A stretch of 64,000 nucleotides of DNA from Gemmatimonadaceae bacterium. Lineage in GTDB: Bacteria; Gemmatimonadota; Gemmatimonadetes; Gemmatimonadales; Gemmatimonadaceae. Location: NCBI GenBank assembly GCA_040882285.1, contig JBBEBQ010000010.1, positions 124,001-188,000 on the forward strand, written 5' to 3'. A model generated the notes under the pieces. The model made no database searches. It was not told the DNA's origin and was given only the letters and a program-made list of their open reading frames with translations. Both the position numbers and the translations under genes were made by a program. This document shows positions 1 through 64,000 of the stretch, one piece after another (the stretch's first letter is position 1; every line of letters starts with the position of its first letter).

Positions 1-1083
1 CTTCGACAGCGCCTCGAGCTCCGCGACAGTCAGCGGGCCTGAGAGCGTGTAGGTCATTCCGCGCTCCGGGCTGGACCAGCGATAGGAATTGATCACCGTA
101 GCGGCCATCTGGGCGGCCGCTCTCTGCTGCACTTGTGGCGCGGCGCTCCGCCGCGTGGCCGCCGACTCCTCCGCGAAGCTCGTTCGCAGTAGCTCTTCCG
201 TGAGCGTGAGAACCGTTCCGTCCTTGGTGCGGTACCGCGATACGTTTGCGCCCAGCATCGGCGCGCTCGTGACGACGACTTCCTCGAACCTCATTGCGGG
301 CCTCACCGGCGGAGGCGGAGCAGGAGGCGCGACCGGGAGTGCGGTAGGCTGCGCCACCGTTGGTGCTGCATCCTTTCTTGCAAGCGCAGCCGCCGGCGCT
401 GCCGGCGGAGGCTTGGTTGCCATGCCACCGGCGACACCACGCTGCTCGACAAGCCCAGCCCGGGCAGACTCGGGTGGCGGAGCGCTGCGCTCCACCACGC
501 GCGCGCGTCTTGCGCCGTCGGTTTCCCTTCCCGCGACGACACGCGGTGGCGCGACAGCATCCCGCGCGGCGTTGCCGGTTGTTCCACCGCCCGCTTCCGT
601 CGACAGATCTGCCGCGGCGGCGGGAGCGCTCGCAGGCATTGCAGCCGTCGGGGATTCCGCTGTTGGCTCTGCAACGATTTCGCTCGCCGTCGCGGCGTCC
701 GCCATCAATGATTCAGCTTGCGAGCTTCTTCCCCGCGCGAACGTCCCCGTGCGATCGAGCACGACCGCCGTGCCGCCCACGAGCAACAGCAGCGCGGCCG
801 CGCGCGCATACGGCAGGCGGAAGATCAGTGGCCGCACCACCCGGCGGGCCGGAGCGGATGGCTGCACGATCACCGGCGCCGCGGGCGCTACCGCCGACGA
901 TGGCGCGGCATCGAGCGTGGTTATCACGCGTGACGCGGCCGCGACGAATCCGCGCGCTTCCGCGAGCGCTGCCGCGCACCGGGCGCATTGCCCGACGTGC
1001 AGCTCGAGCGTCGCGGCCTCACCCGGAGACAGCTCGCCATCTATGTACGCGTGCAGCGTGCCTTCTTCAGGATGCTGCGTCAT
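1..1083 (-). CDS. Membrane anti-sigma factor with zinc-binding (zf-HC2) domain, partial
   Basis: The gene runs off the left edge, so its C-terminus is missing. The N-terminus (MTQHPEEGTLHAYIDGELSP) leads into an HxxxCxxC zinc motif (HVGQCARC) at about residues 28-35, the hallmark of zf-HC2 anti-sigma factors that hold an ECF sigma factor at the membrane. A hydrophobic segment (about residues 91-100, ARAAALLLLVGG) follows and should be the membrane anchor. Beyond it is a long Ala/Pro-rich linker and a putative periplasmic domain ending LTVAELEALSK at the edge. The start overlaps the 3' end of the sigma gene by 17 bases, so translation is probably coupled. Role as regulator of the adjacent sigma factor is inferred from family and position. 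Confidence 0.85.
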   Translation of the reverse strand, partial: MTQHPEEGTLHAYIDGELSPGEAATLELHVGQCARCAAALAEARGFVAAASRVITTLDAAPSSAVAPAAPVIVQPSAPARRVVRPLIFRLPYARAAALLLLVGGTAVVLDRTGTFARGRSSQAESLMADAATASEIVAEPTAESPTAAMPASAPAAAADLSTEAGGGTTGNAARDAVAPPRVVAGRETDGARRARVVERSAPPPESARAGLVEQRGVAGGMATKPPPAAPAAALARKDAAPTVAQPTALPVAPPAPPPPVRPAMRFEEVVVTSAPMLGANVSRYRTKDGTVLTLTEELLRTSFAEESAATRRSAAPQVQQRAAAQMAATVINSYRWSSPERGMTYTLSGPLTVAELEALSK

Positions 1084-1588
1084 TTCTCTCTCCTTTTCCT
1101 TCGATCTCTTCATATGCTTCCACGAGTCGCCGCCGCGCGCGCGCCAGCGTGGTTCCCACCGAGCCGGGCGAGAGATCGAGCGCTTCCGCGATCTCCGGGT
1201 AGCTCAGCCCTTCCTCTTTCATCAGCAGCGCCGACCTGTCCCTGTCACCCAGCGCGCCGAGCGCTCGCCGCGCGGCCGCGCTCTGCCGCAACCGCTCGAC
1301 CGACAGCTCGGCCTCCGCATCCGTATCCTCCGAGCTCACCCGTGTCTCCGCGGCGAGCAGCGTCAGATGCTTCCGCTCCCGCTCCTGCCGCCGGGCCGCG
1401 TCCCGCAGAAGATTCGTGGCCACCGCGAACAGCCACGCGCGCTCGTTCGTGATCTCGTCCTGCCGCATCGCCCGCACGAACGTCTCCTGCGCCACCTCCT
1501 CCGCGAGGTCGCTGTCGCCCAGCCGGCGGGTCAGGTAGCGCACGAGCTGCGCGTTGTACGTTCGAAACAGGCGATCTACGTCAGTCAT
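1067..1588 (-). CDS. ECF-type RNA polymerase sigma factor
   Basis: A 173-residue sigma-70 family protein with only regions 2 and 4, the ECF layout. Region 2 is at about residues 5-70 (LFRTYNAQLVRYLTRRLG, then AEEVAQETFVRAMR); region 4 is at about 110-160 with the helix-turn-helix LSYPEIAEALDLSPGSV. It would direct RNA polymerase to a dedicated promoter set when released from its anti-sigma partner. It starts 3 bases after the stop of the VIT/VWA gene and overlaps the anti-sigma gene, so the three form one operon. No good Shine-Dalgarno precedes the start, which fits translational coupling. Its target promoters cannot be read from this window. Confidence 0.93.
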   Translation of the reverse strand: MTDVDRLFRTYNAQLVRYLTRRLGDSDLAEEVAQETFVRAMRQDEITNERAWLFAVATNLLRDAARRQERERKHLTLLAAETRVSSEDTDAEAELSVERLRQSAAARRALGALGDRDRSALLMKEEGLSYPEIAEALDLSPGSVGTTLARARRRLVEAYEEIEGKGERNDAAS

Positions 1589-1591
1589 GCA

Positions 1592-3856
1592 TTACCAGTC
1601 GCGTACGATTGCCTCGACCTCGGGTTCGGCGAGCCGCGTCGCGCCGTCGGGGTGCAGCTCGATCCGGACGCGCTTGCCGTGAACGAGAACCCTTTCTCCC
1701 AGGGCGAGTATCTCACGCAGCTCCGGGATCTCCTTCATGAGCGTGAAGTAAAGCTCGGAGAACGGCTGCACGCGAACCAGCCGCGAGCCCGTCCCCGCGT
1801 CGGCCACGTCTGTCCATACGCCGGCGCGCAGCACGAAGGTCCGTCCCGCCGCGTTCCGCACGTTCGCTGACGCGTCCGCGGCCGCCTCGAGCGTGCTCGC
1901 GGCGCGCTGTGACGCCGACCTGCGGGCGGACTCGAACGCCTGCGCTCCAGTCGTAGCCGGCGCCCTCGCCGGTGGCGGCGGCGAAACCGCCTTGCCGGCC
2001 AGATCTCTTTCCGGTCTCGCGGCCATGCCTCCGGCAGCGCCCGTCACCGTCACTTCTTGCAGACGCATAGTCCGGTCCCTGAATCGCTCCATCCCGGGCT
2101 CGAGCACCAGGTACGACGTCAGCTCGGTCGGAATGCCGAAGCGCTGACCGAGAGAGCGGATCTCGTCGTCCACTTCCGCTGACGCGCCCGACCGCCTCCG
2201 CTCGGCCGTCAGATAACCGATCCGGCGGATCGCCCACAGCCGCGCGACGAACGCGTTGTCCCGCTCACGCGCCGGAAAGCTCGCCGAGACCGGAATCCGC
2301 ACCGATCCCTGCGGAGACGTTCCCGTAAGCTCGATCGTCCCGCGCCCTTCGCCCTCGTAGCGCGCGAGGATCACGAGGTCCTGGCCGGCGAACACGTCGG
2401 CGGGCAGCCGGGGATAGACCTGCCGCAGCCGCACTCCGTTGGCTTCGAGCCTGAGGTCGGTGATCACGGGAGCGCCGAGCCGCTGGGCAACGAGTGAAAC
2501 GATGCGCTCGATGGACTCCGACGGCCTGACGAACTGCGCCGTGCCGCGTCCTTCGATGGACAGCTCCTCGAGCAGCGCCACGTTCACGTCCGCGCCGAGC
2601 CCGAAGGTGAACACCCGCGCGCGGCCGCGACGGTCCGCCGCGATCTGCGCCAGCCGGGCATGCCCACGCTCGCCGACAGTCGGCAATCCGTCCGTGAGAA
2701 AGAGCACGATCGGGATGCCCCGTGCCTCGTGATCCAGCGCTTCCTCCAGCGCGGCCTGAATGTTGGTGGATCCCTCCGCGCGCAGCGCGCGCAGGTAGCG
2801 CACGGCTTCCGCCACGTTCGCAGCGGTCGCCGGCACGGACCGCGACCGGAAGCTCTCGACCTCCGTGCTGAACGGAATGATCCTGAAGTAGTCGCCCGGT
2901 CTCAGCGTGCGCAGCAGTGCTTCGCCCGCCCGTACGGCCTGGCGCATCTTCTCGCCGCGCATCGAGCCGGAAACGTCGAGCACGAACGCGACGTCGCGAA
3001 TCGCGGGCACCGTGCGTGTAGCTCCGGGCGACAGCGAGATCATCACGTACCGGTCGTCCGACCCGGTCGCATGTGTGAGCAGAGTGACCGCCGGACGGGT
3101 GCCGCTCGCGCGCGGGACCAGCACAGTGATCGCCGCGCCGCCGCCTGACGACTCGAACGTTCTCCACGACCCTTCGCGGCTCTCGTGCAGCGAGTGCGTC
3201 GGAGAATACGCGCGCCCCAGCGCCGCCCCGACGGGATACCGCAGCCGGAAAGTCGAAACGGTGCGCTGGCTCGAGACCGTTCCATCGTCGCCGTTGCCGC
3301 GAGCCGGTATCGGCCTGCCTTGCTGCTGCCGCGGCTCGGTCCCGCGGAAGTAATCGATGCGCAGAGCGTCGCCCTGCCGCTCCGCGACGACGTCGAAGCG
3401 CACGACTACCTGCTTTCGCTCTCCCGGCGCGATCGGAAAGATTCGCGCGCGGAGCAGCCCGTGATCGAACCATTCGACGAGCGCGGGATCGCGTTGGCTC
3501 CGGACGATCTCCTCGTAAATGGCCCGCGCGCGGTCGGCGGTCATCGTCTCGCCCGACACCAGCTCGCCGTTGATCATGAGCCGCAGGTCGCGGAAGGCGG
3601 CGTTGCGCGGAAGCGGAAAGATGTAGTCGGCCTCACCGAGCGCTCCGCCGTTGTTCACGAAAGTCTCGCTGACTTCGTAGCGAAGCACGCCGGAAGCCAG
3701 CTCGACCCGGACGTCGCTGCGGACCCGCGCGACGCCCCCCTGCGTCGTGCATGGCCGGCGGATCTCCGCGCACCTGGGCACCAGCAGCCCCTGGGCGAAG
3801 GCGGTTTGAATGGGTGCGGCGGCAAGGGAAAGAAGTGCGAAAACGAGGCGGCGCAT
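1592..3856 (-). CDS. VIT domain and von Willebrand factor A domain protein, exported
   Basis: A 754-residue protein starting MRRLVFALLSLAAAP, a good signal peptide ending AFAQ; an in-frame start 8 codons upstream would spoil it. A VIT domain (about 25-165) is followed by a vWA domain (about 285-450) with an intact MIDAS metal site: DVSGSM near residue 292 and a later TDGLPT. VIT/VWA pairs resemble inter-alpha-trypsin inhibitor heavy chains and in bacteria are surface or periplasmic proteins that bind ligands in a metal-dependent way. About 300 C-terminal residues have no recognised domain. It is the first gene of the sigma/anti-sigma operon, so it could be part of signal sensing or a target; that role is inference. 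Confidence 0.9.
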   Translation of the reverse strand: MRRLVFALLSLAAAPIQTAFAQGLLVPRCAEIRRPCTTQGGVARVRSDVRVELASGVLRYEVSETFVNNGGALGEADYIFPLPRNAAFRDLRLMINGELVSGETMTADRARAIYEEIVRSQRDPALVEWFDHGLLRARIFPIAPGERKQVVVRFDVVAERQGDALRIDYFRGTEPRQQQGRPIPARGNGDDGTVSSQRTVSTFRLRYPVGAALGRAYSPTHSLHESREGSWRTFESSGGGAAITVLVPRASGTRPAVTLLTHATGSDDRYVMISLSPGATRTVPAIRDVAFVLDVSGSMRGEKMRQAVRAGEALLRTLRPGDYFRIIPFSTEVESFRSRSVPATAANVAEAVRYLRALRAEGSTNIQAALEEALDHEARGIPIVLFLTDGLPTVGERGHARLAQIAADRRGRARVFTFGLGADVNVALLEELSIEGRGTAQFVRPSESIERIVSLVAQRLGAPVITDLRLEANGVRLRQVYPRLPADVFAGQDLVILARYEGEGRGTIELTGTSPQGSVRIPVSASFPARERDNAFVARLWAIRRIGYLTAERRRSGASAEVDDEIRSLGQRFGIPTELTSYLVLEPGMERFRDRTMRLQEVTVTGAAGGMAARPERDLAGKAVSPPPPARAPATTGAQAFESARRSASQRAASTLEAAADASANVRNAAGRTFVLRAGVWTDVADAGTGSRLVRVQPFSELYFTLMKEIPELREILALGERVLVHGKRVRIELHPDGATRLAEPEVEAIVRDW

Positions 3857-3985
3857 CGGGACCTGTGGTGTGAGAGTCACCCGGGAGACGCTGTCCGCGC
3901 TGCGACTTGCACATCCGGCTTTGGGTTAAGCCCCGTCCGAAGCCCCCAACACATCCGGTTTCTCACATTTATGATCTTAGGAAGA

Positions 3986-4019
3986 GTTAACCTAACCCTA
4001 ATGATAACAATAGGTTAAC
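3986..4019. promoter_or_regulatory. GTTAACCTA inverted repeat in AT-rich divergent promoter region
   Basis: GTTAACCTA (3986-3994) and TAGGTTAAC (4011-4019) form a perfect 9-base inverted repeat with a 16-base spacer. It sits in a conspicuously AT-rich island between the start of the VIT/VWA operon (minus) and the promoter of the lytic transglycosylase (plus). A dimeric regulator site is plausible. The rest of 3857-4199 holds a near-direct repeat of ACATCCGG (about 3911 and 3951) and the promoter and leader listed separately. Confidence 0.45.
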
Positions 4020-4044
4020 CCCATGGATAAGGGGCTCCCGACCC

Positions 4045-4073
4045 TTGAAATCGAGGCCTAAACAGATTATACT
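4045..4073 (+). promoter_or_regulatory. Sigma-70-type promoter for the lytic transglycosylase
   Basis: TTGAAA (4045-4050) and TATACT (4068-4073) are separated by exactly 17 bases, close to the housekeeping consensus. Transcription would begin near 4080, leaving a leader of about 120 bases before the ATG at 4200. Confidence 0.65.
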
Positions 4074-4098
4074 GAGACGTGCAAAACATTTGGATTCC

Positions 4099-4193
4099 AG
4101 GGGTGTAGTCACCTCTTGGGTCCAATTTCCCATGGACGTATTCCGCCCTTGGGCAGAGTCCGCGTGGCCTTCTGGTCACGCAGAGCAAAGGAG
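4099..4193 (+). promoter_or_regulatory. Structured 5' leader with hairpins and Shine-Dalgarno
   Basis: Three stems can be drawn: 4099-4105 with 4110-4116 (7 bp, one G-U, four-base loop), 4120-4124 with 4133-4137 (5 bp, eight-base loop) and 4162-4169 with 4174-4181 (8 bp, one G-U, loop TTCT). A strong AAAGGAG lies at 4187-4193, six bases from the ATG and five bases after the last stem. No known riboswitch consensus was recognised. A regulatory function is inferred from structure only. Confidence 0.4.
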
Positions 4194-4199
4194 ACTGGC

Positions 4200-5021
4200 A
4201 TGAACCGATTTGAGTCTTTCATGAACAACAGAGCGGCTCGCGTTGGCGCGGCCGTCGGCACGGTCGTGGTCGCGGCCGTCGTCGCGGTGCAGCTCGGCTC
4301 CGGATCGGGGACGTCCAGTGGAACCGCGTTCATCGATCACGCCCTCGCCACGGTGGCCGAGCGGCCGGTCCGGAGCGAGTCGGGCTGGGACATCGCCAAC
4401 CTCGACAACCAGCGCGTGGACATGTGGATCGAGATCTTCACGACTCGTCCGAAGCTGCGCGACCGGTTCGCCGTGTGGCTCGAGCGCAAGCCGAAGTTCG
4501 AGCCGATGATCTCGGCGAAGCTCGCCGACCGCGACATGCCGCAAGACCTGATCTACCTGGCGATGATCGAGTCGGGCTTCAATCCGAAGGCATATTCCCA
4601 CGCCCACGCGGGCGGACTCTGGCAGTTCATCGCGGAGACGGGGCAGCGTTACGGCCTGACGGTGAACAAGCGCGTGGACGAGCGCAACCATCCGGACAAG
4701 GCGACCGATGCTGCGCTGGCGTACCTGACGGACCTGCACGACCGCTTCGGTTCGTGGTATCTCGCGGCCGCGGCATACAACACGGGCGAGAATCGCGTCG
4801 GACGGCTCATGCGCGAGGTCACGGGCAAGGAGCGTGGTACGGATGCGGATTACTACCGTATTTCGAGCCGGCTGCCGCGGGAAACGCGGGACTACGTGCC
4901 GATGATGATCGCTGCGGCGCGTATCTCCAAGGACCCGGCGAAGTACGGCTTCGGTCCGGAGACCGAGTACCGCCGGACGGCGGCAGCGGAAGTCGCGCAG
5001 GAGCCGAGGGTAGCGGAGTAG
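4200..5021 (+). CDS. Lytic transglycosylase (SLT domain), membrane-anchored
   Basis: A 273-residue protein. The ATG at 4200 is chosen because AAAGGAG lies six bases upstream; an earlier in-frame ATG at 4116 lies inside the leader. Residues about 14-31 (RVGAAVGTVVVAAVVAV) form a signal anchor. The SLT domain (about 95-230) has the catalytic Glu in MIESGFNP (E124) and the family motifs GGLWQF and AAAYNTG, as in MltD/Slt enzymes that cleave peptidoglycan glycan strands to 1,6-anhydro ends. No LysM repeat is present, unlike many MltD proteins. It is transcribed alone from a consensus-like promoter with a structured leader. Confidence 0.93.
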   Translation: MNRFESFMNNRAARVGAAVGTVVVAAVVAVQLGSGSGTSSGTAFIDHALATVAERPVRSESGWDIANLDNQRVDMWIEIFTTRPKLRDRFAVWLERKPKFEPMISAKLADRDMPQDLIYLAMIESGFNPKAYSHAHAGGLWQFIAETGQRYGLTVNKRVDERNHPDKATDAALAYLTDLHDRFGSWYLAAAAYNTGENRVGRLMREVTGKERGTDADYYRISSRLPRETRDYVPMMIAAARISKDPAKYGFGPETEYRRTAAAEVAQEPRVAE

Positions 5022-5117
5022 GACAGCGTGACGGGGTGCATGCAGATCGCCGCCTTCTTCCTGGCGAGGTGACGACGCATCTGCCACGGCCGGCTGGGCG
5101 TGGGGACCGCATCATGT

Positions 5118-5169
5118 GAGATTCCAGCTGTACGCGGGCTCGGCACTCTGCGAGCCCGCCGGGAATCTC
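5118..5169 (+). promoter_or_regulatory. Two-tier stem-loop just before a ribosome-binding site
   Basis: An outer 8-bp stem (GAGATTCC 5118-5125 with GGAATCTC 5162-5169) encloses an inner 9-bp stem (GCGGGCTCG 5134-5142 with CGAGCCCGC 5151-5159), with an asymmetric internal loop of 8 bases on the left and 2 on the right. The likely Shine-Dalgarno GGGGA (5072-5076 region of the next line, i.e. 5172-5176) starts two bases after the outer stem, so folding could control translation of the downstream gene. It could instead be a terminator of the upstream gene, although no T-run follows. Confidence 0.5.
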
Positions 5170-5178
5170 CCGGGGACC

Positions 5179-5823
5179 ATGCATCCGACAGTCGAACGTC
5201 CGCAGTCGCGAGGCGAGGAAATCGCCAACAGTGTGAGTCACGGAATCGGGTTGCTGGCCGCGCTGGCCGGCACGCCGGTCCTCCTCGTGGCCTCGGCTCG
5301 ACATGGTACAGCCGGAAATGTCGTAGCCGCTGCCATCTTCGCAGCCACCACCGTGCTGCTGTACCTCGCCTCCACGATCTATCACGCCGTCCCGCACAAC
5401 CGGGCCAAGCATGTGCTCCGCATGATTGATCATGGTGCCATCTTCCTCCTCATAGCCGGCACCTACACGCCGTTCACGCTCGGCGTCCTCCGCGGAGCCT
5501 GGGGATGGTCGCTGTTCGGCGTGGTCTGGGGCCTCGCCATCATTGGTGTAGCGCTCAAGGCGCTCGACACCTTGTGGCACCCGGTGCTGTCGACCGCCCT
5601 ATATGTCACGATGGGATGGCTTGCCGTCGTGGCGGTCCGGCCTTTCTGGCTTCGCCTACCTGTAGAGGGATCGATGTTGCTGCTGGCCGGCGGAATCGCG
5701 TACACGGGTGGCGTCGCTTTTTATGCGTCGAAGCGCATTCGCTACGGCCACTTTCTGTGGCACCTCTGCGTTCTCGCCGGAACGGTGTGCCACTACCTCG
5801 CCGTGCTATGGTACGCCTCGTAG
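5179..5823 (+). CDS. Hemolysin III (TrhA/YqfA, PAQR superfamily) membrane protein
   Basis: A 214-residue integral membrane protein with about seven hydrophobic segments. The start MHPTVERPQSRGEE follows GGGGA; an upstream in-frame ATG at 5116 overlaps the stem-loop and is less likely. PAQR metal-ligand motifs are visible: STIYHAVP near the second helix, MIDHGAIFLLIAGTYTP in the middle and HLCVLAGTVCHY near the C-terminus, giving the Ser/Asp/His set expected of this fold. Family members occur in membrane-lipid homeostasis and were first named from a Bacillus cereus hemolysin; enzymatic role here is not established. It stands alone behind a structured leader. Confidence 0.9.
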   Translation: MHPTVERPQSRGEEIANSVSHGIGLLAALAGTPVLLVASARHGTAGNVVAAAIFAATTVLLYLASTIYHAVPHNRAKHVLRMIDHGAIFLLIAGTYTPFTLGVLRGAWGWSLFGVVWGLAIIGVALKALDTLWHPVLSTALYVTMGWLAVVAVRPFWLRLPVEGSMLLLAGGIAYTGGVAFYASKRIRYGHFLWHLCVLAGTVCHYLAVLWYAS

Positions 5824-5863
5824 GTCAGACGGGAATCGATCCCTCGGGACGGATCTGCGCCGG

Positions 5864-7021
5864 TTAGAACCAACGGTAGAGCCAGTTTTTCTCGAACAAG
5901 ACTTTCGCCGCATGCCAATGCCACGCCGGGGGGTGAAGCTTTATCGTCGGCACCGGCTCGCCATAGAAATTTCCCTTGCCGAATCCGGCTTTCCCATCCC
6001 CAGCCTCCAGGAAGCACTCGCCGGCTCCGGCGAACGTTGCGGCGCTTCCTTGTCCCGTCACGGCGCGGGCGATGTTGTGCGCGACCACTTCCGCCTCGCC
6101 GTGCGCGAAGACACCCGCCTTCGGTAGCGGCTTGCCCATGGTCAGCGGGATGGATACGACGTCACCGATCGCGTACACGCCCGGGTGTTTCGTTTCCAAC
6201 GTGTGCCGGTCCACCTGAATCCACCCCGTGTCGCCCACCAGGTCCGTCTCGCGCACTACTCGCGGTGGCGCGTGCGGCGGAACGAAAGCGAGCAAGTCGA
6301 AGTTCGCCTCGAATCCGTTGGTGAACTTGAGCAGTCGGTCCGCGACGTCCACTTCCTTGATCTGGTGCTCCGGGTGATAGGTGACGCCCTTGCTTTCCAC
6401 CATTTGCCGGACCGCCGCGGATACCTCTGGCCCCGCGACTCCCATGGGCCCTGGCTCCGCCGCGTACAGGTCGATCTGCGTGCGGTCCCGAAGCTTCCGC
6501 TTTCGAACGGCGTACTCGAGCAGCATCGCGGCTTCATACGGTGCGGCCGGACACTTGTAGGCCGGTGCCGCGGTGAGGATGGCGATCTTCCCGCCCGAAA
6601 AATCAGCCAGGGCTTCGCGCAGAGATTCGGCCCCGCCGAGCGTGTAGAAGTTGTGGCCCGCGTCGGCGAGGCTGGGAATGGCCTCCGGCACGAGCTCCGC
6701 TCCGAGCGCGATCACGAGATGATCGGCGTCGATGGTACGTCCGTCGACGACCGCCGATCGCTTGCCGGGATCTATCCGCTCGACTTCGCCACGCACCACC
6801 TCGATGCCGCGCTTCCGCAGCCTGGCCAGCGGGCGGGAGATCTGATCCGGCGTCCTCCCGCCCGTCATCAGCCAGAGAAACGATGGCGCGAATACGAAGG
6901 AGCTTCCGCGCTCGACCAGAACCACACGGTGCTCTTTCGGGAGCAGCTTGCGGAGGGCGTTCGCCGCTACCAACCCGCCAACCCCTCCGCCGAGCACGAG
7001 TACAGTCTGTGATTTTGCCAT
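5864..7021 (-). CDS. FAD-dependent sulfide:quinone oxidoreductase-like protein
   Basis: A 385-residue flavoprotein with an N-terminal dinucleotide-binding site (VLVLGGGVGGLVAANAL, residues about 7-23) and a second nucleotide region ending in YAIGDV (about residue 285). Two cysteines are placed as the redox pair of sulfide:quinone oxidoreductases: YKCPAAPYE near residue 157 and GECFLEAGDGKAG near 337. The enzyme would oxidise sulfide to sulfane sulfur and pass electrons to the quinone pool at the membrane face. It is the third gene of an operon with DsrE and an ArsR-rhodanese regulator, six bases after DsrE, which supports a sulfide/persulfide role. A flavocytochrome c-type subunit is the main alternative. 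Confidence 0.88.
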   Translation of the reverse strand: MAKSQTVLVLGGGVGGLVAANALRKLLPKEHRVVLVERGSSFVFAPSFLWLMTGGRTPDQISRPLARLRKRGIEVVRGEVERIDPGKRSAVVDGRTIDADHLVIALGAELVPEAIPSLADAGHNFYTLGGAESLREALADFSGGKIAILTAAPAYKCPAAPYEAAMLLEYAVRKRKLRDRTQIDLYAAEPGPMGVAGPEVSAAVRQMVESKGVTYHPEHQIKEVDVADRLLKFTNGFEANFDLLAFVPPHAPPRVVRETDLVGDTGWIQVDRHTLETKHPGVYAIGDVVSIPLTMGKPLPKAGVFAHGEAEVVAHNIARAVTGQGSAATFAGAGECFLEAGDGKAGFGKGNFYGEPVPTIKLHPPAWHWHAAKVLFEKNWLYRWF

Positions 7022-7027
7022 GGCGTG

Positions 7028-7378
7028 TTAAAAGATGAGGACCTTGTCGGCTTCGATAGTCCAGGACGTCCACTCGCCCAGTGTGCTCCGGCGCGCGCCT
7101 TCCACCAGCTCGGCCTCGGTAATCCCGCGCGCATCCATGCAGGTTCCGCAGACCCCTATCCCGCCGCCATGCCGGGTTACCGCTGCGAGCATGGCTTGGA
7201 CGTTGTAGTAGCCCTGCGGGACCTTCTGTCCGCTCTTGGCGCATGCGGCAGCGTCGCCGGCGAGAAAGACCTTCACTACGACATTGTCGCGCTGCGCCAG
7301 TGAGCCCGCCAGGCGTAGCCCGTTGTAGCATCGCTCCGTGCCATAGGGAGGATCGTTCAGAACCAGCAGGACGTTCAT
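7028..7378 (-). CDS. DsrE/DsrF-like sulfur-relay protein
   Basis: A 116-residue protein starting MNVLLVLNDPPYGTE. It has the DsrE/F alpha/beta fold pattern and conserved cysteines, including CAKSGQKVPQGYYN near residue 45 and CGTCMDARG near 75; such cysteines carry persulfide sulfur in this family. The start codon overlaps the stop of the regulator gene (ATGA), so translation is coupled, and the sulfide oxidoreductase follows after six bases. The likely job is accepting or relaying sulfane sulfur made by the oxidoreductase; this is inferred from family and context. Confidence 0.88.
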   Translation of the reverse strand: MNVLLVLNDPPYGTERCYNGLRLAGSLAQRDNVVVKVFLAGDAAACAKSGQKVPQGYYNVQAMLAAVTRHGGGIGVCGTCMDARGITEAELVEGARRSTLGEWTSWTIEADKVLIF

Positions 7379-8055
7379 GCCGCCCCCTCGTGCGCGGCAG
7401 TTTCGACGGGCAGCCCCGCGGCGCGCCATTCCGGGAACCCATCCATCAGGCGCCTGGCCCGATGTCCGCGGAGTCGAAGGATCTCGACTGCGCGAAAAAC
7501 GAGAACGCAGTACGGCCCCCGGCAGTACGCGACGACGTCCTTGTCCGCGGGAATTTCGCTGACGCGGCGCTCCAGCTCCGCGAGCGGGATGGAGACCGCT
7601 CCGGGAATGTGACCGGCGAGGTATTCCTCCTCGGGCCGGACGTCGACGACCAGCACCGTTCCCGCTCGAGCCCGGTCGAGCAGCCCTTCCCGTGTCACCG
7701 GCTCGAGCTCGTCCCGCGCGGTGAGGTAGCTGGCCACCAGATCATTGAGCTCCGAAAGACGCCGCTCGCCAATCTCGCGCATGAGTCGGAGCAACTCGTA
7801 CACACCCGGGTCCGCGAGCCGGTAGTGGACGTACAGCCCTTCCTTGCGCGCGTCCACCAGCCCCGCGTCCCGCAGCGACTGCAGATGGTGGGATGTGTTC
7901 GCGACCGAGAGCGTCGTCTCCTTCGCGAGCTTCTCCACCGTCCGCTCACCCTGGGCGAGAATCTCGAGCAGTTCCATGCGCCGGCCGCTCGCTACGGCTT
8001 TACCGATTCGCGCGAGCTGCTCGTATATCCGCTCCTTTCCTCGCCGACGTCCCAT
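7375..8055 (-). CDS. ArsR-family repressor fused to a rhodanese domain
   Basis: A 226-residue two-domain protein. Residues about 15-100 form an ArsR/SmtB winged helix (RRMELLEILAQGERTVEKLA, then SVANTSHHLQSLRDAGLV). Residues about 125-220 form a rhodanese domain (LVVDVRPEEEYLAGHIPGA) with the active-site loop YCRGPYCV, so the persulfide-forming cysteine is present. The fusion suggests a repressor that reads sulfane sulfur directly through its rhodanese domain. It heads the regulator-DsrE-oxidoreductase operon, and a palindrome 20-41 bases upstream of its start is the likely autoregulatory operator. Confidence 0.92.
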   Translation of the reverse strand: MGRRRGKERIYEQLARIGKAVASGRRMELLEILAQGERTVEKLAKETTLSVANTSHHLQSLRDAGLVDARKEGLYVHYRLADPGVYELLRLMREIGERRLSELNDLVASYLTARDELEPVTREGLLDRARAGTVLVVDVRPEEEYLAGHIPGAVSIPLAELERRVSEIPADKDVVAYCRGPYCVLVFRAVEILRLRGHRARRLMDGFPEWRAAGLPVETAAHEGAA

Positions 8056-8074
8056 CCGCCCGCCTCACCTTGAG

Positions 8075-8096
8075 TATTCAAATACTTACTTGAATA
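8075..8096. promoter_or_regulatory. Palindromic ArsR-type operator of the sulfide operon
   Basis: TATTCAA (8075-8081) and TTGAATA (8090-8096) form a perfect 7-base inverted repeat with an 8-base centre, an AT-rich palindrome of the size ArsR/SmtB dimers bind. It lies 20-41 bases upstream of the repressor start, and on the minus strand a TTGACC -35-like hexamer (8105-8110) is just beyond it, so bound repressor would block the promoter. Confidence 0.6.
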
Positions 8097-8243
8097 GAGT
8101 TTCCGGGTCAAGGGGGTGCTACGAAGCTCTGCGAACTCCGGGCTCGAGCTCGGCACGGCACGGCGCTGTAGCGGTCCCTTTTGGGTCGGCGCCCGGACCG
8201 TAGCACTGGCCCGAACGGGCGCCGTGCCGCGAGCTTTGGCGGC

Positions 8244-9560
8244 ATGTGGTTGCTGCCGTTGTTTTCCCGGGTCGCCGCGTTCGCTACCAGAACGTTTTAC
8301 CGGACCACGATCACCGGCGGAGAGATCCCGCGTGACGGTCCGCTGCTGCTCGCAGGGAACCACCCGAACTCGCTGCTCGATCCGCTGTTCCTTGCGGCCG
8401 CCGCGCGCAGGCCCGTGCGGTTCCTGGCGAAGGCGCCGCTCTTCTCCAACCCGTGGACGGCGTGGGCGGTCGCGGCGGTCGGCGCGATCCCCGTGTATCG
8501 ACCGCGCGACAACCCGGCGCTCGTGGGCCGGAACGAGAGCATGTTCCGCGCGGCGCACGATGCGCTGCTCGGCGGCGCGGCCGTCGGGATCTTTCCCGAA
8601 GGAATGAGTCACGACGCGCCTTCCATCGCGCCGCTCCGCACTGGAGCCGCCCGCATCGCCCTGGGAGCGAGACCCCGCCTCGGACACCCGCTCCCGATCA
8701 TTCCGGTAGGACTGGTTCTTCGCAAGAAAGAGGAATTCCGCTCGGACGCGCACGTTCTCATCGGCGAGCCTGTCCGGTGGGACGACATCGATGGCGCGGA
8801 AAACAGTTCCGACGCCGTCAAGGAATTGACCGCGCGCATCGACCACTCCTTGCGCCGCGTGACGCTCAACCTCGAGCAGTGGGAGGACGCCCCGCTCATC
8901 GCCGCCGCCGAGGCGATCTACGTCGCCGAGCTCGGCACGGCGCCCGAGTCGGGCACGCTCGTCGACCGATGGCGCGAAGCGGCGCGAATCCTCTCCGCCA
9001 CGCGCCGCGACGGCGACGCCGAAGCAACCGCGCTCGCCCGCGAGATCCGGCGGCACGCTCGCGGCCTCGATCTGTTCGGGCTCGAGCCCGCGGACCTCAA
9101 AGCCGCCACGGATCTGCGTGGCGCCGCGCGCTGGTCCGCGCGCAGGGCGGCGCTGCCGGCGCAGATCGCGGTCGCGTGGATTGGTGCGGTGCTGTTCTGG
9201 GTGCCGTATCGCCTCACGGCGGTCCTCGTCGATCGATCCTCCGCCGACGGCGCGAGCCGCGCGTCGATCAAGCTCGTGGGCGGCGCCGCGCTCTTCATCC
9301 TGTGGACCGCGTTGCTCGCCGCGGTCGCCTGGATCGCCGCCGGATGGACGGCTGCGGTGGCGGCGCTCGCGCTGCTGCCGCTGCTGGCTCTCACTACACT
9401 GCTGCTGCTCGAGGAGGCGAACGACGCGTGGAGCGACGCTCGCCGCTTCTTCCTCCTGCGTTCGCGGGTGCGGCCGCTCGAGGAGTTACGATCCCGTCAG
9501 CCCGAGCTGGCTCAAAGGCTCCGCGAGTTGCGCGACCGGGCGACCGGCGAGCGCGGCTGA
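8244..9560 (+). CDS. 1-acyl-sn-glycerol-3-phosphate acyltransferase-like (PlsC) protein with C-terminal membrane domain
   Basis: A 438-residue protein starting MWLLPLFSR; a frame extension upstream to 8181 has no support. The acyltransferase motifs are clear: block I NHPNSLLDP (H40 and D45 of the HX4D catalytic pair) and block III FPEGMSH near residue 118. These transfer an acyl chain to a lysophospholipid or related acceptor at the inner membrane. The C-terminal third has two to three hydrophobic segments (about 308-325, 348-395) that are not part of the basic PlsC domain. It stands divergently from the sulfide operon; the acceptor substrate is unknown. Confidence 0.88.
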   Translation: MWLLPLFSRVAAFATRTFYRTTITGGEIPRDGPLLLAGNHPNSLLDPLFLAAAARRPVRFLAKAPLFSNPWTAWAVAAVGAIPVYRPRDNPALVGRNESMFRAAHDALLGGAAVGIFPEGMSHDAPSIAPLRTGAARIALGARPRLGHPLPIIPVGLVLRKKEEFRSDAHVLIGEPVRWDDIDGAENSSDAVKELTARIDHSLRRVTLNLEQWEDAPLIAAAEAIYVAELGTAPESGTLVDRWREAARILSATRRDGDAEATALAREIRRHARGLDLFGLEPADLKAATDLRGAARWSARRAALPAQIAVAWIGAVLFWVPYRLTAVLVDRSSADGASRASIKLVGGAALFILWTALLAAVAWIAAGWTAAVAALALLPLLALTTLLLLEEANDAWSDARRFFLLRSRVRPLEELRSRQPELAQRLRELRDRATGERG

Positions 9561-9573
9561 GCCCAAACTCGTT

Positions 9574-10191
9574 CTAGCTCGCGGGCCCTGACAAGGTCAG
9601 CTCCAGCAGCTTGCGCGCGGGCTGAGGATCCCGCGTGTGATAGCACTGCAGCGTATCGATCAAACAGCTTCCTTCGATCTGGACCGACAGCAGCTCGCGC
9701 ACGGCGTCGGCGGCAAGCTGCGGGTACAGGCTCAAAGTCACGTGCGGAGTGAAGGAGAACCGTGCGCGCGCGAACGGCAGGCCGCTCGTGGCGATTCGAT
9801 CGTGCAGCTCCCGAAGCTTACCGTGCGGGTTCAGCGGCAGAACCACGATGTCGGTCTGCATGAATCGCACGGGATGGCCGAAGCCCAGATCCAGCGGCGC
9901 CGTCGCTTCCGCCACCGGCCGCAGCTTTCGCTCCAGCTCTTCCACGGTAACCGACGGCCGCATCGGCCCGACCCCGGAGGAGCCTGCGATCGTTACATGC
10001 GGCGGCTTGGCCGCAGCGAGCTTCCTGTCGAAGCGCGCATTTATCGCGGCGATCTGCTCCGCGGCTTCGCCGTGCAGCTCGGCGAGAATGAAGATCCCGT
10101 TCAGCACAGGCCGGAATTTACGGCGGAGTCCGGCCAGTTCGCTCCCGCTCGCGCTCTTGCAGTTGTACGGTCTTCGTAGTTGACTAGTCAC
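9574..10191 (-). CDS. 2H phosphoesterase / 2'-5' RNA ligase family protein
   Basis: Up to 205 residues with the two HxT motifs that define the family: PPHVTIAGSS and TPHVTLSLY, about 85 residues apart. Such proteins (LigT, ThpR, cyclic phosphodiesterases) act on 2',3'-cyclic or 2'-5' phosphodiester RNA ends. The start is uncertain: a GTG at 10191 lies inside a 7-base repeat array, and a GTG at 10107 (before LNGIFILAEL) gives a more typical length of about 177 residues. It converges with the acyltransferase gene, 13 bases apart. Confidence 0.8.
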   Translation of the reverse strand: MTSQLRRPYNCKSASGSELAGLRRKFRPVLNGIFILAELHGEAAEQIAAINARFDRKLAAAKPPHVTIAGSSGVGPMRPSVTVEELERKLRPVAEATAPLDLGFGHPVRFMQTDIVVLPLNPHGKLRELHDRIATSGLPFARARFSFTPHVTLSLYPQLAADAVRELLSVQIEGSCLIDTLQCYHTRDPQPARKLLELTLSGPAS

Positions 10192-10216
10192 CAGCCACTA
10201 GTCACTAGTCACTGGT
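10182..10216. repeat. Heptamer tandem array A (CACTAGT type), five units
   Basis: Five consecutive 7-base units: GACTAGT, CACCAGC, CACTAGT, CACTAGT, CACTGGT. It fills the gap between the divergent 2H phosphoesterase and fabI genes and ends six bases before the fabI ATG. The same unit family recurs at 16646-16736. Confidence 0.8.
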
Positions 10217-10221
10217 TTTCA

Positions 10222-11115
10222 ATGCTCTCCATCGACCTCACCGACCGTCGCGCGCTAGTCGCCGGAGTCGCCGACGACGCAGGCTACGGCTTTGCCATTG
10301 CGAAAGCCCTGGCCGAAGCGGGCGCCAGCGTGTGCGTCGCGACCTGGCCTCCCGCGCTCAGCATCTTCACCGCGCTGCTCGATCGCGGGAGGCTGGACGA
10401 GTCCCGCGCGCTGGCGCGCGGAGGAATGCTCGAGTTCGAGAAGATCTATCCGCTCGACGCCGCGTACGATACGCTCGCCGACGCGCCCGAGGACATCCTC
10501 GCCAGCAAGCGCTACAAGGATGCGGGAGATTTTTCGATCGACGGGCTCGCGACGCAGCTGCGCGCCGATTTCGGAGACCGGCCGCTGGACATCGTGATTC
10601 ATTCGCTCGCCAACGGTCCGGAGGTGAAGAAGCCGCTGCTCGAGACCAGCCGCGCGGGCTACCTCGCGGCGGTCAGCGTGAGCGCTTACTCGCTCGCGGC
10701 GATGGTCGCGAGACTCGGCCCGATGATGCGTCCCGACGGATCGTTTCTCTCGCTCACCTATCTGGCGAGCGAGCGGGTCGTTCCCGGGTACGGCGGCGGA
10801 ATGTCGTCGGCCAAAGCGGCGCTCGAGAGCGACACGCGCACGCTCGCCTTCGAAGCCGGCCGCAAGTTCGGGCTGCGGGTGAACACGATCTCGGCCGGAC
10901 CGCTCGCGTCGAGAGCCGCCAGCGCGATCGGCATAATCGAAAGGATGGTCGACTACTGCGCCAAGAATTCGCCGCTGGTCGAGCCAGTCACCGCGGCCGA
11001 GGTGGCGGCCGCGGCGGCGTTCCTCTCAAGTCCGCTCGCCAGCGGAATCACCGGCACCACGGTCTACGTCGACAAGGGCTACCACGCGATGGGGATGGCG
11101 GTCACCAAGCTCTGA
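10222..11115 (+). CDS. fabI: Enoyl-[acyl-carrier-protein] reductase, plant/chlamydial type
   Basis: A 297-residue short-chain dehydrogenase that reduces trans-2-enoyl-ACP with NADH in the last step of each fatty-acid elongation cycle. The ATG at 10222 gives MLSIDLTDRRALVAGVADDAGYG, a Rossmann start; the preceding frame is repeat DNA. Active-site Tyr and Lys lie in LTYLASERVVPGYGGGM and SSAKAALES. These segments, together with LANGPEVKKPLLETSR and a long insert (about residues 45-95, including YPLDAAYDTLADAPEDI), match plastid and chlamydial reductases much better than the enterobacterial FabI (from memory of those sequences). The C-terminus GTTVYVDKGYHAMGM is also plastid-like. Monocistronic as far as visible. 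Confidence 0.93.
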   Translation: MLSIDLTDRRALVAGVADDAGYGFAIAKALAEAGASVCVATWPPALSIFTALLDRGRLDESRALARGGMLEFEKIYPLDAAYDTLADAPEDILASKRYKDAGDFSIDGLATQLRADFGDRPLDIVIHSLANGPEVKKPLLETSRAGYLAAVSVSAYSLAAMVARLGPMMRPDGSFLSLTYLASERVVPGYGGGMSSAKAALESDTRTLAFEAGRKFGLRVNTISAGPLASRAASAIGIIERMVDYCAKNSPLVEPVTAAEVAAAAAFLSSPLASGITGTTVYVDKGYHAMGMAVTKL

Positions 11116-11124
11116 CGACGAGTT

Positions 11125-11152
11125 GTTAGCTGCTAGCTGCTAGCTGCTAGCT
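11125..11152. repeat. Heptamer tandem array B (GCTAGCT type), four units
   Basis: Units GTTAGCT, GCTAGCT, GCTAGCT, GCTAGCT in strict 7-base steps, filling the gap between the convergent ends of fabI (11115) and the GGDEF gene (11157). Each unit contains the AGCT palindrome, so the array can fold on itself and may act as a terminator-like structure. Confidence 0.8.
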
Positions 11153-11156
11153 GTAG

Positions 11157-12056
11157 TTACAATGCCGCCTTCCGCCGCTCGGCCCGCTTTCGATCCAGCA
11201 CCTTCACCGAGATCAGCCGCTGGTCCGCGCGATCGACCGTGTCGGCCAGGCGCTCGCCGTCCTGCCTCGAGCACCAACCCATCGAGAACGGTACCACGTC
11301 GGCCGACGCGGCCGACGCCTGCAGCCGCTGCACGACTTGCAGCACGTGCTGCTCGAGGGCGCCGTGCAGGATCGCCACGAACTCGTCGCCCCCCACGCGG
11401 ACCACCACGTCGTTTCCGCGCAGCTGCCGGAGCAGAAACCGGCTCAGATCAACGAGCGCCGCATCGCCGGCGGCGTGGCCGTGCTTGTCGTTGTACCCCT
11501 TGAAGTCGTCTATGTCGAGGTAGATGCACCCCCATGGCACAGACGGGTCCGACTCCAGCTTGTCCTCGAGCACGGTGAAATACCGCCTGTTGTAGCACCC
11601 CGTGAGCGGATCGCGCACGCTCAATTCGATCAATTGATCTTCCAGCGCCTTCTGCGCGCTGATGTCCACCAGAATGCCGTGATAAAAGAGCTCGCCGGTC
11701 TCCTCGTCGCGCACTACGTAGCTGGTGTCGCGCACGTACCGGGTTCCCCCGTCGGGACGCTTCAGCTCGAACTCGAAGCTCTGGACGGCGCCCCGGCTCT
11801 CGTACAGCGCCGCTTCCTCCGACCGGCGCGCCGGGTCCATCAGGTCGTGCGTCTTGACCGCCTTCAGCTCTTCGAGAGAGCCCACGCCGACGATGTCGAT
11901 GAACGCGCGATTCGCGTCGAGGATGTCGCCGCTCGGCGTCGATATGTAGATGCCCTCGCCGAGCTGCGACGCGAACTGCCTCAGCGTCGCGGGATCGGAT
12001 AAGCTGCGGTTCCTGCCGGACTCCTTGCCCTGCTCTCTCGACATAGCGCTCGGCAT
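11157..12056 (-). CDS. PAS-GGDEF diguanylate cyclase
   Basis: About 299 residues. A PAS sensor domain (about 22-135; DPATLRQFASQLGEGIYIS to YHGILVDISAQKALEDQ, ending in a PAC-type motif) precedes a GGDEF domain (about 145-295). The active-site motif is intact (RVGGDEFVAI) and an inhibitory I-site RGND sits exactly five residues before it, so it should make cyclic di-GMP with product inhibition. No transmembrane segment is visible, so sensing is cytoplasmic. The ATG at 12056 is preferred; an upstream GTG at 12068 falls inside the inverted repeat of the promoter. It diverges from a small hydrophilic gene. Confidence 0.92.
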   Translation of the reverse strand: MPSAMSREQGKESGRNRSLSDPATLRQFASQLGEGIYISTPSGDILDANRAFIDIVGVGSLEELKAVKTHDLMDPARRSEEAALYESRGAVQSFEFELKRPDGGTRYVRDTSYVVRDEETGELFYHGILVDISAQKALEDQLIELSVRDPLTGCYNRRYFTVLEDKLESDPSVPWGCIYLDIDDFKGYNDKHGHAAGDAALVDLSRFLLRQLRGNDVVVRVGGDEFVAILHGALEQHVLQVVQRLQASAASADVVPFSMGWCSRQDGERLADTVDRADQRLISVKVLDRKRAERRKAAL

Positions 12057-12058
12057 GT

Positions 12059-12083
12059 GTGTTGCCACCAGTCAGGGCAACAC
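12059..12083. promoter_or_regulatory. Inverted repeat between divergent GGDEF and small-protein genes
   Basis: GTGTTGCC (12059-12066) and GGCAACAC (12076-12083) form a perfect 8-base inverted repeat with a 9-base centre in the very short space between two divergent starts. Either a shared operator or a leader hairpin of the GGDEF mRNA. Confidence 0.45.
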
Positions 12084-12099
12084 TAATTGAGGGCCTAAC

Positions 12100-12300
12100 A
12101 TGGCGCCTGATAAGCGAAGTGAACAGGCTCCGTCCAAAACGGACGAAGAGCGGACAGAGGACCAGGGCCAGCGCTCGGGCCGTCCCAACCAGGGGAACCC
12201 GGCGGAAGACCGCGAGCGGGAGCACAAGCCGAGTTACGGCGGCGAGGGCGGAGAGCCGCGCACCAGCTCCGACGAGAGGGAACCGGCGAAGCCGGAATGA
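12100..12300 (+). CDS. Small highly charged protein, function unknown
   Basis: A 66-residue, very hydrophilic protein rich in Glu, Arg, Ser, Gly and Pro with no hydrophobic core, so probably disordered. A GAGGG Shine-Dalgarno lies about six bases upstream, and the stop overlaps the next start (ATGA), both favouring a real gene. It resembles in style the small glycine/charged stress proteins, but no family is recognised. It would be the first gene of the dioxygenase-esterase operon. Confidence 0.55.
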   Translation: MAPDKRSEQAPSKTDEERTEDQGQRSGRPNQGNPAEDREREHKPSYGGEGGEPRTSSDEREPAKPE

Positions 12301-13265
12301 CGTTCGCGACCGTCGGAATTCACCACGTAACGGCGATCACGGGCGATCAGCAGCGCAACCTCGATTTCTACGCGGGCGTGCTGGGGCTGCGTCTCGTCAA
12401 GCGTACCGTCAACTTCGACGATCCCACCACGTACCATTTCTATTTCGGCGACGAGTCGGGAAGCCCCGGCTCGCTCATCACCTTCTTCGCCTGGCCGGAC
12501 GCGAAGCGCGGGCGACCCGGAGCGGGGCAGGTCGCCGTGACCTCCTTCGCGATTCACCCGCGCTCGCTGGGATACTGGATCGAGCGCCTCATCCGGTATC
12601 ACGTGCAGTACGAGCAGCCGAAGACGCGCTTCGACGACGAGCGCGTCATCGCCCTCAAGGACCCCGACGGTCTGCTGCTCGAGCTCGTTGCCCACCCCTC
12701 GGCCGAGGGCCGCAATCCGTGGAGCGGCGGGCAGGTCGAGCCCGAGCACTCGATTCGCGGGATCCACGCAGTAACCCTGTGGGAGGAAGGGCACGAGCTG
12801 ACTAGCCGCCTCCTCATCGACTCCCTGGGCTTCCGCCTGACGCGCGAGCAGGGGAGCATCTACCGCTTCGTGGCGCGGGGCGATGGCCCGGCGACGATAG
12901 TGGATGTGCGCGTGGTGCCCGGTCTCTGGAGCGGAGTGATGGGCGCCGGCGCGGTGCACCACGTGGCGTTCCGCGCGCGCGACGACGCCGAGCAGATCGC
13001 CCTTCGCGGGACACTCGCCGCGCTCGGCTCGAACGTCACGCCGCAGCTCGACCGGCAGTACTTCCGCTCGGTGTATTTTCGCGAGCCCGGGGGGGTGCTG
13101 TTCGAGATCGCCACCGACGGCCCGGGCTTCACGCTCGATGAGCCGCTGGAGACTTTGGGTCTCGCGCTCAAACTGCCGCCGTGGCTCGAGGATCGCCGCT
13201 TCGAGATCGAGGCGCTGCTCCCGGACGTGCGGCTGCCGCTCAAGCTCCCGGGGCCCGCGGGGTGA
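12297..13265 (+). CDS. Ring-cleaving dioxygenase of the glyoxalase/VOC superfamily, MhqO-like
   Basis: A 322-residue protein made of two glyoxalase-fold halves (about 1-150 and 155-320). Metal ligands expected of extradiol-type VOC enzymes are visible: GIHHVTAITGD at residue 7, GAVHHVAFRA near 218 and the glutamate in GVLFEIATDGPGF near 272. Paralogues such as Bacillus MhqO and sphingomonad LinE act on hydroquinones and catechols. It overlaps the preceding small gene by four bases and the next esterase by four (GTGA). The adjacent MhqD-like hydrolase strengthens the hydroquinone-detoxification reading; no MhqR-type regulator is next to it. Confidence 0.87.
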   Translation: MTFATVGIHHVTAITGDQQRNLDFYAGVLGLRLVKRTVNFDDPTTYHFYFGDESGSPGSLITFFAWPDAKRGRPGAGQVAVTSFAIHPRSLGYWIERLIRYHVQYEQPKTRFDDERVIALKDPDGLLLELVAHPSAEGRNPWSGGQVEPEHSIRGIHAVTLWEEGHELTSRLLIDSLGFRLTREQGSIYRFVARGDGPATIVDVRVVPGLWSGVMGAGAVHHVAFRARDDAEQIALRGTLAALGSNVTPQLDRQYFRSVYFREPGGVLFEIATDGPGFTLDEPLETLGLALKLPPWLEDRRFEIEALLPDVRLPLKLPGPAG

Positions 13266-13894
13266 GCGAGCGCTGCGGATTCACCCACCGGTTCGTCCCG
13301 TCCCCGTCCGGGTCGCGCGATACCGTGCTGCTGTTGCTCCACGGCACCGGCGGCAACGAAGACGACCTGCTAGACCTGGGATACGAGCTGTCGCCCGACT
13401 CCGCCCTGCTGAGCCCGCGCGGCAAGGTTCTCGAGAACGGCGCGCCCCGGTTTTTCCGCCGCCTCGCGGAGGGCGTCTTCGATCTGGATGACGTCCGGCT
13501 TCGCGCGGGCGAGCTCGCGACTTTCATCGAGTGCGCCCGCGCGGAATACGGCTTCGAGGACGCCAGGATCGTCGCCGTCGGCTACTCCAACGGCGCCAAC
13601 ATCGCGGCCGTCACGATGCTCCTCCATCCGGGGCGGATCCACGCCGCCGCCCTGCTCCGTGCCATGGTGGTTCTGGAGCCCGCGCCGCCGCCGGACCTCT
13701 CGGGCACCGCGGTGCTCGTGTCCGCTGGGGTCATGGATCCAATCGTGCCGGCCGCGCATGCGGCGCGGCTGGCCGGGATCTTCCGCGACGCGGGCGCGGC
13801 GGTGGAGCTGAAGCGGCAACAGGCATCGCACGGGCTCGTCCGATCAGACATCTTTGACTGCAGAGATTGGCTCGCTCGAATCGTCCAGCGTTAG
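13262..13894 (+). CDS. Alpha/beta-hydrolase, phospholipase/carboxylesterase family (MhqD-like)
   Basis: About 210 residues from the GTG at 13262, which overlaps the dioxygenase stop (GTGA). It shows the LLLHGTGGNEDD oxyanion region, the nucleophile elbow GYSNGAN (S109), an acid loop GVMDPIVP and the catalytic His in SHGLVRSD, completing the Ser-Asp-His triad. Bacillus MhqD, of the same family, accompanies ring-cleaving dioxygenases in the methylhydroquinone response. Here the two are translationally coupled, so a shared role in clearing quinone-type compounds is likely. Confidence 0.87.
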   Translation: MSERCGFTHRFVPSPSGSRDTVLLLLHGTGGNEDDLLDLGYELSPDSALLSPRGKVLENGAPRFFRRLAEGVFDLDDVRLRAGELATFIECARAEYGFEDARIVAVGYSNGANIAAVTMLLHPGRIHAAALLRAMVVLEPAPPPDLSGTAVLVSAGVMDPIVPAAHAARLAGIFRDAGAAVELKRQQASHGLVRSDIFDCRDWLARIVQR

Positions 13895-13921
13895 CCGCTT
13901 CATTCGAAGTCCATTCCCACG

Positions 13922-15961
13922 ATGACAGATATCGCTCCGGCACACCCATCCACGTCCGCCGAGCTCGAGCAGCTGGCGATCAACGCCGTTCGCGTGCTCT
14001 CCATGGACGCGGTGCAGAAGGCCGACTCGGGACATCCCGGAACACCGATGGCGCTGGCGCCGCTGGCGTACACGTTGTGGACCCGGCACATGCGCTACGA
14101 TCCCCGCGACCCGCTCTGGCCCGATCGCGACCGGTTCGTGTTGTCGGCCGGGCACGCATCGATGCTGCTGTACAGCGTCCTGTACCTCACCGGCTACGAC
14201 GTCTCGCTCGACGACATCAAGCAGTTCCGCCAATGGGAGAGCGCGACACCCGGCCATCCCGAGCTGGGCTACACGCCGGGCGTGGAGACGACTACCGGTC
14301 CGCTGGGACAGGGGTTCGGCAACGCCGTCGGGATGGCCATCGCCGAAGCGCATCTGGCGGCGACGTTCAATCGGGACGAGCACGGCATCATCGATCACTA
14401 CACCTGGTTCATCGCGAGCGACGGCGATCTCATGGAGGGCATCTCCCATGAGGCTGCGTCGTACTCCGGCCATCTGCGGCTCGGCAAGCTGATCGGCTTC
14501 TACGACGACAATCACATCACGATCGAAGGCGCTACCGATCTCACTTACAGCGACGACGCGTTTCAGCGCTTCGATGCGTACGGCTGGCACGTGCAGCGCG
14601 TCGCGGATGTCAACGATCTGGACGAGCTGGACAACGCGATCGAGGAAGCGAAGGCGGAGACGCAACGACCGTCGCTCATCATCTGCCGCACGCACATCGG
14701 GTACGGCAGCCCGAACAAGCACGATACCGCGGAGGCGCACGGGGCGCCGCTGGGGGAGAAGGAGATCGAGCTCACCAAGCGCAATCTCGGCTACCCGTCG
14801 CTCGAGCCGTTCCACGTGGATCCGGATGCCCTCGCGCACTGGCGCAGAGCGGGCGAGCGCGCCACCGCGATGCGCAGGGGATGGGATCACCGGCGGATGG
14901 GCTTCGCCAGGGCGCATCCGGCAGAATCAGCGGAGCTCGACCGCCGGCTCGCGGGTGAGCTGCCGGACGGCTGGGAAGAAGCGATTCCCGTATTCACCGC
15001 CAAGGACGGCAACGTCGCGAGCCGCGCGGCGTCGGGCGTCGTGCTCAACGCCATCGCGGCAAGGATTCCGGAGCTGATCGGCGGCTCCGCCGATCTCGCC
15101 AGCTCCACCAACACGATCATCAAGCAGGAGAGCAGCATCTCCGCGACGAACCCGGGCGGACGCAACTTCCACTTCGGGATTCGCGAGCACGGCATGGGCG
15201 CGGTGATGAACGGGATGGCGCTGCATGGCGGAGTGCGCCCGTACGGGGCGACGTTCCTGATTTTCTCCGATTACATGCGGCCCGCGCTGCGGCTCGCGGC
15301 GATGATGCGGCAGCCGACGATCTACGTCTTCACGCACGATTCCATCGGGCTCGGCGAGGACGGCCCGACGCATCAACCGGTCGAGCAGCTCTCGACCCTG
15401 CGCGCGATTCCGTATTTCACCCTGATCCGTCCCGCGGACGCGAGCGAGACCGCGGAAGCCTGGCGCGCGGCGATCAAGCACACGGCCGGCCCCGTCGCGC
15501 TGGTTCTCACCAGGCAGAAGCTCGGGTTCATCGACCGCGACAAGTACGCCGACGCGCGGCTGCTCTCTCACGGAGCGTACGTCCTGAGGGACGCGCCCGG
15601 CGGCGAGCCGCAAGTCGTGCTGGTGGCCAGCGGATCCGAGGTCGCGCTGGTGATCGAAGCGCAAGCGCGGCTGGAGTCGGAGGGAGTTCGGGCGCGGGCG
15701 GTCAGCATGCCGAGCCACGAGCTGTTCGCGGCGGAGGACGCGGGCTATCGCGCCCGCGTCTTTCCCGAGGGCGTGCCGCGGATCGCCGTCGAGGCGGCGC
15801 ATCCGATGTCGTGGTACCGCTGGGTGGGCGACACCGGGGTGATACTCGGCCTCGAGCGCTTCGGCGCGTCGGCGCCGTACGCGAAGCTGTACGAGGAGCT
15901 CGGCTTCACGGTGGACAAGATCGTGGCCGCCGCCAGGGATCTCGCCGCAACCGGCGCGTGA
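13922..15961 (+). CDS. tkt: Transketolase
   Basis: A 679-residue thiamine-diphosphate enzyme of full family length that moves two-carbon ketol units in the pentose phosphate pathway. Visible signatures are [18 protein letters not shown] (about 36-53), the ThDP/metal site [19 protein letters not shown] (about 164-182), DDNHITIEG, and in the second half [17 protein letters not shown] near 422 with the pyrimidine-domain glutamate and [18 protein letters not shown] near 475. The C-terminal domain is complete. The next gene overlaps its stop (GTGA). Housekeeping function; nothing unusual. Confidence 0.97.
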
Positions 15962-16614
15962 CACGGGAGCCGCGCCTTTACGACATAAGCGTCACCGTAA
16001 ATCGCGACACGCCGGAATGGCCCGGCGACAGCGCTTTCGCGTCCGAGTGGAGCACGACGATCTCCGGCGGCGACAGCGTCAACGTGTCGGTGATGCGGTC
16101 GAGCCCCCACGTGGGCACCCACGCGGACGCCCCGCTGCACGTGCGCGACGGCTGGCCGGGCTCGCACGAGCTGCCGCTCGACGCTTTTTGCGGCCGCGCG
16201 ATCGTGGTCGACGTCACCCGGTCCGACGGCCCGATCACGCTCGCTCTGCTCGCCGCGAGCATGCCGGGAGACCTCGCCGAGCGGATCGGCCGCTCGCCGC
16301 GCGTGCTGCTCAAGACCGAACGCACGATCGCGACCGGGCATTTCCCGGAGGAGTGGCCGACGCTGTCGGAAGAATGCGCTCGCGCGCTGCTCGGCCACGG
16401 CGCGCGCCTCGTAGGAGTGGATTGCCCTTCAGTCGACGAGAGAGAGAGCAAATCGCTTCCCGTCCATCACATGCTCTTCTCCGGGAACGCCTGTCTCCTC
16501 GAGAACCTCGACCTTCGACGGGTGCGTGCCGGCGATTACGAGCTCCTCGCTTTTCCGCTCAAGGTCATGGGAATGGACGCCGCGCCCGTCCGGGCGGTGC
16601 TGCGCGAGATCTAG
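15958..16614 (+). CDS. Cyclase family metal-dependent hydrolase (kynurenine formamidase-like)
   Basis: About 218 residues from a GTG that overlaps the transketolase stop. The family signature [12 protein letters not shown] (about 44-55) supplies the two-metal His/Asp ligands, and [15 protein letters not shown] near 170 matches the conserved C-terminal region. KynB enzymes hydrolyse N-formylkynurenine; relatives act on other amides or lactones. No other tryptophan-catabolism gene is in view, so the exact substrate is open. Coupling to transketolase probably reflects operon packing only. Confidence 0.85.
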
Positions 16615-16645
16615 CCACCGCGTCTGGCACGTCCAATGCCATTAG

Positions 16646-16736
16646 GGGCGGTGATTAGTGCTTAGTGATTGGTGGTTAGTCACCAGTCACCAGTCACCAG
16701 TCACCAGTCACCAGTCACTAGTCACCAATCACTTAT
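16646..16736. repeat. Heptamer array C with inverted organisation (CACCAGT type)
   Basis: Thirteen consecutive 7-base units: GGGCGGT, GATTAGT, GCTTAGT, GATTGGT, GGTTAGT, then CACCAGT five times, CACTAGT, CACCAAT, CACTTAT. The left units are the reverse complement type of the right ones, and AGTGATTGGTG (16664-16674) and CACCAATCACT (16723-16733) are perfect 11-base arms. The last unit contains the first two bases of the downstream gene's ATG. Confidence 0.85.
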
Positions 16737-18288
16737 GAAGTCCTCCGGCTCCACCGTCTCCGTCTGGATGGATACCGCGGACGTGCCGCAGTTTCCGCCG
16801 CTCGCTTCCGACGCGCGCGCGTCGGTTTGCGTGGTCGGCGCGGGAATGGCCGGCATGATGACCGCGTACATGCTCACGCGCGCGGGCAGAAGCGTCATCG
16901 TCATTGACGACGGGCCGATCGGCGGCGGCGAGACCGGACGCACCACGGCGCACATAACCGCCGCGCTGGACGATCACTATCACGTGATCGAGAAGGTGCA
17001 CGGAGCTGATGGCGCGCGATACGCGGCGGAAAGCCACACCGCCGCCATCAACCGCATCGAAGCGATCGTCGGCATGGAGGACATCGACTGCGATTTCGAG
17101 CGGCTCGACGGCTACCTGTTCCTCGGAGAGGGACACACCAGGGACCTGCTCGAGGACGAGCGGCGCGCGGCGCACGCCGCCAGGCTGATAGACGTCGAGC
17201 TGGTGGAGCGCGCGCCCATCGATTTCTGGGACACCGGGCCGGCGCTGCGCTTCCCGCGCCAGGCGCAGTTTCACTCGCTGAAGTTTCTCGCGGGCCTGGC
17301 GCGCGCGATCGTGCGCGACGGCGGGCAGATCTACTGCGGCACGCACGCCGAGCGCATCGAGGACGGCGAGCCGGCGACGGTGAAGACGAGCGATGGGCAC
17401 GTCATCTCCGCCGACAGCATCGTGGTCGCCACCAACACCCCGGTCAACGATTGGGTCATCATCCATACCAAGCAGGCCGCGTATAGAACGTACGTCATCG
17501 GCATGGAGGTCCCGCGCGATTCGGTCCCCGCCGTGCTGCTCTGGGACACGCCGCGGCCGTACCATTACATCCGGATCCACCGGGCCGACCGCGCGGCCGA
17601 CCCGGACGCGAGCGACATCCTTATCGTCGGCGGAGAAGACCACAAGACGGGGCAGAAGGACGACGCGGTTGAGCGGTTCCGCCACCTCGAGCAGTGGGTG
17701 AGCGAGCGCTTCCCCATGGCGGCCCACGTCGCGTACCGCTGGTCCGGTCAGATAATCGAGCCGGTGGACCACCTGGCGTTCATCGGCAGGAATCCGGGGA
17801 CCGATCGCAACATCTACGTGGCGACCGGCGATTCCGGCAACGGCATAACGCACGGCGCGATCGCCGGGATCCTGCTCACCGATCTCGTGCTGAAGCGCAA
17901 GAATCCGTGGAAGAAGCTGTACGACCCGTCGCGCATCACTCTCAGAACCGCGCCCAGATTCACCAGGGAAAACGTGAACGTGATGGTGCAGTACGCGGAC
18001 TGGTTAACCGGCGGGGATGTGGAGAAGGTCGAATCGGTGCCGGCCGGCTCGGGCGCGGTGCTGCGCGCGGGCGGAAAGAAGATCGCGGTGTATCGCGACG
18101 ACGGCGGCGCGGTGCACATGTGCTCCGCGGTCTGCACGCACCTCTACTGCATCGTGGACTGGAACTCGGGCGAGAAGACGTGGGACTGCCCCTGCCACGG
18201 GTCGAGGTTCGACCCGTACGGCAAGGTTCTCAACGGTCCGGCTATAGCGCCGCTGGAGCCAGTGTCGAAGGACTCGGCGAAAGAGTGA
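16735..18288 (+). CDS. FAD-dependent oxidoreductase (DAO) with C-terminal Rieske domain
   Basis: A 517-residue fusion. Residues about 25-390 form a DAO-type flavoprotein: FAD site [16 protein letters not shown] and [13 protein letters not shown] at the start, and a C-terminal FAD signature around [14 protein letters not shown]. Residues about 430-510 form a Rieske [2Fe-2S] domain with both ligand boxes (CTHLYC and CPCHGSRF) complete. Such fusions are presumed to pass electrons between flavin and cluster; the substrate is not known. The reading frame is open upstream through the heptamer array (giving SHQSPVT repeats), but the ATG at 16735 starts the conserved part. Its last 47 bases overlap the end of the glucan synthase on the other strand. 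Confidence 0.9.
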
Positions 18289-21200
18289 CGCGGACGCTGT
18301 GGCTCGTGCCGTCGTCGCGCAGCTGAATCACGCCGTCTTCCGCGGGGACGCCATCGACTGAGACCCCGGCGTCGTTCCCGTCGCCGTTCCTCGCCACGTC
18401 GATCTCGTACGTGCTCGCGCCGAACCGGTATGTGATGGAGAACCGCCCCCAGCTCGCCGGAATGCGCGGGTCGATGCGGAGCGTATCTCCCCGCTTGGTG
18501 AAGCCGAGGATCGCTTCCAGCGCGACGCGGTACATCCAGCCGGCGGATCCCGTGTACCAGGTCCAACCGCCGCGCCCGCTGTGCGCCTTCGCGCTGTACA
18601 CGTCCGCGGCGACCACGTACGGCTCGACCTTGTAACGATCGATCCCGTCCGCGTCCCTCGCGTGCGTGATCGGATTGATCATCTGGTACAGCTCGTACGC
18701 CCGATCCCCGTCCCCCTGCAGCGCGGTCGCCAGAACGGCCCACAGCGCCGCGTGCGTGTACTGCGCTCCGTTCTCCCGGACGCCCGGCACGTAGCCGCGA
18801 ATGTACCCCGGGTTGTGCGTCGTCTGATCGAACGGCGGCGTGAGCAGCAGCACCAGTCGCGCCTCCCTGTCCACGAGCCGCTCGTACAGCGACTGCATCG
18901 CCTGCTTCGCGCGCTCCGGCTTCGCCGCGCCCGAGATCACGCTCCAGCTCTGCGCGATCGAATCGATCTTGGCTTCGTCGCTTTCCTTCGATCCCAGCGG
19001 CGACCCGTCGTCGAAGTACGCGCGCCGGTACCACTCCCCGTCCCACGCGTGCCGCTCCACCGCCTGCACGTACGCGTCGGCCGTCGCGCGCAGCCCGGCC
19101 GCCGCCTTGGCGTCACCGCGGCGCTCGCAGATTTCCGCGAACGGCCGCAGCGTCGCGACCAGGAACCACGCGAGCCAGACGCTCTCGCCGCGGCCCTCGA
19201 TTCCGACGCGGTTCATGCCGTCGTTCCAGTCCCCGCTGCCGATGAGCGGCAGGCCGTGCTCGCCCTTGGTGCACGCCCGCTTCAGCGCGCGCAGGCAGTG
19301 TTCGTACACGGACGCGTGCTCGTCGGTCGTCTCCGGCAGCTCGTAGACTTCGTCCTCGTCGGGATTGAGCTCCCGCATCGACAGGAACGGCACTTCGTCA
19401 TCGAGGACGCTCTCGTCACCGGTGACCGTGATGTACCGGTCCACCACGTACGGCAGCCACACCAAGTCGTCCGAGAACCGCGTTCGCACCCCGCGTCCGG
19501 TCTGCGGATGCCACCAATGCTGCACGTCTCCCTCCAGGAACTGCCGCCCCGCCGCGCGCACGATCTGCTCGCGCGCCATCTCCGGCTCCGCGTACAGCAG
19601 TGCCGTAGCGTCCTGCAGCTGGTCGCGGAAGCCGTACGCTCCGCTCGACTGGTACACGGCCGAGCGGCCCAGCATGCGGCACGACACGGCCTGATACAGC
19701 AGCCAGCCGTTGAACAGCAGGTCGAACTCCTCGTCCGGAGTCGCGACCGTGATGACCGAGAGCCTTTCCTTCCACTCGGCGTTCGTGCGCTCGATGGCCG
19801 ACGCCGCGTCCTCCGGCCGGCGGTGGCGCTTGACCGCCTCACGCGCGCCCGCCTCTCCGGCCGCCGCGCCGAGGAGGAAAACCACCTCGCGCGACTCTCC
19901 CGGCTCGAGGGTCAGCTCCGTCTGCAGCGCGGCGCACGGATCCACGGACGGTCCGGTCCTCCGCGTGAGCCCGCCGCGCTCGAGCGCGCGCGGGTTGCTG
20001 GTGCTCCCGTTTCTGCCCAGAAATTCCCGGCGGTCCGAAGTGAACGCCGTGAGCGGCTCGCTCATCGCCGCGAAGGCGACGTAGCGGGAGAAGTACGAAT
20101 CGTACGAGTTGTGCGCGAGCACGGCGGACACCGAGTCGTCGAACTTCGTGATCACGTGATGCTGCGCCTGATCGCGCGTGACCCCGAGCACCCACTCCGA
20201 GTATTGCGTCAGGGTCAGGCGTCGCGCGATGTCGCGGTTGTTGCGCAGGACGAGCGTGCTGATCCGCACGGCTTCCGCCGGCGCCAGCCCAAGTCGCAGG
20301 AAAGTGTGGACTCCGTTGTGCTCGTGCTCGAACGTGGACCAGCCGGCCCCGTGCCGCACGGTGTACGGGGAGGCATCGCGTATCGGCGACGGTGTCGGGC
20401 ACCACACTTCGCCCGTTTCCTCGTCGCGCAGGTAGATGCAGTCCGTCGACGGATCGCGAACGGGATCGTTGTGCCAGGGCGTGAGGCGGTAGAAGTAGCT
20501 GTTCTCCGCCCAGGTGAATCCCGAGCCCGCTTCGCTCACGCAGAATCCGCCCACCTCGTTGGCGACGATGTTCGCCCATGGCGCGGGCGGGAGATGGTCT
20601 CCGGTGAGCCGGATCTCGTATTCCCCGCCCGCTCCGAACCCGCCGAGTCCATTGAACAGCGTCAGGCCTTTGCCCTCGGAGATCGCCGTCTCCGACTTCC
20701 GCGGCGGGGCGACGGCCAGCGCCCGGCGCGGGGCGGGTAACGCCAGCGGGGCCGGATACTCCGGCTCCACGTCGGTGAACTCGAGAAAGTTCCCGAGACC
20801 GAGTCCGTCGCATTCCACGTGGATGCGCGCGAGGCTGCGGAGCAGCGTCATCTCGTCCGGCTTCAACAGGTCGCCGCGCCGGATGTAGACACCGCCGGGC
20901 CGGTCGAGGAGCGCGGCCTCGCTCGACGCCATCACCGTCGTCATGAGCTCTTCCTGCAGATGCTGCAGATAGCTCGCCGGCAAGTTGTTGATGATGACCA
21001 GGTCGGACGTGACGCCCTTCAGCCGCCAGTAATGGTGCGCGTTCAGCAGCTGCCGCACGCTCGGCATTCCTCCAACGGTGTCGATGGTCGCGAGCAGGAT
21101 CGGCCAGTCGCCGGAAATCCCCTGCGGCCACAGCGTCTCCTGCGGATACGACACGGCGCGCGGCTTCTGCTCGGTCACGCGCAGGGCCGGGTGCGGGAAC

Positions 21201-24200
21201 AGCAGGTGTCCCGCGAGCTGCTGGTACAGCGCCGCGTCCGCCGGACCGATCCCGAGATCGCGCAGCTCCGCCTGCGCCTGGGCCCACGACAGGTCCAGCG
21301 CCCGGCGCGCGCTGTACGAATCGTGATACAGGTCCGCGAGCTGCAACGCGCGCTGGCGGTCCTCGGCGGCAAGCGTGGTGAACGACACCCGCGCCGACCT
21401 CCCCGCCGGAATCCGCACGCGCACCCGCAGCGCGAATATCGGGTCCAGCACCGCGCCCACCGTTCCGGTCAGCTCGCCCTCCGGCTCCATGGCGGCCGGG
21501 AAGCGGCGGGACCTTCCGCGGCCGATGAAGCGGGCGCGGTCGGTCTCGTACGTGACTTCGCCCACCGTATCGGGCCCTACCGCCACGACGTGCGCGCACC
21601 AGATCGGCTGGTCCTCGTTGGAGCGCGGCCGGCGGCTCGCGAGGATGGCGCTGTTCTTCTCCAGCCACTCGGTCTCGACGAACAGGTTGCCGAACGCCGG
21701 ATGCGCGCGGTCGTTGGCCTGCGGCGCCAGCACGATCTCGCCGTAGCTCGTCAGCTCGATCTCCTTCGCCGCCGACGACCTGTTGATGACGGTGACGCGC
21801 CGCACTTCCGCCGCGTCCTCCGAGACGACCGCGATTTCCGTGTACGTCTCGACGTCGTCGTCGCGGCGCGAGAACGACACGCGATCCGCCGAGAACACCA
21901 CGCTGTAGCTCGACGGCGCGACGCAGGTCGGCTGGTACGACGTGGACCACACGCGCCCGGTGCCCAGGTCCTTCAGGTAGCACCAATGGCCATACGAGTC
22001 GCGCGTGCCGTCGGCGCGCCAGCGCGTGACGGCCGCATTGCCATACCGGCTGTATCCCCCACCGGCGTTGGTGACGAGAATCGTGTACGGCGGGTTGCCG
22101 AGGATTGCGATGCGCGGCTGCGATGTGTTGGGCGTGTCGATCTCGCGCGCGGCCGGCTTCTCGGTCTCGCGCGGCGCGCGCAGGCTGACCGTCTCGTCGC
22201 TCGGCGGATTCTGCGCGGTGAGCCGGCGCGGAATCCGCTCGTGCAGCATCAGCTCCGCGGAGCGCACCAGCGGGTCCGAATGGAAGCGGCGCTGCCACAG
22301 CTGCCGCTTGAGCGCGTTGGTCAGCGCGACCACGCTCATGCCCACGTGGTGCGTGAAGTAAGCGCCCACGACGGCGCGCTTGGTCCCGACCAGCGGACGC
22401 GTGTAGTCGATGGCCTCGCGGAATCCGTAGGGGCCGAGCGCGCCGTCGGCTTCGAGCGACGACAGGTTGCGGATCGCCTGGTGCGGCTCGACCAGCATCG
22501 CCAGCATCGTGGCGTACGGCGCAACCACGAGGTCGTTGCGCAGCCCGCGCTTGAGCGCGAGTTCCGGGACTCCGAAGCCGCGGTACTGGTACGTCTGGTT
22601 GCGGTCCCGCGCGTTGTAGCCGGACTCCGACATCCCCCACGGCACGCCGCGCTCGGCGCCGTACGCGATGTGCCGCCGCACCGCCCCGCGGTACGTCTGG
22701 TCCAGCAGCGTGAACGGGAACGACTGCATGACGAGGACCGGCATCAGGTATTCGAACATGCTCCCGCTCCACGACAGCAGCGTCTGCGTCCCCGCCCCCG
22801 TTGAGAGCGACCGCCCGAGCCGGAACCAGTGCTCGGGATCCACATCGTCCTTCGCGATCGCCATGAACGAAGCGAGCCGCGCCTCCGAGGCGAGCAGGTC
22901 GTAGAAGGAGTTGTCGAGCGTGTCGCTGCTCTGCCGGTAGCCGATGGAGAAGAGCTTCCGTCTCTCGTCGAAGAGGAACGTGAAGTCCATCTCCAGCGCG
23001 TAGTCGTTCGCGCGATTGGCGATGGCGAGCAGCCGCCTCTCCTGGTCCGGGAACGGCTTGCCCTTCTCGACGATGCCGAGGCAAGCCTGCTTCAGGGCGA
23101 TCAGGTGGCCCGCGAAGTTGCCGCTGTCGACCGTCGAGATGTACGCGGGCTCCAGTACCCGCAGCTCCGACAGCTCGTACCAGTTGAAGAAATGGCCGCG
23201 GAAGCGGCGCATGCGCTCCAGCGCGCGGAACACGCGCTCGATCTGGTCGAGCATCTCGTCCCGGCCAATGAATCCCAGGTCCGCCGCGGAGACGGTGCTC
23301 AGCAGCTGCAGGCCGATGTTCGTCGGCGACGTGCGCATCGCGACCACGGGCGTCGGGTCTTCCTGAAAGTTGTCCGGCGCCAGTCCGTGCGTCTCCTCCG
23401 AGACGAAGCGCTCGAAGAAGTGCCAGTGCAGCCGCGCGTATCTGAATGCGGCCTGGCGCTCCCCTTCCGTCAGATGAACTTCGCGCGGAATCGCCGGCGC
23501 GCTCAGCGCGCTGGCGATGGCCGGGGATATCGTCCAGAGTCCGAGCGTCGTCAGGGCCACGATGAATGTCGGTATGTCGATCATCGAGCCGATCGCGTGC
23601 GCTCCGCCCGCGTCGGCAAGGAACAGCCATGGCCCGATCACCAGCGCCGCCGCGAGGGTCAGGCCCAGTGCGGGAACCGGCCACATCTTCCGCCACACTT
23701 CCCGCTGGCCGCCGCCCATCGTCCGCTCCACCTGCGACGCGGTCTGCCACTCGAGGAGATTCCTCTTCGTGACGGCGAGCCGGATCAGCGTGCGAATGAT
23801 CGCGTCGGCGGATATCACGGCCTGGTGGGGAAGGAAGACCACCGCGAGCACGATCTGCTGCACGCTCACGATCCAGTCGCGCCAGATCGCCGCGTAGTAC
23901 GCCGTCCACGACTGATCGGCCGGCGGCCGCAACGCCGCGAGCAGAACCGAGATGACCCACGGCATCGCGATGGTCGCGACGGTGATCACCGTCCAGAGAA
24001 CCGCGTTGATGTCGAGCCAGAGCCACCCGCCCACGAGCATCAGCAGCTGCGCCAGCTCCACCACGCTGCGCCGCAGGTTGTCGAAGATCTTCCAGCGCGA
24101 GATCGTGGAGAGACGGTTGCGCATCGGCCCGTTCGGGCCGGGCACGGTGTCCCGCAGCCAGCCGGAGATTTGCCAGTCGCCCCGGATCCACCGGTGCTTC

Positions 24201-26458
24201 CGCCGCGTGAACGCCAGGTACCGCGTCGGATAGTCGTCGTACAGCTGAATGTCCGTGACGAGCGCCGCGCGACTGTAGGTCCCTTCGATGAGATCGTGGC
24301 TCAGCAGCCGGTTCTCGGGGAACCGACCCTCCGTCGCGTGCTCGAACGCCTCGATGTCGTAGATACCCTTCCCCGCGAAGCTGCCCTCGGCGTACAGGTC
24401 CTGATACACGTCCGAGACGGCGGTGGTGTAGGGATCCACGCCCGGATGCCCGGAGTGAATCGCGGCGAACCGGGAGCGATGCGCGCTCGTCAGCGAGACG
24501 CCGATGCGCGGCTGCATGATCCCGTACCCGCTCAGCACGCGGCCGTAGCGCCGGTCGTACACCGCCCGGTTCAGCGGATGCGCCATCGTTCCCACCAGCA
24601 TCTGCGCCGCGTCCCGCGGCAGCACGGTATCGCTATCGAGCGTGATCACGTAGCGCGCGTCCTGCAGCGGCGCCGTATCGCCGACCATGACGGAAAACGC
24701 GTCCAGCGCTCCCCCGCGGAGGAATTTGTTGAGCTGCGAGAGCTTGCCGCGCTTGCGCTCCCAGCCCATCCACACGCCCTGCTTCGGGTTCCACAGACGC
24801 TGCCGATGGAAGAGATAGAACGCGTCGCCGATGCGGCCCGCCGCAGCGTACTTCGAGTTCAGCTCCCGAATGCCAGTGGCCGCGGTCTCGACTATCTCGT
24901 CGTCGCCCTCCCGATGCTCCGTCGGCGCGTCCGTGAAATCGCTGAGTATGGCGAAGTGGAGGAGCGGATCGCGGTTCGCGAGAAACTGCACCTCCACGTG
25001 CTCCAGCGCCTCCCGCACGGCCCCGACGTTTCCGAAAAGCGTCGGGACCACGACCACGGTCCGGCATTCTTCCGGAATGCCCGTCTCCCTGTACTCCATG
25101 CGCGGAATCGTTCGCGGCGGAAGCAGGTAGGTCACCAGCTGGTTCACGAGGTTGATCGCCACTTCGTTCAGCGGTATCGCCGAGAGCAGAAGCAGCACCG
25201 CCTGCTGCGCCGTACTCAGTGGATCGATGAGCTTCCACAGCAGGGCAAGGAAGCCGAGCGTCGCGATCGTTATCCCGCCGAAGTACGTCGCGTTCGGATG
25301 CCGCAGCACGAGCCGGTGCAGTCGCTCCCGCCACGACGGCATGTAACCCGTCCGCGCTTCCAGCCGGAGCCGTCCCTCGTCGACCAGGTAGAAGCCGACG
25401 TGCCGCTCGCGTCCTTCGCCCGTGCTCGCCATCTCGACAGCCAATCGGGCCACGTCTTCCTCAAACTGGCTCGATCGCTTGGCGATCCCTTCGATGATGT
25501 GCCGGTACTGGTCCCGGGAGCCGAACGCCATCCACGCGTAGTCGCCGCCCGGATCCCGCCGCAGCACGCGCTCCATGGCGCTCTGCGATTCCACGAACGA
25601 CTTCCAATCGAGCCGGCTGATCGCCCGCAGGCTCATGATGCAGTTCACGACCGTGATCTGCGTCAGCGCCACGCGGCGGTTCGATCGCGTCACCGCTTCT
25701 TCCGTAGTCGGTCCGTCTTCCGCGATCCACTGCTCGAGCCACACGAGCGGCGTGAAGTTCGACTGGTATCCGCGCAGCTGCTGGAGGAACCGGGCGACGA
25801 ACGTCGGTGTCAGCTTGGGATGGTGATCGACGAACTCCTTCAGCGCGGTGGACAGCGCCTGGTCCGACTGCTGGTTGGCGGTGTGCAGCCGGATCGCCCA
25901 CAGATCCGCCACGGCGACCTCCCGCAGCCGCGCCTCCAGCCGCAGCGCCATTCGCCTGATATTCTCGACGAGCCCGAGGCGCAGCATCGCCGGAATCGCC
26001 CACAGCTCGCCGAGCTTCAGCGGCGCGACACGCTGGTACTCGCGCACGAACAGCGTGATGTTCTCGAGGTCGAGGTGGCCCTCGGTGTGGGCGATCAGCT
26101 CCGTCGCTACCTCGTACACCCGCGGATGATCCGCCAGCGGTCCGCCGGCGAGCTTCGGCAGCTCCTGGTAGTAACCGCGGGGGAGACTGGTTCTTACTTC
26201 GCGAATGTGCTCCTGGATGATGTAGAAGTTGTCCAGGAACCATTCGCCCGCCGGACTGATGTCCACCTCGCGCTCGGCGCCGTCATTGAGCGCGGAGTAG
26301 ACGCGCGCCAGGATCTCGCGCGTGCCGTCGAGCCGCTGGAGCAGCGGCTCCGGCCCCCGGCGCTTCTGCGGCGGAGCCAGCCGGTGGGAGCGCGCGACAT
26401 GACGCGCCCGCTCGGCCAGCCTGTCCGCGCCAAGCACTTCTCCCCGAATGGGCCCCAC
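18242..26458 (-). CDS. ndvB: Cyclic beta-1,2-glucan synthase (NdvB/ChvB-like), GT84-GH94 multidomain protein
   Basis: About 2,738 residues, close to the 2,800 of NdvB/ChvB. An N-terminal cytoplasmic region (about 1-390) leads to membrane helices near 395-445. A processive glycosyltransferase core follows with SDFTDAP near 505, [10 protein letters not shown] near 604 and HRWIRGDWQ near 757. Further helices (about 790-930) precede a glucoamylase-like region (about 1000-1450). Two carbohydrate-binding/GH94 stretches follow, the second with the phosphorylase acid [10 protein letters not shown] near 2411. The family makes and length-controls cyclic glucans exported to the periplasm for osmotic adaptation. 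The start is uncertain: GTG at 26458 is used, but the frame is open to 26594 and plausible sequence (KIRRHLLAELIDRF) lies upstream. No glucan exporter (NdvA) is adjacent. Confidence 0.93.
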
Positions 26459-26570
26459 CAGCTCCTCGGCGCGACGTCCGCGGAAACGATCGATCAGCTC
26501 CGCGAGGAGATGTCGTCGGATTTTTGGAGGAAGTACGGTGGGCAGGAGAGAGCCTCGTGAAGCGCTTTGT

Positions 26571-26692
26571 GGCTGTTGGCTATTAGTTGTCGGCTAGTAG
26601 CTCCAGGTGTTGGCGATTGGCGTGCCGCGACGGCGAGGGCCGAATCCTGGCAACCAGCAATTAACCACGAACGACCACGGACTAACAGCCAA
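26571..26692. repeat. Degenerate heptamer element D with inverted ends (GGCTGTT type)
   Basis: Left side reads in 7-base steps GGCTGTT, GGCTATT, AGTTGTC, GGCTAGT, AGCTCCA; right side ends GCAACCA-like units and AACAGCC. TTGGCTATTAG (26576-26586) and CTAACAGCCAA (26682-26692) are inverted with one mismatch in 11. The element fills most of the 240-base gap between the glucan synthase start and the next gene; nothing else is seen there. Confidence 0.6.
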
Positions 26693-26698
26693 GACCCG

Positions 26699-27031
26699 TT
26701 ATCTCCCGTAGTACGCCCTGATGCACAGCGTTATCAGTCGCTGCTTCACCAGCGTCTGCGCCTCCCGGTCGATCACGTGACGGGCCTCCGGCAGTGAATC
26801 CCAGACGTGCTTCAAGCTCACGACCAGTTGCTCCGCCCGTATCTGGCGGTGCCGGGCTTCGGTCACGACTTGGCGAAGAACCAGAGCTAGCTCAGGGTCG
26901 GCTTCATCGGGATGCTCGATGTGCTTGCCGAGGACCGAGCGCAGCCTGGCGACAGTCGCGCCGGAAAGTCCCCCTGCGGCCAATCCGCCCTTGCCTGCCG
27001 CTTCATCGGAAAAATCGGCGAGAAAACTCAA
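26699..27031 (-). CDS. Conserved-looking small protein, function unknown
   Basis: About 110 residues starting from a TTG (MSFLADFSDEAAGKGG). The body from about residue 25 is helical and charged (ARLRSVLGKHIEHPDEADPE, then RQIRAEQLVVSLKHVWDSLP) and contains no signal, membrane segment or known motif. Codon usage and GC pattern look coding. A start further downstream is possible because no Shine-Dalgarno precedes the TTG. It diverges from a receiver-like gene, with an inverted repeat between them, so the two could share regulation. Confidence 0.55.
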   Translation of the reverse strand: MSFLADFSDEAAGKGGLAAGGLSGATVARLRSVLGKHIEHPDEADPELALVLRQVVTEARHRQIRAEQLVVSLKHVWDSLPEARHVIDREAQTLVKQRLITLCIRAYYGR

Positions 27032-27093
27032 GGAAAAACGGAGAAATGGTGGGAGTGGCCATCTGTTTGCAGCGCGAGAGTAGGCAACATACA

Positions 27094-27123
27094 GAGGGGA
27101 ACATATTGCGCAAGCTTCCCCTC
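27094..27123. promoter_or_regulatory. Nested palindrome in a divergent promoter region
   Basis: GAGGGGAA (27094-27101) and TTCCCCTC (27116-27123) form a perfect 8-base inverted repeat whose centre holds the palindrome TTGCGCAA (27106-27113). It lies about 70 bases from each of two divergent starts and is a good operator candidate. Confidence 0.4.
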
Positions 27124-27192
27124 CACGGGTTCGCGGCCTGCGTATTGCGGTCCTGCAAGGACTTTCGCCGTTCCGTCCTTCAATAGGTGTAG

Positions 27193-27549
27193 ATGTCGGA
27201 CCCGGTCTGCGTTCTCATCTTCGCCCGCGAGGAGCTGATCTCGGCTCTGCTTGCGCTGCTCGTCGAGACGACGGGCCATTCGGTCGTCTTCGCCGGGCCG
27301 GACGAGAGATCTGAAGAGGCCATGCGGCGGCTTCTTCCGCGGGTCGTCATCGTGGACTGCGATCACCGCGACTGCACCGGCGATCTCGTGAATACGGCGA
27401 ACACGCTCGGCGCCCGGCTCATCCTGTTCAGCGCCTCCCGCGAGCCGGACTACGTCAGGAGAGCCGCGGCTCCATCCAACTCGCAGTCGTTCACCTTTCC
27501 CATCGGGCCCCCCGCGCTCGATTCGATGATCCGGCAGCGGCTGGCCTGA
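27193..27549 (+). CDS. Single-domain receiver-like protein
   Basis: A 118-residue protein with the alternating beta/alpha pattern of response-regulator receiver domains: VCVLIFAREELISALLALL at the start and VVIVDCDHRDC near residue 51, whose aspartate is where the phospho-acceptor would be. The usual acidic pair after the first strand is replaced by AREE, and the conserved Lys near the C-terminus is not obvious, so it may be an atypical or non-phosphorylated receiver. There is no output domain and no kinase nearby. AGGTG precedes the ATG. Confidence 0.65.
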   Translation: MSDPVCVLIFAREELISALLALLVETTGHSVVFAGPDERSEEAMRRLLPRVVIVDCDHRDCTGDLVNTANTLGARLILFSASREPDYVRRAAAPSNSQSFTFPIGPPALDSMIRQRLA

Positions 27550-27557
27550 CCTCGCGC

Positions 27558-28064
27558 TCAGCGCGAATCGATCACTACGGGCACCGCCAACGTCACCGTC
27601 TTCGGCGACAGGCAGATGGTGTCGTTACAAGCCTGATACAGCGCGCTTACCCGGATCTCCTGGCGCCCGGAGCTCCCCTCCGGAGGCACGCGAACCGGCA
27701 ACGTGAACGAGGCTCTGCCGGGATACTTCTCGAGATCGATCCCGAAGACGCTGTCGAAAGATCGCGACGGCTCGGAGCTGCCGAGGGGCCCTGCCTGACG
27801 GAAGATCGTGCTGTCCGCGAGCCAGATCCTCGCGGGGATCGGTCCGCCCGCGGGTTGAGTCGCCGAATAGAAATACCAGCCTCGGCCTGATCGCGCTTCG
27901 ACTGTGACGCGCACTACCGAACCTGGCGCGACCGTGTCCGGACCGTCGATCGACGCGGCCCACTTCACCGGCTCTTCGGTTTCTCCGCAGCCGGCCGCGA
28001 GTAGCGCGGCGCACAGCAGCGCGCGCGCGACCGAGCTCCGGTGCGTGGCGACGCGCGCCCGCAC
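27558..28064 (-). CDS. Lipoprotein with DsbD N-terminal (alpha) domain
   Basis: About 168 residues from a GTG one base after the dipeptidase stop. A lipoprotein signal ends in the lipobox LLAAGC near residue 25. The rest matches the immunoglobulin-like DsbD alpha domain, ending with the cysteine pair ACNDTICLSPKTVTL near residue 150, the pair that in DsbD exchanges electrons with periplasmic thiol proteins. It lacks the DsbD membrane and thioredoxin parts, so it would be a free-standing periplasmic thiol acceptor or donor. It is the last gene of a decarboxylase-dipeptidase-lipoprotein operon; the functional link is unclear. Confidence 0.82.
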   Translation of the reverse strand: MRARVATHRSSVARALLCAALLAAGCGETEEPVKWAASIDGPDTVAPGSVVRVTVEARSGRGWYFYSATQPAGGPIPARIWLADSTIFRQAGPLGSSEPSRSFDSVFGIDLEKYPGRASFTLPVRVPPEGSSGRQEIRVSALYQACNDTICLSPKTVTLAVPVVIDSR

Positions 28065-28065
28065 G

Positions 28066-29283
28066 TCAAAAATCCACGATGGTCTTGGTAGAAGCCGGTC
28101 TTCGCGAGCGTAGCTGGCTCGCCACGTTCTCCGCCGCGGCCATCGCGCGCAGCACGTTCTCGCCGGCGAGCTTCCGCAGATCGCCGTCGCTCCACCCGCG
28201 GCGGGCCAGCTCGGCGAACAGCGCCGGGTACGTGGACACGTCTTCCAGCCCCACCACGACCTCGCTGATCCCGTCGAAGTCGCCGCCGATGCCGACGTGA
28301 TCGATCCCGGCCACGCGGCGGATGTGCTCGATGTGATCGGCCACCTGCGCGAGCGTCGCCTTCGGCCGCGGAGTCGAGCGCCACGCCCGGAACTCGGCGC
28401 TCGTCGTGTCGCGGCCAAGCCTCCGCCCCGCCGCCGCATGGTCGATCAACTCCTGCGAGATGAATCCGGGAACGAACGTCACCATCACCACTCCGCCGTT
28501 CGCCGGCAGCCGGCGAAGTATCGAGTCGGGCACGTTTCGCGGAACGTTCGCGAGGGCGCGCGCGGAGGAATGCGAGAAGATGACGGGCGCCTCGGAGACG
28601 TTCAACGCGTCGCTCATCGTCGCCGGTGAAGCGTGCGACAGATCAACGAGCATGCCGAGCCTGTTCATCTCGCGCACCACTTCCTCGCCGAAGCCCGTCA
28701 GGCCTCCGTGCCGCGCGGTGTCCGTCGCGGCGTCGGCCCAATCCAGCGTCACGTTGTGCGTGAGCGTCAGGTAACGCGCGCCGAGATCGTAGTACGCTCG
28801 CAGCGCGCCGAGCGAATTCTCCAGCACGTGCCCGCCTTCCATGCCGATAATCGATCCGATCCGCCCGCGCCTGAACTGGCGGCGAACGTCGTCGGCGGTC
28901 AGCGCGAGAGCGAACCGGTCGGGATATTTCGCGATCACGCGCCGCGCGATGTCGATCTGCTCCAGCTGCAGCCGGGCATAACCCGAGTCGCGCGCCTCTC
29001 CAGGAACGTACACCGACCAGAACTGTCCGCCGACCATCCCCCGCCGCAGGCGGTCGAGATCGGTGTGGCCGGAAGTGCGCAGCCGGAGGTCGTACGCCTC
29101 CACGTCCCGCGGGCGCATCTCGTGCTCCCGGATCGCCCAGGGCAGGTCGTTGTGGCCGTCCACCAGCGGCGTGCTCCGCAGCACGCGCATTGCGCGCTCC
29201 AGATTTCTGTCGCGCTGCTGCGCTTCGGCGCGGTCGGCCGCGACCAGGCAGAGCGCCAATGCGCAGGAAGTGACGATTCTCAT
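28066..29283 (-). CDS. Membrane dipeptidase-like metallohydrolase (peptidase family M19)
   Basis: A 405-residue exported enzyme with signal peptide MRIVTSCALALCLVAADRAEA. The renal-dipeptidase ligand set is present: LVDGHNDLPW (HxD, about 41-46), GMEGGHVLE near 147, THNVTLDWAD near 176, SHSSARAL near 239 and GIGGDFDGI near 334. These bind two zincs that hydrolyse dipeptides. Its start overlaps the decarboxylase stop (ATGA), so dipeptide hydrolysis and amino-acid decarboxylation are co-expressed. Confidence 0.94.
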   Translation of the reverse strand: MRIVTSCALALCLVAADRAEAQQRDRNLERAMRVLRSTPLVDGHNDLPWAIREHEMRPRDVEAYDLRLRTSGHTDLDRLRRGMVGGQFWSVYVPGEARDSGYARLQLEQIDIARRVIAKYPDRFALALTADDVRRQFRRGRIGSIIGMEGGHVLENSLGALRAYYDLGARYLTLTHNVTLDWADAATDTARHGGLTGFGEEVVREMNRLGMLVDLSHASPATMSDALNVSEAPVIFSHSSARALANVPRNVPDSILRRLPANGGVVMVTFVPGFISQELIDHAAAGRRLGRDTTSAEFRAWRSTPRPKATLAQVADHIEHIRRVAGIDHVGIGGDFDGISEVVVGLEDVSTYPALFAELARRGWSDGDLRKLAGENVLRAMAAAENVASQLRSRRPASTKTIVDF

Positions 29284-30740
29284 AATCCCTTTGCCGTTTG
29301 TTCGAGAAGCTCCATCGCGCGGAGCACGTGTCGCTCGGTCGTACGGAGATTGCCAATGGCCAGGCGGAGAACCTGCGTGCCGTTGACCTTCGTTCCTGAA
29401 AGAAACACCTCGCCGCTCTCATTTACGAGCTTGAGCAGCTTCGCGTTGGCCGCATCCGCGGCGGCCGGCGCGAGCCCCGGCGGGTTGTACCGGAACACGA
29501 CCGTGGACAGCTCCACCGGAGCGCACAGCTCGAACGTATCGGACTCTTCCGCCCAGCGCGCCACGATCTGCGCCAGCCGCATGTGCTCGCGCAGGCGCGC
29601 GATGATGCCGTCGGCGCCGAAGTACCGGAGCACGAACCACAGCTTGAGCGACCGGAACCGGCGCCCGAGCGACATTCCGTAATCCATGAGATTGGTCACG
29701 CCCGGCTCGGGCGTGTACAGGATCTCGAGCGGCAGCGCGAACGCCGCCTTGAGCGCGGCCGGCTCGCGCGTGTACAGCACGGAGCAGTCGATCGGGACGA
29801 ACAGCCATTTGTGCGGGTTCACCACCAGCGAATGCGCCCGCTCGACACCGGCGAGCACATACCGCTTCTCGGGGACGATCGCGGCGACGCCGGCGTACGA
29901 CGCGTCCACGTGCAGCCACATTCCTTCGCGCTCGCACACGTCGGAGATCTCGGGAACAGGATCGATCGAGGTCGTGCCGGTCGTGCCGGCGGTCGCGACC
30001 ACCGCGAGCGGACGAATCCCGGCCGCTTTGTCTTCCGCGATCGCGGCCTCCAGCAGGTCCGCCCGCATCCGGAACCGCTCGTCCACCGCGATGTGCCGCA
30101 GTCCCTCGCTGCCCAGTCCGAGCGTGATCACCGCCTTGTCCACGCTCGAGTGCGCTTCCGTCGAGCAGTACACGCGCAGCCGCTGGCCGCCGATTCCGCG
30201 CTGGTGAATGTCGATGTCGGCGAACTCGCGCGCGGCGGCGAGCGCGTACAGCGTGCTCGACGACGCCGTGTCGGTGATCTCGCCGAACAGCGGCTCCGGC
30301 AAGCCCAGCAATTGCCGCAGCCAGTCGAGCGTCACCTCCTCGAGCTCCGTCACCGCGGGACTGCTCCGCCACAACATGCCGTTCGCGTTCAGTGCGGCGG
30401 TCAGCAGCTCGCCGAGAATCCCCGGACCCGATCCGGTGATGGCGAAGTACGCCATGAAGCCCGGGTGATTCCAGTGGGTTATTCCCGGCAGGATCTTGTC
30501 GTCGAAGTCGGCGAGGATCGTCGCCATGTCTTCGCCGGTACGCGGCGCCGAGCGCGGCAGCGCGGCGCGGATATCTCCCGGCCGCGCGCGGCTGAGCACG
30601 GGCGAGCGCTCCACGTCTTCGAGATAACGGGCGATTCGCTCCACGAGCATGTGTCCGTACCGGCGGAACTCCTCGGCGGGCATGTCGCCCGTATCGGGAG
30701 CCGGCCCTGCGTCGTCACCCATCGGCTTGCCCCGCTTCAT
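29280..30740 (-). CDS. PLP-dependent aromatic-L-amino-acid decarboxylase family protein
   Basis: A 486-residue group II decarboxylase. The PLP lysine is in VVNPHKWLFVP near residue 306; the upstream aspartate and histidine are in HVDASYAGVA near 274 and STEAHSSVDKA near 192. The N-terminal helical region (GHMLVERIARYLEDVE) and WNHPGFMAYF match DOPA/tryptophan decarboxylases. The product would be an arylalkylamine plus CO2. It heads the operon with the dipeptidase and diverges from the exporter gene, whose start is 34 bases away. Substrate (Tyr, Trp, Phe or another) cannot be decided from sequence. Confidence 0.92.
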   Translation of the reverse strand: MKRGKPMGDDAGPAPDTGDMPAEEFRRYGHMLVERIARYLEDVERSPVLSRARPGDIRAALPRSAPRTGEDMATILADFDDKILPGITHWNHPGFMAYFAITGSGPGILGELLTAALNANGMLWRSSPAVTELEEVTLDWLRQLLGLPEPLFGEITDTASSSTLYALAAAREFADIDIHQRGIGGQRLRVYCSTEAHSSVDKAVITLGLGSEGLRHIAVDERFRMRADLLEAAIAEDKAAGIRPLAVVATAGTTGTTSIDPVPEISDVCEREGMWLHVDASYAGVAAIVPEKRYVLAGVERAHSLVVNPHKWLFVPIDCSVLYTREPAALKAAFALPLEILYTPEPGVTNLMDYGMSLGRRFRSLKLWFVLRYFGADGIIARLREHMRLAQIVARWAEESDTFELCAPVELSTVVFRYNPPGLAPAAADAANAKLLKLVNESGEVFLSGTKVNGTQVLRLAIGNLRTTERHVLRAMELLEQTAKGL

Positions 30741-30774
30741 TCCCGGCTATCACAACGGTGGCCATCACTATAAA

Positions 30775-31959
30775 ATGGCACCCATGAACGGCCTGGGCAC
30801 GACGCGCGACAAGACCGCGCTGCGGATAGTCGTCGGGTTGGGTGCGTTATACGTCGTCCTGCACCTGTTCTGGCGGACGCGCAACATCGTCCTCGTCGTC
30901 TTCCTCGGCGTCCTCTTCGCGATCGCCGTGAGCGCCGGCACCGATCGTCTGCAAAAGCTGCGGATCCCACGCGCCATCGGCGCCCCGCTGATAGTGCTCG
31001 CGTTCATCGGCTTGCTCGGAGCGTTCGGCACGTGGATAGGGCCGACCGTCCGGGAGCAGACCACCGAGCTCAGGCAGAAGCTGCCGGAGGCGCTCGACAA
31101 GCTCGAGAGGTGGGTGGAGGGACAGGGCGGCGGCGTCCTGGCAACCCTCCTGGGCGTGCCCAACGCCGATTCGCTCGCGCGGGCCACCGCGAATGGCCAG
31201 TCCCCGACGGCGCCGGTCCAGGTGGTGACGGAGGATCCGCAAGGGCTGCGCGACCGGATCATGTCGCAGCTGAGCGGCGCCGGACGCTATTTCCTTCCCG
31301 TGCTCGGCTCGACCCTCGCGGTGGTCGCTGCGATCCTTCTTGTGCTTTTCGTGACGATCTACGTCGCCGTCGACCCGGGATTGTATCAGCGCGGGGCGCT
31401 GCGCCTGCTGCCCCCAAGGAACCGCGAGCGCGCGGCGGTCGTGTTCGGCGCGATCGGCGCTACGCTGCGCAAATGGCTCGTGACCCAGCTGATCGCGATG
31501 GTCGTGATCGGCGTGGTGACCACGGGAGTCCTGCTCGCGCTCGACGTGCGCGCCGCCGTACCGCTCGGAATTCTCGCCGGACTCCTCGAGTTCGTGCCGA
31601 CGCTCGGCCCGATCATCAGCGCGATCCCGGCGATCGCGATGGGCTTCGTGGATTCACCGGAAAAGGCGCTGTTTGTCACGATCGCCTACATCCTGATCCA
31701 GTTCCTGGAGAACCACATCCTGATTCCCGTCCTCATGAAGGAGGGAATCGATCTCGCGCCCGCGCTGACGATCGTGGTTCAGGCGTTGATGGCGATCGTG
31801 TTCGGCTTTTTGGGGCTCCTGGTCGCGGTTCCGCTGCTGGCGATGATCGTCGTCTGTGTCCGCGTGGGCCTGCTGCACGAGGAGCCGGACGTCATGAGTA
31901 AAGATCACTCGGATCAACCCGGGCCAACTCCTGCAGTAGTTCCGCAAGTTTCGACGTGA
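30775..31959 (+). CDS. AI-2E (PerM/YdiK) family membrane transport protein
   Basis: About 394 residues with about eight hydrophobic segments: two at the N-terminus (IVVGLGALYVVLHLF, IVLVVFLGVLFAIAV), one near 85, and a C-terminal cluster from 175. The conserved C-terminal block (GLLEFVPTLGPIISAIPA and QFLENHILIPVLM) is diagnostic. Some family members export autoinducer-2; others act as ion/proton antiporters, so the cargo is unknown. TATAAA (30769-30774) sits directly before the ATG at 30775, raising the option of leaderless transcription starting near the second ATG at 30784. Its last 68 bases overlap the creatininase gene on the other strand. Confidence 0.9.
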   Translation: MAPMNGLGTTRDKTALRIVVGLGALYVVLHLFWRTRNIVLVVFLGVLFAIAVSAGTDRLQKLRIPRAIGAPLIVLAFIGLLGAFGTWIGPTVREQTTELRQKLPEALDKLERWVEGQGGGVLATLLGVPNADSLARATANGQSPTAPVQVVTEDPQGLRDRIMSQLSGAGRYFLPVLGSTLAVVAAILLVLFVTIYVAVDPGLYQRGALRLLPPRNRERAAVVFGAIGATLRKWLVTQLIAMVVIGVVTTGVLLALDVRAAVPLGILAGLLEFVPTLGPIISAIPAIAMGFVDSPEKALFVTIAYILIQFLENHILIPVLMKEGIDLAPALTIVVQALMAIVFGFLGLLVAVPLLAMIVVCVRVGLLHEEPDVMSKDHSDQPGPTPAVVPQVST

Positions 31960-32653
31960 CCGCGCTCGCGTAGCGCTCGCCCTTGTCGGCGGTCGCCGCT
32001 TTCGGATTCCCGATGCCCGTGTCGTCGGTGACCCGGGTCCATTTCCGCGGCGACCAGGCCCAACCCTCCCGCATCGCCGTGATCTTGGGCCGCCGCGCTT
32101 TGCCCTCGCCGGCTTCCGCGAGCGGACGCACCAGCTCCGGATGGCAGTGCAGCATCACGCTGGTCTCGAGCTCGCCGCCGTGATCGCCGAGGTCCTCGAA
32201 GTACTCCCGGCCGTCCACTATCTGCCACCAGTTGACCGCGCACAGAAATACACGCGTCGCGGGCTGCAGCTCGCGGATCATCTGCTTGAAGTCGTTGCCG
32301 CCGTGCCCGTTCAGGATCAGCAGCTTGTGGATTCCCTGCTGGTCGAGCGAGCTCACGACGTCGCGCAGCACCAGCGCCTGTGTGCTCGGATTCATGTTGA
32401 TGCACAGCGGAATGTCGAGCTGGCCGGTGTTCACTCCGAACGGGATCGTCGGCAGCGCGACCACGCGCACGCCATCCGCCGATGCGAGCTTCGCCGACTC
32501 GGCCGCGAAGTAGTCGCACTCGTACACGTCGGTGCCGTACGGCAGGTGGTAGTTGTGCGCTTCCGTGGCTCCCCACGGCAGGATCGCCAAGTCGAATTTC
32601 GTGGCTGATACGGTCTTCCACGTCGCCTCGGCAAGAACGTAAGGTCTGGGCAT
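31892..32653 (-). CDS. Creatininase-family amidohydrolase
   Basis: A 253-residue protein with the metal-binding motifs of the family: LPWGATEAHNYHLPYGTD (about 26-43), LILNGHGGND near 112 and DHGGELETSVM near 157. The family cleaves cyclic amides such as creatinine, or formamides in cofactor pathways (for example MftE or FAPy deformylase). It follows the penicillin-acylase-like gene by 45 bases, the last member of the nine-gene minus-strand run, which suggests amide catabolism. Its 3' end overlaps the AI-2E gene by 68 bases. Confidence 0.9.
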   Translation of the reverse strand: MPRPYVLAEATWKTVSATKFDLAILPWGATEAHNYHLPYGTDVYECDYFAAESAKLASADGVRVVALPTIPFGVNTGQLDIPLCINMNPSTQALVLRDVVSSLDQQGIHKLLILNGHGGNDFKQMIRELQPATRVFLCAVNWWQIVDGREYFEDLGDHGGELETSVMLHCHPELVRPLAEAGEGKARRPKITAMREGWAWSPRKWTRVTDDTGIGNPKAATADKGERYASAVTSKLAELLQELARVDPSDLYS

Positions 32654-32698
32654 CGTGCAAATATGCGAGCTTCTACAGCGCGACGCGCATTCCGATGC

Positions 32699-34804
32699 TC
32701 AGAACTGCTCGCGCATCTCCAGGTGCGCCAGAACATCCGCGCGCGCGCGCCATACCGGCTTGAGCTGCTTCGCCGAGAAGAGCGCGAGCTGATCGGTGCG
32801 ATGCGGTGAGCCGGCACGCGAGGCGTTGCCGACGGCGATGATCGAGCGCGCGCGAACGGGATTGGAAAATTCGATCGCGGCTACGTAGCTGTCGCCGCCG
32901 ACGGCGCGATACCTGGTTGGGCCCGCAGCTTCGTATCCGACGTTGCGGAACACCCCGTACGTTCCCGCCGCGCCGTTCGACGGCAGATCCAGCGTGCCGC
33001 GACGGATCCTGTACACGTCGCCCCACCGCGCGTCGATCGCGCCGAATCTCCGCGCTACCGTGGCCGCCGCCGTCTCGAGAGCGGCGACCGCGGCCGCGGG
33101 ATCCGCCAGTCCGTCAGGCGTCGCGCGCGGCGCGTCCGCGCTCCACCGGCGGGCCCACACGCTCGAGCCGGCGGCGGTCCGTTGCCCGAGCGCGCGCCAC
33201 CATTCGACGAACAGCAGCGCTCCCCTGCTGTCCACATCCGCACTCCGGTCCCATCGCTCGAGCACGGACGCGGCCTCCCGCACGGCGGCGCTGCCACTCG
33301 CCGCGGCCAGCGGCAGCAGGTCATCGAGCGCTCTGTCGGCTAGCTCCATTCTCGTGGAGTGCTTGTATCCCACCAGCTCGTCGTAGGTGATGCTCGGATC
33401 CGCTTCGAGCATCGCGACGGATCGCTGCGCGCGCAGCGACATGGCTCTCGTCGCCAGGTACGCGGGAAATCTCGCGGGGTCGAGCGCGACCGGGAACGTG
33501 GACCACCACGGCGGATCGTTCGCGTTCTGCACGTATCCGCTCGGCGGATCCACGACTTTCGGCATGTCGTCGAAGCCGTGCACGGTCGTCCAGAGATTGG
33601 CGGAGGTCACGCCGGGGACGATTCCCTCCCAGTGCGCGCGTGTGCCCGCGGTCCGCACCGGGGTGTTTCCCCCGTAGAAGTACATGATGTGGCCGTCGCG
33701 ATCGGCGTAGGTGATGTTCTGCCCCGTGATCAGGTTCGGCCTTATCGCCGCCTGGAACTCGGCGAGATTTCTCGCGCTCCCCATGTTCCACCACTGCTCC
33801 AGCACCCGCGGCATGTCGAGGCCGACGACGCGCAGCGCCACGGCCTTGCCGGGCTTGTCCGCGACGACGGGCCCGTGAATCGATCGGCGGATCAGCAGAG
33901 TATCGGTGCGCGGTGTCGGGCCCCGAATCGGTATCAGCTGCCTCTCGGTCTCGAACGCGCGGACGCCACCGTCCCACCTGTAGCCGCCCGACTCCAGGGT
34001 CAGCTCGTACAGGTCGTTACCGTCCTGCGTGTTCACGGTGTGCGTCCAGCCCAGTTGGTCGTTGAAGGCGATCTGCAGAACCGGACTGCCGACCAGCGCC
34101 GCGCCATACAGGTCGAGTCCCGGCATGACGATCTGCGCTTCCATCCAAGTGAAGAAATCGGTCCAGGGCAGGTGAGGGTTGGCCAGCAGCATCGCGTTGC
34201 CGCTCGCCGAGCGTGATGGCGCGATGGCCCACGCGTTGGACCCGCGCTCTTTCCAGGCCCGCGTGTCTTCGTCGGCCTGATCCCGGGAGGCGATGAATGC
34301 CGCCAACGAGGTCCGCTGCACGTGGCCGATCACGTCTGTCTCGACGATCGGCAGCGCGGCTCGCACCGAGTCACCCACCATGTCCGGATGTGCCCGGGCA
34401 AAGGAATTGATCCCGTCGACGAACGCGGATATGTGTGCGCGCATCTCCGGTAACTGCGCCGCGAGCCATTCGGTCGACCGTCCGGGGATGCCCATCGTCC
34501 ACGTCCACCGGTCGGCTTCCAGATAATCCGCGCCGAGCAGCTCCGCTCCGCGCCCGCGCGCTTGCGCGTACAGCCGGAGCAGCAGATCGCCGTGATTCCG
34601 CATCTGCGCCCAGCCGAGCGCGCGCGCCAGAGCGTTGCGGTCGCTCGCGAAGATGTGGGGCACGCCGTAGCTGTCCCACAGGATCTCCGCGCCGCCCGTG
34701 CGGCTCGCAATCACGCCGGAGTTGACGGGCGTCGAGCACGCGGCGAGCAGCGCGGCCGCCGCCGCTCCGCGAATCACGAGTAGGACACGGGCCGTGTTTT
34801 TCAT
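32699..34804 (-). CDS. Penicillin acylase family N-terminal nucleophile hydrolase, lipoprotein
   Basis: A 701-residue Ntn-hydrolase precursor. A lipoprotein signal ends in LLAACS near residue 23. The auto-processing site and nucleophile are in GSNAWAIAP near residue 192, giving an alpha chain of about 170 residues and a beta chain of about 510; NPHLPWTDF and the later NITYADRDGHI and QNANDPP motifs are typical. Enzymes of this family hydrolyse penicillin G, acyl-homoserine lactones or other acyl amides in the periplasm. It starts 15 bases after the Rieske oxygenase gene, in the same operon. Confidence 0.93.
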   Translation of the reverse strand: MKNTARVLLVIRGAAAAALLAACSTPVNSGVIASRTGGAEILWDSYGVPHIFASDRNALARALGWAQMRNHGDLLLRLYAQARGRGAELLGADYLEADRWTWTMGIPGRSTEWLAAQLPEMRAHISAFVDGINSFARAHPDMVGDSVRAALPIVETDVIGHVQRTSLAAFIASRDQADEDTRAWKERGSNAWAIAPSRSASGNAMLLANPHLPWTDFFTWMEAQIVMPGLDLYGAALVGSPVLQIAFNDQLGWTHTVNTQDGNDLYELTLESGGYRWDGGVRAFETERQLIPIRGPTPRTDTLLIRRSIHGPVVADKPGKAVALRVVGLDMPRVLEQWWNMGSARNLAEFQAAIRPNLITGQNITYADRDGHIMYFYGGNTPVRTAGTRAHWEGIVPGVTSANLWTTVHGFDDMPKVVDPPSGYVQNANDPPWWSTFPVALDPARFPAYLATRAMSLRAQRSVAMLEADPSITYDELVGYKHSTRMELADRALDDLLPLAAASGSAAVREAASVLERWDRSADVDSRGALLFVEWWRALGQRTAAGSSVWARRWSADAPRATPDGLADPAAAVAALETAAATVARRFGAIDARWGDVYRIRRGTLDLPSNGAAGTYGVFRNVGYEAAGPTRYRAVGGDSYVAAIEFSNPVRARSIIAVGNASRAGSPHRTDQLALFSAKQLKPVWRARADVLAHLEMREQF

Positions 34805-34819
34805 TGGATGAAGTCAAGT

Positions 34820-35920
34820 TTACCGCGCGCCCTGGCTCATGAAGCGGGCGAGCAGCCTGTGAAAATGATGAGTTCCAGTTTCGCGCTTCGGCGAGTACCG
34901 GCCGCGATCGTACAGCCGCGAGCGCACGCCGGCCTGCACGGACTCGACGACCTCCTCGTCTTCCATCTCCACGAGGTGGAGCCCGGCGCCTACTCCCTTG
35001 TCCCGCAGATCCTCCCGCCACACGTACGAGATGAACGAGACTTTCGTGCGCGCGGGGCCGAGTGGCTGCACGACGTTCACGGACAGCCCCCACGGATAGA
35101 AGTTGAGCATCAGGTTGGGGAACAGCCAGAAGTACAGCGCCGCCAGCGATTGCCCGTGCTCCGGCTGGCCGGCGGGCAGCTCGAACACCGTCTCGCCGGG
35201 CTTCGCGAAGCCGAGCTGCAGGCTGCCGTACTCGAACAGCTCCGTGCGGTACGCGCCGTAGTCGAGCTGGTCGGACAGGCCCGCGTGCACGTACGGGATG
35301 TGAAATTCTTCGGAGTAGTTGTCGACGTACAGCGCCCAGTTCGCGTCGATGACGTAATCCCGCGACGTCGGCGCGTGCAGCGTGAACGTATCGAGCGGCA
35401 TCCAGTCGGTCCGCTCGCGCACCGGCTTGATCCAGTCGTCGAAGCTCATCCCCGGCTCGAGCGCGGTGAACGCGAGCGGCCCCCATTCCCCGAGCGGCAG
35501 CCTCGGCAGGTTGTCGGCCGCCGAGGGAAATCCCTCCGCCCCCTCGAACTCCGGCATCGCGGTGAAGGTGCCGTCGAGCGCGAACCTGCGCCCGTGATAC
35601 CTGCACCGCAGCGTCTTCATGTGGCCTTCGCCTTCCACCACCAACGCGCCGCGATGCGTGCACACGTTCGACAGGCAGTGCGCGGTGCCGCTCTCGTCGC
35701 GCGTGAACACCAGCGGCTCGTCCAGGCATCCTTCGAGCAGCTTGAACGGGAGCACGTGCCCGGGCGCGCGCGCGCCGGCTACGTCCGGCACCGCCTGCCA
35801 GGTCCGCGCGAACACGCTGTCCTTCTGCAGATCGTAATACTCGCGTGCGTGATACACGTCGGCCGGCAAAGTCGACGCTTTGGCGATGTCCGCGTGGATC
35901 TCGATCGGGAGCGGAGTCAT
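34820..35920 (-). CDS. Rieske non-heme iron oxygenase alpha subunit
   Basis: A 366-residue protein with a Rieske domain (CTHRGALV near 87 and CRYHGRRF near 106) and a C-terminal catalytic domain whose mononuclear iron ligands are in DNYSEEFHIPYVHAG near 200 with an acidic residue in EDEEVVESV near 320. It resembles choline monooxygenase and related ring or N-demethylating oxygenases. No reductase or ferredoxin partner is adjacent. It lies between an amino-acid permease (3-base gap) and an acylase, so it may act on an imported amine or amino acid derivative. Confidence 0.92.
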   Translation of the reverse strand: MTPLPIEIHADIAKASTLPADVYHAREYYDLQKDSVFARTWQAVPDVAGARAPGHVLPFKLLEGCLDEPLVFTRDESGTAHCLSNVCTHRGALVVEGEGHMKTLRCRYHGRRFALDGTFTAMPEFEGAEGFPSAADNLPRLPLGEWGPLAFTALEPGMSFDDWIKPVRERTDWMPLDTFTLHAPTSRDYVIDANWALYVDNYSEEFHIPYVHAGLSDQLDYGAYRTELFEYGSLQLGFAKPGETVFELPAGQPEHGQSLAALYFWLFPNLMLNFYPWGLSVNVVQPLGPARTKVSFISYVWREDLRDKGVGAGLHLVEMEDEEVVESVQAGVRSRLYDRGRYSPKRETGTHHFHRLLARFMSQGAR

Positions 35921-35923
35921 GCC

Positions 35924-37321
35924 CTAAACTATCCCGCGGCTCGCGGAGATTCGACGTGCGCGCTCGCTCCGCGCGTAAATGGCGGCGCCGGAGACGAGCA
36001 GCAATGCGGTAAGCCCGACGATCTTTCCGACCGCCAGCGGCTTGTTGGCCTCGTCCGCGGCCGGGATGAACGCCAGCACGAGGGCGACGAGCGTGGTGGC
36101 GAATCCGAGGACGGCGACGGGAATCGTGCCCCGCGCTCCACCCGGGATGGTGAACGCGGCTTCCGGTGCCGGCTCGCGGCTCAGCCGGATCATGGCGGCA
36201 AACATGAGCAGGAACGGAATGAAGTAGGCGATTATCGACATGCTGATCATGACGTTGTACGCGCCGCGGATGTCGGTGCCGGCCTGCCCCACGACGATCA
36301 ACACCACGGTGATCGCTGCCTGCGCCAGCATCGCGACGTAAGGCGTGCCGTACCGCGGGTGCAACTTCCCGAACGACGCCGGCAGCCGGCCCTCGAGCCC
36401 GGCGACGAACGGCAGCCGCGCGACGGCGGTGAGCCAGGCGCCCACCGCTCCGACCGCGCCCACAGTGATGAACACGGCAGCTACCGGAGCGATACCCGCG
36501 GCGTCGACCCGCCCGGCTACACGGGTGATGGCCTGCATGATTCCCGGGATCCCTCCGACTTCCGCCGCGGGGATCGCCACGAGAATGGCGATGGTGCCCA
36601 GCACGTACAGCGTGACGATAGTGACTCCGGCGATCGCGATCGCTCGCGGAATCGTGCGCCGCGGATCCTTGACCGACCTCGCCATCATCGAAGCGGTCTC
36701 CACGCCGCCGAAAGCGAACGCGATCGTCGACCAGAACCATACGTCCTTCAACGCCAGCGGCGGCATGGACGTGGGGAGCGAGAAGCTCGTAGCGCTGCCG
36801 AACCGCGCGGCGCCGATCATTCCCAGCGCTATCAACACGAGCGCCGGAATCCAGACTCCGACAGCGCCGGCGTTTTGTACCCACTTCCCGACGCGCATGC
36901 CGGCGACGTTCGGGAGCACGGCGATAGCGAGTCCGATGACGGCCGCGATGATGAAATACGCGGGACTCGCGGCGAGCCCGGTATCTTGCGCGCCGACCAC
37001 GAACAGCGCGTTCCCCGCCGCGAAGTAGAGCACGCCCGGGAAATACGGGATGTTGGACATCCAGTACGTCCAACCGGTCATGAATCCGGCGAAGTCGCCG
37101 AACGCGCGGCGGCTCCAGACGTACATCCCGCCCTCCTCCGGGTACCGCGACGACAGCTCGACCACGCACAGCGCCAGCGGCAGGAACAGCGTCAGGCAGG
37201 CGACGATCCAGATTACGATCGCGCCCGGGCCCGCCGCGGCCGCGACCGGCAGCCAGCGGAGATTGAAGACGGCAACTATGTAGAAGAGGACGAGGTCGCG
37301 CAGCGTGAGCGTACGCGGCAA
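35924..37321 (-). CDS. APC-family amino acid permease
   Basis: About 465 residues and 12 predicted hydrophobic segments, with amino-acid permease features such as PEEGGMYVWSRRAFGDF and FGGVETASMMARSVKDPRR. The start is placed at a TTG ten bases after the DoxX stop; an in-frame ATG at 37441 would overlap DoxX by 110 bases and add a Ser-rich antisense-like tail. It would import an amino acid or polyamine with protons. It is followed after 3 bases by the Rieske oxygenase, suggesting uptake of that enzyme's substrate. Confidence 0.88.
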   Translation of the reverse strand: MPRTLTLRDLVLFYIVAVFNLRWLPVAAAAGPGAIVIWIVACLTLFLPLALCVVELSSRYPEEGGMYVWSRRAFGDFAGFMTGWTYWMSNIPYFPGVLYFAAGNALFVVGAQDTGLAASPAYFIIAAVIGLAIAVLPNVAGMRVGKWVQNAGAVGVWIPALVLIALGMIGAARFGSATSFSLPTSMPPLALKDVWFWSTIAFAFGGVETASMMARSVKDPRRTIPRAIAIAGVTIVTLYVLGTIAILVAIPAAEVGGIPGIMQAITRVAGRVDAAGIAPVAAVFITVGAVGAVGAWLTAVARLPFVAGLEGRLPASFGKLHPRYGTPYVAMLAQAAITVVLIVVGQAGTDIRGAYNVMISMSIIAYFIPFLLMFAAMIRLSREPAPEAAFTIPGGARGTIPVAVLGFATTLVALVLAFIPAADEANKPLAVGKIVGLTALLLVSGAAIYARSERARRISASRGIV

Positions 37322-37331
37322 GTCCGACAGG

Positions 37332-37736
37332 CTACCCGGCGGCTGCTCCGTGCTTCCTGCGTCGGAGGAGCGCGTCGAGACTCCAGGTCCCGGGCCCGTG
37401 CGCGGCGAAGAAGAGGAAGATGAAGCAGTAAAGCGCCGCAAGCTCTCCCCGGTTGAGAATAGGCCAGAAGCCGCCCGGCAGGTGCCGCCAAAAATACGCC
37501 ACCGCCATCTCGCCGGAGAGAATGAAGGCCACAGGCCGGGTCAACAATCCGAGCGCGATCAGCGCACCGCCAAAGAACTCCAGAATGCCGGCCACTCCCG
37601 TTATCGACGCGATGTCGGTGACCTGTCTGCCCTCCAGCCAGCCGAACAGCTTCTGCGCGCCGTGCTGCATGAACAGCAAGCCCGCCATTATTCGCAGCAG
37701 ATTGTGGCTGATCTCGCGGAACGGCCCGCCGGTCAT
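37332..37736 (-). CDS. DoxX-family membrane protein
   Basis: A 134-residue protein with four hydrophobic segments and the DoxX pattern (RIMAGLLFMQHGAQKLFG at the start, GILEFFGGALIALGL in the middle). DoxX proteins are quinone- or redox-linked inner-membrane proteins of varied role. The start overlaps the TolC stop (ATGA), tying it to the efflux operon. Confidence 0.9.
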   Translation of the reverse strand: MTGGPFREISHNLLRIMAGLLFMQHGAQKLFGWLEGRQVTDIASITGVAGILEFFGGALIALGLLTRPVAFILSGEMAVAYFWRHLPGGFWPILNRGELAALYCFIFLFFAAHGPGTWSLDALLRRRKHGAAAG

Positions 37737-39091
37737 CTCACGGTCTCCGGATTCAATACGCCTATGTAGTAGTCCATGAGCGTGCGCTGGAAGAGCAGAT
37801 TGTACCGCGCGCTCACGATCGCGCTCGCGGCCTGCACACCCACCGCCCGTGCCTGAGTCAGCTCGACCAGCGTCGCCGCTCCGACCTCGTACCGCTCCTG
37901 CACGGTCTGCAGCGCGAGCTCGGCCGCGCGCTGCTGCGCCTCCGCCGCGCGCAGCTGCTCCTGCGCCGACTGGAAATCGAGCTGAGCCCGCCGCACCTGG
38001 AGCGCTACTTCCTGCCGCCGGTCCTCGACCGAGATGCGCGCATTGTCGGCGGCGATGCGCGCCCGCTGTGTGGCAATTGACGTTCCCGACCGATCCAGGA
38101 TCGGCAGCGACAGTCCCAGACCTACCGACCCGCCGCGGCGCTGATCGAGCTGATCGACGAAGTTCAGCTCGGTGGCGCTGCTGTACGCCGTGTTGTAGCC
38201 GGCCGTGAGCGAGAGCGCCGGCCTTCTCCCCGCGCGCGCCGCGCGCAGTCCCTGCTCCGCCGCCTCCAGCCTGATCTCTTCCGCTCCAAGGTCCACGCGC
38301 TGCGCCAGCGCGCGGACGAGCAGGCTGTCGAACTGATACTGCTGCGCCGAGGCGGCCTCGTCGAACTCCGGCGCGACGAACTCGTACTCGCCCCTCGGAT
38401 CCAGCTGCAGCGTCTGCATCAGATCCACCTCGGCGAGCTGTGCCGCGCGATCGGCGTCCACCACCGCCAGCCGCGAGCTCGCCACCACCGCCTGCTGCTG
38501 GTATAGATCGGCGATCGGCCGCGAGCCGGCTTCCACGTACTCATTGATTTGCGCTTCGAGTGCTTCCTCCGCGGCCAGGCTCTGCCGTCGAACCCGCAGC
38601 TGCTCGCGATTCTGGATCAGGCCGAGAAAGTTCGTCGCCACGGTGAACACCACCGTCTGCCGCGTTCGCTCCACGTCCAGATCGCCGGCCTCGGCGCCCA
38701 GCCTCGCGGCCCTGATCGACGGCGAGACCGACGCGTCGTACAGCAGGAAGCTCGATTGCACGCCCGTGTTCACCGTCTGTGTGCTGCGGTTCTCGACGCG
38801 TCCTTCGCTCTGGTTGAACGTGCGGCCGTAGGTCTGCGCGGTCGAAGCGTTGTACCTGAAATCGGGCACGCGCTGCGCTCGCTCCTGCCGCAGCGCCACT
38901 TCATCGAGCTCCGACGCGTTACGCGCGAGCTTGAGCGCGGTGTTCCGATCCAGCGCTATCCTGATCGCGTCGCGGAAAGTGATCACCTGAGCCGTTTGCG
39001 CCTGAAGCCCGGGCGCCCCCAAAAACATCACCGCGCCAAGTGCCGTCCAGCACGCAGCACGCAGCACGCAGCACGCAGCCTTGTTTTTCAT
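37733..39091 (-). CDS. TolC-family outer membrane efflux channel
   Basis: A 452-residue protein: signal peptide (MKNKAACC... to LQAQ, about 32 residues), then two repeats of the TolC helical/beta layout, with long coiled-coil-like helices such as AAEAQQRAAELALQTVQERYEVG near 395. It forms the outer-membrane exit duct for the MacA-MacB type pump encoded directly upstream. The start overlaps the permease stop (ATGA) and its stop overlaps DoxX. Unusually, codons 5-15 of the signal peptide are built from a perfect 7-base repeat, so unit gain or loss would shift the frame. Confidence 0.92.
   Translation of the reverse strand: MKNKAACCVLRAACWTALGAVMFLGAPGLQAQTAQVITFRDAIRIALDRNTALKLARNASELDEVALRQERAQRVPDFRYNASTAQTYGRTFNQSEGRVENRSTQTVNTGVQSSFLLYDASVSPSIRAARLGAEAGDLDVERTRQTVVFTVATNFLGLIQNREQLRVRRQSLAAEEALEAQINEYVEAGSRPIADLYQQQAVVASSRLAVVDADRAAQLAEVDLMQTLQLDPRGEYEFVAPEFDEAASAQQYQFDSLLVRALAQRVDLGAEEIRLEAAEQGLRAARAGRRPALSLTAGYNTAYSSATELNFVDQLDQRRGGSVGLGLSLPILDRSGTSIATQRARIAADNARISVEDRRQEVALQVRRAQLDFQSAQEQLRAAEAQQRAAELALQTVQERYEVGAATLVELTQARAVGVQAASAIVSARYNLLFQRTLMDYYIGVLNPETVR
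39047..39081. repeat. Heptamer array E (GCAGCAC type) inside TolC signal-peptide codons
   Basis: Five 7-base units: CCAGCAC, GCAGCAC three times, GCAGCCT. On the coding (minus) strand they encode residues about 4-15 of the TolC precursor. The unit length is not a multiple of three, so slippage would be frameshifting. Confidence 0.85.
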
Positions 39092-40305
39092 TCGTACCTG
39101 AGAGCCTCGATTGGATTCAGCGACGCGGCTTTGCGCGCTGGATAAAAGCCGAAGAAGATTCCGACGGCCGCGGAGAACACGACCGCGATTGCGACCGCTT
39201 CGGGCGGAGTGGCCGTGCTCCACCCGGTCATCTTCCCGAGGATCGCCGCGCCCGCGAAGCCGACGAGCAGGCCGATGATTCCGCCGAGCAGGCTCATCAC
39301 CACGCTCTCGATGAGGAACTGCGTCAGCACGTCGGAGCCGCGCGCGCCGATCGCCATCCGGATTCCGATCTCCCGTGTCCGCTCGGTGACGGATACGAGC
39401 ATGATGTTCATGATGCCGATTCCGCCGACGAGGAGCGAGATCGAGGCGATTGCGGCCAGCAGATACGACATCACTTGCGTCGTGCCGGAGGCGGCGTCCG
39501 CCAGCTCGGTCTGATTCCGGATCGTGAAGTCGTCGTCGTCGTCCGCGCCGAGCCGATGCGATTCCCGCAGCAAGATCCGGATCTCCTGCTGCGCTGCCGG
39601 TATGTCGGTCGGCGAGTAGGTCGCCGCGAGAATCTGCCATACGCGTGCCCAGCCGCTGAGCCGGGTCTGCGCCGTGGTATAAGGGACGACGATCACGTCG
39701 TCCTGGTCCGTTCCGCTGGCGGTCTGTCCCTTCGTCTCCAGCACGCCGATCACGGTGAAGGGAACTCCGCGAAGCTGCACCTGCTGCCCGACCGGATCGG
39801 CGCCGAGAAAGAGATTGGTCGCCACCGTGCTGCCGAGGACCGCGACCTTGCGCATGGAGCGCACGTCCGTCTCGGAGAAGAACGTTCCCGACTTCAGCGG
39901 CCAGTCGCGGATCGTCTGCCAATCCGTGGCGACGCCGTTGATGATCGTCCGCCAGTTTCCCTGTCCGCCGATCGCCTGCGCGCGCGTAAAGATCACCGGC
40001 GTCACGCCCGAGAGCTGGCCGCCCTCGCGCTTCAGCTTTTCCGCGTCGGCCAGCGAGAGGCGGTTGAACGTGCCCGCGCCCTGGCTGACGCCGCCCTGCT
40101 GGCTGGAGCCGGGCGTGATCACGATCATGTTCGTGCCGAGATTCTGGATCTGCTGCTCGATGCGCGACTGCGCCCCCTGCCCTACCGCGACCATTACGAT
40201 CACGGCGCCGACGCCGATCACGATGCCGAGCATGGTGAGCAGGCTCCGCATCTTGTTCTTCAGGATGCTCTGCACGGCGACTTTCACCAGCACCGATTTT
40301 CTCAT
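39088..40305 (-). CDS. MacB-like ABC transporter permease
   Basis: A 405-residue protein with one N-terminal helix (LLTMLGIVIGVGAVIVM), a large periplasmic domain (about 45-270) and three C-terminal helices, the FtsX/MacB layout. Unlike E. coli MacB, the ATPase is a separate polypeptide encoded just upstream (ATGA overlap). With the MacA-like adaptor and TolC it forms a tripartite exporter for macrolides, peptides or lipids; cargo unknown. Confidence 0.94.
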   Translation of the reverse strand: MRKSVLVKVAVQSILKNKMRSLLTMLGIVIGVGAVIVMVAVGQGAQSRIEQQIQNLGTNMIVITPGSSQQGGVSQGAGTFNRLSLADAEKLKREGGQLSGVTPVIFTRAQAIGGQGNWRTIINGVATDWQTIRDWPLKSGTFFSETDVRSMRKVAVLGSTVATNLFLGADPVGQQVQLRGVPFTVIGVLETKGQTASGTDQDDVIVVPYTTAQTRLSGWARVWQILAATYSPTDIPAAQQEIRILLRESHRLGADDDDDFTIRNQTELADAASGTTQVMSYLLAAIASISLLVGGIGIMNIMLVSVTERTREIGIRMAIGARGSDVLTQFLIESVVMSLLGGIIGLLVGFAGAAILGKMTGWSTATPPEAVAIAVVFSAAVGIFFGFYPARKAASLNPIEALRYE

Positions 40306-41072
40306 GGGGCCGCCACCAGCTCCTGGTCGGGGAGCTCGCTGAGGTCCGAGCGCGCGACGTGCCGATCCCGAACGGGCTCGTCCCGGATGATCCTGCCGTC
40401 GCGCACCTCGACCTCTCGCTTGGCGTACCGCGAGATGTCGTGCTCGTGCGTCACCAGCAGGATCGTTATCCCCTGATCGTTCAGCTCCTGGAAGAGAGCC
40501 ATCACCTCGACCGACGTACGGCTGTCCAGATTTCCGGTCGGTTCGTCCGCGAGGAGGAGCGCCGGCTCGGTGACGAGGGCGCGCGCAACCGCCACGCGCT
40601 GCTGTTCCCCGCCGGACAGCTCGCTCGGATGGTGGTCCATCCGGTCGCCGAGACCGACCCGATCGAGCGCTTCAGCGGCGAGCGCCTTCGTGTCCCGCTT
40701 GCGGCCGGAGTGATCGTACAGCAGCGGCAGCTCGACGTTGTCGAGCGCGCTCGTGCGCGACAGAAGATTGAAGCCCTGGAAGACGAACCCGAGCTTCTCG
40801 TTCCGCAGCTGCGCCAGCTCGTTGCGCGTGAGACCGTCCACGCGAATCCCGTCCAGGTGGTAGCTGCCCGACGTCGGAGTGTCGAGGCAGCCGAGGATGT
40901 TCATGAGGGTGGACTTGCCCGAGCCGGAAGCTCCCATGACCGCGATCAGCTCGCCGCGCTGAACCTCCAGGTCCACGCCCCGCAGCGCGCGGACCTTGTT
41001 CTTTCCCATCTCGTACACCTTCGTCACCGACTCGACGTGAATGACGGGAGGGATGCTCTCGTTGGCCATCAT
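40302..41072 (-). CDS. ABC transporter ATP-binding protein (MacB/LolD type)
   Basis: A 256-residue ATPase with Walker [10 protein letters not shown] (about 45-53), Q-loop region FVFQGFNLL, signature [15 protein letters not shown] near 148, Walker [14 protein letters not shown] and the switch His in LLVTHEHD. It powers the adjacent permease. Its start codons overlap the MacA stop and its stop overlaps the permease start, so the three are translated together. Confidence 0.95.
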
Positions 41073-42412
41073 CAGAACCCGCCCGGGCCGCGACGCGTTT
41101 GTCCGGCTGCCTGGAAAGGGCTGGCTGCGCCGGCCGGCTGATCGCTCTGCGTCACCGCGACGATCACCTGCATGCCCTCGGTGATCCCCTGGCCGCGAAC
41201 TTCGGTCTTCTGTCCGTCGCTCAATCCCGTGCGTACCCTGGCCGCGCCGAGCTTCCCGTCCTTGTCCACGTACCAGAGCATGACCATGTCGTTCGGTCGC
41301 GGAGTGCCCGCGCCCGGACGTGCCTGCCCTCCGGGTCCGCCCGGCGCGCCGCCACCTCCGCCAGCCTGCCGGCGCGCGGCGATGAACTGCGCGCGGCGCG
41401 CGCTGTCGGTCGCGGCGCCGGAATCGCGCCGGCGCGTCGTGTCACCCGCGCCATTGCGCGCAACCTCCATCTGTCCCCGCACCTGCTCCAGCATCGCCGT
41501 CGTCGGACGCACGCGGAGCGCGGCGTTCGGGACGAGCAGCACGTTCTTCGCCGCGCCGGTGAGGAAATCGACCGTCGCGGTCATGCCGGGGAGCAGTTTG
41601 GCGCTCGAGTTGTCCACCTCCACGACAGCTGTGTAGTTCACCACGTTCTCCTGCGTGACCGACTGCAGCCGTACCTGCCGCACGGTCCCGCGGAAAGTCT
41701 CGTCGGGATAGGCCTGCACGCTGAAGCGGACTTCCTGCCCGTCCTTGATCAGACCGATGTCGCTCTCGTCCACCGACGCGAGGATCTGCATCTGGGAGAG
41801 GTTGTTCGCGATCAGGAACAGCTGCGGCGCGGAGAGGCTCGCGGCCACCGTCTGGCCGACGTCCACGTTGCGTTCGACCACGATCCCGTCGATCGGCGCG
41901 TAGATCGACGTGTACGACAGATTCTGCCGCGCGCGATCCAGCGTGACCTGCGCCGACTTCACCGACGCGTTGGCGATCGCGAGCGTGTATTGCGCGTTGT
42001 TGAACTCGGCTTCAGTGAGGACCTTGCGATCGAACAGCTGCTTGTTGCGATTGTACTCGCGCTGCGCCTGGGCCCGCTCGGCCTGCGCGCGCTCGAGACC
42101 GGCGAGCGCGTCGCGCACCGCCTGCTGCTGCAGCGTCGGATCGATCCGCGCGATCAGCTGTCCCTTGCGCACGCGGTCGTTGAAGTCAACATGGATCGCG
42201 GAGACCTGCCCGGAGACCTGTGTGCCGACCTGCACCGTCGTCACGGCTCCGAGCTTACCCGTGGCGGACACGGAAGCTTCGAGATCGCCACGCTCGACGG
42301 TCGCGAACCGGTAGGGAGACTCCTTCTCGGAGTTGGCCCGGCTCACCATCCAACCGGCGACGACGATAACGAGCAGCGCGGCACCCGCCGCGATCATGCG
42401 CTTTCTTTGCAT
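41072..42412 (-). CDS. MacA-like periplasmic adaptor (membrane fusion protein)
   Basis: A 446-residue adaptor with an N-terminal membrane anchor (AAGAALLVIVVAGWMVS), a lipoyl/biotinyl-like half-motif (VQVGTQVSGQVSAIHVDFNDRV), a coiled-coil hairpin (about 95-160), the second lipoyl half (IYAPIDGIVVERNVDVGQTV) and a beta-barrel domain. A Gly/Pro/Ala-rich low-complexity insert (about 335-370) is unusual. It is the first gene of the nine-gene minus-strand operon; 151 bases separate it from csoR and hold its presumed promoter. Confidence 0.94.
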   Translation of the reverse strand: MQRKRMIAAGAALLVIVVAGWMVSRANSEKESPYRFATVERGDLEASVSATGKLGAVTTVQVGTQVSGQVSAIHVDFNDRVRKGQLIARIDPTLQQQAVRDALAGLERAQAERAQAQREYNRNKQLFDRKVLTEAEFNNAQYTLAIANASVKSAQVTLDRARQNLSYTSIYAPIDGIVVERNVDVGQTVAASLSAPQLFLIANNLSQMQILASVDESDIGLIKDGQEVRFSVQAYPDETFRGTVRQVRLQSVTQENVVNYTAVVEVDNSSAKLLPGMTATVDFLTGAAKNVLLVPNAALRVRPTTAMLEQVRGQMEVARNGAGDTTRRRDSGAATDSARRAQFIAARRQAGGGGGAPGGPGGQARPGAGTPRPNDMVMLWYVDKDGKLGAARVRTGLSDGQKTEVRGQGITEGMQVIVAVTQSDQPAGAASPFQAAGQTRRGPGGF

Positions 42413-42563
42413 TAAGTCCTCAAGATTTGTCTGGCGGGCGCTCGAGCGCGACGTGCTCGGCGCCGTCTCCCGAACTACGGGCGAGGGGGGTGATTCGTTG
42501 GTTGGACGACCGCAATAACCGTGCGTTAACCCCTTATGCGGCCTTGAGCTAACCGCGAAGGCC

Positions 42564-42932
42564 CTACCGGTTGAACCGGTGCATGAGGTCCAGAAGCTCG
42601 TCGTACATGGCTTCCGCCTCGCTCTCCCCCGCCCGGATCGCGGATGTCGCGCAATGCTTCAAATGATTCCGCATCAGCTCGCGGCCGACCCCGCGCAACG
42701 CCTCGTTGACCGAGGAGATCTGCGCCATGATGTCGGCGCAGTAGCGATCCTCCTCGATCATCTTGTGCAGCCCGCGCACCTGGCCCTCGATTCTGCGGAG
42801 CCGCTTCAGGTTTCTGATCTTGGCGTCGGGATCGACGGCCGCGGCCTTCCGGCCCGGCTCGTTCCGGTCTTCCACTCCGCAGCCACACGCCACCGCTGCT
42901 TCTCCCGCTCGTGCCTTTCCTTGGGGAGCCAT
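42564..42932 (-). CDS. csoR: CsoR-family copper-sensing repressor
   Basis: A 122-residue four-helix repressor. The Cu(I) ligands follow the exact CsoR spacing: C65, H90 and C94 (C-x24-H-x3-C), in RYCADIMAQ and NHLKHC. A Cys/Gly N-terminal extension (ACGCG) of about 30 residues precedes the conserved region. It is the third gene of the cupredoxin-copA-csoR operon, four bases after copA, so copper would relieve its repression of its own operon. Confidence 0.93.
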   Translation of the reverse strand: MAPQGKARAGEAAVACGCGVEDRNEPGRKAAAVDPDAKIRNLKRLRRIEGQVRGLHKMIEEDRYCADIMAQISSVNEALRGVGRELMRNHLKHCATSAIRAGESEAEAMYDELLDLMHRFNR

Positions 42933-42936
42933 CGCG

Positions 42937-45288
42937 TCATCCCGCCGCGCGGAAGCCGCGCAGCCGCAGGCTGTTGGTCACTACGCTGACCGAGCTGAAC
43001 GCCATCGCCAGGCTGGCGAGAATCGGACTGAGCAGCAGTCCGAGCACCGGATACAGCGCGCCCGCCGCGATCGGGATTCCGATGACGTTGTATATGAACG
43101 CCCAGAACAGGTTCTGCTTCATCGTCCGCATCGTCCGCCGCGACAGGCGGACAGCCTGCACCACGCTTCCCAGGTCGCCGCGCATCAGCACCACGTCGGC
43201 GGCCTCGGCCGCGATGTCGGTCCCGGTGCCGATGGCCATTCCGATGTCTGCCTGTGCGAGCGCGGGCGCGTCGTTGATCCCGTCACCCACCATGGCGACG
43301 ACCTGGCCTTCGCTCTGCAGGCGCTTGATCTCCTCCACCTTTCCCTTGGGGAGCACGCCGGCGACCACGCGACTGATGCCTGCCTCCCGCGCGATTGCGC
43401 TCGCGGTTTTCTCGTTGTCGCCGGTGAGAAGAACAACGTCGAGTCCCAGTCGTTGCAGTCGCGCGATCGCGTCACGCGACGTGCTTCGGATCGGATCCGC
43501 GATCGCGAGCAGTCCCGCGAGCTTCCCGTCCGCGGCCACGTACACCGCCGTCTTCGCTTCCGCGGACAGCCGATCCGCGTCGGAACGCAGCGACGATGCG
43601 TCCGCGCCGGCGTCGGACACCATGGCCTCGTTCCCAGCCGCGACTCTCACGCCATCGACGACGCCGGACAGACCCTTGCCCGTAACGGTGGAGAACGATT
43701 CCACGCCGGCACGCGCGATACCGCGGCTCTCCGCGTAGCGCACGACCGCGTCCGCGAGCGGATGCTCGCTGGATCCTTCGAGCGACGCGACCAGATGGAG
43801 CAGACGGGTCTCGTCCTGCACGGGACCGCCCGGAGCCAGAACCATGTCCGTCACCGTCGGCTTCCCTTCCGTCACGGTGCCAGTCTTGTCCATCGCGATC
43901 ACCGTGAGATCCCCGGCGCGCTGCAGCGCCTCCCCGCCCTTGATCAGCACGCCCATCTCCGCGCCCTTGCCGGTCGAGACCATTACCGCCGTCGGCACCG
44001 CCAGTCCCATCGCGCACGGGCAGGCGATGATGAGCACCGCGACGGCCGCAGCGAACGCGCGCACCGCCGGCGCCGTGTCCGCCGTGACGAACCATGCGAC
44101 GAATGTCACGATGGCGATCGAGATCACCACCGGCACGAAGATCCCGCTGATCCTGTCCGCCAAGCGCTGGATCGGCGCGCGCGATCCCTGCGCGTCGCGC
44201 ATGAGCTTCACTATCTGCGCCAGCACGCTGTCGGCGCCGAGCGTCGTCGCGCGGTATCGCACCGATCCCGTGAGGTTGACCGTGCCGCCGATCATCCGGT
44301 CGCCGGTCTTCTTCGCAACCGCGAGCGATTCTCCGGTGAGCATCGACTCGTCCACCGCGCTCTCCCCCGACAGCACCTCGCCGTCGACGGGCACCCGCTC
44401 ACCGGGCCGGAGCACGATAGTCTCGTCGTGCTGCACGCTCTCGACCGGAACGTCGACCTCCGCGCCGTCGCGCAGCACTCGCGCCGTCTTCGGCCGCAGG
44501 CTCGCGAGCCCGCGCAGCGCGGCGGCGGTCTGCTTCTTGGCGCGCGATTCGAGCGCGTTGCCCGCGAGGATGAGCGCGATGATGATTATCACCGCCTCGT
44601 AGTAGACGTCGGGCGGGATCCCGCGACTCACGAAGAAGCCGGGCCTCAGCGTCGCCAGGAGCGAGTACAGAAACGCCGCGCCCGTGCCGACGGCGATCAG
44701 TGTGTTCATGTCCGCGGCGTGGTGGCGGAAAGCCGTCCATGCGCGGGTGTAGAAGTGGCGCCCCGCCCACAACATCACGGCCGCGGTCAGCAGGAGCAGG
44801 CCGTAGGACAGCGCTTGCGCCGGAATCCCGTACAGCCACGGCGCGACCGACTGCAGCCACGGCGTGAGCGACGTCATGGTCCAGCGCATGAACGGATCGG
44901 CCGTGGGTCCGTGCGCCTGGTTCGCTGCGTCCGCCATGAGCGGCATCGACAGCGCCATCGCGATCACGCCCGCGATCCCGCTCACGATCGCCTTGCGCCG
45001 GAGATCGAGAAACTCTTCCGTCTGCGCCCGGTCTCGCGCTTCCTGCTCGTCGAACGCGGACAGATCCGGCGCCGCCAGCTCGGCGCCGTATCCGGTCTCC
45101 CGCACCGCCTCGACCAACCGCTCGGGGCTGGTCTCGGCGGGATCGTACGTGATGGTGGCGTTCCCCATCATGAGATTGACCGCGGCGTCCTCGACGCCGG
45201 GCTGCTTCTGCAGGGTGGACTGCACGCGCGACTGGCACGCGGCGCAGGTCATTCCCGTTACCGGGATCCGGACCTTGGTGTGCGTCAT
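42937..45288 (-). CDS. copA: Copper-exporting P1B-type ATPase
   Basis: A 783-residue P-type ATPase from the ATG that overlaps the cupredoxin stop (ATGA); the frame stays open further upstream but that part is antisense-like. One N-terminal heavy-metal domain carries [11 protein letters not shown] (about 12-22). Membrane helices bracket the transport motif ACPCAMGL near 423. The phosphorylation site DKTGT lies near 466 and [10 protein letters not shown] near 672. It pumps Cu(I) out of the cytoplasm using ATP. Confidence 0.96.
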
Positions 45289-45650
45289 TCTTCCGCTATC
45301 AGCGTCCCGCGTAGCATCGCCATGCCGCACATGAACTCGTACCGGCCCGGCTTCGGCGGCGTGATTTCGATCGTCGTTTTTTCGCCCGTCGGGAGAAACT
45401 TCCGGACGCCGAAATCCGGGAATACGACCTCTTCCGAGCAGCTCGAATCGTCCTTGCGATCGAACACGATCCTGAGCGGAACGCCGGCCCGTGCGCGGAT
45501 CGTCGCGGGTGAGTAGCCGTTGTCCACCGTTATCACGACCTCGGATCCCCGGACGGTCGCCGCGGCTCGGCCCGCCACAAAGAAGTACCAGTTGACCCAC
45601 ACGATTCCGGCGAGCCCCGCCGCCATCACGAGCAATTCGGTCGTCGACAT
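45285..45650 (-). CDS. Membrane-anchored cupredoxin-domain protein
   Basis: A 121-residue protein with an N-terminal helix ([22 protein letters not shown]) and a cupredoxin domain (about 35-120). Copper ligands could come from [11 protein letters not shown] near 71 and the C-terminal loop YEFMCGMAM, where the blue-copper Cys and Met are present. It would hold or pass copper on the periplasmic side. First gene of the copper operon, directly behind a likely CsoR site. Confidence 0.9.
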
Positions 45651-45662
45651 GCCGCGGCAATC

Positions 45663-45684
45663 TATATACCCCGTCCCCCTATAT
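45663..45684 (-). promoter_or_regulatory. Candidate CsoR operator with G-tracts
   Basis: Read on the coding strand, TATA repeats flank two G-tracts (five and four G, separated by AC): an AT-rich inverted repeat around a G-rich centre, the layout of CsoR/RcnR-family sites. It lies 13-34 bases upstream of the cupredoxin start, and the operon encodes a CsoR. Confidence 0.5.
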
Positions 45685-45814
45685 CAACCCGCCCGCCGCC
45701 CGCCGAGCCCTCAGGGGTTGCCCTACGCATGATGCGCGAAGACCTGCTTGCGCGGCTTCCGGAAAGGGTCCACCGTCAATGTGGCGACTTTCACCTTCTT
45801 TTCCGGAGGTATCC

Positions 45815-46120
45815 ATGAGGCTCGATCCTCGCGCCCTCGGGTTGGCCGGCAGCACGGTCGCCGGCCTGGTCATTCTCCTCTGCGCGCTCGTCGTAGCCGT
45901 CACGCCCGCGGGGAGCACCTTCGGCGGCGTGGCAATGCACCGCGGAGTGAGCGGGATGAGCGGGATGGGCGGCGCGGCTGGAATGGGGTACTCGATGGCC
46001 TGGGGCGGCTTCCTCGTTTGGCTCGTCGTCTGGGTCGTCGGCACCGGCCTGGCACTCGCCGCCCTGGCCGCGCTGTACAACCGGTTCCTGGGCAGCGGTG
46101 CGGCAGGAGGGCGCGCCTAA
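45815..46120 (+). CDS. Small membrane protein (DUF5676-like)
   Basis: About 101 residues from the ATG at 45815, which has GGAGG seven bases upstream. Two hydrophobic segments (STVAGLVILLCALVVAV and WGGFLVWLVVWVVGTGLALAALAAL) flank a Gly/Met-rich loop (HRGVSGMSGMGGAAGMGYSM). The pattern resembles DUF5676 proteins that accompany metal-resistance genes; the Met-rich loop could bind Cu(I). It diverges from the copper operon with 164 bases between starts, so shared copper control is possible. Confidence 0.7.
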   Translation: MRLDPRALGLAGSTVAGLVILLCALVVAVTPAGSTFGGVAMHRGVSGMSGMGGAAGMGYSMAWGGFLVWLVVWVVGTGLALAALAALYNRFLGSGAAGGRA

Positions 46121-46137
46121 CCGCTCGACTCCAGATT

Positions 46138-46160
46138 CAGCTGTGGGCCACCCCACGCTG
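46138..46160 (+). terminator. Terminator-like hairpin after the small membrane protein
   Basis: CAGC/GCTG plus GTGGG/CCCAC (9 bp with one bulged T, four-base loop) starts 18 bases after the stop. No T-run follows, so factor-independent termination is uncertain. Confidence 0.4.
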
Positions 46161-46168
46161 AGCCACTA

Positions 46169-46206
46169 GGAGAGAACGCCGGCCTTGGGAGAGAACGGCC
46201 GGCCTT
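46169..46206. repeat. Tandem duplication with inverted GGCCGG arms
   Basis: Two near-identical 18-20 base copies (AGGAGAGAACGCCGGCCTT then GGGAGAGAACGGCCGGCCTT) stand in tandem; GCCGGCC (46178-46184) and GGCCGGC (46197-46203) can also pair as a 7-bp stem. It lies about 100 bases upstream of the M28 peptidase start. Confidence 0.55.
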
Positions 46207-46302
46207 TCGCGGATTTGATCTCCAGCGGGCCGGACTTTTCTTGCCAACCTTTCGCCAAATTTGAGGCGACGTCGAGAAAGTCCACCGTTTTTTTGGAGGT
46301 CA

Positions 46303-47670
46303 ATGGTATCACGCGCGACTGTCATACCTCTGGTAGCCGCTTTGCTGACGCTGCCCGCCCTCGCCGGCGCGCAGACGGCCACGCCGAATCCGCCCTCATT
46401 CGAGGACCCGCGCATCCACGCCATCGTGGCCGCGGCGTCGTCGGAGCGCATCGAGCGGGACATCCGCGCGCTCGTCGGCTTCGGCACCAGGCACACCATG
46501 TCCGACACGCTGTCCCCGACGCGCGGAATCGGTGCCGCGCGCCGGTGGATCTTCGACGAGTTCCGTCGGATCTCCGACGCGTGCGGCGGATGTCTCGAGG
46601 TGCGCTACATCTCCGACGTCGTGAAGGGCGACTCCATGCCCCGCATCCCGCGGGACGTGAACGTGGTCAACGTCGTCGCCATCCAGCGGGGGCGCTCGGA
46701 CCCGAACCGGTACGTCCTGCTGAGCGGAGACATCGATTCGCGCGTCACCAATGCGCTGAACGACACTTCCGACTCGCCCGGCGCTAACGACAACGCCAGC
46801 GGCATCGCCGCCATCCTCGAAGCGGCGCGGCTGCTCACTCGCTACCAGCCCGACGCGTCCATCGTCTACGCCGGCCTGTCCGGTGAGGAGCAGGGGTTGT
46901 TCGGCGGGGGCATCGTCGCGCGCGCGGCGAAGGCCGAAGGCTGGAATCTCGACGCTGTCATCAACAACGACATGGTCGGGAACATCAGCGGGATCGACGG
47001 CGTCATCGAGAATACCGCGGCGCGGGTGTTCGCGCCCGGCCTTCCGCCGACCACCACGGCCGCGGAACTGCGACGGATCCTGACGACCGGAGGCGAGCTC
47101 GACACGCCGTCGCGCCAGCTCGCGCGCTACATCGACAGGGTCGCCGACACGTACTTCCCCAATCTCGACGTCGAGATCATCTACCGGCTCGACCGGTACG
47201 GCCGCGGGGGGCACCACACCCCCTTCTATAATGAAGGCTACCCGGCGGTCCGGCTCATGGAAACGCACGAGGACTACACGCGCCAGCACCAGGACCTCCG
47301 TACCGAGAACGGCGTCGCCTACGGCGACGTGATCGAAAACGTGAACTTCGAGTACGCCGCCGCGATGACCGCGCTCGATGCGGCGACGCTCATCTCGCTG
47401 GCCTGGGCTCCCCCGGCTCCGGACTCGGTTTCGATTCGCGGCGCTGTGCAGCCTTCGCCCACGCTCCGCTGGAAGGCCGTCGATGCGCCGGACCTGCTCG
47501 GCTACAGGATCTATTGGAGAAAGCCGAGCGAAGTGAACTGGACGCGGTCGCGGTTCGTGGGCAACGTCACGGAGTACACGCTCGAGAACGTCATCATCGA
47601 CAACTATTTCTTCGGGGTCGCGGCAGTCGACCGCGAGGGCCACGAGAGCATGGTGGCGTTCCCGCGATGA
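46303..47670 (+). CDS. Secreted M28-family zinc aminopeptidase with C-terminal Fn3-like domain
   Basis: A 455-residue exported protein; the ATG at 46303 follows GGAGG and begins a signal peptide ending AGAQ. The M28 domain (about 90-365) has the later metal ligands GANDNASG, SGEEQGLFGG, INNDMVGN and HHTPFYNEGYPA. The first ligand motif is SGDIDSR (D143, D145) where classical members have HxD. A fibronectin-III-like tail (about 370-455) follows. It probably trims peptides in the periplasm or outside. It precedes the caspase/PPC block by 112 bases and could be unrelated to it. Confidence 0.9.
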   Translation: MVSRATVIPLVAALLTLPALAGAQTATPNPPSFEDPRIHAIVAAASSERIERDIRALVGFGTRHTMSDTLSPTRGIGAARRWIFDEFRRISDACGGCLEVRYISDVVKGDSMPRIPRDVNVVNVVAIQRGRSDPNRYVLLSGDIDSRVTNALNDTSDSPGANDNASGIAAILEAARLLTRYQPDASIVYAGLSGEEQGLFGGGIVARAAKAEGWNLDAVINNDMVGNISGIDGVIENTAARVFAPGLPPTTTAAELRRILTTGGELDTPSRQLARYIDRVADTYFPNLDVEIIYRLDRYGRGGHHTPFYNEGYPAVRLMETHEDYTRQHQDLRTENGVAYGDVIENVNFEYAAAMTALDAATLISLAWAPPAPDSVSIRGAVQPSPTLRWKAVDAPDLLGYRIYWRKPSEVNWTRSRFVGNVTEYTLENVIIDNYFFGVAAVDREGHESMVAFPR

Positions 47671-47782
47671 CATCGCGCGCCGCCGCCGTAATGAGTGGTC
47701 AGGGACCTTTCGTTACGCCTGTTTACTTTCGCCTTCGGGTACCGTAAGGTTGAAGCTCCCCGGTTGGATTGAAAGCAACTCC

Positions 47783-49015
47783 ATGCAAATGAAAATGACC
47801 CTCCGTGCGCTCGCGCTCACGGCGCTGTCGTGCGCTTTGTTCGCTGGCGGCAGAGCGTCCGCGCAGGCCGGCATCGACAAAGACAAGATTCCCGCGCCCG
47901 CGACCGAGGCCAAGGCCGAGCCCGGCAAGGCGTCGGCGCCTGGCGTCCGCATTCTGTTCGTCGAGACCAGGAAGACCACGCGAGGCGAGACCGCCGAGAT
48001 CTGCGTCGCCGCCGAGGACCGCGGCGGCGGGATCGGCAAGGTCGAGCTGGCGGTGGATGGAGCCAAGCTTCCGGCCCGCGCGCGCGCCGTAGTGGAAGAG
48101 ACCGGCGCGGAGTGCCCGGCCAACTCCTGGGTCTTCGAGACCGATCTCATCCCTGGAGCCAACAATTTCGAAGCGGTCGCCTACACTGCGGCCGGAGCCG
48201 CGTCGGAGCCCGCGCGCGAGACCGTCCACGGAACGAGTCCACTGGCGGGCAGCACGCTGCACATCCTCACCATCGGCATCGATACCTACCGCGACGACGC
48301 GCCCGCACTTTCCTTCGCGCGCAATGACGCGCGGGCGTTCGCCGATTCCCTGCGGCGGCAGGCCTCGCCGCTCTTTGACAGCGTTCGGGTCGACTCGCTG
48401 TTCGACGCCGCCGCGACCAAGGACGCGATCGAAGCCAAGTTCCTGATGCTGGCGGACAGCGTCGGATCGAACGACACGTTCGTCTTCTTCTACGCGGGAC
48501 ACGGCGCGCTGGCGAAGCGCGGCCAATCCCAGACCGAGAGCTTCTTCCTCACGTCCGTCGAGGTCACCGACCTGCGCGACTGGAAGCTGCTCGCGAGCAA
48601 GGGCATTCACGCCGGCGAGCTGCTGATCTGGCTCAGCGGAATCGCGTCGTCCTCGAAGCTCCTCGTGTTCGACGCATGCAACTCCGGATCGATGGGCAAC
48701 TTCCTCGTTGGGAAAGAGGCGGTGGGGCAGAGCCTGTTCAGAACGCTGAGCATGGAAGCGGAGGCCGGAATCCTGGCGGCGACGCAACCTTCGGGCGCCG
48801 CGAAGGAGTCGGCGCTCCTCGGTCGTGGCCTCTTCACCGCCGCGCTGTTGCAGCACGAGCCGGAGCCCGGCGATCGCCCGGCCGTACGGAAGATCGATGA
48901 TCTCGCGAGCGCCGCGCGGCGGGTTCTTCCCGTCTTGTCGAAGCAGTACGGCGTCGTCGATCAGGAGCCGTGGATGCGGATACCGCCGCAGGATTTCCCG
49001 CTCATCGTCAGGTAG
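47783..49015 (+). CDS. Secreted caspase-fold (C14) protease with N-terminal Ig-like domain
   Basis: About 410 residues. Any of three clustered ATGs (47783, 47789, 47795) gives a signal peptide ending ASAQ. Residues about 45-145 look like an all-beta immunoglobulin-type domain. Residues about 150-400 are a caspase/metacaspase fold beginning HILTIGIDTYRDDAPALSFARNDARAF, with catalytic His in FFYAGHGA (H240) and Cys in VFDACNSGS (C299). Such orthocaspases usually cut after basic residues. It opens a four-gene run with a PPC-repeat protein and two more caspases; the gap to the next gene is 11 bases. Confidence 0.9.
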   Translation: MQMKMTLRALALTALSCALFAGGRASAQAGIDKDKIPAPATEAKAEPGKASAPGVRILFVETRKTTRGETAEICVAAEDRGGGIGKVELAVDGAKLPARARAVVEETGAECPANSWVFETDLIPGANNFEAVAYTAAGAASEPARETVHGTSPLAGSTLHILTIGIDTYRDDAPALSFARNDARAFADSLRRQASPLFDSVRVDSLFDAAATKDAIEAKFLMLADSVGSNDTFVFFYAGHGALAKRGQSQTESFFLTSVEVTDLRDWKLLASKGIHAGELLIWLSGIASSSKLLVFDACNSGSMGNFLVGKEAVGQSLFRTLSMEAEAGILAATQPSGAAKESALLGRGLFTAALLQHEPEPGDRPAVRKIDDLASAARRVLPVLSKQYGVVDQEPWMRIPPQDFPLIVR

Positions 49016-49026
49016 CCGCGCCTCCC

Positions 49027-52000
49027 ATGCCCGCCATCCGCTCGCTCGCGCTCGCGTTCTCTCTGGCCGCGCCGCTGCTTCCCGCCGTCTCCGCGGCGCA
49101 GGACTCGGGCACGTCCAGCGGCCCGAGTTACGGAACGCACGCCCGGCGCGCGCCGGCGCGCGCCATCACGGTCGGAGCCACACACGAAGCGGCGCTGACC
49201 GCGAGCGATCCCATCTTCCCGGACGATTCGTATTTCCAGGTGTGGCGTTTCTCGGCGCGCGCGGGACAGGACCTCGCCGTCGCGCTCGAGTCGCGGGACT
49301 TCGACGCGGTCGCGATGCTCGTGGACGCGCGCGGTGAATCGCAGCAGCCGTTGCAGATGGAGCTGGCCGACAGCGCCAGGACCGCGCGCTTCGCGATACG
49401 GATCCCGGCGGACGGCGACTACCTCATCGTCGCGAACACGCTGCTGGCGAGACGAACCGGAGGCTACCGGATCTCGCTCTCGACGCTTGCGGAAGCGTGC
49501 GTTGCCGGCGGGCCCTGCGCCGTGGAAGGCGCCGCCCCCGGCGACCTGACGCCGATCAGCCGCATCGACGTGGCCGCCGCGCGGTCCATCGCCGTGGGCG
49601 ATTCCATTCCGGCCGAGCTCACGCGCGCGGATTCGCGCCTGCGTGACAGCAGCTTCTTCGACGCCTGGCGCTTCGAGGGCGGCGAAGGCGAGCGGATCGT
49701 GATCGACCACGGCTCGCCGGACTTCGACACGTATCTGATCCTCGCCCGCCAAACCGGGAGCGGACCGGAGTCCATTCGCGAGAACGACGACGCGCCGTAC
49801 ACGCGCGACTCGCAGCTCGCGGTCGAGCTGCCCGCGACGGGAACGTACGTGATCGTCGCGACGAGCCTGCGCCCCGACACGGTCGGTCGCTACACGCTGC
49901 GCCTGCGGTCGCTGGCCGCCGCGTGCGCCGCGGGCGGACCGTGCGAGCCTACCGCAGGTCCGGGTCAAAGGCGCGCTCTCTTCGCTTCCGTTCCGTCGGC
50001 GCGCAGGGCTCCCCTCGCGCTCGGCGACACGGTGTCGGCGCGGCTCGGTCGCGGCGACGCGATGCTCGGCGACGGCACCTTCTTTGACGCGTACAGTTTC
50101 ACGGGCGCGGCCGGCGACGAAGTCGCGATCCTGCTCTCGTCGACGGCGCCCGACATCGGCCGCATGGACCCGTTCCTTCATCTCCTGCGGCTGGACAGCG
50201 ACACGATCGTCGTGGTGAAGTCGGACGACGACGGCGGCGCCGGCAACAACTCGATGGTCACCGCGCGGCTGCCCGATACCGGTGAGTACATCGTCCTGGC
50301 GAATGGTCTCACCGTGGCGGACACTGGGAGCTACGCGCTGTCATTCATGCGGCTCTCGGACGCGTGCGCTTCGCTCCGGGTTTGCGAGGTCGGCGCGGAA
50401 ATCCCGCAGGCGTCGGCCGAGGCCACCGTCCTCGCCGCGCCCGCGACGCGGATCGCGTTGGGCGATACGGTCGCCGGCAAGCTCGAGAGCGAGAGCTTGA
50501 CGCTGCCGGATGGAAAGCCGTTCCAAGCATGGCGCTACACGGCCAGGGCCGGTGAGCGCGTCGTGATCACCAACCGCTCCGGCGACTTCGACGCGTATCT
50601 GCAGCTGTACCATTTCGGCGATGGTACACTGCGCGAGATCGAGCGCGATGACGACGGCGGCGGAAGCCTCGACGCACAGCTCTCCGTCGAGCTCGCCGAA
50701 GCCGGCGACTATCTGATCGTCGCGGGAAGCTTTTCGACCAGCGCCACCGGCGACTATCGTCTTTCCCTCGAAGACATGCGCGCCGCCTGCGCCGCGGGTG
50801 GGCCATGCGCCGTGGGCGAGACTTCGGCGGGGCGCGACAGGCTGCTCCCCGCTCTCGCCGCCACGTTCGCGCCTTTCCCCGCCGGCGACACCGTCAGCGC
50901 CGAGCTGCCGTTGTCTGCCCCGCAGATGCCGGGCAGAGGCCGCTTCCAGTCGTACCGCTTCGAGGGCCGCGCTGGCGAGCGCATCGTCATCAACATGAAT
51001 GCGGAGCAATTCGATCCGTATCTCGATCTGGCGCTGGTCCGCGGCAGCTCGCTCAGCGTCATCGGCAGCGACGATGACGGCGGAGAAGGAGTCAACGCCA
51101 GGCTCGTGGCCACGCTGCCCGAGAACGGCACGTATCTGCTGGTGGCGTCGGCGCTGAGTGCCGACAGCGCGCGCGGCGCCGGCGCGTACACGCTGAGCCG
51201 CGGCCCGTGCGACGACGCCTGCGCCGCGGACGACGGCACGCCCGTGGTCCGGTCGCCCCGCCTGCCGGGACTCGTGTTGCGCGCGGAGCGGCGCGCGATG
51301 CCGCGGAGCGGAGTCGTGGCGGACTCGCTCACCACCGCCGACGCGCGCCGGAACGGCGCCGCGTTCCATGCGTTCTCATTCGAGGGTGCCGCCGGGCAGA
51401 CGTTGCGCGCATCGCTCCAGTCCGTGGAATTCGATCCGTATCTGGTCGTGCTGCGAGTCGAGGGAGACTCGCTCCGCCAGGTCCAGACCGACGACGACGG
51501 CGGCGAGGGCACCAATTCGCTCGTCGAATGGCAGGTCGACCGCGCTGGTACGTACGTCGTGGTAGCCACCTCGTATTCGGGGTCGTCGAGGGGGTCGTAC
51601 ATCCTCCATGTCGCGCAGGGCCCCGAGTCCGAGAGCGCCGCATTCGCGAGCACCGTCGCCGCCGCCGGCGTGCGCGCGCAGCTTGGCCTCGCGCTGGTCG
51701 CGCCGCATCGATCCCTGCCGCCGGGTACGGCCGTCGCCGGGGAATTCGTCGAGCGGACGCCGCGGCTCCCCGGCAAGGGCCGCTTCCAATCGTATCGCTT
51801 CACCGGCCGCGCGAGCGAGCGCGTGGTGATCACGATGGTGTCGCGCGACACGGACCCGTACGTGTACCTCGCGTCGCTGGACGGAAACGCGGTGAGGATC
51901 GTCGACACCGATGACGATGGCGGGGACGGAGTCAATGCCCGCCTGGTGGCCACGCTGCCGGCCGCGGGCGAGTATCTGGTGGTCGCCACGGCATACGCCC

Positions 52001-52494
52001 CGAGCGACACCGCGAGCGTCGCCAGGTACACGATCATGCTCGCTCCCTGCGACGACGCATGCGCCGCGGAGACCGGTGAAGAAAGCTCCGGCACGTCCAA
52101 CCAAGCGACGTCGCGGCTGATACTTGCCGCTCCGCGGCGAGCGATCCAGTCCGGCGTCCCGGTCCGGAGCGCGCTCGCGGACGGCGATTCGACGTTGTCC
52201 GACGGCTCCTATTTCCATGCCTACCAGCTCGATGCGGCGGCGGGCTCGGTGCTGCGCGCCTCGATGGAGTCATCGGCCTTCGATACGTTCCTGTACCTGT
52301 ATCGCGTCGAGGGAGACTCGCTCATGCGTGTCACCTACGACGACGACAGCGGCGAGGACACGAACTCGCTCATCGAATGGACAGTGGATACGACCGGGAG
52401 CTACATCCTGGTCGCCAACGCTCTCGCTCGCGATTCGCGCGGCGAGTACACGCTCACCGTGTCGCAGCCGCCCGCGCGCGAGCGAACGCATTGA
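49027..52494 (+). CDS. Secreted protein of eight pre-peptidase C-terminal (PPC) domains
   Basis: A 1,155-residue exported protein (signal peptide ending VSAAQ) that is almost wholly PPC repeats. Eight copies of about 110-120 residues are visible, centred near nucleotides 49300, 49740, 50170, 50600, 51010, 51430, 51860 and 52290. Each has WRFxGxxGERIVI, a (D/E)FDxYL strand and a DDDGG loop near its middle, ending in GTYLLVAxS. Linkers carry cysteine pairs such as ACAAGGPC and DDACAA, perhaps disulfides. PPC domains usually ride on secreted proteases; here there is no protease in the chain, but three caspases are encoded on either side. Binding, scaffold or substrate roles are all possible. Confidence 0.88.
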   Translation: MPAIRSLALAFSLAAPLLPAVSAAQDSGTSSGPSYGTHARRAPARAITVGATHEAALTASDPIFPDDSYFQVWRFSARAGQDLAVALESRDFDAVAMLVDARGESQQPLQMELADSARTARFAIRIPADGDYLIVANTLLARRTGGYRISLSTLAEACVAGGPCAVEGAAPGDLTPISRIDVAAARSIAVGDSIPAELTRADSRLRDSSFFDAWRFEGGEGERIVIDHGSPDFDTYLILARQTGSGPESIRENDDAPYTRDSQLAVELPATGTYVIVATSLRPDTVGRYTLRLRSLAAACAAGGPCEPTAGPGQRRALFASVPSARRAPLALGDTVSARLGRGDAMLGDGTFFDAYSFTGAAGDEVAILLSSTAPDIGRMDPFLHLLRLDSDTIVVVKSDDDGGAGNNSMVTARLPDTGEYIVLANGLTVADTGSYALSFMRLSDACASLRVCEVGAEIPQASAEATVLAAPATRIALGDTVAGKLESESLTLPDGKPFQAWRYTARAGERVVITNRSGDFDAYLQLYHFGDGTLREIERDDDGGGSLDAQLSVELAEAGDYLIVAGSFSTSATGDYRLSLEDMRAACAAGGPCAVGETSAGRDRLLPALAATFAPFPAGDTVSAELPLSAPQMPGRGRFQSYRFEGRAGERIVINMNAEQFDPYLDLALVRGSSLSVIGSDDDGGEGVNARLVATLPENGTYLLVASALSADSARGAGAYTLSRGPCDDACAADDGTPVVRSPRLPGLVLRAERRAMPRSGVVADSLTTADARRNGAAFHAFSFEGAAGQTLRASLQSVEFDPYLVVLRVEGDSLRQVQTDDDGGEGTNSLVEWQVDRAGTYVVVATSYSGSSRGSYILHVAQGPESESAAFASTVAAAGVRAQLGLALVAPHRSLPPGTAVAGEFVERTPRLPGKGRFQSYRFTGRASERVVITMVSRDTDPYVYLASLDGNAVRIVDTDDDGGDGVNARLVATLPAAGEYLVVATAYAPSDTASVARYTIMLAPCDDACAAETGEESSGTSNQATSRLILAAPRRAIQSGVPVRSALADGDSTLSDGSYFHAYQLDAAAGSVLRASMESSAFDTFLYLYRVEGDSLMRVTYDDDSGEDTNSLIEWTVDTTGSYILVANALARDSRGEYTLTVSQPPARERTH

Positions 52495-52553
52495 CGCGGC
52501 ACAGACATTCATCGCGCAATATCTCAACCACCCCGAACCAACAAGGCCCCCAC

Positions 52554-53975
52554 ATGTCCGTCTCAATTCTGCGGTCTCCAGCCCTCACCCTGCTCACCGG
52601 CCTCGTGCTCGCCTGCGGCACCAGTGACGCGAAGGATCCGGTCTCGAAGCAAGCGTTGCTCGCGGGTGTCAGCACCGCGGCCAAGTCCTCGCCCACGTCG
52701 CTGACTCTGGGGCAGGCGGTCACCGGATCGCTCGACGCGACCGACCCGAAGCTCCCGGACAGCAGCCACTTCGACCAGTGGACGTACGATGGGAGGCAGG
52801 GTGAGCGGATTCAGATCACGCTCGAATCGTCCGCATTCGACGCGTATCTGATTCTGGCGCAGCAGGCCGGCGCGAGCATGGAATCGGTAGCCGAAGACGA
52901 CGACGGCGCCGGCGACAGGAATGCGCGTATCACCGCCGAGCTACCGGCCGACGGCACGTACCTGATACTGGCGAACAGCTACGGCGAAGGCGCCACCGGC
53001 GCCTACACGCTGCGCGTGGATCGCGGCAGCGCGGCGAACACCGCCGCGCAGCGCCCGGCCGCCATCGATTACGCCGCGCGCTATCCCGGCGGCGGCGATC
53101 CGAACGGCCGGTACGCCATGATGGTAGGCATCGACGACTACCAGGGCATCGCCAACAATCTGGACGGGCCGGTCGCCGACGCGCGACTCATGGGCCGGAT
53201 CCTCGTGGAGCGCTACGGCTTCGCGCCGGCGAACGTGATCTACCTCACCGATCGCGAGGCGACGCGGGAGCACTTGGCGGAAGCGTTCCTGCGGCACCTC
53301 GGGCAGGCGGGACCGGAAGGCGTGGCCGTCTTCTATTACTCCGGTCACGGAATGCAGATGGAGGAGAATCTCGCTCTCACCGGGACTCTCGACCCCGAGC
53401 CTGACGATGTGGATGAAGCGCTCGTCATGTGGGGCGCCGATGGCCGCGGCGGCATACTGCTCGACGACGAGCTGGGCTTTCTCGCCAACCGGCTCCGCAC
53501 CGACAGAGTGCTCGTGATCATGGACGCGTGCTTCTCCGGAACGGGCACGAGGGGCGCCGCGGGCGGCCAGGCCAAGGAAGTGAAGTTCAGCGACGTGCAG
53601 GGCAACCTTACGATCCCGACGTCGTTCCTGACGGACAACGCGCCGGCGGGCTCGACCGTGAGCAAGTCCGGCAACGTGTCCGACCTGCTGGGTGAGCCGG
53701 AGCGGCATCTGCTGCTCGCCGCGTCGTCGGACGATCAGCTGTCGTGGACCGCGTCCGGCTGGCCGAAGTACGGCGGCACGATCAGCGTGTTCACGTACTA
53801 CCTCGCGGAAGCGATGGAGGCGTCGCCGGACAACGCGACTTTCTCGTCGCTGATGCAGGGCGTTCGCGGAAAGACCCTGGCATACACGCAGTCGAACTAC
53901 AACGCACGGCAGACGCCGCAGCCCGAAGGACGGCAGAGCGGCATGTCCATCCGGGAGTTCCTGCGGCAGAGGTAA
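52554..53975 (+). CDS. Lipoprotein with PPC domain fused to a caspase-fold protease
   Basis: About 473 residues from the ATG at 52554. A lipobox (VLACGTS, about residue 20) marks a lipoprotein. One PPC domain (about 40-160; SLTLGQAVTGSLDATDP to GTYLILANSYG) shares the DDDGA loop and EFDAYL-type strand of the eight-repeat neighbour. The caspase domain (about 180-473; RYAMMVGIDDYQGIANNLDGPVADA) has catalytic H265 (YYSGHGM) and C326 (MDACFSGTG). The shared PPC module is the clearest sign that the repeat protein and the proteases work together. It starts 59 bases after that gene and ends 8 bases before the next caspase. Confidence 0.9.
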   Translation: MSVSILRSPALTLLTGLVLACGTSDAKDPVSKQALLAGVSTAAKSSPTSLTLGQAVTGSLDATDPKLPDSSHFDQWTYDGRQGERIQITLESSAFDAYLILAQQAGASMESVAEDDDGAGDRNARITAELPADGTYLILANSYGEGATGAYTLRVDRGSAANTAAQRPAAIDYAARYPGGGDPNGRYAMMVGIDDYQGIANNLDGPVADARLMGRILVERYGFAPANVIYLTDREATREHLAEAFLRHLGQAGPEGVAVFYYSGHGMQMEENLALTGTLDPEPDDVDEALVMWGADGRGGILLDDELGFLANRLRTDRVLVIMDACFSGTGTRGAAGGQAKEVKFSDVQGNLTIPTSFLTDNAPAGSTVSKSGNVSDLLGEPERHLLLAASSDDQLSWTASGWPKYGGTISVFTYYLAEAMEASPDNATFSSLMQGVRGKTLAYTQSNYNARQTPQPEGRQSGMSIREFLRQR

Positions 53976-53983
53976 GAACACCG

Positions 53984-55984
53984 TTGAAGAAAAGGATCTT
54001 CGCGCTCGCCGGTGTCGCCCTCGCGGCGACGCTCACCGGCTTCGCCGGCACCGGCGAGCGCGCGCCGCAGCGGGCGCCGCGGCATCTGTCGCTGCTGATC
54101 GGCGCCGGCAACTACAAGTACGCCAGCGAATGGAAGGACCTCAAGAACCTGAAGGGCCCCCGCACCGACGTGCGGCGGATGCAGCACACGCTGCGCCGCT
54201 GGGGCTTCCGTGATGACGCGGCCAGCCAGCGCGTGCTCGTGGATCAGCAGGCGTCCAAGGCGGGCATAACGGCGGCGTTTCGCTGGCTCGCGTCGCGGGC
54301 GACCGACAGCAGCGACGTCGTCGTGATCTACTACTCGGGACACGGGTCGTGGGCCCCCGACCAGGACATCGACGCGATTCGAACGAAAGACGAGTCGCGC
54401 AGAGTTCCCGGCGACAACTACGACGAGGCGCTCGTGCCGTGGGACGCGCGGGACCCGCACAACCCGCGGCACCTCCTGCTCGACGACGAGATCAACGCGT
54501 TTCTCCGCGCGCTCGGCACGGGCAACGTGACGGTGATCGTGGACGCCTGTTTTTCCGGTACCGTTACCCGCGGCTCGCCCGACACCAGCTCGACCGCGCC
54601 GGTCGCGCGCGGACCGCGGCCGCCGCCCTTCGAGCGGATCGCCGCCGGCGACCTGCTCGGCGACGGGCGCAACCCGAAACACACCCTGCTCACCGCGGCG
54701 TCGTCGTCGGAGCTGGCGTACGAGAAGACGTTCCACCCCGGCGCGGTGGTGTCCGGCGTATTCACTCGGCATCTCGCGCAGGCACTCGACGGCGCGAGCC
54801 CCAACACGCGCTTCGACGACTTGCTGCAACAGGTGCGCACGAAAGTTGGACAGGGCCAGACGCCGCAGCTCGAGGGCGACCGCGGGGCGCGGATCTTCAA
54901 GGTAGGCGAGACCGCCGTCGTGCCCGCGCGCGGATATTCCATCGTCGTCGGCGCCGGCGCCGGTCGCGTCGGATTGGACGCGGGCGCGCTGCACGGTGTG
55001 CGCAAGGGCACGCTGTACGACGTGTACGGGCCGGGCGAGACCGACTTTCGCGACGGGCGTCTGGCGCAGGTGCGCGTGGACTCGATCTTCGAGGCGTCTT
55101 CCTTCGCGAGCATCCTGCCGGGAGCGCGGCCGATACCGCGCGGCGCGCGCGCGACGCTGAGCCGGGTGCCCGCCGGCGCGATGGCGCTCGATCGCCTGCG
55201 CCTTTTCGTCAACCCGAATGCCCGGGCGTTGCGCGATTCGCTCGCCCGAGTGCCATGGCTCGAGCTGACGACGCAGCCGGCGCGCGCCATGGCGGAGCTG
55301 CGCCGCCGCGGCGACGCGTACCAGGTGATCGTCGAAGGGCACGAGCTTCCGCCGCTGGTCGCCGACATCTCGTCCGGCAGGGCCGCGCCGGTCGGCGCCG
55401 ATTCGGTCCGCGGCTACATGGGAAATGTTCGTTCGCTGTGCACGCCGCTGCGGCGGGCTTATTCGATCGCCGCGATGAATCTCGTGCGCAACGACCAGCC
55501 GCCGTCGAATCTCAAGGTCGAAGTCCGCGTGTTGCCGGCGAGCGCGCGAGCGCCGGCCAGCCGTCCGCGAAGCATGGTCGACACGGTGCACGTCGGGCAG
55601 CGATACGGTGTCTGGGTCTGGGTCGAGGTGCCTGACGAAGCAGTCCAACGCTCCGCGCTCTATCTCACGGCGGGAGTCGCCGGCTATGCCGGCGTGCCGG
55701 CGGTCGTCTGGCCTCGAGGCCCCGAGCAGACGCGGCTTACCCCGGAGCAGATGAGCCAACCGGTGCTGCTGCGCGAAATCACGCCGTCCCTTCCGGAAGG
55801 GATCGAGAACATCAAGGTGGTCGTCAGCTCCGACCCCTACAGCCTCCGTCCGCTCGTGACCGAGCTGCCGCGCTGTCCTGTCGACATCATCCGTGACGCT
55901 TCGAGAGGAGGTCCGGACGGCGACGCGGGCGCCGTGACCGGCTGGACGGCCGTCACGCGCAGGATCGAGATCTACTCCCGCTGA
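53984..55984 (+). CDS. Secreted caspase-fold protease with large C-terminal extension
   Basis: About 666 residues, starting at a TTG (LKKRIFALAGVALAATLTGFAG, a good signal peptide) eight bases after the previous stop. The caspase domain (about 35-305) has H120 (YYSGHGSW) and C189 (VDACFSGT). The remaining 350 residues hold a beta-rich region (GYSIVVGAGAGRVGLDAGAL, GTLYDVYGPG) and a C-terminal domain with no recognised family that ends RRIEIYSR. Its 3' end is six bases from the end of the convergent anti-sigma gene. The extension may bind substrate or membrane; that is inference. Confidence 0.88.
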   Translation: MKKRIFALAGVALAATLTGFAGTGERAPQRAPRHLSLLIGAGNYKYASEWKDLKNLKGPRTDVRRMQHTLRRWGFRDDAASQRVLVDQQASKAGITAAFRWLASRATDSSDVVVIYYSGHGSWAPDQDIDAIRTKDESRRVPGDNYDEALVPWDARDPHNPRHLLLDDEINAFLRALGTGNVTVIVDACFSGTVTRGSPDTSSTAPVARGPRPPPFERIAAGDLLGDGRNPKHTLLTAASSSELAYEKTFHPGAVVSGVFTRHLAQALDGASPNTRFDDLLQQVRTKVGQGQTPQLEGDRGARIFKVGETAVVPARGYSIVVGAGAGRVGLDAGALHGVRKGTLYDVYGPGETDFRDGRLAQVRVDSIFEASSFASILPGARPIPRGARATLSRVPAGAMALDRLRLFVNPNARALRDSLARVPWLELTTQPARAMAELRRRGDAYQVIVEGHELPPLVADISSGRAAPVGADSVRGYMGNVRSLCTPLRRAYSIAAMNLVRNDQPPSNLKVEVRVLPASARAPASRPRSMVDTVHVGQRYGVWVWVEVPDEAVQRSALYLTAGVAGYAGVPAVVWPRGPEQTRLTPEQMSQPVLLREITPSLPEGIENIKVVVSSDPYSLRPLVTELPRCPVDIIRDASRGGPDGDAGAVTGWTAVTRRIEIYSR

Positions 55985-55990
55985 GCTGCG

Positions 55991-56668
55991 TTACGGCGCG
56001 AGCCGGCGCAGCGTGACTCCGACCGCGCCGGGCGGCAGCGGTCGAGTTTGATCCTGCGCCGCCACGGGTCGGATCGTGATTGAAGATCGCTCGAGGCCGG
56101 CATCCATGAGCCCTTCCACAACACGCTCCGCCAGCCGCGCGGCCCGGAGTGATTCATCGGTGCCCGTGACGTAACGCAGCTCCGCTGTGATCCCCGGCCC
56201 GCTGATATCCCACGACACCGAATCGATCGAAGTCGTGCCCGATTCGGTCACGATCGTCTCGTTCGCCAGGGTGTCGAGCGGCGTCGCTCCCTTGGCGCCG
56301 GATGGCGGTTGTTCCTCCGGGGGCGGCTCCCGCCACGCTCGCGGAACGAACAGAGCCAGAGCCGCGGCCGCGGCCAGTCCCACCGGCAACAGGAAAGCCC
56401 GACGCCGCGTTCGCCGCGCACGCAAGGAAATCACCGGAGCTCCCTGAGCAGCCTCAGCCCGCCGCACGCGAATCTTCTCCGTCAACGAAGCGGACGGCTT
56501 GCTCCCGAGGCTCAGTGCCGCCGTCACGCGGCGGATGGCCGCTATCTCCTCCCGGCACTCGGCGCACGATGCGACGTGGGCGGTCACGCGCTCGTCCATC
56601 GCTTCTCCGTCGGCATGCGCTTGCAGCTCGGCGGCATCGGGATGCGTCCCGTTCATATCCTCAGCCAT
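55991..56668 (-). CDS. Membrane anti-sigma factor with zf-HC2 domain
   Basis: A 225-residue protein. The zinc motif is HVASCAEC (about 31-38), one membrane segment is FLLPVGLAAAAALALFVP (about 91-108), and the periplasmic part (about 110-225) has a proline-rich linker and a globular region without a known family. It overlaps the sigma gene by eight bases and should restrain that sigma factor. The stop is six bases from the end of the convergent caspase gene, so cleavage of its periplasmic domain by a caspase is an attractive but untested link. Confidence 0.85.
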   Translation of the reverse strand: MAEDMNGTHPDAAELQAHADGEAMDERVTAHVASCAECREEIAAIRRVTAALSLGSKPSASLTEKIRVRRAEAAQGAPVISLRARRTRRRAFLLPVGLAAAAALALFVPRAWREPPPEEQPPSGAKGATPLDTLANETIVTESGTTSIDSVSWDISGPGITAELRYVTGTDESLRAARLAERVVEGLMDAGLERSSITIRPVAAQDQTRPLPPGAVGVTLRRLAP

Positions 56669-57278
56669 TCGGCGCTCTCAACGGAGACACGAGGTACTTG
56701 CGAATTGCGACCAGCCAATTCCGCGCGGTTGCTTCGGTCAGGTTCAATTTCTTTCCGATCTCCTCGTAGCCGTAGCCATCGCGGTACAGATCGATGAACT
56801 CGGCCCAGCGTTGATGCTTCGGCTCGGCGCTCGAGCGCAGCTCCGCGATCCGCCGCTCGAGCTCGAGCAGCTCGTCCCGATCCACCGAGTCCAGCTCCGC
56901 TGCGATCGCGTTCGCCTCATCCTCGAATGAGACGTTGCGCCGCTTCGCCCCCGAGCCCTGCCGTCCCTTCCAGTCTCCGGTCAGCTTCTCGCGCGCGCGG
57001 AGCGCGGCGCGAACGGCGACCTGCGCGAGCCACTTTTCCGGCTTCCCTTCTTCCCTGTACTGCCCGGCCGCTTCCATCAACCCTACTAATACATCGCTCG
57101 TGACGTCTTCCGTCGCCTCCCGCGGCTCTCGCAGCCAGGAGATCGTTCGCAGCACGTAAAAGACCCGCGTCCACACCAAGTCGCGATAACCCTGATAACA
57201 TGCCGCCCATGCCGCTTTCCTGACCTCTTCAGATTCGGAGCGCATCTGGAGCAACAGCTGCCCGAGATCGGCGCTCAT
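56661..57278 (-). CDS. ECF-type RNA polymerase sigma factor
   Basis: A 205-residue sigma factor with region 2 at about 20-90 (AAWAACYQGYRDLVWTRVFYVL, then EDVTSDVLVGLMEAAGQYR) and region 4 at about 140-195 (FIDLYRDGYGYEEIGKKLNLTEATARNWL). Region 2 is longer and less canonical than in the first sigma of the window. It is transcribed from the 197-base region shared with the TolB/TPR gene and is followed by its anti-sigma partner. Confidence 0.85.
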   Translation of the reverse strand: MSADLGQLLLQMRSESEEVRKAAWAACYQGYRDLVWTRVFYVLRTISWLREPREATEDVTSDVLVGLMEAAGQYREEGKPEKWLAQVAVRAALRAREKLTGDWKGRQGSGAKRRNVSFEDEANAIAAELDSVDRDELLELERRIAELRSSAEPKHQRWAEFIDLYRDGYGYEEIGKKLNLTEATARNWLVAIRKYLVSPLRAPNG

Positions 57279-57430
57279 CTATAGAGATGGATGACGGCGG
57301 GGGCGGCGATTGCCATCCGGATCAGCATTCGGGCACTCGATGACAAATCGTGGTCACGCCGTATTCATTGAGTTGCGGGCCGTCGTCCAGCCGTGTTGCG
57401 GAATCTGCAGTGCGTTCCCAGTTTACGGCG

Positions 57431-57475
57431 ATGTGCCCCGCCTGCAAGGCGCACCTCCATTTTGCGGATATTTGA
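57431..57475 (+). other. Possible 14-codon leader peptide with CxxC and HxH
   Basis: ATG at 57431 opens MCPACKAHLHFADI and stops immediately before the ATG of the TolB/TPR gene (TGAATG), which has no Shine-Dalgarno of its own. The peptide packs two Cys and two His in nine residues. The rest of 57279-57430 shows no other feature. Translation is unproven; the same frame is open further upstream. Confidence 0.3.
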
Positions 57476-58345
57476 ATGGCGACGGAAGGGCGGCCCAGGA
57501 CGCCGGTAAAGACCGCTGCGCTCACTTACGTTCCCACCGTAGGCGCCTTCGTCGCGCTCGCGAACAACATCTTCTCGCTGCTTGGAGCCACGCCCACCTG
57601 GCAGCGCCGAATCGTGCTCGGGGTGCTCGCATCGGTCCCGGTCGTTCTCGCGATTACGTGGATTTTCGGCACGCCGAGGACGGGCGACAGCTGGTTCGCG
57701 CGCGCGACCCGGACTCGCTCCGGGCGGCTGGCCTTCGCCGCGGTTCCCACAGTGCTTGTCGCGGCGACCCTCATGTGGACCATTGGGCCGCTTGCCGCGG
57801 GCGAAACGAAGGTCGAGCCGCGCGTCTCGGTTGCCCAGTTCCGCGACGACAGCCCGCAGAGTGACCACGCATATCTTGCCAGCGGGCTGTCCGAAGAGCT
57901 GGCACTGGCTCTGGAGCGCGTGCCGGGGATGGAGGTGCTCGACTCACCCGACTCCGCCGTCGTCCTCATCGAAGGCGCCGTGAGCCGGTGGAAGGACAGC
58001 CTGCGCGTCACCGCCAAGCTCCTGCGCAACTCCGACAAGCGGCGCCTCCGAACGGTACGGTACGAGCGCCCGTTCGGCGACGTGTTCGCGCTGCAGGATT
58101 CCCTCTCGCGGGACATCGTGCGGGAGCTCCTGCCGCACATTCCGGGCGGTCTGACGAAGGGCGGGATCCGCATGCGGGATCCGCTGCCCGAGGCGTACGA
58201 CCTGTATCTTCGTGCTCGCTTCGCGCGTGACAGCGAAGGAAATGTGGCCAGGGCAGATTCGCTTTTCCGGGCCGCGCTCGCGGTCGATCCGTCGTTCGCG
58301 CGCGCGCGGCAGGATCTCGCGGCACTGGGATCCGGCGCGCGCTGA
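57476..58345 (+). CDS. Membrane protein with TolB-like (FlgO-type) domain and TPR-like tail
   Basis: A 289-residue protein. Two hydrophobic segments (about 43-62 and 80-100) anchor it; the rest is presumably periplasmic or cytoplasmic. Residues about 115-225 match the domain found before TPRs in many adenylate-cyclase- or kinase-linked proteins: FRDDSPQSDHAYLASGLSEEL, VVLIEGAVSRWKDSLRVTAKL and ERPFGDVFALQDSLSRDIV. One TPR-like helical pair closes the protein (AYDLYLRARFARDSEGNVARADSLFRAALAVDP). It diverges from the second sigma gene, so it could be one of that factor's targets. Confidence 0.8.
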   Translation: MATEGRPRTPVKTAALTYVPTVGAFVALANNIFSLLGATPTWQRRIVLGVLASVPVVLAITWIFGTPRTGDSWFARATRTRSGRLAFAAVPTVLVAATLMWTIGPLAAGETKVEPRVSVAQFRDDSPQSDHAYLASGLSEELALALERVPGMEVLDSPDSAVVLIEGAVSRWKDSLRVTAKLLRNSDKRRLRTVRYERPFGDVFALQDSLSRDIVRELLPHIPGGLTKGGIRMRDPLPEAYDLYLRARFARDSEGNVARADSLFRAALAVDPSFARARQDLAALGSGAR

Positions 58346-58388
58346 CCTGCTGTTCCGACACAAACTGATACAATCAACGGAGGGTTCG

Positions 58389-59144
58389 ATGCGTTCGATG
58401 CTCGATCGGAAGAGCTTGCTGTGTGGGGTGGTGATCGCTGCCGTAGCCGCAGCGTGCGTTCCGCCCGGAGTCAGCACGGTCGTGGGCGGCACGTGCGCGA
58501 TGTGCGCGGTGTTCGATAAGAAGGCCGAGGTCCCCGCGGCGGCCAAGGCGGTTTCTCCCGGCACCCGCGCGGCGGACGTCGTCGCGCTCGCCGCGAACCT
58601 GGCGGATCACGGTTACAGCACCAACTCCCCGCTGTCGCTTTTGACCGCCGCCGAGCTGCTCATGCAGGCTTCCCCGACGGCGCTGAGCGGAAAGCGGGGC
58701 ATCACGATGCCCGCGGTCACGGCCAAGTCCGGCGCGGCGGTGACGTTCGAGCCGGGGGCGATGATCGCCGCCGCGCGCTCCATGGCGGGTGGCAACACCG
58801 GCGTCGCTGCCCTCGCGACGCAGCTCCAGAACCGGCTGGCCAGCGGGCCGAAGGGAGCGGTCGGCGGTCCTCGCTCGACGGTTGATCGCGTTCTCTCCAA
58901 CTCGACCGACATCTGGGAGATCCGCTTCCGCGGCGGCGAGCGCGGCTCCATCCGCGTGGGCGGCGATGGCGATACGGACCTCGACTGCTACGTCTACAAT
59001 TCGGCGGGTACGCTCGTCGCCTACGACAACGATCTCACGGATTACTGCATCCTCGACTGGTACCAGGCATCCACGGGCAACATCCGGCTCGAGATCAGGA
59101 ACCTCGGCGACGTGTACAACGAGTACATCCTCAGCACCAACTGA
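58389..59144 (+). CDS. Lipoprotein with PPC-like C-terminal domain
   Basis: A 251-residue protein; the ATG at 58389 has GGAGGG upstream. The signal ends in the lipobox AAACVPPG near residue 21, followed by a Cys pair (TCAMC). The middle (about 40-150) is Ala/Ser-rich without a known family. The C-terminal 85 residues (IWEIRFRGGERGSIRVGGDGDTDLDCYVYNS to NEYILSTN) have the strand order of a PPC domain with an Asp-rich DGDTDLD loop, echoing the PPC proteins 6-9 kb upstream. It ends before a bidirectional terminator. Confidence 0.75.
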   Translation: MRSMLDRKSLLCGVVIAAVAAACVPPGVSTVVGGTCAMCAVFDKKAEVPAAAKAVSPGTRAADVVALAANLADHGYSTNSPLSLLTAAELLMQASPTALSGKRGITMPAVTAKSGAAVTFEPGAMIAAARSMAGGNTGVAALATQLQNRLASGPKGAVGGPRSTVDRVLSNSTDIWEIRFRGGERGSIRVGGDGDTDLDCYVYNSAGTLVAYDNDLTDYCILDWYQASTGNIRLEIRNLGDVYNEYILSTN

Positions 59145-59160
59145 TCGACATTCGCGTCAG

Positions 59161-59193
59161 GGGCCCGCGCTTCGGGGGTCGAAGCGCGGGCCC
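59161..59193. terminator. Bidirectional hairpin terminator
   Basis: A perfect 13-bp GC-rich stem (59161-59173 with 59181-59193, seven-base loop) followed by TGTTTC lies between the convergent ends of the PPC-like lipoprotein gene and the TonB-dependent receptor gene. Confidence 0.75.
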
Positions 59194-59210
59194 TGTTTCA
59201 CTGCGCGACG

Positions 59211-62200
59211 CTACTGCACGCGGATGTTGACACCGCCGGGCCCGGGCGGTGCCGCTGCGGGCGCGTCGGTGAAGCGCACCGGATTTCCGAACTGCCACCG
59301 GGTGTTCTCGCGATCTTTCATGGGAGTCTCCAGCATCCGCTGAAACATCGGGATGAGCTCGCGCTGCGCCGGCGACACGGCCTCGGCCGCGATCTCCGGC
59401 TGCTCCCAGAAAATCTTCCAGTACGCCTTCTGCGCGACGAGCACGCTGTCGAGCTCGGTCTTGCCGGCGCTGCCCTGTCCCGCGGCCAGCAGCTCTCCAA
59501 TAGCGCGATAAACGGCGCGCACTCTCTCAGAGTACACGGAATCGGCCTGCCGCAGCATCGCGATCTGCGTCGCGCTCAGGAACAGCGAATCGCTCTCGGA
59601 CAGCAACAGCTTGTGGACACTGGACGTGTTCGACAGGTAGAACGCGGCAATCGAATCGGCGGTCCTCCGCTGCCAGCGGCCGTCCATCCGCACGGGTTCC
59701 ACCGCGCGGCGAAGCTCCTGCACGTCGAAGTCCACCGAGAGGTTCACGGAGAAATCGATCACGACGCGGAACGGATCGCGCCCGATCGAGCGGCCCGCGC
59801 GGTTGCTGCCGAAGCGCGGATTCACGTCGTACCGGAAGCGGTTGGCGGCCGGATCGAAGCCGCGCGGCAGCAGCAATACCGGATCCGCGTAGGACGACCG
59901 CGCGAGCACGTTCTGCAGATACACGTTCGGGGATACGCGCCGCCGCCACTTCGGCGGAATCGGCGGCACCCACTGAATGCTCAGCGACTGCGTGCCTGGG
60001 CCTCTGCACGAGTTGCGGCCGGGAACCGAGCCTGCATTCTCGCGGAGGCAGTCGCGCGCGCCGGCGGGGCCGTTGGCGGCGAGCGCCGCGATCTGGCTCG
60101 CGAGCGCGGCGTCGGGCTCCGTCGCGGGTCTTGGAATGTAGGCTCTGTCACCGCCGCGGCCGTCGCCGTTCACGTCCCCCTGCACGACCGGCGTGAACGG
60201 CAAACCCGATTGCGCTCGGCCGAACAGCGTGATCGTCCCCACTTTCGGATTGGAAAAGCCGCCCGTGAGCACGAGCACGTTGCGCGCGTCGCTCGAGTTG
60301 GGGGCCCACTCGCGCTCTCGCGGATCACCGAAGCTCGCGCCGTCGAATCCGCGGTACTGCCGCCGCATCCACTGCAGCGTGTAGTTGGCGGACACGTGGA
60401 AATTGAACCTGCCCCGCATCTTGAACACGTCGGGCGAGAGACCGAACGTCAGTTGCCCGCCGTATCCGCGCAGGTCGCTCACGCGAGTTGTCACGGAGCC
60501 GAACTGATCCGACCTGCGCGATTCGGCTGCCGACACCGACCCGCTGGTCGTGTCTATCGCCGACTGGGTCACGTACACGGGGCGACCGGCTTCGCTCGCC
60601 AGCGCGAAGCGCTGCACGCCGGAAAAGTTCGCATCCACCAGTCCCGGCTGCGACAGATCGTACGACGCCAGGCCGCCGACCTTGACCAGCCACTTCTGAA
60701 AGATGTTCGTGGACCAGTCGAGCGACGCGCGCCAGCTCCGCGGCACGTCGTACGACGGGTCTATCAGCGTCACGCGCGGCGCGCGCTCTCCCAGCGGACC
60801 ATTGCCGTCGAGACACTGCGTGGGAATCGATGCGGGGTTCGACTCGAACATCGCCCAATCCGCCAATGGCGTCGCTGCGCCCACGCACGAGAGGTTCGAC
60901 GTTCCTCCCGGCAGACCCGTCGCGGCCGATGCTTCGGCGAGAATGTCCGGCCGCAGCAGGTCGCGGAACTCTCCGATGCCACCGCGGATCACTCCTGTGT
61001 TGTACCTGTAGAACCTGCCGATCTGCGACTGATTGATCCCCGACCCGTTGTCCTTGTCGCGGTTATAGCGGAAAATGAAACCGACGCGGGGGCTGATGTG
61101 CACGCGCGCTGGCGCTGCACCCGTCTCGACGCCGAGCGCCTGCTCGAGCGCGGGGTTCTTCGCGGGCGAATCGAAGAAGCCGTCGGCCTCGACGCGCGCG
61201 CCGTACAGCACGCTGAGGAACTGCGACTTGGTGTACGAGTGCGCCAGCGCCGCCGCTCCGTTCCACACCTTGCCGGCGCGTGTCGGCTGCGCCAGCGTGC
61301 GCGAGAAGCTGCTGGGATCGCCGGCGGCGAAGTCCTCCAGCGAGTTGAAAGTGAAGGTGCCCAACCGGTTGGGAGCACCCGCCTGTTCGAGTCCGTCGGC
61401 GCGTCCCCAGAGCAGCGCCTTGAACCGGTGGCGGCGTCCGCCCGCGTTCCAGATCGTCTCGTTCGCGCCTTCGATCGTCCACCGGCTGTCGTCGGCGGAG
61501 AAGAACGGCCCCCCGCCGACGCTCAACGCCGCGACGTCGTTGCTGCCGTCCGCGCCGGGCGAGCGCACCATGACGTTCGCTCCCGGGAGTACGCGATACG
61601 GCGTAGTCTCGGTGGAGACCTTCCCCGCCGCGATGCGCGTCTCGCTTAGAATGCGACGTCCCGGGCCAACGTATTCGCCCAGTGTGATCTGTCCGCCGAT
61701 CGTGCGCTCGCGCCTCTCGCCCGCCGCGGACGGAGCGCTGAGCGGGCCGAATCCGAGTGCGCCTTCCCTGACCGATCCTATGTACGTGGTGAGCGCGCGG
61801 ACTTTGAGCGTGTCGCGTGTATCGTCCAGCCGGCCGAGCCAGGTGAGCGCGTCGCGCTTCCGGCTGCCGGGGATGCCGCTTCCGCTGAGCGAGAGACCGG
61901 CGGGATTCGCCAGCGCGATCAGTCGCGCGACGGAATCCGGTGACACTCCCGCGCGCGTCAGCGCTTCGACGTCGGCGTCCAGCAGCGTCGCGGGATCGCT
62001 GGAGTTCTGCGCGACTTCGACTGCGACGTTGTACGTGAGCGCGCGGCGGATCAGCTCGCCGTCGGCGCCGAAGCTCGCCTTGAAGCCGCCGCTCTTCGCT
62101 CCCAACGCCAACGCCGTCGCATCCGCGAACTGCAGCGCCTGCGGGTCGAGCGTGACGAAGCCGTTGCGGCGCTGGTAGGTCCTGCTTCCCGGTCCGAGCC

Positions 62201-62942
62201 GAACGTCTATGTTCGCGCCGGCGAAGCCGCCGCGGGTCGGGTCGAACGTCGCGCCGGTGACTCGCGTTTCGGTGCGCGCCGCGCGCGGCACTGACGCCGC
62301 GGCCATTCCCATCCCGTTCAGCGTGTTGAGATTGGACTCCGCGCCCGCGCCGAGTATGGATATCCCGCCCGGCGTCTGCGTGACGTTCGACATCGTGCCG
62401 GCCAGCGCGTTGAGATCTCCGGCGACCGTCGGCGCGACCTGCCCGGCGACGCCGTCGGCCCAGCGCTCGGACGATCCGGGCTCGAGCTGCGTGGGATTGA
62501 CGTTGTTGCTCGCACGGACCGGCCGCGTCGCATTGATGCGCACCGCTTCCAGCTCGGCGAGGTTGGACGAGAGCGTGAAATCGGCGACGAGCTCCCGCTC
62601 GGTTCCCTGACGCTGCACTCTGCGGCGCGCGGACCGGAGCCCTTCAGCGCTGACCGCGACGAGGTAATCCCCCGTTCCGGTGTCGAACCGGACGCGATAA
62701 TCGCCCGCGCTGTCCGTTTTCGTTTCCTGCGTGGCGCGATCGGGTCCACGAGTGACCGTGATGGAGGCTCCCACTATCGCCCGGCTAGAGTCGTCGGTCA
62801 CGCGCCCGCGAATGATGTCCGCTTGAGGATCCTGAGCCGCCGAGGACAAAGGTGTCAGACAAAGCGTGAGCGCCGCTACGACAGTGGCGGGCGTTGCTCT
62901 GCGAAATAGAGAGCGAACGTCGGGAAATCGATCGAAATCCAT
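59211..62942 (-). CDS. TonB-dependent receptor with carboxypeptidase-regulatory-like domain and C-terminal helical extension
   Basis: About 1,243 residues from the ATG at 62942 (signal peptide ending SSAAQ); an upstream start at 62996 is less likely. An N-terminal CarboxypepD_reg domain (about 42-125; IIRGRVTDDSSRAIVGASITV) precedes a plug (about 130-255) and an outer-membrane beta-barrel up to about residue 1090 (VVIDFSVNLSVDFDVQ). Unusually, the chain continues about 130 residues beyond the barrel as a helical region with two LTxxQ-like motifs (LSATQIAML, VSPAQRELI) and a Pro-rich end. Receptors of this type import oligopeptides or glycans. It is monocistronic here. Confidence 0.92.
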   Translation of the reverse strand: MDFDRFPDVRSLFRRATPATVVAALTLCLTPLSSAAQDPQADIIRGRVTDDSSRAIVGASITVTRGPDRATQETKTDSAGDYRVRFDTGTGDYLVAVSAEGLRSARRRVQRQGTERELVADFTLSSNLAELEAVRINATRPVRASNNVNPTQLEPGSSERWADGVAGQVAPTVAGDLNALAGTMSNVTQTPGGISILGAGAESNLNTLNGMGMAAASVPRAARTETRVTGATFDPTRGGFAGANIDVRLGPGSRTYQRRNGFVTLDPQALQFADATALALGAKSGGFKASFGADGELIRRALTYNVAVEVAQNSSDPATLLDADVEALTRAGVSPDSVARLIALANPAGLSLSGSGIPGSRKRDALTWLGRLDDTRDTLKVRALTTYIGSVREGALGFGPLSAPSAAGERRERTIGGQITLGEYVGPGRRILSETRIAAGKVSTETTPYRVLPGANVMVRSPGADGSNDVAALSVGGGPFFSADDSRWTIEGANETIWNAGGRRHRFKALLWGRADGLEQAGAPNRLGTFTFNSLEDFAAGDPSSFSRTLAQPTRAGKVWNGAAALAHSYTKSQFLSVLYGARVEADGFFDSPAKNPALEQALGVETGAAPARVHISPRVGFIFRYNRDKDNGSGINQSQIGRFYRYNTGVIRGGIGEFRDLLRPDILAEASAATGLPGGTSNLSCVGAATPLADWAMFESNPASIPTQCLDGNGPLGERAPRVTLIDPSYDVPRSWRASLDWSTNIFQKWLVKVGGLASYDLSQPGLVDANFSGVQRFALASEAGRPVYVTQSAIDTTSGSVSAAESRRSDQFGSVTTRVSDLRGYGGQLTFGLSPDVFKMRGRFNFHVSANYTLQWMRRQYRGFDGASFGDPREREWAPNSSDARNVLVLTGGFSNPKVGTITLFGRAQSGLPFTPVVQGDVNGDGRGGDRAYIPRPATEPDAALASQIAALAANGPAGARDCLRENAGSVPGRNSCRGPGTQSLSIQWVPPIPPKWRRRVSPNVYLQNVLARSSYADPVLLLPRGFDPAANRFRYDVNPRFGSNRAGRSIGRDPFRVVIDFSVNLSVDFDVQELRRAVEPVRMDGRWQRRTADSIAAFYLSNTSSVHKLLLSESDSLFLSATQIAMLRQADSVYSERVRAVYRAIGELLAAGQGSAGKTELDSVLVAQKAYWKIFWEQPEIAAEAVSPAQRELIPMFQRMLETPMKDRENTRWQFGNPVRFTDAPAAAPPGPGGVNIRVQ

Positions 62943-63055
62943 GGCGGTAGCTGCTGAAGAGTGATCGGACTGACCGATTAGACATTCATCGGCCAAAAAC
63001 GGTTCGCTAACCGTTGCCTACCCGTACGACCCCGTGACAAGGGTGTTTCCTCATC

Positions 63056-63775
63056 ATGGCGTCTGCACCAGTCAGCATAGGTACGTTTCACGCCATGCGG
63101 CCCGCACGCACCTCGAGATTGATTTCCGTCGTGCCTAAGTGTCCGCTCTGCCACGCGGCCCGGCCGAGGTCCGTCGAAAGCGGAGACGGCAAGGGTTACT
63201 TCGCCTGCCGGGTGTGCAATCTCATCTACCTGACTCCGTCGCAGCGTCTTTCCGCGGCCGGTGAGCGCGCTCGCTACGAGCTCCACAACAACGATCGCGA
63301 CGACCCGAACTATGTGCTGTTTCTCCGCCGCCTCGCGGATCCACTGGTGGAGCGCTTGCGGCCCGGCGCGCGCGGGCTCGACTTCGGCTGCGGTCCCACG
63401 CCTGTGCTGTCGGAGATTCTGACGGCGGCCGGCTTTCCCTGCGCCGCGTATGATCCGTTCTTCGCGCCGGACGAGACCCTGCTCGACAAGCGCTACGATT
63501 TCATCACCTGCTCGGAAGTCGTCGAGCACGCGCATGACCCGGCCCGCATGTTCGCGACGCTGCGGCGCATGCTGGCGCCCGACGGCATTCTCGGCGTGAT
63601 GACGATGTTCCATCCGGGCGAGGACGCATTCGCCGACTGGTGGTATCGGCGCGATCCCACGCATGTCTGCTTCTATGGCGAAGCGACGATGCGCTGGATC
63701 GGCGAGCGGCACGGCTGGCAGACGGAATTTCCGCGGCCGAACGTCACGCTCTTCAGCGCCCCGGCCCGGCCATGA
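63056..63775 (+). CDS. SAM-dependent methyltransferase with N-terminal zinc ribbon
   Basis: Up to 239 residues. A zinc ribbon (CPLC near 29 and CRVC near 50) precedes a class I methyltransferase core with the SAM motif LDFGCGPTPVLSEIL near 109, DFITCSEVVEHAHDP near 152 and LRRMLAPDGILGVMT near 170. Proteins of this layout often modify cell-surface polysaccharide precursors or lipids. The start could also be the ATG at 63095 or the GTG at 63146. It ends two bases before the terminator hairpin shared with tRNA-Phe. Confidence 0.88.
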   Translation: MASAPVSIGTFHAMRPARTSRLISVVPKCPLCHAARPRSVESGDGKGYFACRVCNLIYLTPSQRLSAAGERARYELHNNDRDDPNYVLFLRRLADPLVERLRPGARGLDFGCGPTPVLSEILTAAGFPCAAYDPFFAPDETLLDKRYDFITCSEVVEHAHDPARMFATLRRMLAPDGILGVMTMFHPGEDAFADWWYRRDPTHVCFYGEATMRWIGERHGWQTEFPRPNVTLFSAPARP

Positions 63776-63777
63776 AC

Positions 63778-63806
63778 GACAACGGCCCCGCGAAGGGGCC
63801 GTTGTC
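63778..63806. terminator. Bidirectional hairpin between methyltransferase and tRNA-Phe
   Basis: A perfect 12-bp stem (63778-63789 with 63795-63806, loop GCGAA) between the convergent ends of the methyltransferase and tRNA genes. No long T-run on either side. Confidence 0.65.
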
Positions 63807-63823
63807 GGATGATTTCATACAGG

Positions 63824-63896
<73 letters not shown>

Positions 63897-63950
63897 CGAC
63901 GTAAGACAGCCTCGCAAACTACCCGGCGCGAGCGTCTCTTTCAACCGGCT

Positions 63951-64000
63951 CTATGGGCCGGGCCGGTACCGCCTCGCCATCTCGTCCAGTCCCTGCTGCA
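63951..64000 (-). CDS. C-terminal end of an unidentified protein, partial
   Basis: The minus strand is open from the right edge to a TAG at 63951-63953, reading QQGLDEMARRYRPGP. The composition looks like a natural C-terminus and the gene would lie just upstream of tRNA-Phe, but too little is visible to name it. Confidence 0.35.
   Translation of the reverse strand, partial: QQGLDEMARRYRPGP

Follow-up and report, generated by a model that had tools for sequence, protein, structure and literature searches.

Predicted exported metacaspase-type proteases and a PPC repeat array in an accessory island of a Gemmatimonadaceae bacterium

To our knowledge, little has been established about the roles that bacterial caspases play outside the cytoplasm. 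A 2012 study reported operons with as many as three metacaspase genes and also probable extracellular members of the family (PMC3501461), and an aquatic survey detected metacaspase genes and transcripts of Gemmatimonadetes (PMC4933709). Orthocaspases cut on the C-terminal side of basic residues (PMC6426788), and in type III-E CRISPR systems a caspase-fold protease inactivates a sigma factor inhibitor (PMC10028731). Our literature search, conducted outside subscription journals, returned no paper on clusters of PPC-domain and caspase genes.

We analysed a 64-kb stretch (hereafter, the window) of the 2.9-Mb draft genome of a Gemmatimonadaceae bacterium (G000), and compared it with the genomes of a sister species (G001), a more distant one (G003), and a fourth (G002, 89% complete). 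The initial annotation had described six frames, i.e., four plus-strand genes followed by a convergent minus-strand sigma/anti-sigma pair. Their coordinates and spacing were confirmed, and the intergenic gaps from the first caspase gene to the anti-sigma gene are exactly 11, 59, 8, and 6 bases. The genes and sites of the locus are as follows.

47783..49015, plus strand: CASP1, the variable caspase, with a signal peptide, an Ig-like (Big-type) region, and a C14 domain (H240/C299)
49027..52494, plus strand: PPC8 (1155 aa), a signal peptide and eight PPC beta-sandwich repeats
52554..53975, plus strand: CASP2, with the lipobox LVLAC, one PPC repeat (52683-53024), and a C14 domain (H265/C326)
53984..55984, plus strand: CASP3, with a TTG start, a signal peptide, a C14 domain (H120/C189), and a C-terminal region of ~370 aa that is kept in orthologues
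55991..56668, minus strand: anti-sigma factor, with an HxxxCxxC zinc-type motif, a helical N-terminal domain, and one transmembrane segment, beyond which a disordered linker and a periplasmic OmpA-like domain (peptidoglycan-binding type) are predicted
56661..57278, minus strand: ECF-type sigma factor
57393..57420, minus strand: motif TGGGAACG-N8-ATTCCGCAACAC upstream of the sigma gene, a candidate autoregulatory site
57476..58345, plus strand: TolB-like/TPR protein carrying hydrophobic segments at its N-terminus; the gene is oriented divergently from the sigma gene
58389..59144, plus strand: lipoprotein with a PPC-like C-terminal domain
59211-62996: large CarboxypepD_reg/TonB-type receptor, within the insertion relative to G002 and not seen at the G003 site

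A heavy-metal (probably copper) P-type ATPase gene and a cupredoxin-like gene (42937-45650) form a conserved flank of the island.

The three caspases matched the Pfam C14 family (PF00656) above its cut-off (E values of 1.4e-10, 4.9e-21, and 2.2e-24 for CASP1, CASP2, and CASP3), and they were the sole C14 genes found in the G000 genome. The sequences nearest to all three are metacaspases, including solved ones, and the metacaspase S1-pocket Asp that precedes the Cys is conserved. The His and Cys of each pair were verified in sequence. Those of CASP1 are kept in all three alleles (G000, G001, and G003), and the conservation of the catalytic residues among orthologues, on which the initial annotation had staked its interpretation, was borne out in the genus (G001 and G003) and in most relatives. 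Assignment to the EACC1-associated caspase family (NF047832) was rejected, all three proteins scoring 48.6-54.4 bits where the curated cut-off is 140. Reading the sequences by eye, we found an acidic LLDDE loop in CASP2 and CASP3 that is absent from CASP1, and the loop sits where metacaspases carry part of the calcium site. The C-terminal region of CASP3 showed 94% identity in a two-sequence alignment. CASP1, PPC8, and CASP3 each begin with a recognisable type I signal peptide, and CASP2 has a lipobox; these export signals, also noted at the outset, were called by eye and with a simple heuristic rather than a dedicated predictor, and they support the predicted envelope location of the caspases and PPC8.

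PPC8 matched PF04151 (E value of 1.7e-30), and its eight repeats were counted with a profile; the PPC repeat of CASP2 is a weak match under the Pfam cut-off (E value of 0.003). A structural model of the repeat, built from the window's own nine repeats (pLDDT of 93), has a beta-sandwich of the PPC/collagen-binding type. Its top PDB match was 5sv5, and the closest structures are the PPC domain of a Bacillus collagenase and the collagen-binding domains of ColG. The array has ten repeats in G003 (L037:3212-7846) versus eight in G000 and G001, and repeats 5-10 of the G003 array resemble duplicated pairs.

Comparison of the two sister species revealed one strongly divergent segment within the otherwise similar block.

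47800..50780: cassette divergent between G000 and G001, comprising the entire CASP1, the PPC8 signal peptide, and PPC repeats 1-4

The edges of the cassette lie at ~47.8 kb, where CASP1 starts, and between PPC repeats 4 and 5 (50.78-50.83 kb). DNA identity was 52-74% for CASP1 and the first half of PPC8, and ~90-97% for the M28 gene, most of PPC repeats 5-8, CASP2, and CASP3. The synonymous divergence (dS) reached 1.16 in CASP1 and 0.84-1.14 in PPC repeats 1-4, versus 0.25-0.38 in repeats 5-8 and 0.20-0.24 in CASP2, CASP3, and M28, and the cassette values are about those obtained when G000 is compared with G003, the more distant species (0.91-1.02). Fast protein evolution was rejected as the source of the CASP1 divergence, given the sharp border and the accompanying divergence at synonymous sites. 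Because the segment is sharply bounded, with a dS of ~1 versus 0.2-0.4 on either side, CASP1 and PPC repeats 1-4 appear to have been exchanged as one unit, and the alleles were most likely swapped by recombination. The cassette was seen in one pair of metagenome assemblies, in which a chimeric origin is unlikely, as the frames are intact and flanks are present on both sides. The joint movement of CASP1 with half of the neighbouring PPC8 is the strongest hint of mutual recognition or of a common partner, and suggests, from sequence comparison, that CASP1 and PPC repeats 1-4 may be a matched pair. Such a matched CASP1-PPC cassette is new and testable.

The same set of genes, in unchanged order, was found in G001 (the contig matches JANLGX010000505.1 of Gemmatimonadaceae bacterium isolate P6-2). 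The G003 genes, on contigs C91 and C98, have the order CASP2-CASP3-CASP1-PPC and sit between MoeA/methyltransferase and ETF-QO genes, and the sigma, TPR, and lipoprotein genes of this species are on C146, beside a DUF4953 gene that flanks the sigma-unit site in G000 and G002 too. The order of caspase, PPC, and sigma genes, which the initial annotation proposed to search for in relatives, is thus shared across the whole block in G001; in G003 the caspase and PPC genes are rearranged and the sigma unit is separate. In G002, where the genome is 89% complete, the methyltransferase gene directly adjoins M28 with the block missing, and the sigma gene, the TPR gene, and a C14 gene of such kind were all undetected. 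The M28 and Met-zincin genes are regarded as flanks because both are present in G002 without caspases. The split in G003 and the non-detection of both units in G002 therefore indicate an accessory island of two separable units, the caspase unit and the sigma unit, which are both found in G000, G001, and G003.

Among 395 Gemmatimonadota genomes surveyed, 77 had C14 genes. We fetched 97 C14 loci (94 outside the genus), which were the better-scoring ones and not a random sample. By the simple heuristic, 74 of the 122 C14 frames in the 97 loci have an export-signal-like start, and predicted exported caspases are thus common in Gemmatimonadota; the general view that bacterial C14 proteins are mostly cytoplasmic, adopted in the initial annotation, fails in this phylum. 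Near the 94 loci outside the genus (1.33 Mb), 14 PPC frames were observed against 0.9 expected (P = 1e-12), the expectation being derived from 46 PPC genes, counted by hand, in 68.4 Mb. Because the PPC profile is more sensitive than the background Pfam search, the test was rerun with a fourfold denser background, which gave a P value of 2e-5. Most of these PPC frames (10/14) are fused to the caspase, and none was found at 17 loci of CHAT genes. Orthologues of CASP2, i.e., PPC-C14 proteins (38-43% over nearly the full length), are spread over three other families (f2, f5, and f6; loci L042, L143, L181, L188, and L192), and those of CASP3 (38-41%) were found at L045 and L142. At L188, a five-PPC protein is encoded next to three C14 genes, of which one carries two PPC repeats, and at L042 genes for PPC-C14, C14-DUF4384, and WD40-C14 proteins lie together. 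The partnership of PPC domains and caspases, proposed from the window, is solid, based on the recurrent fusion and neighbourhood in the phylum and on the joint exchange of CASP1 and PPC repeats 1-4.

One of the PPC-C14 orthologues (L143, in G237) has a PycTM gene (Pycsar effector, PF18967; L143:8950-9567) ~84 bases downstream, which may possibly link exported caspases to defence islands.

The sigma factor matched Sigma70_r2 (Pfam, E value of 6e-8), and the NCBIfam anti-sigma match (1e-9) was below its cut-off. Sigma regions 2 and 4, the HxxxCxxC motif, and transmembrane anchoring are all present, as in ECF sigma factors with zinc-type transmembrane anti-sigma factors; the G018 anti-sigma homologue has lost the Cys motif. 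A PDB sequence search with the anti-sigma factor gave no match, and the best PDB structure matches to its C-terminal domain are OmpA-like and weak (E value of 0.008), with a model pLDDT of 65 overall and about 85 in the OmpA-like domain. The sigma factor was detected (E ≤ 1e-12) in only four of the 395 genomes (G000, G001, G003, and G018), and a scan of named genomes with the sigma alignment returned only two congeners. In three species the TolB-like/TPR gene accompanies the sigma gene, and homologues of the lipoprotein adjoin C14 genes in two other genera (G018 at L035 and G044 at L045). The initial suggestion that the lipoprotein may belong to the caspase system gains support from these homologues. 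The L035 locus (positions 1-12047), which lies elsewhere in the G018 genome than the sigma pair, has two CHAT genes, a subtilase-like gene, a different sigma-like gene, the lipoprotein homologue, and a C14 gene, and comparable trios of CHAT, sigma-like, and C14 genes were seen at L135, L145, and L168. ECF sigma genes also lie by TPR-CHAT genes at L102, L105, L107, L109, L110, and L112.

Apart from its 8-base spacer, the 28-base motif before the sigma gene does not differ among the three species, and it was not found elsewhere in the three genomes with up to 3 mismatches. A near match at 32942-32966 was discarded, as it lies inside a penicillin-acylase-like coding frame. No bipartite promoter words common to the sigma and caspase upstream regions were found in G000 and G001. 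Conserved and unique before the sigma gene, the motif therefore fits autoregulation and lends caspase control no support.

Taken as a whole, the sequence data lead us to favour, with a probability of about 0.5, a set of exported metacaspase-type proteases that has a PPC binding array of its own and is carried in an accessory island. In the periplasm or at the cell surface, the PPC array would serve as a scaffold or receptor that binds proteins. Its N-terminal half may bind CASP1, or a variable target that CASP1 binds too, and repeats 5-8 would belong with CASP2 and CASP3, the constant enzymes. The caspases should cut after Arg/Lys, judging from their homology to metacaspases. The LLDDE loop, present in CASP2 and CASP3 and absent from CASP1, makes a cascade plausible in which specificity comes from CASP1 and execution from the other two. 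The sigma/anti-sigma pair, the TPR protein, and the lipoprotein would form a second unit, found alongside the caspases in the genus and probably regulating itself via the motif upstream of the sigma gene, and the OmpA-like periplasmic domain would act as a sensor of the cell wall or envelope. On this reading, the sigma pair would be a lineage-specific companion of the caspase set; the evidence for the sigma link is circumstantial, and the two units are likely linked in function. A further-reaching proposal treats CASP1 as a protease whose cognate receptor (or inhibitor) is formed by the N-terminal PPC repeats, the two making up a polymorphic envelope pair exchanged between lineages like self/non-self or effector-target cassettes, with the caspase cascade reporting via the OmpA-domain anti-sigma factor; we consider this a long shot.

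The tie between the sigma pair and the caspases, as put forward initially, stands in the co-occurrence of both units in G000, G001, and G003, and falters on their separation in G003 and on the count of ECF sigma genes near C14 loci (8 observed versus 9 expected, i.e., no enrichment). A reading that stays somewhat short of an even chance is that the pair is an unrelated passenger at an insertion hot spot common with the caspase block. The separate units in G003, the convergent layout, which is not an operon, and the missing sigma-upstream motif before the caspases would all agree with a passenger, but both units occur in the same three species and were both undetected in the fourth, and in two other genera C14 genes adjoin homologues of the lipoprotein that accompanies the sigma unit. 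In the model raised by the initial annotation, a caspase may cut the periplasmic domain of the anti-sigma factor and free the sigma factor, an analogue of DegS/RseA or of Csx29-Csx30-CASP-sigma. The topology fits, with exported proteases and a transmembrane anti-sigma factor that has a long disordered linker before its periplasmic domain, and Csx29, which cleaves the ECF sigma inhibitor Csx30, is a precedent (PMC10028731). G018 has a 56% identical sigma factor with its anti-sigma factor, followed directly by a TPR-CHAT protein, and the CHAT loci show a mild excess of ECF sigma genes (6 in 17 loci versus 1.8 expected, P = 0.01). However, CHAT is a different caspase-fold family. No ECF sigma gene was found in the sampled flanks of the PPC-containing caspase clusters L042, L183, and L188, and no promoter motif common to both units was found. 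With the units unlinked in G003 and no enrichment at C14 loci, the protease-sigma linkage is not conserved in the manner of Csx30, and we regard cleavage of the anti-sigma factor as quite improbable.

The locus anatomy would also suit plain extracellular protein digestion, in which protein outside the cell is captured by the PPC repeats and cut after Arg/Lys by the caspases, and the TonB-type receptor imports the products, the cassette being a chance recombination. The PPC fold resembles the collagen-binding domains of secreted collagenases, the CarboxypepD_reg TonB-type receptor is within the same insertion, and M28 and Met-zincin genes adjoin the site; M48-TPR peptidase genes also directly adjoin C14 genes in two families (L045:3627-5477 and L183:10214-12154). 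The M28 and zincin genes are, however, flanks that G002 has without caspases, and bulk digestion does not predict the joint exchange of CASP1 and PPC repeats. C14 enzymes are mostly regulatory where tested, which also counts against such nutrient scavenging, and we consider it rather unlikely.

Under the favoured reading of an exported protease set with its own PPC array, the locus offers a defined set of parts, i.e., a variable CASP1, constant CASP2 and CASP3, and a PPC array with a matched variable half, and its natural alleles allow direct comparison of protease-partner specificity. The locus also shows that, within a single phylum, exported caspases repeatedly come either fused to PPC domains or alongside PPC proteins.

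Among known systems, RseA/DegS-type regulation likewise has a transmembrane anti-sigma factor with a periplasmic domain, but here this domain is OmpA-like and the putative protease is a caspase. The Csx29-Csx30-CASP-sigma system of type III-E CRISPR also has genes for a caspase-fold protease, an inhibitor, and an ECF sigma factor near each other (PMC10028731), whereas the proteases described here are predicted to be exported, the anti-sigma factor is of the zinc-type transmembrane kind, the protease-sigma linkage is not constant, and cleavage is hypothetical. As in the secreted peptidases with PPC domains (collagenases, M4, and S8), the PPC fold accompanies exported proteases; here, it occurs as a stand-alone eight-repeat protein plus one fused copy, and the protease is C14. 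The closest likeness is to bacterial metacaspases/orthocaspases (MEROPS C14), with which the three enzymes share the p20-like domain, the His-Cys dyad, the Asp pocket residues, and homology to solved metacaspases. The locus differs from them in a combination that none of the papers found describes, namely three predicted exported enzymes, a stand-alone protein of several PPC repeats, and a cassette exchanged jointly.
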